A stretch of DNA of 64,000 nucleotides, from NCBI GenBank assembly GCA_964017195.1, contig OZ024898.1, forward strand, positions 16,320,975 to 16,384,974, read 5' to 3'. The translations under genes were made by a program, and so were the position numbers. The notes under the pieces were generated by a model. It was not told where the DNA came from. It made no database searches and saw nothing but the letters and a program-made list of their open reading frames with translations. Of the stretch, positions 1 through 64,000 are shown piece by piece; the first letter of the stretch is position 1, and each line of letters begins with the position of its first letter. This DNA comes from Siderastrea radians (Eukaryota > Cnidaria > Anthozoa > Scleractinia > Rhizangiidae).

Positions 1-144
1 ATGTGAAGTGAGTGGGTGGCTGACAAATAAACCTTTATGGACAAGTGGTGAAGAGTGTCTGCGAAGTGAGAGCAGAAATGTACATGTAGAAGTGTTTCCT
101 CACTTGCTGGTAAAATAGAGCAAGTGAGAGAGGGGCGAGATACA
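1..144. other. PREP intron sequence, left edge
   Basis: No gene or recognised repeat is seen here. By position it is intronic, upstream of the first visible PREP exon, and it is the left flank of the TA-flanked element that follows. Short open frames overlapping it read into the TCGAGA repeats and look meaningless. Confidence 0.5.
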
Positions 145-1742
145 TACAGTACCGGTCAAATGTAAGTTGACAGTCTCGACTCGATCCTCGAAACTCGATT
201 CTCGCGTCTCGAATGTCGAGACGTTCGAGTTTCGAGACGCGAGAATCGAGGATCGAGAATCGAGTATCGAGTTTCGAGAATCGAGAAACACGGAGTTTTC
301 GAATATGCAAACTCGAAAAGAACTTCGAGAAAACGATTTATTTCTCGAAGGATGAATAATAGCCGTTCGCACGCCGAGCTTAAGGGTTTAAAACATCGAC
401 TCAGCGAGTACAATGTCAACTTGCGAATACGCATGAAACAACACGAACGAACGATAGCAAATTATATCCGCGGATATCTATAAATCTTAAAATTCAGTAA
501 ATTGAGTCTGCTTGGGATTTGTGAATATGCCTCGAGTTCCTTTTACATATATACTGACAGAAAACCATTTTCAAATGACGGTAAACGTTTAAAAGCGAAT
601 AAAGAACCTCACTGTACTGTTGTTATCACACAAACAACAGCGTGTGCATGGTATTGGATACACGTTCAACTATCAAAACCCATCGCAGTTCAATCTTGAG
701 TTTTCGCAAAAAGGTATAGATCTATACGTTAAAATTGCGTTTATACTTGCGGATGGAAATCTATCTTTAGAAGTTAGTGACCAAACCGACGAAACTTTGG
801 AAGTGAAGGCGAATTTTACAAATCTGTTAAGCAGTGTTAAGCCGCGAGGCCCTTTCGATGCCGTGCACGTGAAGCCGCGTTTGTTAATTTGCCGAACTAC
901 ACGAATAATACACAGAACCCGTTATAAAAAGAAAAAGTCGTGAATGAAACTGCTATAAATATCACAGTTTCGAAGTTTGATACACACGGTCATGTCTTCA
1001 GCGATAAATAAGAAGTGATTTATTTTCTACCCTACGCACGTAAATTTGCATACGTCAAAAGCGAAATTTGAAACCTTACACTGCGTAACGCAACGATGCT
1101 TTTGATGCAACTCAGAATCGAGCTCCCGCTCTCGACAGACGTTTTGCCTTTCTGTTTCACTTGTAAATGTGTAAATTCAAAAATACTTGGAAATTTAGCA
1201 TCGCTTATACAAAGCTTGTCACTACGCTGAGCCCGTGAAATGCCTGTTTTACGCAACAGCTGGGAAAAGCTTGATATGTAGTTTTCGAGCGAGTTTACGT
1301 TCGAGCGTTTTGTCAAATAGCCGTTTTAGAAATTATCGCAACAATTTCCGCAACATCAAAAACTTAAAGTGAATAATTTACCCTATGAGGAAAGGAGCAG
1401 CGAATTCTAAACGCATGACTGTATCATTTGTCTTTATTTGATCGTATAAAACGGCAACGCTTGCACCTCATTTTTCGACACACTTGTTGGATCTCAGTGG
1501 ATCTGTACAAACAGTAATGCTCGCGATCGCCTTCGGTCCGTTTGTCCGATTTATTTCTCGAGAGATCACTCAAGCGACAAGCTCATTAGTTTCTCGACTC
1601 GAAACTCGATTCTCGATCCTCGAAATTCTCGAAACTCGACTCGAGACTCGATTCTCGAAATTTTCGAGAATCGAGAATCGAGTCTCGAGACGCGAGGATC
1701 GAGACGCGAGAGACTGTCAACTTACATTTGACCGGTACTGTA
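145..1742. mobile_element. Non-autonomous Tc1/mariner-type foldback element, 1594 bp
   Basis: The element itself is 147-1740, flanked by TA at 145-146 and 1741-1742. The termini are inverted copies beginning CAGTACCGGTCAAATG, a Tc1/mariner-like end with the TA duplication typical of that superfamily. Inside each end is about 150 bp of reiterated TCGAGA/ATCGAG words (about 175-290 and 1590-1705), so each end could fold on itself as well as pair with the other. The middle (about 435-1560) has only short open frames, the longest 107 codons at 620-943, with no recognised domain. It is probably mobilised by a transposase made elsewhere. Confidence 0.8.
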
Positions 1743-2671
1743 ACTCCCAGAAGTGGGGTTGAGCTGAGGAGTAGAGGCACTTGTCTGTTAGAGTAGGTCC
1801 ATGGAGAAGCTGCGACAGGTGGGATCTGGGTTGGAAGAGAATCTGCATGGGGTGCTAATTGGTGGAAACGCTGAAACTGAAAGAGAAGGAATGGTGCACC
1901 ACCAATAAGAGGAGGTAAAAGAGTAAAACCATAATGGTGGGGCCTACAGTGTTGTTATTGGAGATGAAGTTGACTTGTTTGGATACCAAAGGTATCCCCA
2001 AAGGTAGTCTGCCACGACGATGGGAAAGAGTGACTGGGAAACGTGAGAACCAGTGAAAGATACCCCCATAAACCAATTAAAAACTCCTTTTGCCACCATG
2101 CTAGGTCTAGAGAAATTTTATCGCAGTTTAGGTGTATGGGGTTGATGTCTTTGCGAAAAGGCACAAGGCAGGTTAAACATGTGATATAGGAACAAGCGCC
2201 CTTCTGGAACAACTTTGCATGCATGCTGAAGGTGGCCTATCAAAGCATCAATTTCTTTCTTTGAAATGTTGTTTTGAAAAATAAGTAAAATAATATCTCA
2301 AATGTGGTTGCATACTTTTCTTTGCTTCTTTAGAGCCAAACAAGAAGTTAATTTAAAGTTAGTTACAATAATATTTTTTTATTGTGATATTTTCAATAAC
2401 TAGTAACTTGACTGGTATTTGTGCAGCCAGTAAAAACTGCAGTAATAACAAAAGAGGTACTGATTTTTTCAACTTCTTGTTCAATCAGTCGATCAATCTT
2501 TTATTTCCCCTTCACTGTTACACTCTATTACAATGTGGCCCCACCCACCCTGTTTCACAATTTACTGATCGAGTAGGGAACAGGTTTCCTTGAAAACATC
2601 CCTGAATTATGTGTGATTTTAAAAACTTACATTTATATACTTATTATTTGGTTATTTTCTCTTTCTGACAG
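1743..2671. other. PREP intron sequence, nothing recognised
   Basis: Between the foldback element and the first visible PREP exon I see no gene. A reverse-strand open stretch at about 1855-2224 has a hydrophobic segment but no recognisable family. A candidate for the preceding PREP exon was not found here, so that exon probably lies left of the window. Confidence 0.5.
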
Positions 2672-2731
2672 CGTTACCCTACTGATTCTAAAGCAGATGG
2701 AACAGTGACTGAACTAAACCTCAATCAAAAG
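2672..2731 (+). CDS. PREP: PREP exon a (20 codons)
   Basis: Preceded by a pyrimidine-rich tract and CAG, followed by donor GTTAGT. It encodes [20 protein letters not shown], matching the propeller segment just before the LYYHVLG motif. It is phase 0 at both ends. The short length makes it easy to miss in isolation; its identity rests on the in-frame join to the next exon. Confidence 0.88.
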
Positions 2732-5700
2732 GTTAGTTTGTTCCACAGTTTGTTATAACATAACTTAGGTAAAGTGTGCTCTCTGATTGTTAATTCAGCA
2801 TTGACCAATTTCCCATGGATGCATGGTGATGAATGCCTGGTTTAAGTTTTATAAACTATAAAGGCCTTTTCCTCTCATGATAAAGGTTGCTGACGGTATG
2901 ACACTGGTGATTTCTATAAGCCAGAAATTTTTCCCCCAATGATTTTGCAATTTTAGCATTCATAAAATTAGCATCAGTCTGAAGATCTCAGCACTTGCAG
3001 TTGTATGAACTCAAAATACTACCTAAAGTTACGTTACTTATTTTAAAAAAATATAAAACAAATGGTAGACACCACAGCCAGCAACCATCAAGTTATGGAT
3101 GTACTTGGGAGGTTTGCCAAGCATTCAGAAGAGAGTATTACTCTTCTGCTTCTGTCTCACTCCTTTGCTTCTTTTGTGCTTTGTAACCCCCTGCATGCAT
3201 CCATAATTTAATGGATGAACACTGAGTATTTACCATTTGTGTAATATTATCTGGACGGTGTACATTAATTTCAAGAGGCATAGCCCAGATACATTATGAA
3301 TTTTTGTCTAGATGACCTATGGCAGTAACAGTAGGATCTTGTTACAAAACAACAGGCTGTATAAGAGTCAATAGAGCATAGATTTCATTCATTTCCATGT
3401 ACATAAGAATCTGCAACTGTTCAGAAAAACCATATAATGTTAGCCCAGACCATTGAAGACCAGCTAAACGCAGCTCTAATAACCCATTCATTTTTTTTTT
3501 ACAAGAAACCGTGCAATCAAAAATTAAATATAATTATACCGTACTGTTTTTAACAGGGTGAGTAATTAAAAGCTATGTACGTTGAGCACTCTAAGGTAAC
3601 TCTCTTAACTGTGTAGACTTCTTGATATCACGGACGCTACCTTAAGCACTCCAAACTCCATAAACCTTATTCTTCTGTGGATAATCTTTGATTACCACTC
3701 TCAACATTCGCGACTTCAAAGTAGAATTTTAAAATGCTTTCTCTGATCTTCTCTTAATTCCAGGCTTAATAGTACAAATTATTCCATTTCGTGTTTCCTG
3801 TTTTCTCTTGTTAAAACCATCTTTGAATAACAATCGCCAATGGACAGAAGACGCAAAAAGTGAATTGAATGTTTTAACACCAAAATTATTCATTTTCAGT
3901 CACATCAGCAAAATCAAACATCGCACCATACAAGATTATTATGTAATCAAAACCGGAAATCAACCATTCTCATTGACTGTGTATGCTTCACAATCAACAC
4001 AAATCCTGCTAAAGTATCCTAAGAACACACTGTGATCTAATGCTATTTCTCTTAAATTTTACCTCAACATATTGAATACTACTGAGCATGAAAATCATTG
4101 ATAAACGACACAAGCAATTACTCTAACAGCAGGAACTCCATAGGGCACCCCAGTTATCTCATACAGTGTACATCACCGCCTAAAAATAACGAAAATATCT
4201 CTAACAAGGCACGAAAACACAGCGAAGTTACTCTCTTGGGAATACCGAACATCACATGATCAACACCGAAACTACATGACTGCTAGCGAAAATAACCACA
4301 GGAATGCACTGATCCGCTCAAAATTTCTCTTGGTTGCTATTCTTGGTTTTCACTGTCACGCCATAAAATATTAAAATCAAAACCAGTTGATGAAAGAAGC
4401 CAAGAATTTGAAATGTTATAAAGGATACACAAATAAACAATTTCACCAAGTCTCAGATATGCATGGTATTCCATTGTTAAGTTATTTGCCGAAACGTTCG
4501 ACTGAAATTTGTAGAGCTCAGTATGGAAACGCCATGTTGGTGTCCCTTGGAGGGGCACAAACATGGCGGCCGGAAATCAATGAAAACATCTGGAATTGAC
4601 TTCTGCTCTTCCAGCGATTACTTTTCTCACGTGAACTACTATACAACCACATTAATTTCTCTCCTAATGCTTTAACTGTCCAAACTGCTAAAAATCGCAT
4701 GGAGAGCCCTTTTTTGCACAGGAGAAAGCTTTGTCACGGACGCTGTGTTGGTGTCACGTAGGGTGAAAAGCCAGAAATTTAATATTCTGTATTTTCAAAA
4801 CGAAAGACACTACCGAGCTGAAAACTTGTGAAAAGATATATATTTTAAGTCATCTTCAACCTGGCAGGGATATAAAATCTGAAGACCTCGCGATTTATGA
4901 TTTTAGAATTTTATGACGTCATGTGAAAACCAGCAATTGCAACCACGAGATAAAAACTGGAAGTCTGAGGCAAGTTTCTCAGGGAAAAGTTTCCCTTCTC
5001 CTCACAGTAGGTATTTTTCCTGGCAGCTTTATTACCATGTACTTGGAACCAGCCAATCAGAAGATGTTCTTTGTTGTGAATTTCCAAACCATCCCAAATG
5101 GTCAATGTAAGTTCCATTTTAAAGAATCTTGACAAAGTGTTGGTGCTGTTGATATTGTTTAATTATCATTATTGTTAATTATAATTATTACTTAGTGATA
5201 AAAACTACATTTAAAGTGAACGAGGGTTTGACTGATCGTTTGTAATTATCAAGTTTTAGTCCTTGAGTAGAAAATTTGCTTAAGTGGTAATCATAAATTT
5301 AAAGATGGAAATGTTAAAACAACGTTGAAAGGCATGACTATAAAAAATGTAAATTAAAGAAGATGAAATTCCGGTACTTACTTGTAAAACTAAGAAAAGA
5401 AGAAGAAAAGACCCAGGGGCATTAGACCCGCCGTTGTTGTCCCTCCCCTTGGGGTGTAAAATATGTTACAGTCACTCAAGATACAAGTATACCTGTCGCG
5501 TTTTTGGACAGTCAAATGTGCGTAGAGATTCTCGTAGAGCACTACGCTTCTACGGCCGTCTATTTTATATTTATGTCAAAAACGTATAGTTGTAGATCGT
5601 AGATCGTAGAGTAATGTTTTACTAGACAATACACTTTACTGGTTCTACAGCTTAGTTCTGTTCTACGCCTGTGGATGATTGTACGCACTACGTTTGTACA

Positions 5701-8700
5701 ACTCACTTTGCTTTTACACCACTGGATGATTCTACGCATCTATGATGCTACTGTCGCCGACTGTCAGTTTTGTTTTATACCACACATACATTTTTTATGT
5801 ATGTATGTTTCTACGGATCACTTTGCTTTCGCACCACTGTACGATTCTGTGCATCTACGATGCTTTTGTACGCCGACTGTCAGTTTTGCTTTATTCCACT
5901 GTACGTTTCTACGTACTATGTATGTTTCTACGGATCACTTTGCTTTTACACCACTGTACGATTCTACGCATCTATGATGCTACTGTACGCCGACTGTCAG
6001 TTTTGTTTTATACCACTGTACGTTTCTACACATCTACGATGCTACTGTACGCGGACTGCCAGTTTTGTTTTATACCACTGTATGTTTCTACGTACTATGT
6101 ACGTTTCTACGGATCACTTTGCTTTTACACGACTGTACGATTCTACGCATCTATGATGCTACTGTACGCCGACTGTCTCAATTAGAATAGCTAGAAAAGT
6201 GGCCCTGTATTCTGTAGTTTAGCCTCAAAACATGCTATAATACCAAGCCAAAAGCGGCCGTTATCCCATTGACTTAACGGCTTCGTTTCGTTCGGTATAT
6301 AATACCGAGCCAAAAGCGGCCATTATCCCATGACTTAACGGCTTCGTTCTGCATATAATACCAAGCCAAAAGCAGCTGGCTCCGGCTTTCGTGTATCTCG
6401 CTTGCTTTGTACGTGCGCTTAATACCCTTAATAACGAGGCATAAACATACTTGTATTGGCTATTTGTACCTCCACATACCGACCGTCAATCGTAAATGAC
6501 GGTCTGTAAGCAAGGATGACGGACCGTATGAAAAATGTTCGGACCGTGTTCAACAGTTGTCCCTCCTGCAAATAACGGTCCGTAAGCAAGGATGACAGTA
6601 TGGACCGTCAACCACAAATAACGGTCCGTATCAGTGCAAAATAAGGTCAGCTAGCATTTTCGGAGAGCCCTCAGCAGCTCGGAAATTCGGCGGATTAGAT
6701 TCTGATTCGTAAAATTTTCTGCGGCCTAATTTTTCAGCTAAAAACGCCAAACAAATCAATTTGTATTAGCTTACACAGAGATGCCTTTAAAAAGCTCTGA
6801 AACAAAAATAATATTTCAAGTATTTTGCTAATAAAAATTTTTCTCATTGGGTGCCCTGATTCCAAGATTTGACGGCCTCGTTTCGTTCGGTACATAGAGT
6901 GGTCGTAACACCGTAACATCGTGACATCTCCACATCGTAAGAGCGTAGCATCGTAATATCGTAACATTGCAACAGCAAAACATCGTAAGAGCGTAACATA
7001 TTAAATTTTTAACATCGTCATATCGTAACATCTTAGCATCGTAACACTCTCTCCTCCGCAGAGGCTCCTGTTAGTAAACACCAGTGAAAGAAAAATAGGA
7101 GCCCTGGGGAGAGAAAACAAGAGCGTTCCCCGCGTACTTTAATTTTTTTCCCTCTTCCCAGCCTTCGCGCATTTCTACCCAGCGCGATTGTAGGAGGCCT
7201 CTGCGGAGGAGAGAGATTGTAACATGTTAACAGATATGATATTGGACGACTAATAAGTAGTTGCGTGTACCGATCGACTCATGTTCCAGCAATCAGGTTA
7301 AATTTATGTAGTAATGTCGTAAGACAGTAACGTCGTGTTTTTGTATTATTTTGGCGGAACAAGAATTACCATCGTCACAGCAAAAACTATAAGTACATGA
7401 AAAAGTGTTAAAATTTTCAACAAGATGACAAATGAAAACTTTCTTTATCAACGTTTGCCAATAAATTTTGGATGAAAGACAATCCTACAATGGAATTATG
7501 GTTGTTTTGTACCCAAGTTAATTCGTACCCAAGTCGATTCGTACCCAGTTTCAGTCGATTCGTACCCAGTATTTAGTCGATTCGTACCCAGTTTTCGTTA
7601 GATTCGTACCCAGTTTTTGGTAGATTCGTGTCCGCTTTTGGGTTGATTTTAATTACTTACGCTTATTTAGGTTAACAAAACACGCATAATTTAGTATTAT
7701 TTCATACTTGTATTTATCATCAACTCTACCTACGAACATTACAACAGCAAATTTTTAACTATTCAACTTAAACCGGATTTTTTACAACATTTTTGTTCGC
7801 ATGTATGTCTAAGCTGAAGTGCAATATCCATTTAATCTTTTATATACATCCGTGACTGATTTAACGATTCAACCTAAAAGGGATTATTTACAGTATTTTA
7901 TGAATATGAATATTCCAGGCTTCGACTGGCGCAACAACATTACTGCCTTAAGCTGTCATGTAACTATCCCGAACTCACACGGAAATTTGTCGACTCTCTG
8001 AGTGACAACAACCTCACTCAACTGATAACTGAACCAGCAAGGGGTGCCAGCACTCTAGACCTATTTACCACAAACAATGAGACCCTTATTAGTAAGACTC
8101 AGGTCAGAAATTCATACCTCACAAGCTCGCAAAATCACAAAATGGTCTCCCTTATCTTACAAAAGATATTAAGCGACTAATGAGAAAGCGGGACAAATTA
8201 CATGTACATGCTCACAAAGGTCCACGATATAAAGTTCTTAAGCACGTGGTGCAGAAAAAGCTTTGATGTGCCTACTACCAGTATGTAGAAGATATTATTA
8301 ATCCATCCAATAATGACAATCCTCTTGAGACCAACAAGCATTTTTGGGGCCTACTGAAGCACGCGAAATCTGACAACACAGGAGTCCATCCCCTGAAAAA
8401 TAACGGAACTTTGACGTCTGATCCAAAAGGAAAGGCTTCTCTACTAAACACTTACTTTCAATCAGTATTTACCAGAGAGCCACCACTCAGCCTAAAGCAA
8501 CAGTGTCAGTATACGATCCTTGACAACACGCAGGAAAGTGGCTTCCAGTACCCCACAATGCCAGAAATCATCATTACTCGTGAAGGGATCATTAAACTTC
8601 TCAAGAATTTGAAATCACATAAGGCAGCTGGTCCAGATGACCTCGCACCTGCAGTCTTAAAAGAGCTATCTACCGAAATTGCCATGAGTGCTGCAGAAGA

Positions 8701-11700
8701 TTTACACCAAATCTATTCAAACCCACATCATACCCAGCGACTGGAAGAAGGCCCGAATTTGTCCAATCTTCAAAAAGGGTGACAAAGATAGACCTGAGAA
8801 CTACAGACCAATCTCGCTGACTTGCATTTGCAGCAAGATCTTAGAACACATCATAACAAGCTGCGTTATGTCCCACTTAGCTTAGAAGCATATAACATCC
8901 TTTATCCACTACAGCACGGTTTTCGCAAGAACAGGTCCTGTGAGTCACAGCTCCTTGAATTCATCACGGACCTTATCGACACCCCGCCAAACACTAAGCA
9001 AACCGACGTCATCATAATGGACTTCTCCAAGGCCTTCGACAAAGTCCCTCGCAACCGGCTATTGTTGAAACTTAAGTTTTACGGCATCAGAAACAATACC
9101 TTAGGCTGGATTAAGAATTTCTTGTTTAACAGGCAGCAATGCGGGGCTGTAGATGGAGAAAGTTCAGCTCCCGCCCCAGTTCTCTCGGGCGTCCCACAGG
9201 GATCAGTCATCAGCCCCGCATTCTTTCTCATTTATGTCAACAATTTACCCAATGGTATAAAATCAAAGGTCAGGCTCTTCGCTGATGACGCTATCATGTA
9301 TCTTGCCATCAACAATAACGACGACTGCCAGCAGCTTCAGCATGACTTAACCCTTCTACAGAAGTGGGGAGAAGAATGGCAAATGCAATTTAACACCTCA
9401 AAGTGTGAAGTACTCCGTGTGTCCCGTGCTCGCACCCAGATTCCTTTCACCTATGTACTGAACGGTACTCCACTTACAGAGACTGACCACGCTAGATACC
9501 TTGGCACTCACATTTCAAAAGATCTGAAGTGGAATAAACACATTGATGTAATCACAGCTAAAGCTAATCGTTCCCTTGGCTTCCTGAAAAGAAATCTTAA
9601 GGTGTCGTCTTGCTCATTACGTGAGAAGGCATATATGGGCTTTGTGCGCCCCCAGCTTGAATACGGCTCTACAATATGGGACCCAAGACCAGGTGTTGAA
9701 AACAAAGGTGCCTATAAGGTCGAGATGGTTCAACGGCATGCCGCTAGGTGGACATTGAAGAGATATCACAACATTTCTAGTGTCACTGACATGCTAGAAA
9801 ACCTGGGCTGGAGAACACTGGAGCAGAGGAGAGTTGACGCGCGGCTTGCACTCCCTTTCAAGATCTACAACGGACTCATACCAGTTGACGCCAGAAAGTA
9901 CCTCAGACATCCACCTCGAAGATCCTGGCACTCACACAGCTACAGCTTCATTCCTTTATCTACTAGTACCTCCTCTCACCGTCTTTCATTCTACCCTAGA
10001 ACAATCACTCAGTGGAACAGTCTGCCTCAGTCTTTCTTTGAGAACACTAATTTAACTAGATTTAAACAGTCTGTTTCCTCGTTGAATCACAGTTCTGTAA
10101 ACTAGATTTGTACTTTATATATATGTATAATTTATATAGATATATATATTTTCGTAATATTTAGCTGACCCCACGCCATCAATCTTCGGCTTCAAAGGGT
10201 AGGCATACCGGTAAATAATTTTTGTTCGAATGTCTAAGCCGGAGTACAACAAAGAATCACAACATCTAATATACTTTTATATACATCCGCGACCGATTGT
10301 AACAAATTTCCCTTCTGTGCTTTACTTGTTTTACAAAATTTTACAATGTTACGAAAGCAAACTTTTAGCCACGCACCCTAACCTAAATATTTAATAAGCA
10401 TTTTCATCTTAACCTAATTAAGCTAGTGTATACTATAACAAATAAGGGTGTCTTAATCTCGTCTACGGCGGTTGTAAGAATTTGAAATGCCATTGCGAGC
10501 ACGAGTGCACGAGTCATGACGAGTGTACACAAAGGACGGAGTCTCTCAATTATTATTTTAGTTTGCAGGAAATTGTCCGTTAGGGTCTCAGTAATCATTA
10601 TTATTGAGTTTTATTTAGTCTGTTATGCGTGTGTACGAATCGACTAGAATATGGGTATGAATCAACTGAATACTGGGTACGAATGAACCAACATGTGAGT
10701 ACGAATCTACTGGGTATGAATCAACTTGGGTACGAAACAACCGGCTACCCTACAACGTTACTCCAATATTATACACACGTGAACCTGTTACGCAGTTCTA
10801 TTTCTCTATTTCTTTACACTGTGTCGGCTTTACCCTGGGTTTCTGTTCAGTACGCTGTTACGATGAGCCCTAGAAACTTAGATGGGTACAAACGTACAGT
10901 GGTGTAAAACAAAACTGATAGTTGGCGTTCAGTAGCATCGTAGATGTGTAGATCCATCCAGTCATATAAAAGCAAAGTGAGCTGTAGAAACATGAATGCG
11001 TAGAAACGTACAGTGGTGTAAAATAAAACTGACAGTTGGTGTACCTTAGCATCGTAGATGCATAGAATTGTCCAGTAAAACAGGCGTAGAACAGAACTAA
11101 GTTGTAGAACCAGTAAAGTGTTTCAGTAATCCCTTTTCTCATTTCAGTGCATTGTCTAATAGTGGAGCTAGTGCGCTAGCGCGTCAGCGGAGCTCCATTG
11201 CTAAGGAAATTTGGTAACCTATCAAGCCAAGAAATTTTGGTAGTGATGTAATAGTCACGTGTCCGTCCGTCCGTCCGTACGTACGCATGTACGTACGTCT
11301 GTCCGTCCACATCACAGGGTTGCCAATACACTTCATACGCTGGATATAACCCTGTGCTGAATCCCATGTGTTTTTGGCACGAAATTGCATGTTGACCCGC
11401 GTTGTAGCAAAACAAGCAAAGACAACGAAAGTCAAAAACAAATTTGTCAATGGAAAAAAAAGTTCAAAAGAATACTCAGTTTTCTTTTTGGTGGAAGGGG
11501 AAAAGTTCAGTTTAGGCGAAAAAAATGAGGCGATAAATCTCAGGCGAAAAGTTCAAATTTGCCTTGTCGGTTCTGTTCGAACTCGGTTGCACACCGCTTG
11601 CGTTTGCAGCTTTTCGCAACTGTTTCGACGCCAAATATAGCAGAGCTAGTGCTTTTTGGTTTTTCTGTCCACAACCATGGTTTTTACGGCGTTCCGAACA

Positions 11701-14700
11701 CATTTTGCAAGGAAAACATCAGCATTTTCATGCTGATAGGCAGCTTGTCACGAAGAAAGAAATAAGTATTAAGATTAACTTAGCAAATGTCAATAAAGGC
11801 TCATGGCCAAGTGGACTAATATCCGGCTTCATACGCTGACGACCCGGGTTCGGCTCTCAGCGAGGGTAGGAATTTTTTTCTTTTGTTTTTCTTTTGTTTT
11901 TTCTTTTCTTTTTTTTTTTAATTTATCGACGGACTTGAATGAGAGTATTTTCACAAATTAATAGCTGCCAGCAAAAAAACAAACAAACAAACAAACAAAA
12001 CAAAAGGGGGGCTCCGCTTTTAGGCTTGGCTAAATCTATATATTAAGACATTACTCTACGATCTACAACTATACGTTTTTTTTCCCATTTCAGTGCATTG
12101 TCTAGTAAAACATTACTCTACGATGTACGATCTACAACTATACGTTTTTTTGCCATTTGAGTGTATTGTCTAGTAAAATATTACTCTATGATCTAAGATC
12201 TAGAACTATTTGTATTTGACATAAATATAAAATAGACGGCCGTAGAAGCGTAGTGCTCTACGAGAATCCAAAAACGCAACACAGTTGAAGTGACCACCAA
12301 AAAAAATAATAATGGAAAAAACGAACGAAAAAAAATGGATATTTCTAGACCCCGTCCTGACGGCAGGGTAACAAGGAAGCAATCACAGTGACTGCTTTTT
12401 GAAAGACAATGCTAACTGAATGTTCAAGCTTTAGTCAAATTGGCAGCCCTTTCACTAACAGTGTGAACACCTCGGGGAGACCTTTACCCAATTGCATTAC
12501 CCAGAACAACTCATACAGTCCACCACATAGTGTTTTATGGATGCAAAAGCTCCAAAAAGCTCACATGTTGAACAATGAGTGTCAGGTCAGCAGGAATTCC
12601 CCTTCAGAATGTCTTGCCGTTCAAAGATCAGAGGTCGGCAAATTCAGTGCGAGGGACAGCTCAGTGATTTTAGCCATAAGATAAGTACCAGTATCCGCCT
12701 GTCTATACTAGCCGCAAGATCAAAAGACGCAATCAAAGTGATGGAAGAGGAGCCCCCAATAGTCAACCAGCAGTGGGTTGTATATCATTTCAAGTTTAAA
12801 CACACTTGCATCAATGCATAGAGGGGCACAAGAAATCTGCCATTGATAATCACCTCAGGGAGCACCAAGGAAGCTCTAAGGTGCGGGATTGCAGAAAAAC
12901 GCCGCACATTCATTTGCATCTCATTGAATAACAAAAGAATAACAAAACAGCACATTTGTTATATGCCTCGTTCTTTTAAACTCTGAATTAATTTTCCGCA
13001 ATCCCGCACCTCACTCCAAGGAAGGATGGCATCGATCAAAGGTTCTCAGTCTTGAGAAAGTGCAAGGGTAAACTGGATTGTCTTAATTTCAAGATGCTTT
13101 TTATGGCAGCTTAAGCTGGACTTAAACAAACAGTGTGGCTCAATCTGCACAAAATTATTTGACGTTCAATTGTTTTAATCTCTATAGTGGTCTATTATTT
13201 ACAAGGATGTGTGTATCTGTGTGAAGTTCTGTCCAACATATCTTAAAAAGCTGGTCAAAGGCTTGGTGCTCTGTGTAAAGTTTCTCATTTGCTGGACTCG
13301 AAGAGATTAGTCACCATGTACAAACCTCAAGTGCTTATGCTGGATGAAGGCTTCGCCAACAAATCTAACCCAGCTTGATATAATATACAGAAGAAAGCCT
13401 TGAAGATTATTGTAATCGAGCAGTGGTTTCATCAGTGCCAATAATCTTCAAATAAGTTACTGCCTATCAGATCTTTGTGCCATTTTCCCCCCAACCATAA
13501 AGTGTATGTGAGACCAGTGTTTCCATGCCCCACCTGCTCCTGTTTTCAACACAAACTCCCTGGACAGAAGCTTCATCTGTACTTAGCTGTTGTCAGGGTA
13601 TGGAACAACTGGGAGGTATTGTTGATGATGCTGAAGACTCTGAAACCCAAGCCTTCAAACCCTGTATTCACAAACATCTATTGAACTTGAGAATTGAATG
13701 AATGTTACAACTATATTTTGTGGTTTACTTAAACTGATGTTATTTAATATTTATACCTGAAGGGACTCTGTCACATTTTGGGGTGAAAAATCGGTCAGTA
13801 TAAAACATGCACTGCAGACTATGGACTGGGTATGAAACACGGACTGGGTATAAAACGGGAACTGAGTAAAAAATGCAGACTGAGATTAATAATTGCTCTA
13901 CTGACCCATAAATCTAAGAAAATGCTACTTTTTCAGTTTTCTTTAGTGCTTTTAAGTTGGATGTCTTTTATTTACAGTATTTTATTCAATAATATAGCTT
14001 TGAAATTTCTGAAAATTACTTCCAAATCAAACTACAACAAGCTCAACTTATTTTTTGAGAACGAGAGTATTAAAAAGCTAGACGAACACCAAAAAGAATT
14101 GTGTGAGGGTTTATTAACAGAAAACGAATGTAAGAATGCTTTAAAAAGTTTCCACAAAGACAAAACACCTGGTACAGACGGTCTGACTGCAGAATTTTAC
14201 ACTTTTTTTTGGAACTCGTTGGGTAAAATTATGGTAGATAGCTTTAATTACGCATTTCGAAAAGGCGAGTTATCCATATCACAGAGACAAGGAATTATAC
14301 GCCTAATTCCCAAGAAAGATAAAAATCTATCGTACCTAAAAAACTGGAGACCCATATCGCTTCTAAATACTGATTACAAGATCGCCACAAAAGCCTTAGC
14401 AATGCGTTTAAAAAAGGTCCTGCCAAATATTATTAATAATGCACAAACTGGATATTTACCAGGCAGATTCATTGGGGAAAATATTCGGCTCATATCGGAC
14501 ATTCTCCATTACACGGCAGATCAAAATTTAGAAGGTATCGCTCTGTTCATAGATTTCGAAAAGGCTTTCGACAGCTTAGAGTGGGAGTATCTAGACAAAG
14601 CCTTAGATGCCTTTAATTTCGGACTCGATTTCAAGGTGTGGATTAGAACACTTTACAACAATATCTCCAGCTGTACGATAAACAATGGTTACGCTTCCAA

Positions 14701-16620
14701 ACCCTTCACACTCAAGAGAGGAGTTAGGCAAGGCTGTCCGTTATCCGGTCTCCTTTTCATACTGGCTGCTGAAGTATTATCTTGCGCGATAAGGTCTCGC
14801 TCTGATATAAGAGGGATCCTAGTTGCTAACAAAGAAATCAAATTATCACAGTATGCTGATGACACAACCGCCTTCTGTAAAGACGAGGCTTCCCTTGAGA
14901 AGCTGCTCGAGGTGCTTAACTTGTTTGAGGAATGCAGTGGACTTAAACTCAATTCTTCTAAAACAGAAGCTTTATGGTTGGGGAAAAACGTGCAAAACAA
15001 GGATACGCCTTTTGGGTTTATGTGGCCACAAAGGCCAATAGTAGCTTTAGGAACCGCTTTCTCGTATAAGTTTAATTTGTGCGACCAAGTAAATTTTGTA
15101 GACAAGCTTATCAAAGTTAAGAAGTTATTTAATTTATGGTCACAAAGGGATTTATCCCTGTATGGAAAAATAACAATAGCTAAAACGTTAGGTTTATCCA
15201 AACTCATTTCTTCTAGCGCTTGTCTTCACACCCCACCTTATGTTATTGACGCCGTTAACAAATTGATAGCAGACTTCGTTTGGAACGGTAAGAAACCGAA
15301 AATAAAAAGAGACACGCTTATCGGAGCAAAAGAAAAAGGAGGTTTAGATTTGCCAGAATATGAAATAATCACAAAATCATTACTATGTGCCTGGGTAAAG
15401 AGAATGCAAGATGGTGCAAATGAGGATTGGATGATAATTCCATCCTGGTATCTGAAAAATGTTGGAGGCCCTCTCATTTTCGACTGTAGCTACGATCTAA
15501 GTCTTTTAGAACTAAAAAATATACCAGCTTTCTACATTGACCTCTTAAAAACTTGGGCAGAAGTTCATGATGTTAAATCCGCCCCTCTAGATAAACATGA
15601 CATTAGGGAAGCCATTATTTGGAATAATAAAAACATAACCATAGCAGGCAAATCTGTATACTGGGAAAACTGGCACGTTGCTGGAATTCTTAGAATCAAA
15701 GATTTATTAGAAGAAGACGGCAAATTCCTCTCATATGACAATTTTCTTAGAAAATTTGGCCTTGCTACGCCATTTACCAACCTCTGGGGTTTAATAGCAG
15801 CAATACCATTAGGGTGGAAGCGTGAATTACAATCTACGAATGGTGAGAATCGACAAGAAAGAAAATCGACTTTTCTTCCTGGTCAAATACTCACCAGTAA
15901 AAGTGCCCGGAATATTCTTATTCAAAAGAAATTTAAAGAACCTTTAGCTAGTTCTAGGCTACAAAGGTTAGGTGTAGAAGATATGAAGATTAGCGCAATT
16001 TATAAACTACCATTTAGAATAACACGGGAAACGAAACTAAGTATATTTCAGTTTAAGATAATTCATAATATTTTACCGTGCAGAAACCTCCTATATAAAA
16101 TGAACATATCAGAATCTCCCCTTTGCGAATTTTGTAACGAATTAGAAACACTGTCGCACATGCTAGTTAACTGCTCCCGTATACGCGACTTTTGGAATTC
16201 AGTCTTATTTCGGTGGAATAGTCAAAATGACGACAATTACAATTTTGATGAATTAGGAATAATGTACGGTTATAATCCCGGAAGTTCTGGCTCTTATATC
16301 TTTAATTATTACATACTACTTAGCAAAAGACATGTCTTTCTACAAAAATATGAGCACAAATTACCTAATCTCCTTCTCTTTCTTGAGTTAGTAAAAGGAA
16401 AAATGTTAATTCAAAGAACAATCGCACATGCGAAAGGACAAAAAGAAAATTTTTTGAATTTATGGAAGCCTCTACTGACAATAATTTAGTTACAATAGTT
16501 ATGTAAAACGTGTATCGCAGTGTTACCTCTGTATTTTTTATTCATTTATCCTTTGTATTTTTCTTTTCGCGTATTGTTAAGTGTATTGTGTTGAAAAGTA
16601 AAAAAATAAAAATAAAAATA

Positions 16621-16658
<38 letters not shown>

Positions 16659-19600
16659 ACAACAAGGAACTTTGAAAATGTACTCTAGCTGATTCCAACA
16701 TGCAACTCCAGTCTTCCCTAAGCCATTTAACAATCTCACTCAACCTAATTTACTGCTTTTCAAATCAGAGTTTCTTCTTGTTGTCTGATTCAGAAGTAAT
16801 TTTTAGAATTTTCAAAGCTGTGTTTAATATTAAATAAAATACTATAAGTAAAAGACACTCAACTCAGAAACACTGGAGAAAACTTCAGAAAAGTAGCATT
16901 TTTTGAGATTTATGCATCAGTGCAGCAATTTTAAACTCAGTCTGCATTTTTAACCGATGACATCATCATGACGTCAACGGTTGATGCTGTAGACCTAAAA
17001 AACGTGGCGCCGCGCGATGTACGATATACGGTATCTGTCTTACACGTATGTGAAATGCTGGGTAGGGGTGTGCCACTGGGACACTGAAACCCTTACATTA
17101 TGAGCGAGACATTCCCATACACTTTGTAGATGGGAGTATGACCCCAGGGATTTGAAGTGTTTGCATTTGCGAGTCTCGATCAAGAAGAACTATGTATCTA
17201 ATTAATAATTGAGCTATTTTGTCTACAAACATTGCTTGTACGTGCGACTAGTTAGGCGCAAAGTTAGAGGCGACTTACCAGAGGCTGCGTGTAGGTAACG
17301 GGATTGTTTGTGCAAAGTTTGAGCGGAAAGAGCAGCACAACAAGGAGCAAATCAAAACAATTATCACCTCCAATACAAAGTCTAACACGCAATATATTAA
17401 TAGCTCCACGCAAGACTCGTTTCACACTTTGTAGACACAAAAATCAGTTATCATTTTCAGATAACAAAAAACACATAAATTTACTCATTCCCCGCTTCCT
17501 TAGTTAAGTTTCTCCCTTTGTGTAACCCACAAGCGCCGAAAATGAACTTATGACAGTCTCATAAAAGTCTCGTGACTCGCCATTGAACTTTGTCTCATCA
17601 CATGTTTGTTCGTTACAAAACACCGCTTGTTTACACAAAACAGTAACCTAATCTCATGTAGCCTGAGCAAACAGCCGACGTTTCACGAGGTCGTCACTTG
17701 AACCCTTGCAAAACGACGTCTGAGTAACGAGCGCAGGAATTCCATACTGATGACACGTCACTACCCAGATCTAGGAGTGCTTCTGATTGGTTGAAACGCG
17801 AGGGAATTTCGTTTCAACCAATAAGAAGCACTACCTAGATCTGGGTAGTGACGCGTCATCAGTATGGAATTTCTGCGCTCGTTACTCAGACGTCATTTTG
17901 TGAGGGCTCAAGTGGCTACCTTGCGAGACGTTGCTTTCGTAGGAGAACATTTTGACTTTTCCAACCAGCTTGACGGAGTCAATTCCATATTTATCTGGTT
18001 GTAAGCACTACAACTGAAGTATGTGCCGAGACCCAAACCCGGTTCTAAAAATCAAATAACTGTGAGAATCTTTGTGTTTTTGTATATCAAATTTCAACCC
18101 GGTTATGCAAATTAGACCGTGTTTACAAAACATTGCTCATCACATAAAAAAACAGACATAATTGACAAAAAGATTTTCCAGACAGGTGAACAATACAAAA
18201 TAACATTACCGTTAGATGTAGGTTAAGAAGAAGGGATTACACTGTTCTTATATGCAAATGCATTCGTGCAAACACACAAGCGGTGTTTTTAATGTTAACC
18301 TAAAATAACGGCGTGGGTATACGGTATCTGGTGGATGTATTCAAGTGTGTGAGGCGGGGGGGGGGTACTCTGTGAGGTGCTGGGTGGGGGTGTGCAACCG
18401 GGACACTGAAACCCTTACCTTTTAATATCAGAGGGACACATTCATATCTCTTATAGCTGGGAATACGACCCCCAGGCTTCGAAGTGTTGGCATTCTCGAG
18501 TCTCGAGTAACATAATTTTACTCCGAATACGCCATTTTGTACACTTGACGTCTGGCAGGGTTTAATTCGCATTGTAGTCCTGCATTTTCTTAGCCGTGGA
18601 ACACATTTCCACAGCAACAAACACAGCAGAAATTGTACACAATACGGACCTGTCAGTTTGAGAAAAGTTGGTAAGAACGTCTTGGCCGCAACGAACAAGT
18701 TCGACTTACTTCGCGAATTCATGCACATGTAATTTGTTTCTGTCTGGTTTCCTTGTTTTAATTTCCAAGCAGAATTATTAGCTAGCAAAATAATATTAAA
18801 GCATTACAAGCGGATAACGTACTGTGAGAACATTAACTCCTGCATAAACGTGTTTGTAAACTAAATTTGGTATATCAAATTTCAACCCGCTTATGCAAAT
18901 TAGACCGTGTTTACAAAGCATTGCTTACCACTAAAAACACACAGCATAAACAACCGGAAGCTTTTCCAGCCAAAAATGTTATTCAAATAAACAACGTATT
19001 TACTTTTGGCAGTAAAAAACTTTCAATTTTCTTGTTTGCGTGCTCACAGGCATATAATTTTTGCCGACACTTCAGGTCTGTTCAGTGGTGACCGGTTTAT
19101 CAATGTCCTGAATTTTATCTCTGTTGTTCCATATCTGGCGCAGATATCTGGTACAGATATCTGGCAAGCAAATGGATTTCAAAACCCAATTCCAAAATAT
19201 GTTCCCTACAAAAATGCGAAAAAATAAATCTAGTTCACGTGATTACCTGTTTCAACTGCGTGATCTGTCCACGTGTTAAGATCGTGTTCCAAAAAATGTC
19301 ACAGTACCAACAAAATATTTCACACTACAAGCAAAAATAATCAGTGACAATCAAAAGTAGCCTGTCTTGAGGGGAGGGGGTGGCTGTTCACAGGCTAAAT
19401 CAAAAGAGGAGTGGCTTTGCAAACGAAATCACAAAAATTATAGAAATCTGGATCAAACGTTCAGTTAAACAATTGTTAAAAAGCAAATCAACAAAGCAAC
19501 ATTTACCGTACTGTAGTATTTACCCAGGTCATGTTAAATCTATTGAAGTCCGTGGTTCGGCTTACATTTTAGAGCAGACTTTACAGACTTTAGGTCAGGG

Positions 19601-22600
19601 TCTCTTGCAAATCGAAAGAATCTCAACGTGAAACGGCTTTTTGTTTATTATTCCTTGGCTTGATTTATTTCCGTTTTGAGCTCCTAAATAGAAGTATCTT
19701 TAGTTAATTTTAAGAGAAGAAAAATACATTTTAAAAATCTAGGACACTGATTCGATCCCATGTGATTAAGGCCAAAAATCGGCCTTTCCCCAACCTCGTC
19801 CCCAGGGTCTTCTCAGTTTTTAAAGAGCCTGAGGACGAGTTTGGGTGTTTCCCCTAACTCCTTAAAACTCACAAATATATGTCCAAAAGAGAGTTTCTGA
19901 TTGGTTTATATGTTTCCTAAACAATTGACAGCACTAGAGGGCAGAAAAACGCGTAGTAGGGGAGGTAGGAGATAACATACGTGAAGCATGGCTGGTTTTG
20001 GCCGTGCGGCCTAGCGTGAAAGCAGGATATAAATAATACATCAATTTGATCCAATTTCAATGGCCATTACAGACCGTCGACACCATCCACCACCCGTTCA
20101 CTGCGCAAGCCAAATTCACGAGTTAAAAACGTCATGGGTTCTGCACGTACTGCGTACCTATGTGTTTTTAATTATACATGTACCCAGTCCATAGTCCATC
20201 AGTCTGCCAGTCTGCAGTCTGTGTTTTATACTGACCGGGTGAAAAATGTGCAGAAATTTGAATTAAATGCCTTTTCTCGTACACCATGAGAATACTCCTA
20301 GAACGCTAAGAGAAGGAAATCAAATGATTTTCTTATTAAGGAAGAACAAACCATAGTCAGTTCTGACGATTTTTCCAAGAAACAAAGGAAAAACTTGAAA
20401 ACATCAGCCTGATGTTTTCAAGTTGCAATCCATTTCGCTATCTAGCGATCCGCAGCCAAACACAATTATATTGTTGAAGGACTGGTAGAGTAGTTTTAAA
20501 CGAAACTCATTCAAAAAGCAGTATATTTGGGTTTCCTCTGACAGTGTCCCTTTGAATTTATTAAATTTTGATCTGCATTGACCACTCATTGGGCTGCTGG
20601 AGCTTTCTCTCTCTAGTTGGATTTGTTCACTACTGCACATAATATACAAACATGTACGTATTATATAAAAGGTAATACTTAATTTTTTCTTTGTTTGCCA
20701 ATTTACAAGTATATAATTATTTTATCTTGTTTTACATCTTTTGTTGTCACATTTTTGACGTCTTTCAATGTTGTTTTGAAATTCCAACCCATCTTTTATC
20801 TTTGTATAATTATGTTATATTGCTGATTTTCTCCTCAAGGACTCGAACTTGAAAATGACTGATGATCATTCATCATTCGTTTTTAGCGTCAGTTTTTTAA
20901 GAATTGACTTATTCAAATTATTATTGTTATTAAATATTAATATAATAATAGTGATAATTGTTATTGTTGTTATTATTTTGTTTCAGTACATGTACATGAA
21001 CATTGAGTAGGTAGCAAGTACTCAGGTGGTGATCTACAAATTTGAATTCAGATTTGCTCCTGAAGAAGTCAATTATTTTGGGACCTCAAATTGAGAGATT
21101 GCTTTTCAGAGAGAGGGTGTAAATTCAACCTTGTAGGTGTTTAATCTTGTTTAAGATTTTGACTGTACTGTCTTCCAAATGCCATAATGCATTTTATCAT
21201 GCATAACTTCTTATCTTCTTGTAGAGGAGCTGAGGTCAGTGATTGTGGACGATATTTGATTTTAACTCCTCACGAAGGCTGTGCCCCAGTGAACAGGCTA
21301 TTCTACTGTGATCTTGAAAACCACAAAGATGGAATAAAGGGTACATTTAGTTAATGTCTATTATTTTTTTCTGAAGCATCTCAGTGGTCTGGAATCCTAA
21401 ATCCTTGAATTTGATTGGCTGATTACGCACATGTAACCGGTCCAGCCTTTTTCCCAACTTAAAACTTGAAGTGAAATCATTTCACTCCAGCGCTGAGCTA
21501 GCTGTATAACTACCTAATTAATTAATCATTATTAGATCTATTAGATTTTTTTGGCTGTTTTAATTTTGCATATTGTATTTACTTTTACATATTTTCAACA
21601 TTTTGTTCAGTTGGTGTGACATCCATATGGATTTTACTCACAGACGGAAAAAAATGTAGATGTAGATGTATAGGATGTAGATGTGGAACTAAACATTTTT
21701 TTCCTCTTACATGTAAAATGGTACTTTTTGCTCAATAACAATTGTAAAAAGAAAGCAAAAATCACCATTGGAATACAAGGCTTGGTTATTCTCTAAAAAG
21801 GCAAGTATTCATGTGATTTTGTTTCAAGACAAAACCTTGCTAGTTTGATTTTCTTCAAGTTGTAGTTTTTGTTAAAGTGTTGACACGACTTAACTGCAAT
21901 TAGTCTTTTGAACTCCGCTTCTCAGTTGAAATTTCATTAGTTTCCTTGGAGTTTTCTTTCCTAATTTTGCACCAGTTAGCTTTATTTAGGACAATATGAT
22001 TCTTAGCTACATTAATAGTCAAATAAAAACCCGATGCAATGCCGTGTCTTTGACAAGAACTTCTGACAACAAAGTTTTCCGGTGTAAGTTTCTGCGCGGC
22101 CAAAAACTGACGACCAAAGGTTCTGGAGTCAAGAATGGTGGATCATGACCGTGAAATGAGTGGATCGCAGAAGTCGCTCAGTGTCAAAGTTTATATCACT
22201 TGAGTTTGTAACATTTGGCAGCGGTCCTAAAGTGAAACCTCGCAGAGTGAGCAGCTTCTGGTTTTTTCTGTCCACAACCATGCTTTTTGCTGCGGTCCGA
22301 AAACATATATTCCCATGGAGAAACATCTGTGTTTATCTCAATCAATGTGATGTCACCTGAAAAGAGACAAGTAACTAAAATAGAGTCGATAATCTCATTG
22401 TCTCTTGCGTGGTGGGGTGCAGCACTTAATTGCCTGCATACCTGAAAGTTGTGAGTTTAAGTCTTCGAAGGACTACATGTCATGTTTTTTTGGGGGGTTT
22501 TGTTTAACGACTTGAAAACATCAACAATGCAAGAAACAAATGTGTTGAGAAGTAAAAAGTACTAGCAATAAAAAATAAATGCAAATTATTAACTTCATTC

Positions 22601-25600
22601 TCAAAAATGAAAATTAAAAAAATCCTAAAATTTTTAATTAAAATTAATTCTTTAAAGGTGGGCATAAAGTTAATTCTTTCTATGGGATGTGCAGTTACGC
22701 ACATTGTCCCATGTGGCAAGTTACCGTTACCCATGCTTATACTTATCAAATGTGAAGTCATGCACACCTCGCTTGCTTTGTTTTTGAGACAAATCAACAC
22801 TTTGTCGATTCTGCACACGTTGTGTGCCTATGTTTTTTCTGGTGATTTTGCTAGTTTTGTGGACGTCAAGTTTGCATCTGACAGAAAATCTTAACGCACG
22901 CAGTTGTTTAATATCAAAAAAACTTCCAATAGTAATATGTTATGAAACAAATGGTAAAGAGCACACATGGATGTACTTGGGAGGTTTTTACTCAAAAAGC
23001 TAGGGTAAGCTCTCAGATATTGCCTTGAGCAACTCTTACTCTTCTTTCATGCCTTAAGCAATCTCCTGCATGCATCCATAGCTCAATGTTTGCACGCTGA
23101 GTGTGTACCATTAATGTATTCATATGTATGTATAATAATTTTATTATGTACAATAAGCATTAAGTGAAGCTAAAGAAAGCTAATTAGTGAAATGGAGTTG
23201 GCTTGAGTTTTACGTGCTTGAATGAAAGTTGTATTGAAAGATAAGGTTACATTGTAGGATATTTTTTGGCTCCACATCACATTATTATTATTACACTTGT
23301 TGATAATTATCAATGGTGTCTTTCTGAATGGAATGTTGATCAAATCATTCAGCTTGTAACACTTTAACATCCAAAGTGACTGGATTGAAGTGAACAAACA
23401 TGCAGCTGCCATGCATATATTTATATATATATTGGTTAAATGCACACTGTCTCATGAATGGCAAACTCGAGGTTGCATAAGCTTGTAGATCTCCTTTTGA
23501 TTTTTGAATGAAGGCTTCATTTGCAGCACTTTTTTAATTATTGTCATTCAATAAAAGTAAATGCATGTCGTAACTAGTCACATTGTAATAAGATGTGTAG
23601 AAATTTACAAGTCTCACAACCACCTTTAAGTTTTGTGATACTTTTCATGACCAGTGGCAACAATATTATCAATAATTTTATTATCAATCGCAATTATTAT
23701 TTCATTGAAGGCCAAAATAAGGGTATAATCAGTTGGAAGCCAGATGCATTCTATAAAAGAAAAAGTGTTTTTTGCTTTGACTCTTTACTGCAAAATGTAA
23801 GTCACGCAAGATGTGAAGAACTGTGCAAGTCCCACAAGAAGTGAGTCACTTTTCAGCAACCGTAGTATCCGATTTTAATCCGTAACATTATTTGATCTTA
23901 CTTAAAGCCAGGCAAGTTCACGCTCATCCATTTCCGCATCCATGCAGACTGTTTATTAATTTTTTTCCCTTGTTATTCACAATACTGTGTCAGATTTAAT
24001 ATTAAGAGTGAGAAGATCCTTTGCTACAGTAGTAATGCTAATTTGTCAGTTCTTAGACATGACATAACAGAGTCACACTGCTGTGGTCAAGATAGACATG
24101 TATGCAGGTCATGTAGTCACATCCTTTGTCACGCAAGCTGGAATGGGTGGTTGACTGCAGAAAATTGTAAAATTGATGATTTTTACTGAACAAATTAATG
24201 AAGTGTATGTATAAATTGTTAAGTTATACTGTAACCCTCTTACTGTATGTTCCTGTTTCATGTTTTAGGCAAACTCCCTTTTGTAAAGTTGGTGGACAAT
24301 TTTGATGCTGAATATGAGGTGATGTGAATACCAGTGACATCACAATGTGACTATCAGTGATAACACACATCTTGTTATTGTGATGTGACTATTTTTGATA
24401 TTGTGCTTGCTTTCAAAGTTTTTGTCTTGTTATTGTGACATTTAAGTTTGAGTGATATCATGCATGTTTAAAGTTATTGTGATGTGAATGAGTAATATCT
24501 CACTGAGATGCTTTCTGAGTTCCCATACATGCTTTCAGAGTTATTTTCTTGACTTTTGTTGGTGCCATTGTGTAGTGTATGTTGGATGTTCTGTCAGTCT
24601 CTTAATCAAGAAATCAGCAGGTCGGTGGTTCAAGATTAAGACAAAAAACTACCCCAGATTGTCTTTCTCTCTACCCACCATAAATGGGTACTGGCTAGCA
24701 AACTGTTAGGGAATCCTAACATTAAAATGCTGGGGAGTAGTAGTAATGCTCCTAGTCACTTCTTGCTACTGAAACTGGAATAAGCATGGGCCATATAGCC
24801 AGGCGGTGTGCGTCACGGCCCACAAAGGGGCATGGGTAAAAATATAACTGATGTCCATTTCACTCGAGACACGATGGAGTAAAAGTCCCACGAGAGACCT
24901 TACAATGGCGCTAAAAATGGGAGTTAAGACTGTGTTTCCCGTTTTGAAAAGAATAACTGAGGACGCGAATGTAGATTGTTTTGACTCAGGTTAATTTTTT
25001 GGTTACATGGACCAGGTGAATAAGTTTTTCACGATTCGGAGTAGATCGAATGTGCAAACGTACAGACTACTATGTAAGCTTAAGTTAAATAAGAGCTGGA
25101 ACGTTCGTTTCTCGGAAGGTTTTTCGTATTTGTTTGGTACTTTGACTAGATCAGCGGTAAAAGAGATCCACATCACTTAGTTTGCTGGTATCGTTCACGG
25201 ATTTATGCTACCAGGAAAGATTACATAGCGTGGACAACGAACAAGGTGAGAAAGCCGACTGATGTATGATTACGGTTTTTGCAAACATGGAAATCAGATC
25301 TTCCAGGCAGAGAAAGCAACACAAGGAAATAGCCTAACAACTTACTGAAAATGTATTAGACAAAATATTATTTGTGGTAGTCGTCCTGGAAATTCAAGTC
25401 TTTCCTGATAACAGCCATTCAAAGGGATTCCCCAAGTTTGTTGATGTAAGCTCACGGCTACACAAAAATAAAAACTTTGTTGTCCTAATAACATCATTTA
25501 TGCCCTTGTCCTTAATTTTACTAAAGGCTTCTACTTCATTAAGCATATTTTATTTTCTCTTAATTACATCAAACACTGCACATTAGTTTTCTCAACCTTG

Positions 25601-28600
25601 CTAGGAGACTAGTGATGCTGATCCCAAGGCAGAGCCATGTTTCCATATATATATACTCCTCTGCTTTCTAGTTTACAAGTTACTAACCTACATTCCTACA
25701 GTTACTGTGTGTGTTAACACACTTGCATGCAAACACACATCTCAGCCACTCAGAGTGCACATAGTATCTTTAATAGTTATTTTATAAAATACAATGTATT
25801 TCTCTGTTTTGTCTGTACCAAGTCAGTTGAACGTATGGAACATTTGAGTGGATTGCTCCTTCACGTGGACATGTGTAGGCTGGGTAGTGGGCTGGGTAAT
25901 TGAAACATCACATATTTGACAGTGTGTACTATCAGAGCTCAGTGATATTTTTTGCCTCTAGGAACACCTTGCCTGCAAAGTTAGTGCTCCTGCTGAAGTT
26001 TGATGAGAACAAATTTATAGCAAAGCCAGGAGCTTATTATAGCCTCCCACGCAGTCGTTTTTAGGGGAGGAGGGTAATACGACTCCCCTAAAAATGACTG
26101 CGTGGGAGGCTAGGAGCTAATACAGCTCTGCCATGAATTTTTTCTTTGCCACACTCCAGTAACACCACATAAGACACACACGAGTGAGGGAATGCTGACG
26201 GTTCTAGAAATACAGGCAAGGTTAATCTGTTGAGAAAGCCCTTCATATGTGACAGCTGCTTCAATTGTCACTTTCAGATCACTTCTAATTTCCCTTTAAT
26301 CCCTGAGGACACTTTGTGATGGCTATCATGATAATTGCTTCTAAAATATCTCACTGGCCTGCATTTCTGGACATATCTCAAAGGTAGATAGCCACCCCAG
26401 ACCTGTACATGAACATTTTAAGAAATAAAGCAGTATGAGCAAAGCTCCATTGAGAACCTGATAATGACCAGGGGTCAATTCAACAAAACTTTTACAAGTG
26501 CAGCTATTGTTTTACAGTTTGAAAAACAATAGCAGGTACACTTGTAAATAATAGTTGTAAAAGTTTTATTGAATTGGCCTCTGAATGCAGTTGTTCTTCT
26601 AAACTTTGGTGTTTGTTCTATTGCCAACAGGAGTCAGTAAGTTACTTTACTGTTGTCTTGTTTGTCAGTAAGAGGGTGTAATTCATTAACTGTGCAAAAG
26701 CACAGTGCTAAAATTTACTTGTAATACAATCAACTTTATTCCAACGGTTTCACTTTGTAATTTGGGTTATAAGGCTTCCAAGGATATCAAGTAAATATTT
26801 ATTTCATCTTCTCTGTGAGAAAAGACTGGTGCAGTCACATTGTATCTCAGTAGCAGCACTAAGGCAGAAAAAAAAAAGAAGAAAACCTTCAAACTCCTAA
26901 ATCAAAGACCAGAGTAGTAGAAGATAACTAAACGAGACATGCACACAGGATACCTATTGCTTCTTGCACTGATTACTATTTTCACTGGGCACTTACATGA
27001 ACACACCTTTTTTTTTTCAAGTACTCATGCATGAATTTGGGTGCCTTACTACAAGATGAAGATTTGTGCTTGGGCTCTAAAGTGATCACCAATTCCATGT
27101 GTTTATGTCTTTCTAAATCCAAGGTTACAACTTAGCAAACACCTTCTGTCAGTCCACTTATATACCAATAACTCCTGCCTATGCTCACATTTTGCATCTG
27201 ACAGAGCAAAATAGAGCTCAGTTTTTAAAATGTGTACACAATATTACATTTTGGATACCCAGTAACACAGCACCAGTCTGTGCCAGTGCACAGACACCAA
27301 GGGTGGACATATCCATTAGCAATATTATCTTAAGCCTATAATTATATAAGCCTTTAGAAATCAAAATTAGCCTCAAAATTCTTAAGCACTCAAATAAAGT
27401 TCATAAATAATCTATTCCACTGGTGGCAGAGACATGCACAGTTGTTGTAGAGCTGACTGTCAGAAAATAATAAGATTACACAAAAACAGTGACAAAACAG
27501 TACCAACGTTTGCTTGTACATTAAGTTGTTTTGCTCACCATTTTATTACCAGAATGTACAAATTAAATCAGTTTATGTCTTTAATTGTGATAAAAATTAA
27601 AAGAAACAGCTTCACTGCCGACTCAAAAAAAAAAAAAAGAAACTCGTATTATAAAATAAGCACACTTTTTACAGCACCAGAGGACCTCATAAACACAAGC
27701 AAGGGAGATAAAATGCTGAAATGCCCGAGGCATTATAGAAATTGACCTTTTTCCCTTTTTCTGGTTCAAATTTGAGCAGAGTCTTTCAAAATTCGATGTT
27801 ATTCCCTTTGTGTCGCCTTTCATCTCGGTCCACTTTCTCAGCCGGTTTCCCAGGAGATCTGCTACTTGGTTTACACGATCTCTTCATTCTTCAATACTTT
27901 CAACGGCTTGTAACAGGAAAACTATAAGGGGTAGACCCCGAAATTTCAAAAGAAGAAAAGTTATAGTAACTAACTGGCCAAGATAATGGGCAAATGCCGT
28001 TAACAGTAAGCAGCTTCGAGTCCAAGAAGAACTGTGGCATTAACAGTGAAATCAACATGGCGGCTTTCAACTAACCACCCACTTTGAACTTCTCATAAAC
28101 GCGACTAAAGCATTTACCTTCAACGATAACCTGACCAGAACTAAGATATGGTATTCCAAAAACTTAAGGATGAGGTATAATTTCGAAAACAAAATCATGA
28201 GCCTCGAAAAGAACGAAAATTTCACTTCGTACACTTCTCGAAGCGACTCTTTCCGAGCGCGAAAATGCCTACACAAATGACGCGTTCTGATTGGTTAAAT
28301 CTCGTGATGCACACCGCCTCGGCCATAGCCACCTATAGCTAGCTCATTCAGTTAAAGAGTCCGGTATGAGTTATATGTAACCTACCTTTATTACCTTTAC
28401 TTGATGGAAGTGCAGTGGTGAAGTGGCAGTGCATCGTGCTGGAGATGCAATGGTAGTGCATTGTGTTGGAGGTGCAGTGGTTAGACACATCATGCTGGAG
28501 GTGAAGTGGAATTGCATCATGCTGGAGATGCAGTGGAAGTGCTTCATGCAGGAGGTGTAGTGGTTATGCATCGTGCTGGTGATGCAGTGGAAGCGCATCA

Positions 28601-31600
28601 TGCTGGAGGTGTAGTACTGGTTGTGCATCGTACTGGTGATGCAGTGGTAGTGCATCATCCTAGAGGTGCTTTGGTTAGTGCATCGTGCTGGAGGTGCAGT
28701 GAAAGTGCATTGTGCTGGAGGTGCAGTGGTTGTGCATCATGCTGAAGTTGCACTGGTGAATATCTAATTTCATTTAAAGAAAGCGATTTACTAAGACGGG
28801 CCTGTAGGGCACCATCATTTTGTTCTGCAAAATTTTGGTCATAGTAGGTTGTTCAATGTCACAATGATTGATTGATTGCTTAATGATAGTACAAATGTAG
28901 TCACACAAATATATGAGTAACACAATTCTTTAAAACTTGTGCCATTAACTACTGTATTGCAAAACATTGAAAATGCAAGGGTTTGCTATTACTTTTTCAA
29001 TAGGTATTTTTTTGCAATTTCCAAAACAGAGTGCACAAAATGTACATGTATATTAATTTCCTAATACAATAATTAGTTTAAAAAAATTTTATTAAGACTT
29101 CATGCAGTTCACTAACCTACAACTAGTGTCTGACTTTGTTGGGACACTGTCCGTATGATAGAATCTCCCTCCCTTTCCCACTAGGCAATGTTATATTAAT
29201 GTTTCAACCAAATGGATGAAGACAGGCACTCGCAGCCCAATGCAACATTTAATATGGGTGAGAGGGGAGGGTGTTCCAATGATTTCTGTATCTTTGAAAT
29301 AACAATGAAATTGCCTGACATTTGTAAAAGTCTCTCAAAATCAACTCGTGTTAAAGCCTATTTTGCCAACTCTATCCCAACACATAATTATGTCTGTTCT
29401 TCATGCACTGGTTTCCTCTTTGAATGGCAGGCACATAAAAATATACTCCAAAGTTATAGTTCCCAAACAATGATAATTTTAGCTTCCCGAAGGTTGTTAC
29501 ATCACATGTGCTTCCAGAACACTCAGGTTTTTTGGTACAAATGCACTTGAACAAAGTGCTCACAACACTTAATGCAACATTGAATAATTTGGGGTGGGAG
29601 GGGAGGATGTTCCACCGACTTCTGTCACTGATTGTAGCTTGTAAGGGCCCATCTTTGACAAACCACAAGTTTTCTTGTTGACCCTGCGTGGCAAGTTACA
29701 TCTAGTTTGGTGTGATTGTAATTTTGATTGAGATAAGCTCCAAAACTAACTGTTGTGCTATTTTTTTTTATTTTCTGTCCAGTACATCACCAATGAGGGC
29801 ACGCTGTTTACTTTTAAGACCAACCTAAATGCTTCAAGATACAAGCTGATCAATATTGACCTTTCAAAACCTGAAATGGTGAGTTGTGTTATTTTCATCA
29901 CAAGCGTACTTTTATCAGACCTCTGGAAAAAGCATTTACATGTATTATGTACCTAAACAATTCAGTCCCCATTTTTAACCGATGAAGTCAGATTGTGTAG
30001 GGAGGGAGAGTGGAAAAGATGACAGGCAGGTAGGGCAGGTTGGTTCTCAGAGTAGGCCTGGTACAAGTGTTGGCCTTGGCAAAATTAAGTTGTGTAAACT
30101 TCATAACGTGTCCAAGGGGGCTCAGGCCGATGGGATCTAATGCTAAGCGCTGGAAAGAATGTGTCAGAATCGGGAAGATGTGGATCTCCCATTTCTACCC
30201 CAGAGCTCTTCTAGGTTTTGTCCTGCATGGCCAAAAAACAGTGACCGAAGACACTAGATCGGGAGTTGAGAATGGCTGAGGTCAGTGACAAGGAACTAAC
30301 TGAGAGAGGATTCAGTAGAAGCGAAATGAACGGGTTCAGCTGGATCTTCTTGGATAGTATAAGTGGCGTAGAAGGATATGCCAGTTGGTCTTTTTAATTT
30401 CTCTGCTTTACTTTTGATTTTCAACTGATTTGCATGATTTTAGAGTTCTAGACAACTTGCTGACTTTTACAGGGAGTCCCGGAAGAGCAAACCGATTTAA
30501 CGATTGTCATAAAACATGCTTTAATGTGTTTGAAATTGATGGAGCGATGGCCTCACTTTTTATTAATCTCTTCAGATTCTGACATGTTTGTCTTTATCGA
30601 TAATCATGTTTTTTTTATAGTGCTATATTCACAACAGTACATAAAACCATCGTTCACAGCTCTCAGTAAAAGCATATTCAGCTGTGAACAAGTTTACATC
30701 GACATCTAAGTTTTTAGTTAATTCAATGAAATTCAATATTCTGAAAGCGATAAGACAGATGAGCTGAGTCATCAGATTTTAAACATTACGTCATTCAGTA
30801 ATGCATAAGGCAAAATACTGTGAGTCACAACTTTCGTCATGCCGGTTAGCACGTTGAGCCAAGTAAATAAAATATTTATCGAGAGTGGAGTGGGTCAAAA
30901 CCACTGTTAAATGCCTATAATGCACCTTCTCTTAACCTGTATGACAGAGTTGAAAGTACATTTAAGAGGGCCTATAGTTTCGGAACGAAGCCTTTGTTTC
31001 GTGAAATATGCAACTGATCACAAAGCAATAATTTATTTTGCATTTCCATTCACAAGATTGCTCAAAGGAGCTGTTGACATGATTAAAGGGAACTAGCTGT
31101 ACTGTGCGCAAAGTATGGTGACCAAATGACAGTGAAAAATGATCTTGAGTGAAGAATGAGGTTGTGAGCATAGTCTGCAGAACTATGTTTGGTGAGGAGA
31201 GGGTGAATAATTCAGTTGGCCTCCTTTCCAGGGTATTGGTCACCTTTTCAGTTGGTCAAAATTCAGCGTTGGTTGCTGTAATTCTATAAGTCTAAGGGAA
31301 GACTTTCTTCACAACTGCCACACCAGCACAGAAGCCAGACGGCATGGTGATGCAGCCCTCAGGACTACTTAACAGGAGTCAGATTGTTTCCGGACTGTCA
31401 GATTGTTTCCGGACTCGATTTCCTACACTTATTAAACAAATTGCCCGTCTTTTCTACTTAATAAGCAGGTTCGACACGTCAAATTTGCTTGTTAATCAAA
31501 AAGAACGCTACTTTCGTGTTATTAAGCAAAAAAGGTAACACTTTTTGCTTATTAACACGTACCTTTTGCTTAATAGCCAGAACATTCCTGCCTATTAAGC

Positions 31601-34600
31601 AAATTAAGGTATATGTTTGCGTTATTAACCAAAAGTGTCGGCAGACTTTGCAAACAGAAGTTTTGTCGGCTTGAGCCGCCATTACGGAAAAAAATGTCGA
31701 GGGCGATAACTACTTAACAGGACAGCTTTATGAGAAAATACCTATCTAGCCGAAGTCAAGTGCGGGATTTCTTTCAATTTACCGGGAAAAAATCATAACT
31801 TTTATTTCAGCGGCCGAAATTTTTCAAAAGTAAGACTTCGCAGCGCGATCGATCGAGCGATCTGGCGAAGCCGTGAGATCTTTCACGTACACGATTTCTG
31901 TAAACAGAGACAAGGAAACTCATAACACTTCAACAGAGGAAATAATCCCAGACAGTCCAGATAAATGGAATATGCATAGAATATTCAGAGCTGTTAAAAC
32001 CTGGAATACAATAAAGAGAGATTTTAATTCGCTTTTTTTAAATACTTCTTTCGACATAGTCAGCTAATACCACACAGTGAAGCCAACAATACAGCACAGC
32101 GCGGGAATTAATATTGATCAATCGATTCTTCTACGTTCCCGATTTCTGTAAAGAAAAGTCAGAGCACAACAAACGAAATGCTGCTAAAAATAAAACATCC
32201 AGGCACCTCTAAACCTTAAGTTTGACAACAACGAAAAGAACAAAAAAAGATTTAATTATGACTTGTTTCTAAATTTTTCCGCGGAGAACGGCTGAACTGA
32301 AAAGACCATCAAAACACAACGAAATGAGCTACACCGAGCGGGGCATTATCAACTGATTGGATTCACGGTTAAAAGACTTAAAATTCTTTCGCCTAGCTTT
32401 TGAAAAACACTTGCCTACACAACAGTAGAACAGTTTAACCTTCTAGAATTAAAATCTCCTTTCTTAGCGCCGAACTAAATAAATTTTTGTTCGAGGTTTT
32501 TGTTCCAAGAGTTCGACTCTAATTTGTCTGACAACAACTCATTCGGTAAAAGAAATACGTCGGAGTTCCGTAAGACAACTCGCAAGGGAATAACATATGA
32601 CCCCAACGCGAAACATGTGATTTATTGAGCACAAATTGACCAAGAATCACTGTTTTTACGAAATCATCTTTACATAGTTACGTGGTACGATTAAAAGCTA
32701 AGTTTGCCGGCAATTACCTTCGCGAAAGTGTCAACACAAATGAGACTCGGAGCGGCAAATCGTCCAACTTTCAGTTTATTAATCAAGAAAGTACCACACT
32801 CGATAGATAAGTATGGAATTTCCTACCTAAAATAATGGCCTGAAAGTAGTTGTTTCGACTGTTAACCGATCAATCAATTCTTTGCGAGTGAAATTGTGAA
32901 CTGTTTTATACGGAACGCGGCGGCACTTTCCTTCAACCGATTCACTCACCGGTCAAAATACCTGATTCTAACTTTATTGGCATGAATTTTACAAAGAACA
33001 CTTTCTAAGAGAAAATTAAAACCAGGAGCCCCTGGTAAAACAGATTTACTGTTTCAAAAGACTCCTACCTTCACAGTGGAATTTTTTTCATTGAAGAATC
33101 AAATTTCTGAATCAAGATCAATAACAACACATTCTGGTAATAAAAATACGCCGATTTCCGTCTAGTTCCCATACGAAAACTCGAACGGCCTAAAGGTATA
33201 ACCTCATAGCAAAAAAATTTTTTTTATTGTGCACAATTTGCCTACGAAACGATTATTTTTACGAAATAATTTTGGAGTCGGCGGACAAACTTTGTGAACT
33301 GTCAACATGAGATGAGATATGAGCAGCGGATCTTCCGACTTTAGCACGGTTATTTTTCTTTCTTTTTTTTGCAGAAAAATACAACTCCCAGTTGAAAAGT
33401 AGAATAGTCTGAGGATTTTGGGAAGGTCTCTTTTTTCAATTGGAATGGTTTAAATTGAAAGAGAGATTTGTGTCATCTTAAAGTTCTGCAGTATTCGCTG
33501 CCCTAGTCGAGCAAAACAAAATACAACACAGCGTTTCTTGTTCAAGCTTGATGCGACCGGTAATTCAAATACGTTAAACAGTACTCTCGGTTAACTCATC
33601 CAACAGAGGCCATTTATCTAGAGTATATGTTTTGCTAGATGTACTTAGAGGTCCGAGCTGTGTACCCAGAACGAGTCATTCTGACAGACTAAACAGAGAA
33701 AGCTCTTTCAGGTGTCCCTGCCTTGACATGCAAATTTTTAATTTAGTTTTAGCGCGAAATTTGTTTTTCGCGGGAAAATAAATTTGATGGGTAATGAATG
33801 GCTTCTTACTATAGGCCTGTTTATTACAATTGTGTACAGGCTATAAAGTACCATCAGGTTAATTATTAACCCTCTGCGTAAATAGAAATGAGCTCACCTT
33901 CGCAAATTTGACGAAATCGTTTCCCTGGCCCGTCAGGCGTTACAACACAACCTCAAGGTTATTTATCTCACACACATTTAAAGTCTCCAAGTTGTTTTGA
34001 CGCTCTTGTATTCCATATTTTGATCTTTAAATGCCGTTAAGTGAATTTCTTCGTGACTCGCTGCTCGTAGGAGAAAAATGTTTGTGAACTCTGAATTTGT
34101 CGGGTTGGCGATTCAGTTTATAGAGCAGTCCACGTGCAAAGCAAACTGTCTTTCATTTTGAGGATGAGCAAAAGTCGTGTTCCTTGTATAGATGGCCATT
34201 CTTGATCCCATTCAACAGCCACCAGAAACCTTCTGTAAAAATGTCTGTTTGAAGTTAAAACATTCTGATCCACTCGCTGTCTGACACTAGAACGCGATAT
34301 TCACTGAATGTGTAGAACGCACAGAACACGCTTGTGTGGAGAGCTGGCCGATGGTACTTTGACAGTTTTCCCCACCCTCCCCACCCCTGCAGGAACGCAC
34401 GGGATTCAGTTTTGCATGGAAACGCAGGTCGATTCCCTGAAGCTACAACTGTTTGGTGCACATCTAATTCAGACAAAAATGTAACTTATCTTGCGCTTGA
34501 ATCAAACAGATGAAACACTTAATGCGAGTGATGACAGCGCTTTTCAGGTGATAAAGCGACGATCTCAGCGGCCGTCGCAGACTGAGAGATGAGCTCGCGA

Positions 34601-37600
34601 TGACGCTTTGGTCTTTATTTAACCAAAGTGACCACTGCTAGAGACTTAAGGCACTTGTGTTTATTAAACCAAATCGCCACCAAAATATTTTATGAATTAT
34701 ATTTTATGAATATTTTATTTATAAAGATTTTTGTTTGATATAGCAACCAAAGTGACCACTTGCAGAGATTTGGTGCACCGTTTTTTCAATCAAACAAAAG
34801 TGACCAATTAAGCAGAAATATGGACACTTATGTTTATTAAACAAAAGTGACCACTGAAACAGACATAAGTAGACATAAGTATGGACACTTGTGTTTATTA
34901 AAAAAACCTGACCAATGAAACAGCCGAATGGACACTTGTGTTTATTATACAAAAGTAACCACTGAATATGGACACTTGTGTTTATCAAACAAAAGTGACC
35001 AATAAAACAGACATACTGACACTTGTGCTTAATAAACAAAAGTGACCAGTAAAACAGACCTATGGACACTTGTGCTTATTAAACAAAAGTGACCAATAAA
35101 CCAGACATACGGACACTTGTGCTTATTAAACAAAAGTGACCAATGAAACAGACATACGGACACTTGTGCTTACTAAACAAAAGTGTCCAATGAAACAGAC
35201 ATACAGACACTTGTGTTTATTAAACAAAAGTGACCAATGAAATAGGCATACGGACACTTATGCTTATTAAACAAAAGTTTCCAATGAAAGAGACATAATA
35301 TATATGGACACTTGTGTTTATTATACGAAAGTGTCCCATGAAACAGACACTTGTGTTTATTAAACAAAAGTGTCCAATGAAACAGACAGACACTTGTGCT
35401 TATAAAACAAAAGTTTCCAATGAAACAGACATGTGGACACTTGTGCTTATTAAACAAGTGTCCAATGAAAGATACCTACGGACACTTGTGCTTATTAAAC
35501 AAAAGTTCCCAATGAAACTGACATAATGGACACTTGTGTTTATTATACGAAAGTGTCCCATGAAACATGCTTATAAAACAAAAGTTTCCAATGAAACAGA
35601 CATATGGACACTTGGGCTTATTAAATAAGTGTCCAATGAAACATACATACGGACACTTGTGCTTATTAAACAAAAGTTCCCAATGAAACTGACATATGAA
35701 CACTTGTGTTTATTATACAAAAGTGACCAATGAAACAGACATATGGACACTTGTGTTTATTAAACAAAAGGGACCAATGGAACAGACATAAGGACACTTG
35801 TGCTTATTAAACAAAAGTGACCAATAAACCAGACATACGGACACTTGTGCTTATTAAACCAAAGTGACCAATAAAACAGACATATGGACACTTGTGCTTA
35901 TTATACAAAAGTATCCAATGAAACAGACATACGGACACTTGTGCTCATTAAACAAAAGTGTCCAATGAAACAGACAGACACTTCTGCTTATTAAACAAAA
36001 GTGACCAATGAAACAGACATACGGACACGTGCTTATTAAACAAAAGTGACCAGTAAAACATGAGACATACGGACACTTGTGCTTATTAAACAAAAGTGGC
36101 CATTGAAACAGACATATGGACACTGGTGCTTATTATACAAAAGTGACCAATGAAACAGACATATGGACACTTGGGTTTATTAAACAAAAGTGACCAATGA
36201 AACAGACATATGGACACTTGTGCTTATTAAACAAAAGTGACCATTGAAACAGACATATGGACACTTGTGCTTATTATACAAAACTGACCAGTAAAGCAGA
36301 CATATGGACACTTGTGTTTTTTAAACAAAAGTGACCAATGAAACAGATATATGGACACTTCTGTTTACTAAACAAAAGTGACCAATGGAACAGACATAAG
36401 GACACTTGTGCTTATTAAACAAAAGTGTCCAATGAAACAGACATATGGACACTTGTGTTTATTAAACAAAAGGGACCAATGGAACAGACATAAGGACACT
36501 TGTGCTTATTAAACAAAAGTGACCAATAAACCAGACATACGGACACTTGTGCTTATTAAACCAAAGTGACCAATAAAACAGACATATGGACACTTGTGCT
36601 TATTATACAAAAGTATCCAATGAAACAGACATACGGACACTTGTGCTCATTAAACAAAAGTGACCAATGAAACAGACATACGGACACGTGCTTATTAAAC
36701 AAAAGTGACCAGTAAAACAGACATACGGACACTTGTGCTTATTAAACAAAAGTGGCCATTGAAACAGACATATGGACACTGGTGCTTATTATACAGAGCC
36801 GAGAGGAAAAAGTACTACAAGCATGGCAGGAAAGCGAAAGCCCAGCCAGAGAAATATCTTTCGCTGACCGCCGATGGGATGGATCAAGCCAAACACAACC
36901 TGCCGCATTTTACGACAACCACGAAGGTTAGTGAAATTATAAAATGTACTTTCGAAAACATAGAGGGACAACTGCAAGAACTTTTTTAAAATTTAGAGAC
37001 ACATCATTGTAACATTAGGCCACTTAGTCCGTTTATCTCTACTTATCGATGCAACATTATTCATTGTAATGAAGATGTACACGAAAACACCGTCCCGCCT
37101 GTGTTCACTAAATGTTAATTTGAACATGAACATGGCTTATAGTCGCACGCTCTGAATAACAATAGATGAACAATAACTAGAGGTTACTAGAACATCGAGA
37201 GTTCAGCGTTACCATTTATGAAGCATCAAATGAATGAAATTGCGCTTGGTATATGCAAGGGTTGACTTGAAGTCTTTTATGTTCATCTTAAGATTGATGA
37301 TCATGCATGGAAATTAAAGACGCACGTAACGGGTGTCCTGGCAAACAACCACACCAAAGCGGGGGCCTACATTGACTGCTGTCAATATCCCCATGACAGC
37401 AATCTGACCATCAACATTATTTTGCACACTCTGCTATGGATACAGACAACGGTAAGCAAAGAAAGAAAATGGTTACGTATACCACATGTGCGTTTCTTTC
37501 CAACGAGATATTTCATAATATGCTAATTTGGAGTGCTGGTAACGTGATTAGCAGCCACTAACACAGTATAAGTAAGTTCAAGAAAGGCGAGAGATGCATC

Positions 37601-40600
37601 AGTTGCTACTTTGTTTTTTGAGGAGTAACTTACAAGAGCTCATCCTGCCGTTCAATATTATCTTTATAAACTTAGTCTGTTTCAGCGTCAAAGCAGCACT
37701 GCGCACCAGTCTTTTCAGTTGGCTTTTTTTACTGAAAAATAAGCAACCGTGTGTACAATTCCATTTCTTCCTTTTTTTCTTTGTCTAACAAGCAAGAGTG
37801 CAGGAAAGCGATCTATTTTAGTTCGCGTCAAAACAAGATCGCGAGTATGTCAGTTTCAGTTATGACTATTGATTAAGAACCAACATTGGGCTTAAGTCTA
37901 TTTCAGTTGCATTTTGTTTACAGACCAACATTGCGCGGAAGTCTATTTAAGTAACGACTTTTGTTAATGAACAAGAATGCGCTCAAGTCAATTTCAGTCA
38001 ATTCCCTTTTTATAAGCAATATTGCGCGCGTCTGTGAAACTGGTGATGTTTGGCCAGTAATAAACTCACTTGAAGAAATTCCATTTCAGTGCTTTTTCAT
38101 GAGTATTAAATGTTCAATCATTTCTTTATACAGTTGGGCCAACTACCACCTACGCTGTACCTACAGATGGATAATTGTTGGCGAGAAAACAAAAACCGTT
38201 ATGTGCTGTGTTTTCTCGCCTTACTAGTAGAGTTAGGTATTTTCAAGAAGGTGAATAACTTTGTGATTCTAACTGTAATATTAATGCAACGTTTGAAAAT
38301 TTTTGTCGCTCAAAATGCCTTATGCTTCTTCAAAACTTATCCCCTCACTTTTGTAACCTCTAAACAGAGAATCATCCAGAGCAACTCAACAATTCCTGTA
38401 ATAATCCTTGCATATTGAATAACTTAAGTCTGTTGAATCATCAAAACAGGAAATAGAAAATTGACGCGGTGCGACATTTCGATGGTTCCACCATCATTTT
38501 CAAGCAGTGAGTGCGTACTTAAGCAAGACACTCAGTGCTTGAAAACGATAGTAGAACAATCGAAAAGTCGCACCGCATTATCTCCTACACAGTATGGGAA
38601 ATTCGGGGAAAAGAATTGGTTCATGCATTAAGCTGTGTGTTCATCGAGTCGTGCATGCGCTGCACTTGGGAAGTCTGTAGAGCACTCAAGAAGCTAGAGT
38701 TTTTCGAGGTGCGTACGCTTCTCACGTGCTCTCCAAACCTCTCCTGTGCTTCCATAAATCAATGGACGCACGCTAAGCATGAACCAATTCAGTCTTACTG
38801 GCCAATAACCTGCTGCTATCTCCAATTAAACACTTTTGTCGAAACTCTGGGACACTATTTTCCTTTCGTTGAGGATCCAAGTTACTTTCTAAAATTTTGT
38901 GTATATCATATACAAAATTACTGCTACTACTACTACTACCACTACTACGACTACTACTAATGATATTTATTTATTTACTGGCAGATAAAGGTGTGCTTTT
39001 TGATGACTGGCCACACGCACGAGGACATCGATCAGATGTTCTCGTGTATTTCCAGACGCCTCCGAAAGAACAACGCCCGGACCCTTCTCGAGCTCATCAG
39101 AGAGATTGGAATGAGCTACTCTCCAGCCATAGTGGCATCGCTGATTACGTTTATGTATGACGTGAAGGAATGGCTGGAGGGGTGTGCCATTTCAAATCTC
39201 TCTGGACATATCCACCAGCATCAATTTAAGCTCGTGAGGGGTCCGGACGGGAAAGCACGATTGTTTTACAAGAAGTGGTCGACCACTCCCACCTGGTCAC
39301 CTCCGGAAGGCATCGCTCTTCTTCAGAAGACACCCAGTGGAAAACCTAACCTCGTGGTGCCCGATGTGGCAAAGTTGAATATTCCTAAGCTAAAGCAGGA
39401 TATTCCAAGATACAGCCTCCATTTCGACCCTCCCACCACTAAGTGGTGGGAGGACTTTATTAAAAATGGAGGCCCTGTACAAAGTGAGAATCCGCAGTGG
39501 GTGCTGCCATCCCTTCGCCGTCAGCCAGAAAATAATGCAGAGGAAATCTCCGCCGTCACCAGTGATATTCAGGATACCCTCCTCAAACTGGTTGAAAGAG
39601 AGGAACGGGAGGTGGAGGTAATAGCATTAATTTGTGGTGAAAATGGAATTGATTGCACAGTATGGCTCATCGTGGTGCACACTTAAAGACAGTCATTTTG
39701 ATAATTTTTAAAATTTTTTATTGTAAAAATTTCCGTGTCTTGAATTAATGACGGGCGTATGTATACAAAGAACAGACCCGTTATTGGCTATAGAAAGGTT
39801 ACTTTGGACATGTGACACCTCCTTACTTTTCCCACACAATACTAGTGAAATACCAAACAAGACAAAGGGAACAAATGATTTAGGGAGTATTACGCAAAAA
39901 CTATTTTACGAGTGAAGTAATATCCTTTTAGTCTCAATGTAAAAGGCTTTTTAAATATTACCACAGTTTTTAGTCAATCATAATTACTTTCAAGGACATT
40001 ATTTTTTTGTCGAATGAAACCTGACTCAATACTTCCACTGGTTACTCTAACTTGTTATTCTTGCTATTCAAGGTTACAGTTGGACGCAAAAGAAAGGGGA
40101 CCACAAAGCAAGGAAACAACAAAAGAGTCAAAAAATGGTGATTTTTTTTAACTACGCAATGTTTAGACTTGAGTTGTTTTTTTTCAAGTTGTTTTACTCT
40201 ATTAAGGACGTTCGTGCTAATTGTTTCTGCGGTTCCTTACCGCGCACACAATTCACGTCGCCATGTCATGCATTGAGCGCGCACGCTGAATAAGAAATGA
40301 AGAGATATATAGCGCTAGTGGGCATTTTAACATCTATGCACGAATTTAACTCTCTTAAATGTTCGGTGATCCCAGATTTTCTTTTGATAAATCATTTTCT
40401 TTATCGATTATCTACGTTTTATGAAAAATTGAACAAAATCTGTGTTGTGGAAATTTGATTTTTTTTCCAATTTTTCTTCCCACGCATCATCGAATTCCGC
40501 TATTACTTTAGCTGTACGGTGTTGGCAAAAGTCCATTTCAAAGGTTGAGTTTAACTGAAAGGATGACACTGGTTCAAATTATTTGCTTGACAGACCCACT

Positions 40601-43600
40601 TGAATGAAATTCGGCGAATTATTTTTAATATTTTTCAACTAACAACCACTGCGGTGATGTCGAGTTACGAGGGCCGATTTGTCAAAATTGGAGTAGTTTT
40701 CCACGTGCTTTATTTGACAAAGCCGGTGACACCCCAATTTTTTTGCATTTCTGACATAGGTAACTGATTATCTTACTGTGGCAAAAGTATGAAAAATCTG
40801 AGTTGTAGAAGATTCTCGCGCGAACGTCCTTAAAAACCAACAAAAAAACACACTTTATGACCAGGATCAAAGCATTGGTTGTCGATGTTTACTCTACTTC
40901 CTACTTGAATTTACTTCAACACTAAATGTTTTCTGAATAATGAATGTATAAATATCATATATTAGAACTGCGGGATGAATAATTAAATGTAAAGAAGAAC
41001 AACGCAGTTATAGACGCAACTTCTGCAGTTGGGAAAAGAGAGCCTGAAAGAACTTCAGGCTCGTACGGGATTCGAATCCACCAGCTCTCAGTTGGCTTGT
41101 TAGCTCAATTGGTTAGAGTGCTGCACAGGTGTCGCAGAGTTCAAGGCTTCGATCCCGTAAAAGCCTGAATTTTTTCCGGCTTTCTTTTCGCAACTACAAA
41201 AGTTGCGTCTATAACTGCGATGATCTTCTTTACATTTATTAATTGTTTTCTGTTTCTTTCTCTTCGCTTGCAGAGGAAGAATGCTGGCTGCACTGTTGTT
41301 GGAAGACGTCCTCTCCAAGAAAAAAAAGGTTCTTTTTAGAGCCACTTGTTTTACAGTGAGAAAAAAACAAAAACAAAAACAAAATAGACAAAACGAACAA
41401 AAACAAAACCAAAAAAAAAACATAAAACAAAACAAAACAAAAACGGCTCTTTTAGGAGCCACCACATAATACAAAGGTGAATGACCAACAAATATGAATT
41501 TAACATTTAATTTTCCAGTGAAGAGTACTATATTATGCTTCCCATTTAAAACATTTAGTTTTAACCATTACGTTTTTTGTTAACTATAGTTAATAATTGA
41601 AAATTGCGCGTTAGGCATATCGCTTGACGACTACGAGCAAAGTAATGTACACATGTAAGGGTGATTAAGTTTTTCATTAATGTCGACTTCGGACTAATCA
41701 ACGAATGTGCACTAAATGAAAAAACGAATAAGTACATATTTAGTACTTATAATCTGCGAACTACACGTACTATAACATACATTTTAACAACCAATGGCTA
41801 AGAAGTGCTTCACTGTCATACTGAGCAATCTAAGTTGTAAAACGTATCTATGATAACTCAAAAATATATTTAAGGCCACCAAAAAGTCTGGGAAGACCGT
41901 ATTTTCGGCAGCAATACCTTAAAACGCCACAACTTTGTATCTAAACGTACCTAGCGTGTTCCTATGTGCTGTTTTGCAAAGAAGAGGCTACTGCCTCATA
42001 TAAAAATTTATTGTATTCTCGCATTTCATTACAAATAATGGACAAGTGAATGAAGGAAGGAAGGAAGGAAGGAATTGCCCATATAAGGACAATATTTGCG
42101 TGCTGTCTGTCTGCCTATATCAGCTCCTGTATAAAACTTCCTGCTGTGACTACTGCACTTCAACCTCTCATGACTCTTTACGCCTTTCACCCTTTCTCTG
42201 TCTCCTAGTGGGTAAACAGAAATAGCATATTACAGATAAAAAGGTTACAACGAAAAGTTCACTAACTAACTCAACACAACATATCGTCCTCTCAATAACA
42301 TTTCTTAAGTGGCTTTTGATAAATGACGAAAGTCCACGTAATTCTTTTTCAGGGCTGAGTAAATTTAATTAACACAAATGTCCTAAGCCTGTTTCAGACC
42401 GGAGTATCGTTTGTAGGATTCATATACTGATATTTTTTTTAATCAAACTGCTTTGTCCTTTTCTATCGCCTTCTTTGTCGTCTAGCTACACGATAGCAGT
42501 AACGTTTGCTAGAAAGCCCTATAAGCGTATTCAAGCATCCAAAAAAATGCTAAAAAATCAGTTTTAAACTGAGTTTGCTGCTTTTTTTGTCGTAGTTTTT
42601 TCGGCAAAAACTTCTCAACAAGCAAGTGTAGAGTCATAAAAAATAAATGCATTATTTAGGTTTTCTTGCAGAAAACTGAGCAGTGTTGGAAGGGTGGGGA
42701 GGCAGGGGAATTTTCCCAAACACAATTTATCAACGGTCCACATAGCCGTGTTCTGTGGCCTACACATTTAGGAAATATATCGCCTTCACGGATAAGATAG
42801 TATGTGTATCAGAATGCTTCAACTTCAAACACAAGTATACCCATTAGTCTGTTGACGAGGTGACTTTCTGGTGTCCATCTGTCTGTTTCATTGGACACTT
42901 TTGTTTAATAAACACAAGTGTCCGTATCTCTGTTTTATTGAACACTTTTGTTTAATAAACACAAGTGTCCATCGGTCTGTTTCATCGGACACTTTTGTTT
43001 AATAAGCACAAGTGTCCATATGTCTGTTTCATTGGACACTTTTGTTTAATATGCACAAGTGTCCATATGTCTGTTTCATTGGAAACTTTTGCATAATACA
43101 CACAAGTGTCCGCTGTCTGTTTCATTGGTCACTTTTGTATAATAAACACAAGTGTCCATATGTCAGTTTCATTGGACACTTGTTTCATAAGCACAAGTGT
43201 CTGTATCTCTGTTTTATTGGACACTTTTGTTTAATAAACACAAGTGTCCATTGCTCTGTTTCATTGGACACTTTTGTTTAATAAACACAAGTGTCCATAT
43301 GTCTGTTTCATTGGACACTTTTGTTTAATAAGCACAAGTGTCCATACGTCTGTTTCATTGGTCACTTTTGAATAATAAACACAAGTGTCCGTTTGTCTGT
43401 TTCATTGGCCACTTTTGTTTAATAAGCACAAGTGTCCGTATGTCTGTTTTACTGGTCACTTTTGTTTAATAAGCACAAGTGTCCGTATGTCTGTTTCATT
43501 GGTCACTTTTGTTTAATAAGCACAAGCGTCTGTACGTCTGTTTCATTGGTCACTTTTGTATAATAAACACAAGTGTCCGTATGTCTGTTTCATTGGCCAC

Positions 43601-46600
43601 TTTTGTGTAATAAGCAAAAGTGTCCATATGTCTGTTTTACTGGTCACCTTTGTTTAATAAGCACAAGTGTCGATATGTCTGTTTCATTGGTCACTTTTGT
43701 TTAATAAACACAAGTGACCATATGTCTGTTTCATTGGACACTTTTGTTTAATAAACACAAGTGTCCATATGTCTGTTTCATTAGACACTTTTGTTTAATA
43801 AACACAAGTGTCCATATGTCTGTTTCATTGGTCACTTTTGTATAATAAAAACAAGTGTCCATACGTCTGTTTCATTGGACACTTTTGTTTAATAAACACA
43901 AGTGTCCATATGTCTGTGTCATTGGTCACTTTTGTATAATAAGCACAAGTGTCGATACGTCTGTTTCATTGGACACTTTTGTTTAATAAGCACAAGTGTC
44001 TGTCTGTTTCATTGGCCACTTTTGTTTAATAAGCACAAGTGTCCGTATGTCTGTTTTACTGGTCACTTTTGTTTAATAAGCACAAGTGTCCGTATGTCTG
44101 TTTCATTGGTCACTTGTTTAATAAGCACAAGTTTCCATCTGTCTGTTTCATTGGTCACTTTTGTATAACAAACACAAGTGTCCATATGTCTGTTTCATTC
44201 GCACTTTTGTTTAATAAGCACAAGTGTCCAAATGTCTGTTTTACTGGTCACTTTTGTTTAATAAGCACAAGTGTCGATATGTCTGTCTTATTGGTCACTT
44301 TTGTTTAATAAACACAAGTGTCCATATGTCTGTTTCATAGGACACTTTTGTTTAATAAACACAAGTGTCCATATGTCTGTTTCATTGGGAACTTTTGCAC
44401 AATACACACAAGTGTCCACTGTCTGTTTCATTGGTCACTTTTGTATAATAAACTCAAGTGTCCATATGTCAGTTTCATTGGACACTTTTGTTTAATAAGC
44501 ACGAGTGTCCGTTTTATTGGACACTTTTGTTTAATAAACACAAGTGTCCATCGGTCTGTTTCATTGGACACTTTTGTTTAATAAGCACAAGTGTCGATAT
44601 GTCTGTTTCATTGGCACTTTTGTTTAATAAGCACAAGTGTCGATATGTCTGTTTCATTGGTCACTTTTGTTTAATAAACACAAGTGTCCATATGTTTGTT
44701 TCATTGGACACTTTTGTTTAATAAACACAAGTGTCGATATGTCTGTTTCATTGGTCACTTTTGCTTAATAAACACAAGTGTCCATATGTCTGTTTCATTG
44801 GACACTTTTGTTTAATAAGCACAAGTGTCTGTCTGTTTCATTGGCCACTTTTGTTTAATAAGCACAAGTGTCCGTATGTCTGTTTTACTGGACACTTTTG
44901 TTTAATAAACACAAGTGTCCATATGTCTGTTTCATTGGTCACTTTTGTATAATAAACACAAGTGTCCCTATGTCTGTTTCATTGGACACTTCTGTTTAAT
45001 AAGCACAAGTGTCTGTATGTCTGTTTTATTGGACACTTTTGTATAATAAGCACAAGTGTCCATATGTCTGTTTCATTGGGAACTTTTGCACAATACACAC
45101 AAGTGTCCACTGTCTGTTTCATTGGTCACTTTTGTATAATAAACTCAAGTGTCCATATGTCAGTTTCATTGGACACTTTTGTTTAATAAGCACGAGTGTC
45201 CGTATCTCTGTTTTATTGGACACTTTTGTTTAATAAACACAAGTGTCCATCGGTCTGTTTCATTGGACACTTTTGTTTAATAAGCACAAGTGTCGATATG
45301 TCTGTTTCATTGGCACTTTTGTTTAATAAGCACAAGTGTCGATATGTCTGTTTCATTGGTCACTTTTGTTTAATAAACACAAGTGTCCATATGTTTGTTT
45401 CATTGGACACTTTTGTTTAATAAACACAAGTGTCGATATGTCTGTTTCATTGGTCACTTTTGCTTAATAAACACAAGTGTCCATATGTCTGTTTCATTGG
45501 ACACTTTTGTTTAATAAGCACAAGTGTCTGTCTGTTTCATTGGCCACTTTTGTTTAATAAGCACAAGTGTCCGTATGTCTGTTTTACTGGACACTTTTGT
45601 TTAATAAACACAAGTGTCCATATGTCTGTTTCATCGGTCACTTTTGTATAATAAACACAAGTGTCCCTATGTCTGTTTCATTGGACACTTTTGTTTAATA
45701 AGCATAAGTGTCTGTATGTCTGTTTTATTGGACACTTTTGTATAATAAGCACAAGTGTCCATATGTCTGTTTTATTGGTCACTTTTGTTTAATAAGCACA
45801 AGTGTCCGTATGTCTGTTTCATTAGTCACTTTTGTTTAATAAGCACAAGTGTCCGTATGTCTGTTTTATCAGTCAGGTTTGTTTAGTAAACACAAGTGTC
45901 CATATGTCTGCTTAATTGGTCACTTTTGTTTGATTTAAAAAACGGTATACGAAGTCTCTTCGAGTCGTCACTTTGGTTGCTATATCAAACAAAAATGTCT
46001 AGAAATAAACTTTATTCATTCATAAAATATTCTGGTGGCGATTTGGTTTTTAATTAATAAATACAAGCCGCCCCAAGTCTCTACTAGTGGTCACTTTGGT
46101 TAAATAAAGACGAAAGCGTCATCGCGAGCCCATCTCTCGATCTATGATGGCCGTTGAGATCGTCGGAAACCTTGATAAAAAGCAGTTTAAGCTTTATCAC
46201 CTGAAAAGCGCTGTCATCACTCGCATTAAGTGTTTCATCTGTTTGATTCAAGCGCAAGATAAATTACATTTTTGTCTGAATTAGATGTGCACCAAACAGT
46301 TGTAGCTTCAGGGAATCAACCTGCGTTTCCATGCAAACTGAATCCCGTGCGTTCCTGCAGGGGTGGGGAGGGTGGGGAAAACTGTCAAAGTACCATCGGC
46401 CAGCTCTCCACAGAAGCGTGTAGTGTGCGTTCTACACATTCAGTGAATATCGCGTTCTGGTGTCAGACAGCGAGTGGATCAGAATGTTTTAACTTCAAAC
46501 AGACATTTTTACAGCAGGTTTCTGTTGGCTGTTGAATGGGATCAAGAATGGCCATCTATACAAGGAATACGACTTCTGCTCATCTTCAGAAGGAAAGACA

Positions 46601-49600
46601 GTTTGCTTTGCACGTGGACTGCTCTATGAACTAAATCGCCAACCCGACAAATTCAGAGTTCACAAACATTTTTCTCCTACGGGAAGCGAATCACGAAGAA
46701 ATTCAATTAACGGCAGTTAAAGATCAAAATATGGAATACAAGAGCGTCAAAACAACTTGGAGACTTTAAATGTGTGTGAGATAAATAACCTTGAGGTTGT
46801 GTTGTAACGCCTGACGGGCCAGGGAAACGATTTCGTCAAATTTGCGAAGGTGAGCTCATTTCTATTTACGCAGAGGGTTAATAATTAACCTGATGGTACT
46901 TTATAGCCTGTACACAATTGTAATAAACAGGCCTATAGTAAGAAGCCATTCATTACCCATCAAATTTATTTTCCCGCGAAAAACAAATTTCGCGCTAAAA
47001 CTAAATTAAAAATTTGCATGTCAAGGCAGGGACACCTGAAAGAGCTTTCTCTGTTTAGTCTGTCAGAATGACTCGTTCTGGGTACACAGCTCGGACCTCT
47101 AAGTACATCTAGCAAAAAATATACTCTAGATAAATGGGCTCTGTTGGGTGAGTTAACCGAGAGTACTGTTTAACGTATTTGAATTACCGGTCGCATCAAG
47201 CTTGAACAAGAAACGCTGTGTTGTGTTTTGTTTTGCTCGACTAGGGCAGCGAATACTGCAGAACTTTAAGATGACACAAATCTCTCTTTCAATTTAAACC
47301 ATTCCAATTGAAAAAAGAGACCTTCCCAAATCCTCAGACTATTCTATTTTTCAACTGGGAATCGTCTTTTTCTGCGAAAAAAGAAAAATACCCCTGCTAA
47401 AGTCGGAGGATTCGCCGCTCATATCTCATCTCATGTTGACAGTTCGCAAAGTTTGTCCGGCGACTCCAAAATGATTTCGTAAAAATAATGTTTCGTAGGT
47501 AATTTGTGCACAATAAATAAAATGTTTTGCTATGAAGTTATACCTTTTGCCCGTCTGAGTTTTCGTATGGGAACTAGACGGAAATCGACGTATTTTCATT
47601 ACCTGAATGTGTTGTTGTTGATCTTGATTCAGAGATTTATAATTCTTCAGTGAAAAAAAATTCCACCGTGAAGGTAGCAGCTAGGAGACTTTTGAAACAG
47701 TAAATCTGTTTTACCAGGGGCTCCTGGTTTTAATTTTCTCTTAGAAAGTATCCTTTCTAAATTTCATGCCAATAAAATTAATAGAATCAGGTATTTTGAC
47801 CGGTGAGTGAATCGGTTGTACATTTGCCGGAAGGAAAGTGCCCGCCGCGTTCAGTGAAAGAACATGATTCAAGCTTCAATGCACTCGTATAAAACAGTTC
47901 ACAATTTCACTCGCAAAGAATTGATGGATCGGCTAACAGTCGAAGCAACTACTTTCAGGCCATTATTTTAGGTAGAAAATTCCATACTTATCTTTCGAGT
48001 GCAGTACTTTCTTGATTAATAAGCTGAAAGTTGGACCATTTGCCGCTCCGAGTCTCATATCGTGTTGACACTTTCGCGAAGTTAATTGCCGGCGAACTTT
48101 TATTTAGACTGAAGCTTATAATCGTACCACGTATGTAAAGATGATTTCATAAAAACAATGATTCGTGGTAAATTTGTGCTCAATAAATCCCATGTTTCGC
48201 GGTGGGGTTCTATTTTATCCCCTTGCGAATTTTGATACGGAACTCCAACGTATTTCTTTTACCGAATGTGCTGTTGTCAGAAAAATTAGAGTCGAACTCT
48301 TGGAACAAAAACCTCGAACAGAAATTAGTCCCGCGCTTAGAAAGGAGATTTGAATTCTAGAAGGTTAAACTGTTCTACTGTTGTGTAGGCAAGTGTTTTT
48401 CAAAAGCTAGGCGAAAGAATTCTTTTAACCGTGAATCCAATCAGTTGATAATGCCCCGCTCGGTGTAGTTCATTTCGTCGTGTTTTGATGGCAGGTGTTT
48501 TCAGTTCAGCCGTTCTTCGCGGCAAAATTTAGAAACAAGTCATAAAATCCTTTTTTGTTGTTTTCGTTGTTGTCAAACTTAAGGTGTAGAGGTGCCTGGA
48601 TGTTTTAGTTTTTGCAGCATTTGGTTTGTTGTGCTCTGACTTTTCTGACTAATAAGCTGAAAATAAAGCTGACGGATTTGCCGCTCTGTTTTGACAGTTT
48701 CGCAAAGTTTAACCGCGTATGTAGAAATGATTTCGTAAAACAATGTTTCGTGGTCAATAAATAAAATGTTTCGCTGTGGGATTATATTTTTATCTCCCCC
48801 CGAGTTTTCGTCCGGAAATCCGACGTATTCCCGTTTTCACATTACCTGGAAATTAAATGTGTTGTTATCGAATCAAATTAGACTGGCGAATTCTTGGTAC
48901 AAAACTCTTGAACGAAAATTAGTTCCGCCGCTAAGAAAGAAGCTTTTCTAGATGGAAGGTCAAACTGTTCTACTTTTCTATTAGGGAAGTGTTTTTTTAG
49001 AGCGAGGGGAAAGAATTGTGAATCTTTAAACTGTGAATCGATTGATAATGCCCCGCTCGCTCGGTGTTGTACATTTCGCCGTGTTTTGATTAAATTTGGC
49101 GCTTCTCGGAAGAATTTAGAAATAAGTCATGAGATCTTTTTGTTGTTTGTTGTTAAATTTAGTTTTAGAAGTGTCTGGATGTTTAATTCAGTTTTCGCAG
49201 CATTTCATCTGTTAATTCATTGCTCTGACTTTTGTTTACAGAAATCGTGAACGTGGAAGAATCGCTAAGTTCATAATAAAGAACATAATTGACGTGCTGT
49301 ACTGTGTTGTTCGTTTCGCTGTGTCAGTTATTTTTATTCTCTTTGTCGAAAGAAACAACAAACCGCGAATTAAAATTTCCTCTTTATTGTATTTCAGGTT
49401 TAGACAGCTCTGAATATTCTCTGTACATTCCCGTTATCTGGATTATTTCCTCTGTTAAAGTGTTGAGTTTCGTTGTCTCTGTTTACAGAAATCGCGTACG
49501 TGAAAGATCTCACGGCTTCGCCAGATCGCTCGATCGATCGCGCTGCGAAGTCTTACTTTTGAAAACTTTCGGCCACTAAAGTAAAAGTTATGATTTTTTC

Positions 49601-52600
49601 CTGGTAAATTGAAAGAATTCCCGCACTTGCCTTCGGCTAGATAGGTATTTTCTCATAAAACTGTTCTGTTAAGTAGTTACCGCCCTCGATATTTTTTCCC
49701 GTAATGGCGGCTCAAGCCGACAAAACTTCTGTTTGCAAAGTCTGTCGACACTTTTGCTTAATAACCGAAACATATACCTTTACTTGCTTAATAGGCAGGA
49801 ATTTTCTGGCTATTAAGCAAAAGGTGCGTGTTAATAAGCAAAAAGTGCTACCTTTTTGGCTTAATAACACAAAAGTAGCGTCCTTTTTGATTAACAAGCA
49901 AATTTGACGTGTCAAACCTGCTTATTAAGGAGAAAAGACGGGCAATTTGTTTAATAAGCGTAGGAAATCGAGTCCGGAAACAATCTGACAGTCCGGAAAC
50001 AATCTGACTCCTGTTACTTGTTCTTTTCATTGGATGTACAGTTACGCACTTTTGCTGCAACTTGCTGTTACAGACGCTTGAATGTTATCGAACGTGCAGT
50101 CACGCATGCCTCACTTGCTTTGTTTTCGAGGCAAACCAGCACTTTGTCGGTTCTGCACACATTGCGGGGCTATGTTTTGGTCTTCCCAGACCAGGGAGAT
50201 GGGAGCTGATTCTGCCTCCCCTCCATAACTTAAAGATGTCACAATGAAACTTTGTGGCAGTATGTTCACAGTGTTTCTTTGACGTCCACAGAATTAGATG
50301 ATGCTGTCATGATTCAAAACAGTTGCCATCTTGGATTCTCCATGATGGATTTCTCCTTTCAACTTAAGAAAACAGTCAAAATAAACTCAAACCTATTAAG
50401 TGATTAGAATGGTCTAGGCCTTTGGGGGCGTATGTTTATCCACTACGCTTTTATTTGGAGGTTGTAGGGTACCCTAGAAAGAGTTTGTTAGTTGATCAAA
50501 ATTACATGCATGAGTTGAAATGGTGAACAGATGAACAGACAATAAATGGTTGTATGCAGCAATTTCAAGAGGGTTTTGGACAATATATGGATCATAATAT
50601 GCCGTTAAAAAACTGAAAACAAATGGGAAAGCTTTGAAGTCTGGACTGGAAATTGGAAGAAACAAAAATGCTGAAATCTACACTGGGTTAATTTTTTAAT
50701 CAAAACATTTAGTGGTTAAAACAAACTTAATAGACTTGATCAAAATGCACAAGATTTGTTTCTCAAGAGAAACCTTTTACCCCAGGTATTTAGTTGGAGA
50801 TCAACTTTTTGCAGTTAGTCAGGGAAATGTGCAAGTATTGCAACTTTATAAAATGTATATCTGTTATTACTGTACGTTATTGCAAAACACTGGCTTAGAA
50901 TTTTTATTTTGGCAATATGTATTTTTTTGCAATTTCCAAACCAGATCTTGCAAAATTTATTCATAAGTCCTCACAGAAAAAGTATTTTTAAAATGTTAAG
51001 AATTCATTATCTATCCTGAACCTAGGTGCCCACAACTGTATTAACTCCAGCTTGTAAGGGTCTGTCTTTGATACAATGGATACCACGGGTTTCCTTCTTA
51101 AAATTAATGTTAAAATGGTAAATAAATACGAAATAAAAATGTAGAAGTTCACTATAACACAAACGAGAAAAGCCCCAGGGGCATTAGGGTTAGCATTACG
51201 GCCACTCAAGATACAAGCCCTAGCCTGTGTAGTGAAAGACACAACAAGTATTCGTTTGGCCGAGCGAAAACCGGAGGTCTGTGGCAAGTGACCACCAAAA
51301 AAAAACAAGAAAAGCTCCAGGGGCATTAACCCCGCCGTTGTTCTCTCTGCCCTTGGGGTCCAAAATATATTACGGCTACGTATGACACAAGCCTAAGGGG
51401 TGTAAATTTTAAAAGTTGGTGATATTTCGTGTTTATTTACGTGTTTGCAATGATAATATAAATCAAGAAATGACCTGCCTAATCACCCTGTTTTAGCGTG
51501 CGTGACGAAGAGCGTGATGAAATATTTTGATCATAGTGTGACTCAGCCTGGCCTCGTAGCTCACGCTCTTCGTCACGCATGCTAAAACAGGGTGATTAGG
51601 CAGGTCATTTCTTGATTTATATTTTCATTGCAAACACGTAAAAAATACGATAAATCACCAACTTTTAAAATTTACACCACTTCGGCTTGTATTTTACGTG
51701 GCTTTTTCCCGCCGTCAGGACGGGGTCTAGTAATACCCGTTTTCTTTTTTTTTGTTTTTTTTTGGGGGGGTGGTCACTTGCCCCAGACCTCTGCTCGGTC
51801 AAAACAATACTTGGCGGTAATTTTCGTTCGTTTAGCGTTTATTCGCCAGAATTTTCATGAAAGTTGATGTAGAAAATTACTGGCGATTTAATGGCATAAA
51901 AACCCCTTCGATGAAAGCAGGAACGTGGGTGCTAGCGAGCTTTGAAGCTGGCATGAATTCGCCTAACTTGCCCTGGCACGTAAACATTACATCACTGAAA
52001 CACAGAAGCCGATTCGGGGAAGTCCCTTGCTTTTGCCAAGTTGAATAATTCAAGAGTGAAATGCAAGCATTTTTTTGGCAGTTTTGCTGTGCTTCGCCAA
52101 AATTTTTAGGGAAAGTTGTGTAGAAAAGTACAAGAAATTCAATGGAGTTGACTTGTCTTCAACGAGAGCGAGCTTTGAAAGCCAATGATTCATGCTACGT
52201 GCCGTAGCATATAAACATTACGTCATTCAAACACAGAAGCCGATTCGGGGAAGTAACTTGCTTGCGCCAATTCACTCATCGAATGACTGCCTAAAATATA
52301 TTTTTACATTTTTTAGCCAATGACGTCACGTTAGTGACGTCATATGGCTACTGTCAGAGCCTAAAAATCAACGATAGACATTGGAACGATAGACGTTGTA
52401 CGTACGTGCGATGTACGTCTGTCTTACGATTTGTGAGGCTGGGGGGATATTCTGTGAGACGATGGGTGGGGGTGTGCACCGGGACACTGAAAGTGTTAGC
52501 TTATCAGCGGCACAAACCCATACAGCTAATGTTATGGGAGTAAGACCCCCGGGCTTTGAAGTGTTTTGCATTCGCAAGTGTGGATCTACTTCGAATGCCT

Positions 52601-55600
52601 GTTTTGTGTACATGAGGTCTGGCAGGATTTTATTCGCGTTGTAGTCCTGTGTTTACTTAACTGAAGTACAAATTTCAACAGCAGCAAATACAAGACGGGC
52701 TTGCCAATTTGAGATGTTGTATGAACAGAACGTGGAAATTAACGTTACTTCGATCCCTAATTAACAGTGAAAGAGACAGTATTTAAAGCCCAAGTTAATA
52801 ACGATAGTGAAAAGACTAGAGTAAAACAGCATAAAATTTTTCGGGATTATCTCTCGGTAACAGCGAATCTAAAATTTGCAGTGTCATTTTTGTGTGCGTG
52901 TTTTAAAACATGAACCCAATTAAAACTAAATCGGAAATTGCGCGGCTTGTTGCTAGCTATTCTTAAAACTGAAAAACTTGAATGAAACTAGTATTAAAAT
53001 CCAAGTCACAGTGGTGATCAAGGAATTAGAGGATGGATGTAGTAAAATCTTAACAAGATACTAAACGTTATTTCGGGGTTATTCATAGCTCAAAGTGTAA
53101 AGCGCATGTTGAGAAATTTGCATAGTTGACAGCTGTAATTTCAGCCTTATAAGGAATGTAACGCAACACTTGAAACATCTCGAACCGAACGAAACAGTAC
53201 TAGACTGCAAGCAGTCTCTTTCTTCTCCTAAGTTTAGCGAGAAGCTAAGTTATTTATTTCCACTCGCGCGTAGGATCTGAGGAAAATAGGACGACTGCTC
53301 GCAGTCTAAAACAGTACCGAAAGATTAACAACAACAGATATGTGACAAAGCATTCTCACAGAGACCTGTTGGATCTACTGGAAAGCGAGCTGAATTTGAA
53401 CATTTTCGTACTGTTCAGCTGAGGGGTTAGGGTGGGACTTACCGGAGGTGTAAAGTCCCATAGGTTGTCAGGACAAATTTCACCATATTGTGAAAAACAT
53501 CGTAAGGATAGAATCTTTCACAGTAAATGTTATGAGAGGAAAATTCTGGTGTATGTTGTTGTGGTTATGTTTAATACTTGGAAAGTATCTAGCTGCCAAC
53601 GTTAAGAAAGGTTATTCGCAGGTGGGAAATGAATTACTACACGGGGCTGGATCTTCTTGGATAGTATGAGCGGCACAGAAGGATATACCAGTTAGTCTTT
53701 TTAATTTTTCTGCTTTAGTTTTGATTCTGAACCGATTTGTTCGATTTTAGAGTTCGAGACACTGACTTGCTGACTCCGGAAGAGCAAACCGGATTTAACG
53801 ATTACGTCATAAGACATGCTTTAACGTGTCTGAGATAAACCGACGACTTTGCCTTTTTACTAATTTCTCCTGATTCTTACGGTGTGTTTGTCTTGATCGA
53901 TAATCTGTTTTTATAGTGCCAGATTCACAACAGTATATAAATACATAGCTCACAACTCTCGGTAACGGCATGTTCAGTTGTGGACAAAATTTATCTTTAA
54001 ATTTTAATTTTAATTCAACAAATTATTCAAAGTGATAAGCTGATGAGCTGAGTCATCAGATTTTAAACATTACGTCATTCGGTAACGCAAAAGAGAAAAT
54101 ACTGTCACAATTTTCGTCACGCCGGTTAGCACGTTGAGATTCTGACGATGTGTTTGTCTTTAACGATAATCATGTTTTTATAGTGCCCTTGTCACAACAG
54201 TATATAAATATATCCCTCACAACTCTCGGTAAAAGCATGTTCAATTGTGGATAAATTTGTATCGACATTTAATTCAACACAAATATACAAAGCGATAAGA
54301 CAGATGAGCTGAGTCATCAGATTTTAAACATTACGTCATTTGGTAACGCAAAGGGCAAAATGCTGTCACAATTTTCGTTACGCCAGTTAGCACGGCACGT
54401 TGAGCCAAGTAAAAACATTTATCGAGGGTGGAGTGGGTCAAAACGACTGGTAAATGCCTATAATGCGCTTTCTTGTATCCTGTACGTAGCAATGATTTAT
54501 TTCGTATTTGCATTCACAATTTGGCTTAAGGAGCCCATGGCATGATTAAAGGAAACTGTGCACAAAACGTGGTTCCCAGGCGTGGGAAAAAGTTCAATTC
54601 TCTTGGGCTGTTACAGTGCCCATGCTGATCAATCGTAAAGATGTGGTTACTTTTATATTGGGAAATTTATCACCCGTTTTTTGAAATGCGTCTGTTTTGA
54701 GAATTGTGATGGCTTTTTTGTTCAGGGTTTTGAGGGAGGCCGACCAAAAGACAGCAAAAAATGATCTTGTGTGAAGAATGCATGAGGTCATGGGCGTAGT
54801 CTGTGGGGCTATGTTTGGTGAGGAGAGGGTGAATAATTCAGTTGACCTCCTTTCCAGGGTATTGTTTGCTTTTTCAGTTGGTCAAATTTCAGCGTTAGTT
54901 ACAGTTACGCACTTTTGCTGCAACTTGCTGTTACAGATGCTTGAATGTTATTGAACCTGCAGTCACGCACGCCTCGCTTGCTTTCTTTTCGAGACGAACC
55001 AACACTTCGTCGGTTCTGCACGCATTGCGGGCGTATGTTTTCCATGGCTACCAGTTTCCTTTAGATTTTTAGAATAAGTTTCTTTATCAACAAATCTATT
55101 TAAATTTCCGTGCCCTCAGTGTTATTTAGAATTACGCTGACATGTCAGTTCATTTAAAAAAAGGTGACGTAACTGAGTCACGCTATGGTCAAACTATTTC
55201 GTCACGTTCTTCTTCGCAAAGGCTGGGAAAGGGGTTCATACTATCAGGGATTCAATTCATATTATCACAGGGAGAAGGGTGCGGAGAAGGGTGCGGAGAA
55301 GACGTAAGGGGGAATGGCAGCAAACACGTCAAAGGTACGATAAATCACCAACTTCAAAAGCTTAAACCACTTAGGCTCGTATCTTGAGTGACCGTAATGT
55401 ATTTTGCACCCCCAGGGGAAGGGAAAAACGGCGGGGTCCAATGCCCCTGGGGCTTTTCTTGTTTTTTGGTGGTCGCTTGCCCCAGACCTCCGGTTTTCGC
55501 TCGGTCAAACAAATACTCGTCGTGTCTTTTTCTACACAGGCAAGGGCTTTTATCTTGAGTGACCGTAACATATTTTACACCCCGGGTGGGGGGGGGGGGG

Positions 55601-58600
55601 AGAACAACGGCGGGGTCTAATGCCCCTGGGGCTTTTCTTGTTTTTTTTTGGTTCGTTTTTGTCATTATTTTTTTGGGTGGTCACTTGCCCCAGATCTCCG
55701 ATTTTCGCTCGTCCAAACAAATACTCGTTGTGTCTTTTGCTACACAGGCGAGGGCTTGTATCTTTAAGTGACTGTAACATATTTTACACCCCAAGGGGAG
55801 AGACAACAATGGCGGGGTCTAATGCCCCTGGGGCTTTTTACCCCGCCATGAGGACGGGGTCTAGTAATACCCGTTTTTTTTGGGGGGGGGGGGGTCACTT
55901 GCCCCAGACTTCCCTCGGCCAAACAAATATGCGTTGCAAACTTTCGGTCAACATAAGCAATGTCTCCAGTCGCTAAAGCATTTATCGAATCATGGCCTAA
56001 AAGTAGACCTTTACGTTTCATTTTTCAGTAGATAACCGTTCCCTTTCAATTTAAGGATAATTTTTCTTCATCAGTAAATCTATTTAAATTTCTGTGCCCT
56101 TGTTTAACATCTAGAATTACGCTGAGATGTCATTTCCTTAAAAAATTGACGTAACTAAGTCACGCCATGGTCAAAACTATTTCGTCACGTTCTTCTTCGC
56201 GAGTGCTAGAACAGGTGGATGACCAAGGAATGAGGGAAGGGAAAGGTATTAATACTATAAGGGATCCATGATATCACAAGGAGAAGGGTGCAGAGAAGAC
56301 GTTGGGGGGGGGGATGGCAGCACACACGTCAAACGTTAGAAAAATCACCAACTTCAAAACTTTATACCACTTGGGCACATATCTTGAGTGACCGTAATGT
56401 ATTTGCACCCCGAGGGGGGGGGGGGGGAACGGCGGGGTCCAATGCCCCTGGGGCTTGTTTCAATATAATTACCCCACCGTCAGGACGGGGTCTAGTAATA
56501 TCCGGTTTTTTTTTTGGTTTTTTTTTTGTCGTGGTCAGTTGCCCTAGACCTCCGCTCGGTCAAAACAATACTTGCCGGTAAACTTTGTACGTTTAGCGTT
56601 TATTCGCCAGAATTTTCAGAAAGTTGGTGTAGAAAATTACCTGCGATTTAATGGCAGGAAAATTCCTTCGATGAAAGCAAGAACGAAGGTGCTAGCGAGC
56701 TTTGAAGCTGGCATGAATTTGCCAAACCTGCCCTGGCACGTAAACATTGCATCACTGAAACACAAAAGGTGATCCGGGGAAGTCCCTTGCTTTCGCCAAG
56801 TTGAAAAATTCAACAGTGAAATGCAAGCATATTTTTGGCAAATCTTTAGGGAAAGTTGTGTAGAAAAGTACAAGAAATTCAATTGAGTTGACTTCTCTTC
56901 AATGAGAGCCAGGACCAAGGTGCTAGCGAGCTTTGAAAGCCAATGATTCATGCTATGTGCCGTAGCACATAAACATTACGTCATTGAAACACAGAAGCCG
57001 ATTCGGAGAAGTAAACTTGCTTGCGCCAAATCACTCATTGAATCACGGCCTAAAATAGACTTTTACGGTTTTTCATAGCTACCAGTTTCCTTTAGATTTT
57101 AGAATGAGTTTTTTTTATCAAGAAATCTATTTAAATTTCCGTGCCCTTGCTATTTAGAATTATGCTGACATGTCAGTTCGTTTATATAAAAAAACGTGGC
57201 TTAACTAAGTCACGCTATGGTCAAAATATTTCGTCGCGTTCTTCTTCGCAAAAGCTAGGACAAGTGGATGACCAAGGAATGAGGGATGGGGTTCATACTA
57301 TCAGGGATTCATGTTACCACAGGGAGAAGGGTGCGGAGCAGACGCATAAGGGGAAATGGCAGCAAACACAGGTACGATAAATCATCAACTTTAAAATTTA
57401 CACCACTTGAGCTCGTATCTTGAGTGACCGTAATATATTTTGCTCCCTGGGAGGAGGAGAAAAACGGCGGGGTCCAATGAAAGGAGGAACGAAGGTGCTA
57501 GCAAGCTTTGAAGCTGGAATGAATTCGCCTAACTTGCCGTGGCACGTAAACATTACATCACTGAAACACAGAAGCCGATTCGGGGAAGTCCCTTGCTTTC
57601 GCCAAGTTGAATAATTCAACAGTCAAATGCAAGCATTTTTTTGGCAGTTTTGCTTTGCTTCGCCAAAATCTTTAGGGAAAGTTGTGTAGAAAAGTACAAG
57701 GAATTCAATGGAATTAACATTTCTTCGACGAGAACAAGGACGAATGTACTAGGGAGCTTAAGTTTGAAAGCTGGCATGAACTCCCGATCGCTATGAACTT
57801 AGTAATTATGATGTAAAGTATGTATGTATGAGTGCCAAGAAGTGAGTAATACTGCCCTCCATAATTTCCCCCCGACCACAGGCCTTAAAAGTAAGAAATT
57901 AGAAATGAGAACCAAGATAAAAGGAAAATCTTTGACCCCGGCGGGATTCGAACCAACGACCTCCGGATTAGAACACCGTCGCTCAACCAACTGAGCTACG
58001 AGGCCAGGCTGAGTCACGCAGTTATCAAAATAATAATTTCATCACGCTCCTCGTCACGCACACTAAAACAGAGTGATTAGGCAAGTCGTCTCTTGATTTA
58101 TATTATCATCGCAAGCACGTAAAAGATACGATAAATCACCAACTTTTACCTGGCCGTAATATATTTTGGACCCCAAGGGCAGAAAGAACAACGGCGGGGT
58201 TAATGCCCCCTGGGGCTTTTCTTGTTTTTTTACCCCGCCGTCAGGACGGGGTCTAGTAATACCCTTTTTTTTTCCGTGGTTTTTTTTATTTTTTTGGTGG
58301 TCACTTGCCCCAGACCTCCGTTTTCGCTCGGCCAAACAAATACTCGTCGTGTCTTTCGCTACACAGCCAAGGGCTTTTATCTTGAGTGACCGTAACATAT
58401 TTTACACCCCCCGGGGGGGGGGGGGGGGGAGAACAACGGCGGGGTCTAATGCCCCTGGGGCTTTTCTTGTTTTTTGGTGGTCACTTGCCCCAGACCTTCG
58501 CTCGGTCAAAACAATACTTGCCAGTAATTTTCGTACATTTAGAGTTTATTCGCCAGAATTTTCATGATAGTTGGTGTAGAAAATTACTGGCGATTTAATA

Positions 58601-61600
58601 GCATAAAAACCTTTTCGATGAAAGCAAGAATGAAGGTGGCATGAATTCGCCTAACTTGCCCTGGCACGTAAACATTACATCACTGAAACACAGAAGCCGA
58701 TTCGGGGAAGTCCCTTGCTTTCAACAATTCAACAGTCAAATGCAAGCATTTTTTGGCAGTTTTGCTTTGCTTCGCCAAAATCTTTAAGGAAAATTGTGTA
58801 GAAAAGTACAAGGAATTCAATGGACTTAACTTTTCTTCAACGAGAGCAAGGACGAATGTACTAGCGAGCTTTAGTTTGAAACCTGGCATGAACTTGCGAT
58901 CGCTATGAACTTAGTAATATTATGATGTAAAGTGTATGTACACAAAAGTGTGAGTGCCAAGAAGTGAGCAATACTGCCCTCCATAATTTCCCCCTGGCCA
59001 CAGGCCTTAAAGAGATAAAGATAAAGATAAAGAAAAATCTTTGACCCCGGCGGGATTTGAACCCACGACCTCCTGATTAGAACATCGTCGCTCTACCAAC
59101 TGAGCTACGAGGCCAGGCTGAGTCACGCTATGATCAAAATATTTCATCACGCTCTTTGTCACGCACGTTAAAACAGGGTGATTAGGCAGGTCATGTCTTG
59201 ATTTATATTATCATTGCAAACACGTAAAAAATACGATAAATCACCAACTTTTACAATTTACACCACTTCGGCTTGTATCTTACGTGGCCGTAATATATTT
59301 TGGACCCCAAGGGCAGAGTTTTGTTTTTTTGGTGGTCACTTGCCCCAGACTTCCGCTTTTCGCTCGGCCAAAGAACTACTCGTCGTGTCTTTCGCCACAC
59401 AGCCAAGGGCTTTTATCTTGAGTGACCGTAACATATTTTACACCCTCCCGGGGAAGGGGGGAGAACAACGGTGGGGTCTAATGCCCCTGGGGCTTTTCTT
59501 GTTTTTTTTTTGGGTGGTCACTTGCCCTAGACCTCCAGTTTTCGCTCGGCCAAACAAATACGTCTTGCAGACGTTCCGTCAACATAAACACTATCTTCAG
59601 TCGGTTAACGTGGATTCGCCAGAATCTTCATGAAAAACGGTGTAGAAAATTACTAGCGATGCAATGGCATAAAACTCTCTTCGACGAGAGTGAGGACGAA
59701 GATGCTAGCAAGCTTTGAAGGTCAGAGATTCGATGTTGTTTATATTTTCGTTGGTTACTCGACGCGAGTTAAATTCAACAGTGAAATGCAAGCATTTTTG
59801 ACAGGTTTGCTTTGCTTCGCCAAAATCTTTGTGTACAAAGTTACAAGGAACTTAATGGAGTTAACTTCTCTTCAACGAAAGCACGGATGAAGGTGCTAGC
59901 AAGCTTTGAAAGCCAACGATTCAAGCTGACATGAATTGGCCTTTTGACGCTGGAAAAACAAGACTTGGCACGTAAACATCACGTCATTCAAGACAGAAGC
60001 CGATTCGGGGAATTTCCTTGCTTTTGCTAAAGCATTCATCGAATCATGGCCTAAAAGTAGACTTTTACGTTTCCTTTTCAGTAGATAACCGTTCCCTTTC
60101 GATTTTAGGATAATCTTTTCTTTATCAACCTATTTAAATTTCCGTGCCCTTGTTGTTTAGAATTACGCTGAGATGTCAGTTCTTTTACAAAAAAGGTGAT
60201 GTAACCAAGTCACGCTATGGTCAAAACTATTTCGTCACGTTCTTCTTCGCTAGCGCCAGAACAGGTGGATGAGAAAGGTGTTCATACTATTAGGGATTCA
60301 TGTTATCACAAGGAGAAGGGTGCAGTGAAGACGTTGGGGGGGGGGGCAGGAAACACGTCAAAGGTAAGATAAATCACCAACTTCAAAAATTTACACCACT
60401 TGGGCTCATATCTTGAGTGACCATGCTTTATTTTGCACCCCGAGGGGAGAGGGCAAAACGGCGGGGTCCAATGCCCCTGGGGCTTTTCTTGTCTTGTTTT
60501 TTTTGGTGGTCACTTGCCCCAGACCTCCGGTTTTCGCTCAGCCAAAGAAATACTCGTTGTGTCTTTCGCTACACAGCCAAGGGCTTTTATCTTGAGTGAC
60601 CGTAACATATTTTACACCCCCGGGGGGGTGGAGAACAATGGCGGAGTCTAATACCCCTGGGGCTTTTCTTGTTTTTTGGTGGTCACTTGCCCCAGCCCTT
60701 CGCTCGGTCAAAACAATACTTGCCGGTAATTTTCGTTCGTTTAGAGTTTATTCGCCAGAAGTTTCATGATAGTTGGTGTAGAAAATTACTGGCGATTTAA
60801 TGGCATAAAAACCCCTTCGATGAACCAGAGAACCATTAAAACAAGAAACCAACAAACTGCTGGTGGTCGCACCATTCATACTCCACGAACTTGACTTTTT
60901 GACCCCGCTGAGCCGAGTTTCGAAAGGACCGCTACGAGAATTGTTTGTTTTAGGGATTCCCCGTTTTAGAGATTCCCTATTTTAGAGATTCCCCATTTTA
61001 GAGATTCCCTGTTTTAGAGATTCCCTATTTTAGAGATTCCCCATTTTAGAGATTCCCTGTTTTAGAGATTCCCCATTTTAGAGATTCCCTATTTTAGAGA
61101 TTCCCCATTTTAGAGATTCCCCGTTTTAGAGATTCCCTATTTTAGAGATTCCCCATTTTAGAGATTCCCTGTTTTAGAGATTCCCTATTTTAGAGATTCC
61201 CCGTTTTAGAGATTCCCTATTTTAGAGATTCCCCATTTTAGAGATTCCCCTATTTTAGAGATTCCCTATTTTAGAGATTCCCCGTTTTAGAGATTCCCCA
61301 TTTTAGAGATTCCCTATTTTAGAGATTCCCCATTTTAGAGATTCCCTATTTTAGAGATCCCCCATTTTAGAGATTCCCTTAATTTTAGAGATTCCCTATT
61401 TTAAAGATTCCCCCTTTTAGAGATTCCCTATTTTAGAGATTCCCTATTTTTTTAGGGATTCCCCATTTTAGAGATTCCCTGTTTTAGAGATTCCCCGTTC
61501 CCCATTCCCCGTTCCTATTTTAGAGATAGCCAAATTTAAATAGATTTATTAATAAAGAAAAAATTATCCGAAAGTCTAAAGAGAACGGTTATTTCCTGAA

Positions 61601-63329
61601 AAAGAAAACGTAAAAGTCTACTTTTAGGCCATGATTCGATGAATGCTTTGGCGAAGGCAAGGGACTTCCCCGAATCGGTTTCTGTGTTTCAGTGATGTAA
61701 TCTTTACGTGCCAGGGCAAGTTAGGCGAATTCATGTAAGCTTCAAAGCTCGCTAGCATTTTCGTCCTTGTCCTCATCGAAAAGAAGTCAGCTCCATTGAA
61801 TTTCTTGTACTTTTCTACACAACTTTCCCTAAAGATTTTGGCGGAGCAAAGCAAAACTGCCAAAGAATGCTTGCATTTCACTGTTGAATTATTCAACTTG
61901 GCAAAAGCAAGGGACTTCCCCGAATCGGCTTCTGTGTTTCAGTGATGTAATGTTTACGTGCTAGGGCAAGTTAGCACCTTCGTTCTTGCTTTCATCGAAG
62001 GGGTTTTTATGCCATTCAATCGCCAATAATTTTCTTCACCAAAGTTTACGAACATTCTGGCGAATAAACGCTAAACGAACAAAGATTACCGGCAAGTATT
62101 GTTTTGACCGAGCGGAGTTCTGGGGCAAGTGACCACCAAAAAACAAAAAAAAAACAAAAACGGGTATTACTAGACCCCGTCCTGACGGCGGGGTAAAAAC
62201 GAAAACAAAAAAAACGGGCATTACGAGACCCCGTCCTGATGGCGGCGTAAAAAGTGAGAGTTATTCTCATTGAACCCCCTCCCCCCCAAAAAAATAAATA
62301 AATAAACAAATAAATGTAAAAAAAGGTGCTTGTCAAAATATGCATGCCATGGAAGATGTTATGTCTTACCCAACTGTTGCCAGATAAATTTTTGAAAAGT
62401 CAATCCGTAACATCAAAAGTCTGTGTGGGCACAATCAGCCCTCCTCCCAGTCTGAATAGGGTTAGATGTAAGATAATTATTGTCAGTAATTTACTATGTG
62501 GATGACTGGAGACTTTTTGTCCTCAAACGTAAATTGAGGGGATCATGATTCCCTTCAATTGCAGTGTGTATCCTTTCTGCACGCCATTTTTTTTGCATGT
62601 TTAGCACACGCACGAGCACGCACACCTTCGGGCCTTGATTGGTTTTCTATGAAAGCTGAGCAGTTCAGAAAAAAAAAATGGTCGTTTTCTCCTAAACGAG
62701 CTTGGTGATCCCAATTTTTTAATACCTAAATTCAAATGGCACAGGGTCGAGTACATTATATCGCAATTTCAAGAAAAGTTAAAAATTCTGCTTTGAGATA
62801 TTTTTATTTAAATGCCGAAAAGAACACGTCTTTAGGTACAGCATGGTATGTACGCATGTGGCAAATTCTTTAACTTTTTTCATATCCTTAATTCCTGTTC
62901 AACTAAAATAGTATACAATGCAAGATAAATGTCTATTTTTTTGAACTGCTCCAATATTTCAATACAAGCAATGACTTTTTAAAACAATTATAGTTCTCAT
63001 TTCTGATCACTGGGGTTTCTCAGGAAAACCTTGCGGGTGGTATCAATGGCTATCCATGTTGTGCCAAAACAAGCCCAGCTGCAGTGACCCCTATTTTTTC
63101 TTGCATTTTTGTAATGTTCTAAACATAACTGCCAATTGGACCAAGTCTCAGAAAATTGAAAGTATTTCTTCTATTTCGACTTAATCACCTGAAATAGTTA
63201 TGATATTGTAAATTGTCTCAAAAGGAACACTGGACAACTTTGATCGAAGAAGACAGGAAAGACGTCCTGGAATGGGCTGCCTGTGTCAAGCAAAGTTTTT
63301 TGATTCTCTGTTACCTTCATGACGTCAAG
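2672..63329 (+). CDS. PREP: Prolyl endopeptidase, internal part of the gene (six exons)
   Basis: PREP is a cytosolic serine oligopeptidase (family S9A) that cuts short peptides after proline. Six exons splice in frame: 2672-2731, 5027-5106, 21225-21340, 24269-24318, 29783-29878, 63225-63329 (60+80+116+50+96+105 = 507 bp, 169 codons). Junction phases agree at every step (0, 2, 1, 0, 0), all donors begin GT and all acceptors end AG. The translation follows animal PREP closely, with [54 protein letters not shown] and [10 protein letters not shown]...LCYLHDVK. This is about residues 190-360 of ~710, within the seven-bladed propeller that gates the active site. The catalytic Ser, Asp and His, the N-terminus and the promoter are not in the window. 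No stops or frameshifts occur in the exons, so the gene looks functional. Introns of 2.3, 16.1, 2.9, 5.5 and 33.3 kb carry all the mobile elements described below. Confidence 0.94.
2732..5026. other. PREP intron, 2.3 kb
   Basis: It contains one MITE (3058-3240) and otherwise no recognisable gene. Around 4280-4760 the base composition is less AT-rich and includes a CATGGCGGCC stretch near 4562 that resembles an old promoter or 5' UTR, but nothing supports a gene there. Confidence 0.6.
3058..3240. mobile_element. MITE family M1, copy 1
   Basis: Inverted ends: ACAAATGGTA on the left, TACCATTTGT on the right, with ATGGATGTACTTGGGAGG inside the left end and GCATGCATCCAT inside the right. Related copies lie at 22947-23117 and 38612-38790. 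No coding capacity. Confidence 0.65.
5027..5106 (+). CDS. PREP: PREP exon b
   Basis: Acceptor TGGCAG, donor GTAAGT. It encodes [19 protein letters not shown] then NHPKWS, and ends with two bases (AT) of a codon completed by exon c to ATA (Ile). The match to vertebrate PREP is strong and unbroken. Confidence 0.94.
5404..5490 (-). repeat. Partial copy of the 51-62 kb interspersed repeat
   Basis: Reverse-oriented piece containing CCCAGGGGCATTAGACC and TGTAAAATATGTTACAGTCA, the same words that recur many times between 51.1 and 62.3 kb. The next element (5494-12282) abuts it. Matching material (TGACCACC plus AGACCCCGTCCTGACGGC) resumes on the other side at about 12290-12372, so the element appears to have inserted into a copy of this repeat. 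Confidence 0.65.
5640..6182 (+). repeat. Tandem repeat in left TIR, about 60 and 117 bp periods
   Basis: Units contain GTTTCTACGGATCACTTTGC, GATTCTACGCATCTATGATG and CGCCGACTGTCAGTTTTG. The unit start recurs at about 5811, 5928 and 6107. The inverted counterpart is at about 10870-11130. Long open frames here (up to 147 codons) arise from the repeat and are not credible genes. Confidence 0.75.
6239..6392. repeat. Short tandem repeat (about 60 bp, 2-3 units)
   Basis: Units begin TAATACCAAGCCAAAAGC and contain ATCCCATTGACTTAACGGC. The second unit differs at a few bases and the third is partial. Confidence 0.7.
6477..6640. repeat. Cluster of ACGGTCCGT-type palindromic words
   Basis: ACGGTCCGTA, its complement TACGGACCGT and close variants occur about eight times in both orientations within 165 bp, with CAAGGATGACGG as a spacer word twice. 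It looks like a protein-binding cluster or the remnant of a subterminal repeat region. Confidence 0.55.
6893..7043. repeat. Degenerate CATCGTAACATCGTA repeat
   Basis: CGTAACATCGTA-like words repeat about a dozen times, with AAGAGCGTA recurring. It is similar in composition to the TCTACG ends of the surrounding element. Confidence 0.6.
7044..7214. mobile_element. MITE with CTCTCTCCTCCGCAGAGG ends
   Basis: The left end CTCTCTCCTCCGCAGAGG and the right end CCTCTGCGGAGGAGAGAG are inverted copies about 170 bp apart. The interior contains no gene. Target duplication not resolved. Confidence 0.65.
7900..10105 (+). pseudogene. Decayed non-LTR retrotransposon ORF2 (CR1/L2/Jockey group)
   Basis: The reading frame is broken by stops and frame changes. 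A trace of the endonuclease end is readable at about 7900-8190 (NIPGFDW and STLDLFTTN). The reverse transcriptase follows in shifted frames from 8411, then a long frame from about 8822 to 10105. Visible RT landmarks are [11 protein letters not shown] (about 8790), [23 protein letters not shown] and the catalytic FADD at about 9277-9288. The C-terminal part includes the typical [19 protein letters not shown] region. There is no poly(A) tail; an AT microsatellite-like tract (about 10115-10150) follows the stop, as in CR1/L2-type elements. It cannot be active because the endonuclease and N-terminal RT are disrupted. Family assignment is from motif memory and could be Jockey-like rather than CR1. 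Confidence 0.85.
10219..10300 (+). repeat. Direct repeat flanking the decayed LINE
   Basis: This tract (TTTTTGTTCGAATGTCTAAG and CTTTTATATACATCCGCGAC) is a diverged direct copy of 7785-7862 on the other side of the LINE. It belongs to the host element rather than being a short target duplication. Confidence 0.55.
11161..12046. mobile_element. Insertion with tRNA-like segment inside the right TIR
   Basis: It interrupts the TCTACG-rich end. It begins near AGCGGAGCTCC and ends near GGGCTCCGCTT, an inverted pair. At about 11798-11866 there is a tRNA-like stretch with an A-box-like TGGCCAAGTGG and a B-box-like GGTTCGGCTC, followed by a T-rich tail, suggesting a tRNA-derived SINE component. A GTCCGTCCGTCC/GTACGTACG simple repeat lies at 11263-11308. 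The stretch 11560-11720 resembles 22190-22330. Confidence 0.5.
12283..12878. other. Right flank of nested element
   Basis: It starts with a fragment of the 51-62 kb repeat family (TGACCACC, then AGACCCCGTCCTGACGGCAG at about 12348-12367). After this, to 12878, I see no gene or repeat that I recognise. Confidence 0.5.
12879..13011. mobile_element. Small MITE, AGGTGCGGGATTGC ends
   Basis: The 133-bp sequence has inverted ends AGGTGCGGGATTGC and GCAATCCCGCACCT. No coding capacity; target duplication not clear. Confidence 0.65.
13060..13690 (+). pseudogene. Possible very old LINE 3' fragment
   Basis: Scattered residues resemble the C-terminal region of LINE reverse transcriptase proteins: a stretch reading YRRKALKIIV near 13390 and VVRVWNNWE near 13590, with stops and frame changes between. 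This is a weak assignment based on short motifs only. Confidence 0.25.
14042..16489 (+). CDS. LINE ORF2 fragment: reverse transcriptase and C-terminal domain
   Basis: An uninterrupted frame of about 815 codons to a TAG stop at 16487-16489. The open frame extends upstream to 13832, but those first ~70 codons are host-element DNA joined by the insertion, since the target duplication ends at 14041. The order of motifs is that of Tx1/L1 reverse transcriptase: [70 protein letters not shown], the catalytic YADD at 14852-14863, then the thumb and a C-terminal [17 protein letters not shown] zinc-knuckle-like motif before DFW. It makes cDNA from the element's RNA at a nicked site in the nucleus. The missing apurinic endonuclease means this copy cannot move itself, and no promoter of its own remains. 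Confidence 0.9.
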   Translation, partial: LNLFFENESIKKLDEHQKELCEGLLTENECKNALKSFHKDKTPGTDGLTAEFYTFFWNSLGKIMVDSFNYAFRKGELSISQRQGIIRLIPKKDKNLSYLKNWRPISLLNTDYKIATKALAMRLKKVLPNIINNAQTGYLPGRFIGENIRLISDILHYTADQNLEGIALFIDFEKAFDSLEWEYLDKALDAFNFGLDFKVWIRTLYNNISSCTINNGYASKPFTLKRGVRQGCPLSGLLFILAAEVLSCAIRSRSDIRGILVANKEIKLSQYADDTTAFCKDEASLEKLLEVLNLFEECSGLKLNSSKTEALWLGKNVQNKDTPFGFMWPQRPIVALGTAFSYKFNLCDQVNFVDKLIKVKKLFNLWSQRDLSLYGKITIAKTLGLSKLISSSACLHTPPYVIDAVNKLIADFVWNGKKPKIKRDTLIGAKEKGGLDLPEYEIITKSLLCAWVKRMQDGANEDWMIIPSWYLKNVGGPLIFDCSYDLSLLELKNIPAFYIDLLKTWAEVHDVKSAPLDKHDIREAIIWNNKNITIAGKSVYWENWHVAGILRIKDLLEEDGKFLSYDNFLRKFGLATPFTNLWGLIAAIPLGWKRELQSTNGENRQERKSTFLPGQILTSKSARNILIQKKFKEPLASSRLQRLGVEDMKISAIYKLPFRITRETKLSIFQFKIIHNILPCRNLLYKMNISESPLCEFCNELETLSHMLVNCSRIRDFWNSVLFRWNSQNDDNYNFDELGIMYGYNPGSSGSYIFNYYILLSKRHVFLQKYEHKLPNLLLFLELVKGKMLIQRTIAHAKGQKENFLNLWKPLLTII
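16490..16655 (+). other. LINE 3' UTR and poly(A) tail
   Basis: Short AT-rich 3' UTR, then AAAATAAAAAT repeats and a pure A run from about 16623 to 16656, directly abutting the right target duplication. Confidence 0.85.
17019..17180 (+). repeat. Dispersed repeat R1, copy 1 (short)
   Basis: Contains GGGACACTGAAACCCTTAC and GACCCCAGGGATTTGAAGTG. Longer relatives are at 18305-18690 and 52395-52735. No gene. Confidence 0.6.
17663..17941. mobile_element. Foldback MITE, about 280 bp
   Basis: Long near-palindrome centred at about 17805. Arms share GACGTCTGAGTAACGAGCGC, CATACTGATGACACGTCA and GATTGGTTGAAACG with their complements. Outer parts are more diverged (GTCGTCACTTGAACCC against GGGCTCAAGTGGCTAC). 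RNA or single-stranded DNA from here would form one long hairpin. Confidence 0.75.
18083..18160 (+). repeat. Direct repeat pair (with 18867-18945)
   Basis: GTATATCAAATTTCAACCCG and TTATGCAAATTAGACCGTGT recur 784 bp downstream, with about 85-90% identity by eye over ~80 bp. It may mark the ends of an LTR-like or internally duplicated segment holding the second R1 copy. Confidence 0.6.
18305..18690 (+). repeat. Dispersed repeat R1, copy 2
   Basis: Shares GGTGCTGGGTGGGGGTGTGC, CGGGACACTGAAACCCTTAC, GGTCTGGCAGG-like and TTGTAGTCCTG words with 52395-52735. A 162-codon reverse-strand open frame overlapping it follows the repeat and has no recognisable domain. Confidence 0.65.
20248..21224. other. 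PREP intron, nothing recognised
   Basis: AT-rich sequence between the 6.4-kb element and PREP exon c. It has short AAT/ATT runs near 20925-20985 and no gene. Lines about 20281-20410 contain a small inverted pair around GATGTTTTCAAGTT. Confidence 0.6.
21225..21340 (+). CDS. PREP: PREP exon c
   Basis: Acceptor CTTGTAG, donor GTACAT. Its first base completes an Ile codon with exon b; it then encodes [19 protein letters not shown] and [19 protein letters not shown], with one base (G) carried to exon d. The NRLFYCDL segment contains the position of the cysteine known near the active site of mammalian PREP (Cys255 from memory). Confidence 0.95.
22190..22500 (+). repeat. Interspersed repeat with possible tRNA-like part
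   Basis: TTTTTTCTGTCCACAACCAT and GGTCCGAAAACA are shared with 11655-11705. A downstream stretch (about 22408-22480, followed by a T/G-rich tail) may be tRNA-derived, but its B box is not canonical. Confidence 0.4.
22660..22890 (+). repeat. GTTACGCAC repeat, copy 1
   Basis: Contains TGTGCAGTTACGCACATTG, CCTCGCTTGCTTTGTTTTTG and TTGTCGATTCTGCACACGTT. The same sequence forms the right flank of the giant transposon (50028-50190) and recurs at 54897-55045. Confidence 0.65.
22947..23117. mobile_element. MITE family M1, copy 2
   Basis: Begins ACAAATGGTA and ends TACCATTAATGT, with ATGGATGTACTTGGGAGG inside the left end and GCATGCATCCAT inside the right, as in the copy at 3058-3240. Confidence 0.65.
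24269..24318 (+). CDS. PREP: PREP exon d (smallest but one)
   Basis: Acceptor TGTTTTAG, donor GTGATG. With the G from exon c it encodes [17 protein letters not shown], matching the conserved KLIDNF-EYE region. Ends phase 0. Confidence 0.94.
26041..26113. mobile_element. 73-bp perfect-stem hairpin element
   Basis: The arms AGCCTCCCACGCAGTC(G/A)TTTTTAGGGGAG are mirrored across a 13-base loop. Imperfect direct copies of AGGAGCTTAT flank it, which may be a target duplication. Confidence 0.65.
26472..26580. mobile_element. Small foldback MITE, 109 bp
   Basis: GGTCAATTCAACAAAACTTT pairs with AAAGTTTTATTGAATTGGCC, and the inner CTATTGTTTT pairs with AAAACAATAG. No coding content. Confidence 0.6.
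28411..28760 (+). repeat. Minisatellite, about 27-33 bp unit
   Basis: About a dozen units of the type GTGCATCATGCTGGAGGTGC followed by AGTGG(A/T). Units near 27 bp keep frames open on both strands, which explains the Ala/His/Val-rich open frames across it. Confidence 0.75.
29783..29878 (+). CDS. PREP: PREP exon e (32 codons)
   Basis: Strong pyrimidine tract and CAG acceptor, donor GTGAGT. It encodes [20 protein letters not shown], then [12 protein letters not shown], a close match to PREP. Phase 0 at both ends. The donor opens the 33.3-kb intron that contains the giant transposon. Confidence 0.96.
29879..30329. other. Start of the 33-kb PREP intron
   Basis: No gene is seen. Around 30010-30290 the sequence is G-rich and unlike the neighbouring AT-rich DNA, with no recognised repeat. 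Confidence 0.5.
30330..31280 (+). repeat. Interspersed repeat R2, copy 1, left part
   Basis: Parallels 53640-54900 base for base over long stretches: GGATCTTCTTGGATAGTAT, GAGCTGAGTCATCAGATTTT, CACGTTGAGCCAAGTAAA and GTGAATAATTCAGTTG are shared. In the second copy the sequence continues directly into the GTTACGCAC repeat; here it is split by the giant transposon, after which the GTTACGCAC part resumes at about 50035. Confidence 0.75.
31371..34790 (+). repeat. Giant transposon: left inverted arm, TIR body
   Basis: Reverse complement of about 45920-50015. The outer 270 bp (31378-31640) contain the doubled 19-bp tip repeat and about eight TTATTAAGCAAAA-like motifs in both orientations, e.g. GTTATTAAGCAAAAAAGG and GCTTATTAACACG. 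Inward it is non-coding, with two ~600-bp degenerate tandem modules around 32510-33300, each containing an AATAAATCACATG/GTGCACAAT-type stretch and an ACGTCGGA/ACGCCGATTTCCG stretch. No gene or domain is recognised on either strand. Confidence 0.8.
34791..36796 (-). repeat. Giant transposon: left array of 47-bp palindromic units
   Basis: About 43 units. Each reads, on this strand, GACACTTGTGTTTATTAAAC then AAAAGTGACCAATGAAACAG then ACATAYG. The core is a near-palindrome: TTTGTTTAATAAACACAAGT with flanks GGACACT/GTGTCC. Unit variants repeat in blocks about 702 bp apart (e.g. AAAAGGGACCAATGG near 35767 and 36469), a higher-order repeat of 15 units. The last unit ends TTATTATACAG directly at the first transposase exon. 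Array-wide open frames exist because 47 is not a multiple of three and the unit has few stops. Confidence 0.9.
36797..36926 (+). CDS. Transposase-like gene, first visible exon (DGMDQ)
   Basis: The acceptor TTATTATACAG is the end of the last 47-bp array unit; the donor is GTTAGT. It encodes [20 protein letters not shown], then [11 protein letters not shown] and the HNLPHF motif. The array-exon contact suggests that upstream exons were lost or replaced by array growth. Confidence 0.72.
36797..40141 (+). CDS. DUF7869-like transposase-type protein, five exons, 5' end missing
   Basis: Exons 36797-36926, 37293-37451, 38134-38250, 38985-39617 and 40073-40141 (stop TGA) join in phase 0 throughout into about 368 codons. 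The protein opens ERKKYY then [13 protein letters not shown] and LPHF, continues [12 protein letters not shown] and [12 protein letters not shown], then [18 protein letters not shown] with VELGIF, then [17 protein letters not shown], and ends in a basic tail with GRKRKG. I recall these motifs from DUF7869-type proteins common in cnidarian and other eukaryotic genomes. The spaced acidic residues in DGMDQ (36873-36887), MDN (38167-38175) and HEDID (39018-39032) resemble a DDE/D RNase-H-fold triad; that is inference. Its position between the element's arms makes it the candidate transposase. No upstream exon or start codon was found: homologues usually have a few hundred more N-terminal residues, so the copy is probably 5'-truncated or begins in the arm. 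Frames are intact and every junction has GT/AG. Confidence 0.75.
37293..37451 (+). CDS. Transposase-like gene, exon 2
   Basis: Acceptor ATCTTAAG (weak pyrimidine tract), donor GTAAGC, 53 codons. It encodes [18 protein letters not shown] and [19 protein letters not shown]. The LK-H-TGV and QYPHDSNLT motifs are typical of the family as I recall it. Confidence 0.75.
38134..38250 (+). CDS. Transposase-like gene, exon 3 (MDN..ENKN)
   Basis: Acceptor CTTTATACAG, donor GTGAAT, 39 codons. It encodes [18 protein letters not shown] and [13 protein letters not shown]. The buried beta-strand followed by MDN fits the second acidic position of an RNase-H-like fold (inference). Confidence 0.78.
38465..38576. 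mobile_element. Hairpin MITE in transposase intron
   Basis: GCGGTGCGACATTTCGATGG pairs with CAATCGAAAAGTCGCACCGC, and CATTTTCAAGCA pairs with TGCTTGAAAACG. It lies in the intron between exons 3 and 4, beside MITE M1 copy 3. Confidence 0.7.
38612..38790. mobile_element. MITE family M1, copy 3
   Basis: Exact inverted ends GAATTGGTTCATGC and GCATGAACCAATTC. Internally it shares the CACTTGGGAAG and CTTCCATAAATCAATGGACG words with the copies at 3058 and 22947. A (TAC)n-like run follows at about 38920-38958. Confidence 0.6.
38985..39617 (+). CDS. Transposase-like gene, exon 4 (GHTHEDID; 211 codons)
   Basis: Acceptor TTTACTGGCAG, donor GTAATA. It opens [20 protein letters not shown] and continues [26 protein letters not shown] and [17 protein letters not shown], then a proline-rich stretch and a Glu-rich end (REEREVE). 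GHTHEDID carries the presumed third acidic site. The frame stays open past the donor to 39686, but the next exon restores the basic tail. Confidence 0.85.
40073..40141 (+). CDS. Transposase-like gene, probable last exon
   Basis: The acceptor CTATTCAAG is followed by [20 protein letters not shown] then KW and TGA at 40139-40141. An alternative donor at GTGATT (40138) would join to about 41276 and read [18 protein letters not shown] to a TAG at 41337-41339. Either tail is basic, as expected for a nuclear DNA-binding protein. Confidence 0.5.
   Translation, partial: VTVGRKRKGTTKQGNNKRVKKW
40142..40980. other. Giant transposon interior, non-coding
   Basis: AT-rich sequence after the transposase-like gene. 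No further gene is recognised. There is a T-rich pyrimidine stretch near 40140-40200. Confidence 0.5.
40981..41243 (+). mobile_element. Palindromic tRNA-derived repeat
   Basis: Inverted ends AATTAAATGTAAAGAAGA and TCTTCTTTACATTTATTAA, then GCAGTTATAGACGCAACTT against AAGTTGCGTCTATAACTGC. The centre holds a tRNA-like sequence and a reversed tRNA 3' half (CGTACGGGATTCGAATCC). Similar units are common in coral genomes as I recall. Confidence 0.7.
41094..41165 (+). tRNA. tRNA-Thr-like pseudo-tRNA (anticodon position GGT)
   Basis: 72 bases with acceptor GGCTTGT/AAAAGCC, A-box TTAGCTCAATTGG and B-box GCTTCGATCCC. The anticodon arm reads CTGCA-CAGGTGT-CGCAG, giving GGT. Position 33 is A rather than T and the acceptor stem is imperfect, so it is part of the repeat and not a functional tRNA gene. 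Confidence 0.5.
41344..41445. repeat. AAAAAC-type simple repeat
   Basis: Runs of AAAAACAAAAACAAAA. The open frames on both strands here are low-complexity artefacts. Confidence 0.8.
41446..42870. other. Giant transposon interior up to the right array
   Basis: No gene is recognised. A short GGAAG microsatellite lies at 42053-42074. At about 42690-42860 the sequence GGTGGGGAGGCAGGGGAATT, with nearby words resembling 46360-46500 of the TIR body, hints at a degenerate extra piece of TIR just inside the right array. Confidence 0.5.
42871..45919 (+). repeat. Giant transposon: right array of 47-bp palindromic units
   Basis: About 65 units, inverted relative to the left array: TGTCTGTTTCATTGGACACT then TTTGTTTAATAAACACAAGT. 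GACACT and GTCACT variants of the unit edge alternate, as do AAACAC/AAGCAC in the core. Blocks repeat about 690-700 bp apart (TGCTTAATAAACACAAGTG at about 44762 and 45461), matching the ~702-bp block period of the left array. Open frames rich in CLFHW and NKHKCP are by-products of the unit. Confidence 0.9.
45920..50015 (-). repeat. Giant transposon: right inverted arm, TIR body
   Basis: Reverse complement of 31371-34790. It is ~0.7 kb longer because it has three rather than two degenerate ~600-660 bp modules, recognisable by the word AATGTTTCG or AATGATTCG plus CAATAAAT at about 47490, 48160 and 48740. The outer end (49750-50015) repeats the TTATTAAGCAAAA cluster and the doubled tip sequence. 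No coding region is recognised; the two short frames at 46272-46720 are not conserved as proteins between arms. Confidence 0.8.
50028..50190 (+). repeat. GTTACGCAC repeat, copy 2 (right flank of giant transposon)
   Basis: ACAGTTACGCACTTTTGCTG and AACTTGCTGTTACAGACGC continue the R2 repeat that is broken at 31.3 kb. The contiguous arrangement is at 54840-55045. Confidence 0.75.
50191..51160. other. Intron sequence, nothing recognised
   Basis: AT-rich DNA between the giant transposon and the repeat mosaic. No gene or clear repeat is visible. Confidence 0.5.
51374..51710. repeat. Long palindrome with a truncated tRNA at its centre
   Basis: Arms of about 120-150 bp (51398-51515 against 51560-51680) share ATGACCTGCCTAATCACCCT and TTTTAGCGTGCGTGACGAAG with their complements at >90% by eye. 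The loop includes CCTGGCCTCGTAGCTCA, the first bases of the tRNA-like sequence found complete at 57934-58005. Confidence 0.8.
52395..52735 (+). repeat. Dispersed repeat R1, copy 3
   Basis: Matches 18305-18690: GATGGGTGGGGGTGTGCACC, CGGGACACTGAAAG, GAAGTGTTTTGCATTCGC and TTGTAGTCCTG. No gene. Confidence 0.65.
53201..53308. mobile_element. 108-bp MITE with 9-bp target duplication
   Basis: Inverted ends TAGACTGCAAGCAGTC and GACTGCTCGCAGTCTA, flanked by AAACAGTAC at 53192-53200 and 53309-53317. The 9-bp duplication fits Mutator-like mobilisation. I recall this end sequence as common in coral genomes. Confidence 0.8.
53640..55045 (+). repeat. Interspersed repeat R2, copy 2 (uninterrupted)
   Basis: Parallels 30330-31280 and then runs straight into the GTTACGCAC part. 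Within it, 53880-54140 is tandemly duplicated as 54140-54420 (shared GTGTTTGTCTT, CAGTATATAAATA, GAGCTGAGTCATCAGATTTT). No coding region is recognised. Confidence 0.7.
57934..58005 (-). tRNA. tRNA-Arg-like sequence (anticodon position TCT), repeat-borne
   Basis: 72 bases that fold as a tRNA: acceptor GGCCTCG/CGGGGTC (with G-T pairs), D arm GCTC/GAGC, T arm with GGTTCGAATCCC. The anticodon loop GTTCTAA gives TCT. The anticodon stem has mismatches and a second copy sits 1.1 kb away in the same repeat, so it is more likely the head of a tRNA-derived SINE than a working gene. Confidence 0.55.
59043..59114 (-). tRNA. tRNA-Arg-like sequence, second repeat-borne copy
   Basis: Near-identical to 57934-58005 with changes in the anticodon stem (CATCG for CACCG) and T loop (TTCAAAT). 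The surrounding 250 bp, from CGATCGCTATGAACTTAGTA to the GAGTCACGC word, also matches, so the whole unit was duplicated. Confidence 0.5.
60945..61532 (+). repeat. 17-bp minisatellite, about 34 copies
   Basis: Units TTTTAGAGATTCCCC(A/G) and TTTTAGAGATTCCCTA alternate. It separates the direct from the inverted copies of the mosaic repeat. Confidence 0.9.
62261..63224. other. End of the 33-kb PREP intron
   Basis: AT-rich sequence with no recognised gene or repeat, ending in the acceptor TTGTCTCAAAAG of PREP exon f. The pyrimidine tract at this acceptor is weak. Confidence 0.55.
63225..63329 (+). CDS. PREP: PREP exon f (35 codons)
   Basis: Acceptor CTCAAAAG, donor GTGTGG. It encodes [20 protein letters not shown] and [15 protein letters not shown], the conserved propeller segment of PREP. 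Phase 0 on both sides, so it joins exon e across 33.3 kb. The gene continues beyond the window. Confidence 0.95.
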
Positions 63330-63753
63330 GTGTGGAGGCCTAAGTGCTGTTTCATACAGTGTAGATTGTTGTTATACATAGCATTACATAGCATTAAGTG
63401 TGGTTACTTAAAATATTGTTATTGAACAATATTAAACGTGGCTCTGCCATCTTTTACACTGAACATTTCGTCTGCTGTCTACGTTGTTATGCACCTGTCG
63501 GTATTAAGTGGAAGGGGGAGGGGGCAGCAAGGCAGATGCAAGACATTTGATTTATATTAGGTGAAGAACTTCTTTTTAAGGTGTAAGAGCACACCACCCA
63601 ATATTTAAATGGCTTATACTTCACTGTCAGAGATCGTTAGGGTTAGCGATTTCAAACTTTTCCTACACTTAAATTAAACAATCCAAAAAAGTTAATTTCA
63701 TTGACGTCAGTGTTACTATAGCAACACAATGATAATATGTCATGCATTTTACA
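63330..63753. other. PREP intron, right edge
   Basis: No gene or recognised repeat before the pogo-type end. Confidence 0.5.
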
Positions 63754-64000
63754 TACAGTAGAACCCCGGTAACTCGAACTCTGAAGGGAAACGGAAAACA
63801 GTTTGAGTTAGCGGGGGTTCGAGTTATCGGAGGTCGATAGAATATTCAATTTGCCATGTGTTAATAATTGATAGCTTACTGATTTTTCAGCACTTCAGTA
63901 TACAGTACAGTGCAAATTAAACTTATCTCGTCAGAAACTGTAACACGATTGTGCATTCTTATGATAATACAGTACTGTGAATGTAACTCAGTTGCACTCA
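63754..64000 (+). mobile_element. Start of a pogo/Tigger-type element
   Basis: After TA at 63754-63755 comes CAGTAGAACCCCGGTAACTC, a typical pogo/Tigger-like terminus, then a CGAACTCTGAAGGGAAACGG and GTTCGAGTTATCGGAGG section that can fold back. The other end is not certain within the window; the element may continue to the right. Confidence 0.6.

Follow-up and report, generated by a model that had tools for sequence, protein, structure and literature searches.

Members of the Sola superfamily, as described in PMC10741241, generate 4-bp target site duplications, are mostly 2-9 kb long, with some over 15 kb, carry inverted repeats of 11-1124 bp, and occur in bacteria, metazoans and a moss. The duplications of Sola2 are given as 4 bp and AT-rich (PMC3627910), and PMC5753468, where it refers to Sola, merely names it as a superfamily. 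Galileo, a foldback-like element of the P superfamily, has long inverted repeats whose internal tandem repeats reuse motifs from near the ends, and these motifs hold binding sites of the transposase THAP domain (PMC3688188); 7-bp duplications, arms of up to ~1.26 kb in D. mojavensis, and two-arm derivatives devoid of genes are described in PMC3573991. Foldback anatomy, with internal tandem repeats in the arms, is also found in the Mutator-related FB and Tetris elements, and for Tetris PMC4079207 reports 8-10 bp duplications and no transposase-encoding copy. The duplications of the Mutator superfamily at large are 7-12 bp, whereas mariner duplicates TA and its plant members are mostly 1.5-6 kb in size (PMC10741241). 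According to a 2019 review, DNA transposons of 16-20 kb are significantly enlarged, and efficiency falls above 6 kb of cargo (PMC6431247).

The window, a 64,000-nucleotide stretch of the Siderastrea radians genome, contains what we consider, with a probability of roughly 0.9, to be a non-autonomous copy, shortened by an internal deletion, of a very large, foldback-armed cut-and-paste transposon, the complete form of which, designated C328, encodes a DUF7869 transposase and a divergently oriented partner (Table 1). The first-pass annotation delimited this element by ACTT on both sides and by its terminal sequences, and ACTT indeed directly precedes AACAGGAGTC and directly follows GACTCCTGTT. 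The proposed multi-kilobase arms that align as reverse complements were recovered as well: the tips (31370-31922 versus 49464-50016) are 95% complementary, the outermost 550 bp of each arm show 94.7% identity when one arm is inverted, and further in, the alignment of 32152-36795 with 43886-48646 (4,831 columns, 257 gaps) shows 87.4% identity. The inner part is repeat-rich, and because 47-bp tandem repeats fill much of it, a portion of the latter alignment matches repeat to repeat; the arms include one 996-nt block that is 98% complementary. Motifs of the TTTTGCTTAATAA type recur within the left tip, mostly at a spacing of 20-30 bp, and the 47-bp repeats of both arms carry a motif that is also present in the tips. 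Inverted arms of this length that contain tandem repeats amount to a foldback-type anatomy, which denotes a structural class rather than a superfamily.

Table 1. Features of the transposon copy in the window (positions are those of the window)
Feature	Position	Strand	Remarks
Left target site duplication, ACTT	31367..31370	.	adjoins AACAGGAGTC at 31371
Whole element copy, 18,645 bp	31371..50015	.	derived from a 42.5-kb element by internal deletion
Left inverted-repeat tip	31371..31922	+	starts with AACAGGAGTC; complementary to right tip
Left arm, 5.4 kb	31371..36793	+	
Left-arm 47-bp tandem repeats	34880..36795	+	
Deletion junction	36793..36796	.	arm repeat joined to sequence 3 bp or less before transposase exon 9; 2 bp (CA) common to both sides
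Transposase exon 9	36797..36926	+	first conserved Asp, DGMDQ; converted from C328:355043-355172
Transposase exon 10	37293..37451	+	DUF7869 match begins; start converted from C328:355539
Transposase exon 11	38134..38250	+	second conserved Asp, QMDNCWRENKN
Transposase exon 12	38985..39617	+	third acidic motif, GHTHEDIDQ
Transposase last exon, predicted	41274..41339	+	from splice sites and frame only, without homologue support
Right arm, 7.1 kb	42871..50015	-	
Right-arm 47-bp tandem repeats	42871..45931	-	~66 copies
Right inverted-repeat tip	49464..50015	-	complementary to left tip
Right target site duplication, ACTT	50016..50019	.	adjoins GACTCCTGTT, whose last base is 50015

The first-pass annotation had proposed a search for further copies with the same ends, 4-bp duplications and gene, as well as for the empty site with a single ACTT; further copies and related empty sites were found. 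In the host genome, the tip is present at no fewer than about 40 separate sites (of 46 rows, 5 that were short self-inverted matches and 1 that was a fragment of an already counted tip were set aside; two rows on C6 possibly represent one tip split by an insertion, and the counts are lower bounds). Perfect 4-bp duplications are present at 9 of the 10 copies having both ends, and three copies, namely the window copy, C328 and C119, enclose a DUF7869 gene between their ends. Related unoccupied sites were detected for all three sites tested, including that of the window, for which two related sites contain a single ACTT and a third contains ATTT. The recurrence of the tip, the duplications and the related empty sites place the element far beyond chance.

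The sibling copy C328 is 42.5 kb long, with arms of 6.6 and 7.1 kb, and is 99.4-99.97% identical to the window copy where the two align, so that the two copies parted recently. Relative to C328, 23.8 kb of the interior is missing from the window copy, a loss that takes in exons 1-8 of the transposase and the entire partner gene. Thus, the multi-exon gene noticed between the arms is present but begins only at exon 9, and the description of the element as autonomous or recently autonomous does not hold for the window copy, which is neither autonomous nor complete. The observation that the arms form two thirds of the element, considered exceptional, is accurate for the window copy; this share is, however, a by-product of the internal deletion, the arms making up one third of the complete element.

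The transposase gene of C328 consists of 13 exons, and its predicted 696-aa product matches PF25273 (DUF7869) with an E-value of 1.2e-74 and 250.6 bits, against a curated cut-off of 26. For the gene in the window, the DUF7869 similarity recognized in the first pass was recovered on two reading frames (E-values of 4.8e-31 and 1.6e-18), and a third exon was matched too. DUF7869 was the only domain detected in a Pfam scan of the 696-aa protein with E-values up to 0.01, and no THAP domain was among the matches. The acidic motifs initially likened to those of RNase H agree with the predicted RNase-H-type fold of a homologue: in its AlphaFold model and the VIA-align rows, the three acidic residues are predicted in the expected places, and the best structural alignments are to mariner transposases and retroviral integrases, with weak Foldseek E-values. 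Three near-invariant Asp residues sit at strand and helix positions typical of a DDE core; the third is Asp in 48 of the 49 aligned sequences, and its identity as the catalytic residue is uncertain because of an alternative acidic residue at position 422 (E in 39/49, D in 9/49). Judging from this modelled fold, DUF7869 forms part of a transposase of the DDE/RNase-H type. Selection on the transposase was tested and could not be shown.

The second gene of C328, transcribed divergently from the transposase gene, encodes a coiled-coil-like product that has no Pfam match. The pair of genes recurs at diverged DUF7869 loci, and a near-identical partner gene has an intron-free product in the database. 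The interior contains 33 frames of at least 75 aa, including parts of both genes; in a Pfam scan of nine of these, apart from the spliced transposase, nothing exceeded the curated cut-off, and one frame showed three weak sub-cut-off matches, to MxiC_C, DUF4969 and AgrD.

Large inverted repeats are typically prone to misassembly, and the arms could in principle be the product of an assembly error or of a segmental inversion and not represent transposon ends. The contigs that carry C328 and C119 measure 0.6-0.7 Mb, and the flanks of C328 are repetitive, but the same ends with matching duplications are found at nine places, including the multi-megabase contigs C3, C7, C10, C11 and C12, and related unoccupied sites exist for every site tested. 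We therefore reject this explanation for the family as next to impossible. A different possibility is that the ends are moved by another transposase, the DUF7869 gene belonging to the host or being a mere passenger. The domain, although unnamed, is widespread, occurring in corals, molluscs, echinoderms and liverworts (Riccia), and the gene region is unmatched in five copies, which therefore move, if at all, without a DUF7869 gene in cis. Against a passenger role stand the location of the gene between the ends in three copies, the predicted DDE-type fold of the homologue, and the lack of any other transposase in the Pfam scan of nine further interior frames; we regard it as very unlikely.

The size of 42 kb prompted us to consider a Polinton/Maverick or other virus-like element, which was rejected given the lack of Pfam matches over the cut-off in the nine interior frames and in the partner protein. 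A scan of viral_contigs yielded no relative, and a search of the phage collection gave no match to the element tip.

A deleted derivative of a large cut-and-paste transposon best explains the ends, duplications, related empty sites, copies, deletion, open reading frames of C328, predicted homologue fold and intron-free partner product. The original assignment to eukaryotic cut-and-paste DNA transposons is upheld by the family copies, duplications, empty sites and RNase-H-like DUF7869 transposase. In the mechanism that we propose, the transposase, perhaps together with the partner protein, would bind the TTTTGCTTAATAA-type motifs in the tips and the 47-bp arrays, pair both ends, excise the element and reinsert it at a site cut with a stagger of 4 bp. 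Loss of the interior, for example, through interrupted gap repair, would have produced the window copy with its ends intact, and transposase from a complete copy would then have mobilised it in trans; gene-less copies consisting of paired arms alone may be the extreme of the same deletion series.

Set against the published description of Sola, the element most likely belongs or is related to this superfamily, as a very large representative with foldback arms. That it simply belongs to Sola, being outsized and not otherwise new, is a somewhat favoured classification, compatible with the proposed mechanism. The 4-bp duplications and the occurrence in animals and early land plants (a moss for Sola, the liverwort Riccia for DUF7869) are shared, and the conserved acidic residues, with Asp as the probable third, would fit the 'DDD-TPase' of Sola (PMC10741241, PMC3627910). 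The arms of 6.6-7.1 kb and the total of 42.5 kb, however, surpass the reported ranges, although the range of inverted repeat lengths is not a family requirement, and the match to a DDD enzyme, drawn from the description of Sola proteins, is subject to the E/D422 alternative. The other known systems fit less closely: Galileo shares the repeat-containing arms, the reuse of tip motifs within these repeats and the gene-less derivatives but differs in its 7-bp duplications, shorter arms and P-type transposase with a THAP domain; Tetris differs in its 8-10 bp duplications, and here a transposase is encoded; the duplications of Mutator are longer; and for Mos1/mariner, the comparison concerns the catalytic fold only, at 8-9% sequence identity. 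We consider it doubtful that DUF7869 represents a superfamily of DDD transposases in its own right, distinct from Sola and from the other groups catalogued so far. On that reading, its animal members would include a two-gene system that needs a divergent coiled-coil partner and more than 100 repeated binding sites in multi-kilobase foldback arms to join both ends of a cut-and-paste element of 42 kb, in whose scanned frames no viral gene was recognised.

A widespread domain labelled unknown thus gains a likely function, as DUF7869 looks like a cut-and-paste transposase. The recently parted 42.5-kb and 18.6-kb copies break the usual size expectation for DNA transposons, their near-perfect multi-kilobase mirror arms may form hairpins or promote rearrangements, and the recurring partner gene allows a direct test of whether it is needed to move so large an element.

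No paper containing the word DUF7869 was found in the open PMC literature, and a literature search on four protein motifs gave unrelated word matches among the matches listed. A second DUF7869 family (L056, L057), examined for the generality of the 4-bp duplications, adjoins TA repeats, which make the duplication length unreadable. In genome_contigs, 12 loci encode relatives, 8 of them in one bin labelled Trichormus; these eight are probably eukaryotic contamination and were not used as evidence of a prokaryotic origin. The second gene of the genome_contigs relatives has no significant similarity to the coral partner gene. Strongly charged C-terminal tails were sought in the homologue alignment, and none were output. 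A PDB sequence search returned no transposase among its matches, the two significant rows being Nipped-B-like protein; the Nipped-B-like alignment appears to be a real match to the C-terminal domain of some homologues.

Rechecking of the sequence bore out the first-pass annotation on three points: the termini of the window copy, its ACTT duplication and its inverted arms. In both arms, an outer stretch is followed inwards by a tandem array of 47-bp units. The tip, that is, the outer end of the arm, contains nine TTTTGCTTAATAA-type motifs (two overlapping) within about 210 bp when up to three mismatches are allowed. Most 47-bp units in the two arms contain the same motif type, as does a third array of such units located in intron 3 of the complete sibling copy C328 (copies are named after contigs of the host assembly, G000). 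Outside the element, the window contains six matches to the motif at two or fewer mismatches. Repeats of a comparable kind hold transposase binding sites in Galileo, according to excerpts of PMC3688188, and by analogy those of the coral element may have a transposase-binding role.

The tip (31371-31640) produced at least 46 match rows in the single genome searched (G000, 804.8 Mb), among them five short self-inverted matches, one fragment of an already counted tip and two rows on contig C6 that possibly represent one split tip. Ten pairs of facing ends could be recognised, of which eight have close tips and two belong to a subfamily about 72% similar. Identical 4-bp flanks were found in nine of the 10 paired copies, the exception being C119 (unpartnered tip rows are excluded from this count). 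Flanks joined with a single 4-mer were then used to search for empty sites of three insertions. The related unoccupied sites, which are other copies of the repeat hit by the insertion rather than alleles, matched at 398/400 positions for C328, 393/400 columns for C10, and 326/358, 328/359 and 332/364 columns for the window insertion; at the last three sites, the 4-mer is ACTT in two and ATTT in one. The window copy inserted into a dispersed repeat that has 40 listed matches of 87-91% identity to the flanks (31171-31370 and 50020-50219), each spanning most of the 400 joined bases.

Compared with C328, window positions 31371-36795 are 99.7% identical, after which extra DNA follows in C328; identity is 99.97% across the 9,960 bp of 36794-46753 and 99.4% in the final 3.26 kb of the window copy. 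The C119 copy, whose main shared interior blocks diverge by about 1-7%, shares the interior of C328, so that the interior is ancestral. These alignments mark the window copy as the product of a deletion, with a net loss of 23.8 kb; two bases (CA) are common to both sides of the junction, which lies at most 3 bp before transposase exon 9. The arms make up two thirds of the window copy and about a third of C328 (6.6 and 7.1 kb). Five further copies of 7.6 to 13.4 kb match the arms, with no gene-region matches of 150 or more columns. Over the longer aligned stretches, the two outer arms of each such copy, compared in inverted orientation, show 96.3 to 99.9% identity, and the inner arrays are less alike between arms than the outer parts. 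The C328 arms differ from each other by 7-17% over the stretches listed, and the tips of this copy are more alike (about 95%). A third gene-bearing copy may be present at C25, where no left end was found within the 4 kb examined. One arm of the 50-kb C119 copy is split by a 6.8-kb stretch missing from sibling copies; this stretch, which has two open frames (431 and 342 aa), is probably a further nested mobile element.

Locations of element features and of related loci
Feature	Sequence	Position	Remarks
Inner 47-bp array, left arm	window	34880-36795	
Inner 47-bp array, right arm	window	42871-45931	
DUF7869-matching frames	window	38110-38418; 38964-39686	
Self-complementary segment	window	40978-41244	last transposase intron
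Complete copy	C328	325771-368244	42,474 bp; duplication TCCA
Third 47-bp array	C328	351557-352219	intron 3
Partner gene	C328	350537 down to about 335985	predicted exons; upstream of and divergent from transposase
Partner loci with divergent DUF7869	G000	C328, C119, C25, C222, C8:15.2 Mb, C7:25.7 Mb, C6:32.6 Mb, two at C6:34.6 Mb	
Stretch splitting an arm (L036)	C119	375127-381916	
Second DUF7869 family (L056, L057)	G000	C3:6046500-6056499; C6:22660000-22669999	
Recurring DUF7869 frames	C10	8812736-8921232	
C-terminal part of homologue (example)	P0132	residues about 610-687	

The transposition of these elements would begin with recognition of the tips and arrays by the transposase and pairing of the ends, followed by cutting and insertion with a 4-bp stagger. 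Interior sequence could be lost, for example, in repair after excision, yielding derivatives that would still be mobile, such as the window copy and the arm-only copies. The window copy may have moved after the deletion, or the deletion may have arisen during its own transposition; either order is compatible with its distinct duplication (ACTT, versus TCCA in C328).

Two frames of the window copy match DUF7869 (PF25273) well over the curated cut-off. Between C328 and C119, the exons are not conserved strongly enough to demonstrate selection. Among the 49 aligned homologues, at least 15 have a motif of the P-x-I-G-x-V...V-x-W-x-x-G type near the C-terminus, a lower bound given the simple pattern used. 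Searched against PDB, the profile of these 49 homologues matched Nipped-B-like protein, a cohesin loader, at its C-terminal end (6wge_E, E 7e-16). A profile of the C-terminal part gave no significant match (best E 1.3) in six frames of the window core and loci L032, L033, L034 and L037, and the coral element therefore seems to lack this domain, unless the domain is located elsewhere or in overly short exons. A chromatin-type domain common to the transposase family and the cohesin loader would be of interest. The self-complementary segment in the last intron matches sibling copies in both orientations and is likely a small nested inverted-repeat element.

The predicted partner protein comprises an acidic repeat, a basic stretch, a conserved region and exons judged by eye to be coiled-coil-like, several of which are 33-bp repeats; it had no Pfam match. 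The only database match of the search region was P0225 (JGI), with 100% identity across the 61% that matched. This protein of 341 aa comes from a 1,676-base contig, and the same exons cover about 12 kb at C328. It starts in intron 1, reads through most predicted exon junctions, skips one exon, includes seven repeated exons versus nine matched in C328, and differs by one residue in the last exon. We interpret P0225 as the product of a partly spliced transcript from a gene nearly identical to this one. The partner conserved region gave 19 match rows at 13 loci of the host genome, nine of which have a divergently oriented DUF7869 match within 25 kb; near C6:17.07, C6:25.84, C4:52.08 and C7:30.62 Mb, there is none among the matches listed (150 of 279 candidates scored). 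The divergent two-gene arrangement is probably old, since partner identity has fallen to 45-52% in four of the nine pairs.

The coral element is an ordinary DDE cut-and-paste transposon in mechanism and a foldback element in anatomy. Teratorn is a piggyBac-like transposon fused with a herpesvirus. At 180 kb, this element, which involves a piggyBac-like transposon, illustrates that far larger ones are known (PMC10175614, in excerpt). The coral element is longer than the 16-20 kb DNA transposons termed significantly enlarged in the excerpted PMC6431247. The best published fit found is Sola, likened by description rather than by sequence, on the 4-bp duplication and the conserved Asp triad; the arms and length of the coral element are above the ranges in the excerpts of PMC10741241 and PMC3627910, from which the Sola features were taken.

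A second DUF7869 family in G000, with two copies of about 9 kb, has an intronless frame of 334 aa that includes the motifs DNSPGQFK and GHSFSICDRRFG. Both copies adjoin TA microsatellites, have short similar ends and share long blocks of 97.5-99% identity. On C10, the same profile match is found repeatedly in frames of 312-334 aa; five of these frames are spaced at about 9.1 kb, as would be seen for a tandemly duplicated transposon. Open DUF7869 frames of 873-898 aa were also found at L069, L072, L074 and L075, loci on contigs binned as a Trichormus MAG, which are probably eukaryotic contamination. An adjoining divergent second frame (409-584 aa, partly cut by the locus end) showed no significant similarity to the coral partner gene and only sub-cut-off Pfam matches; its VIGGSHSAEARR stretch is reminiscent of ParB.

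Elsewhere in the window, frames of 435 and 900 aa (8798-10105 and 13787-16489) resemble, by eye, non-LTR reverse transcriptases. Two tRNA genes or tRNA-like sequences (57932-58006 and 59041-59115), one called Arg, lie about 1.1 kb apart on the same strand.
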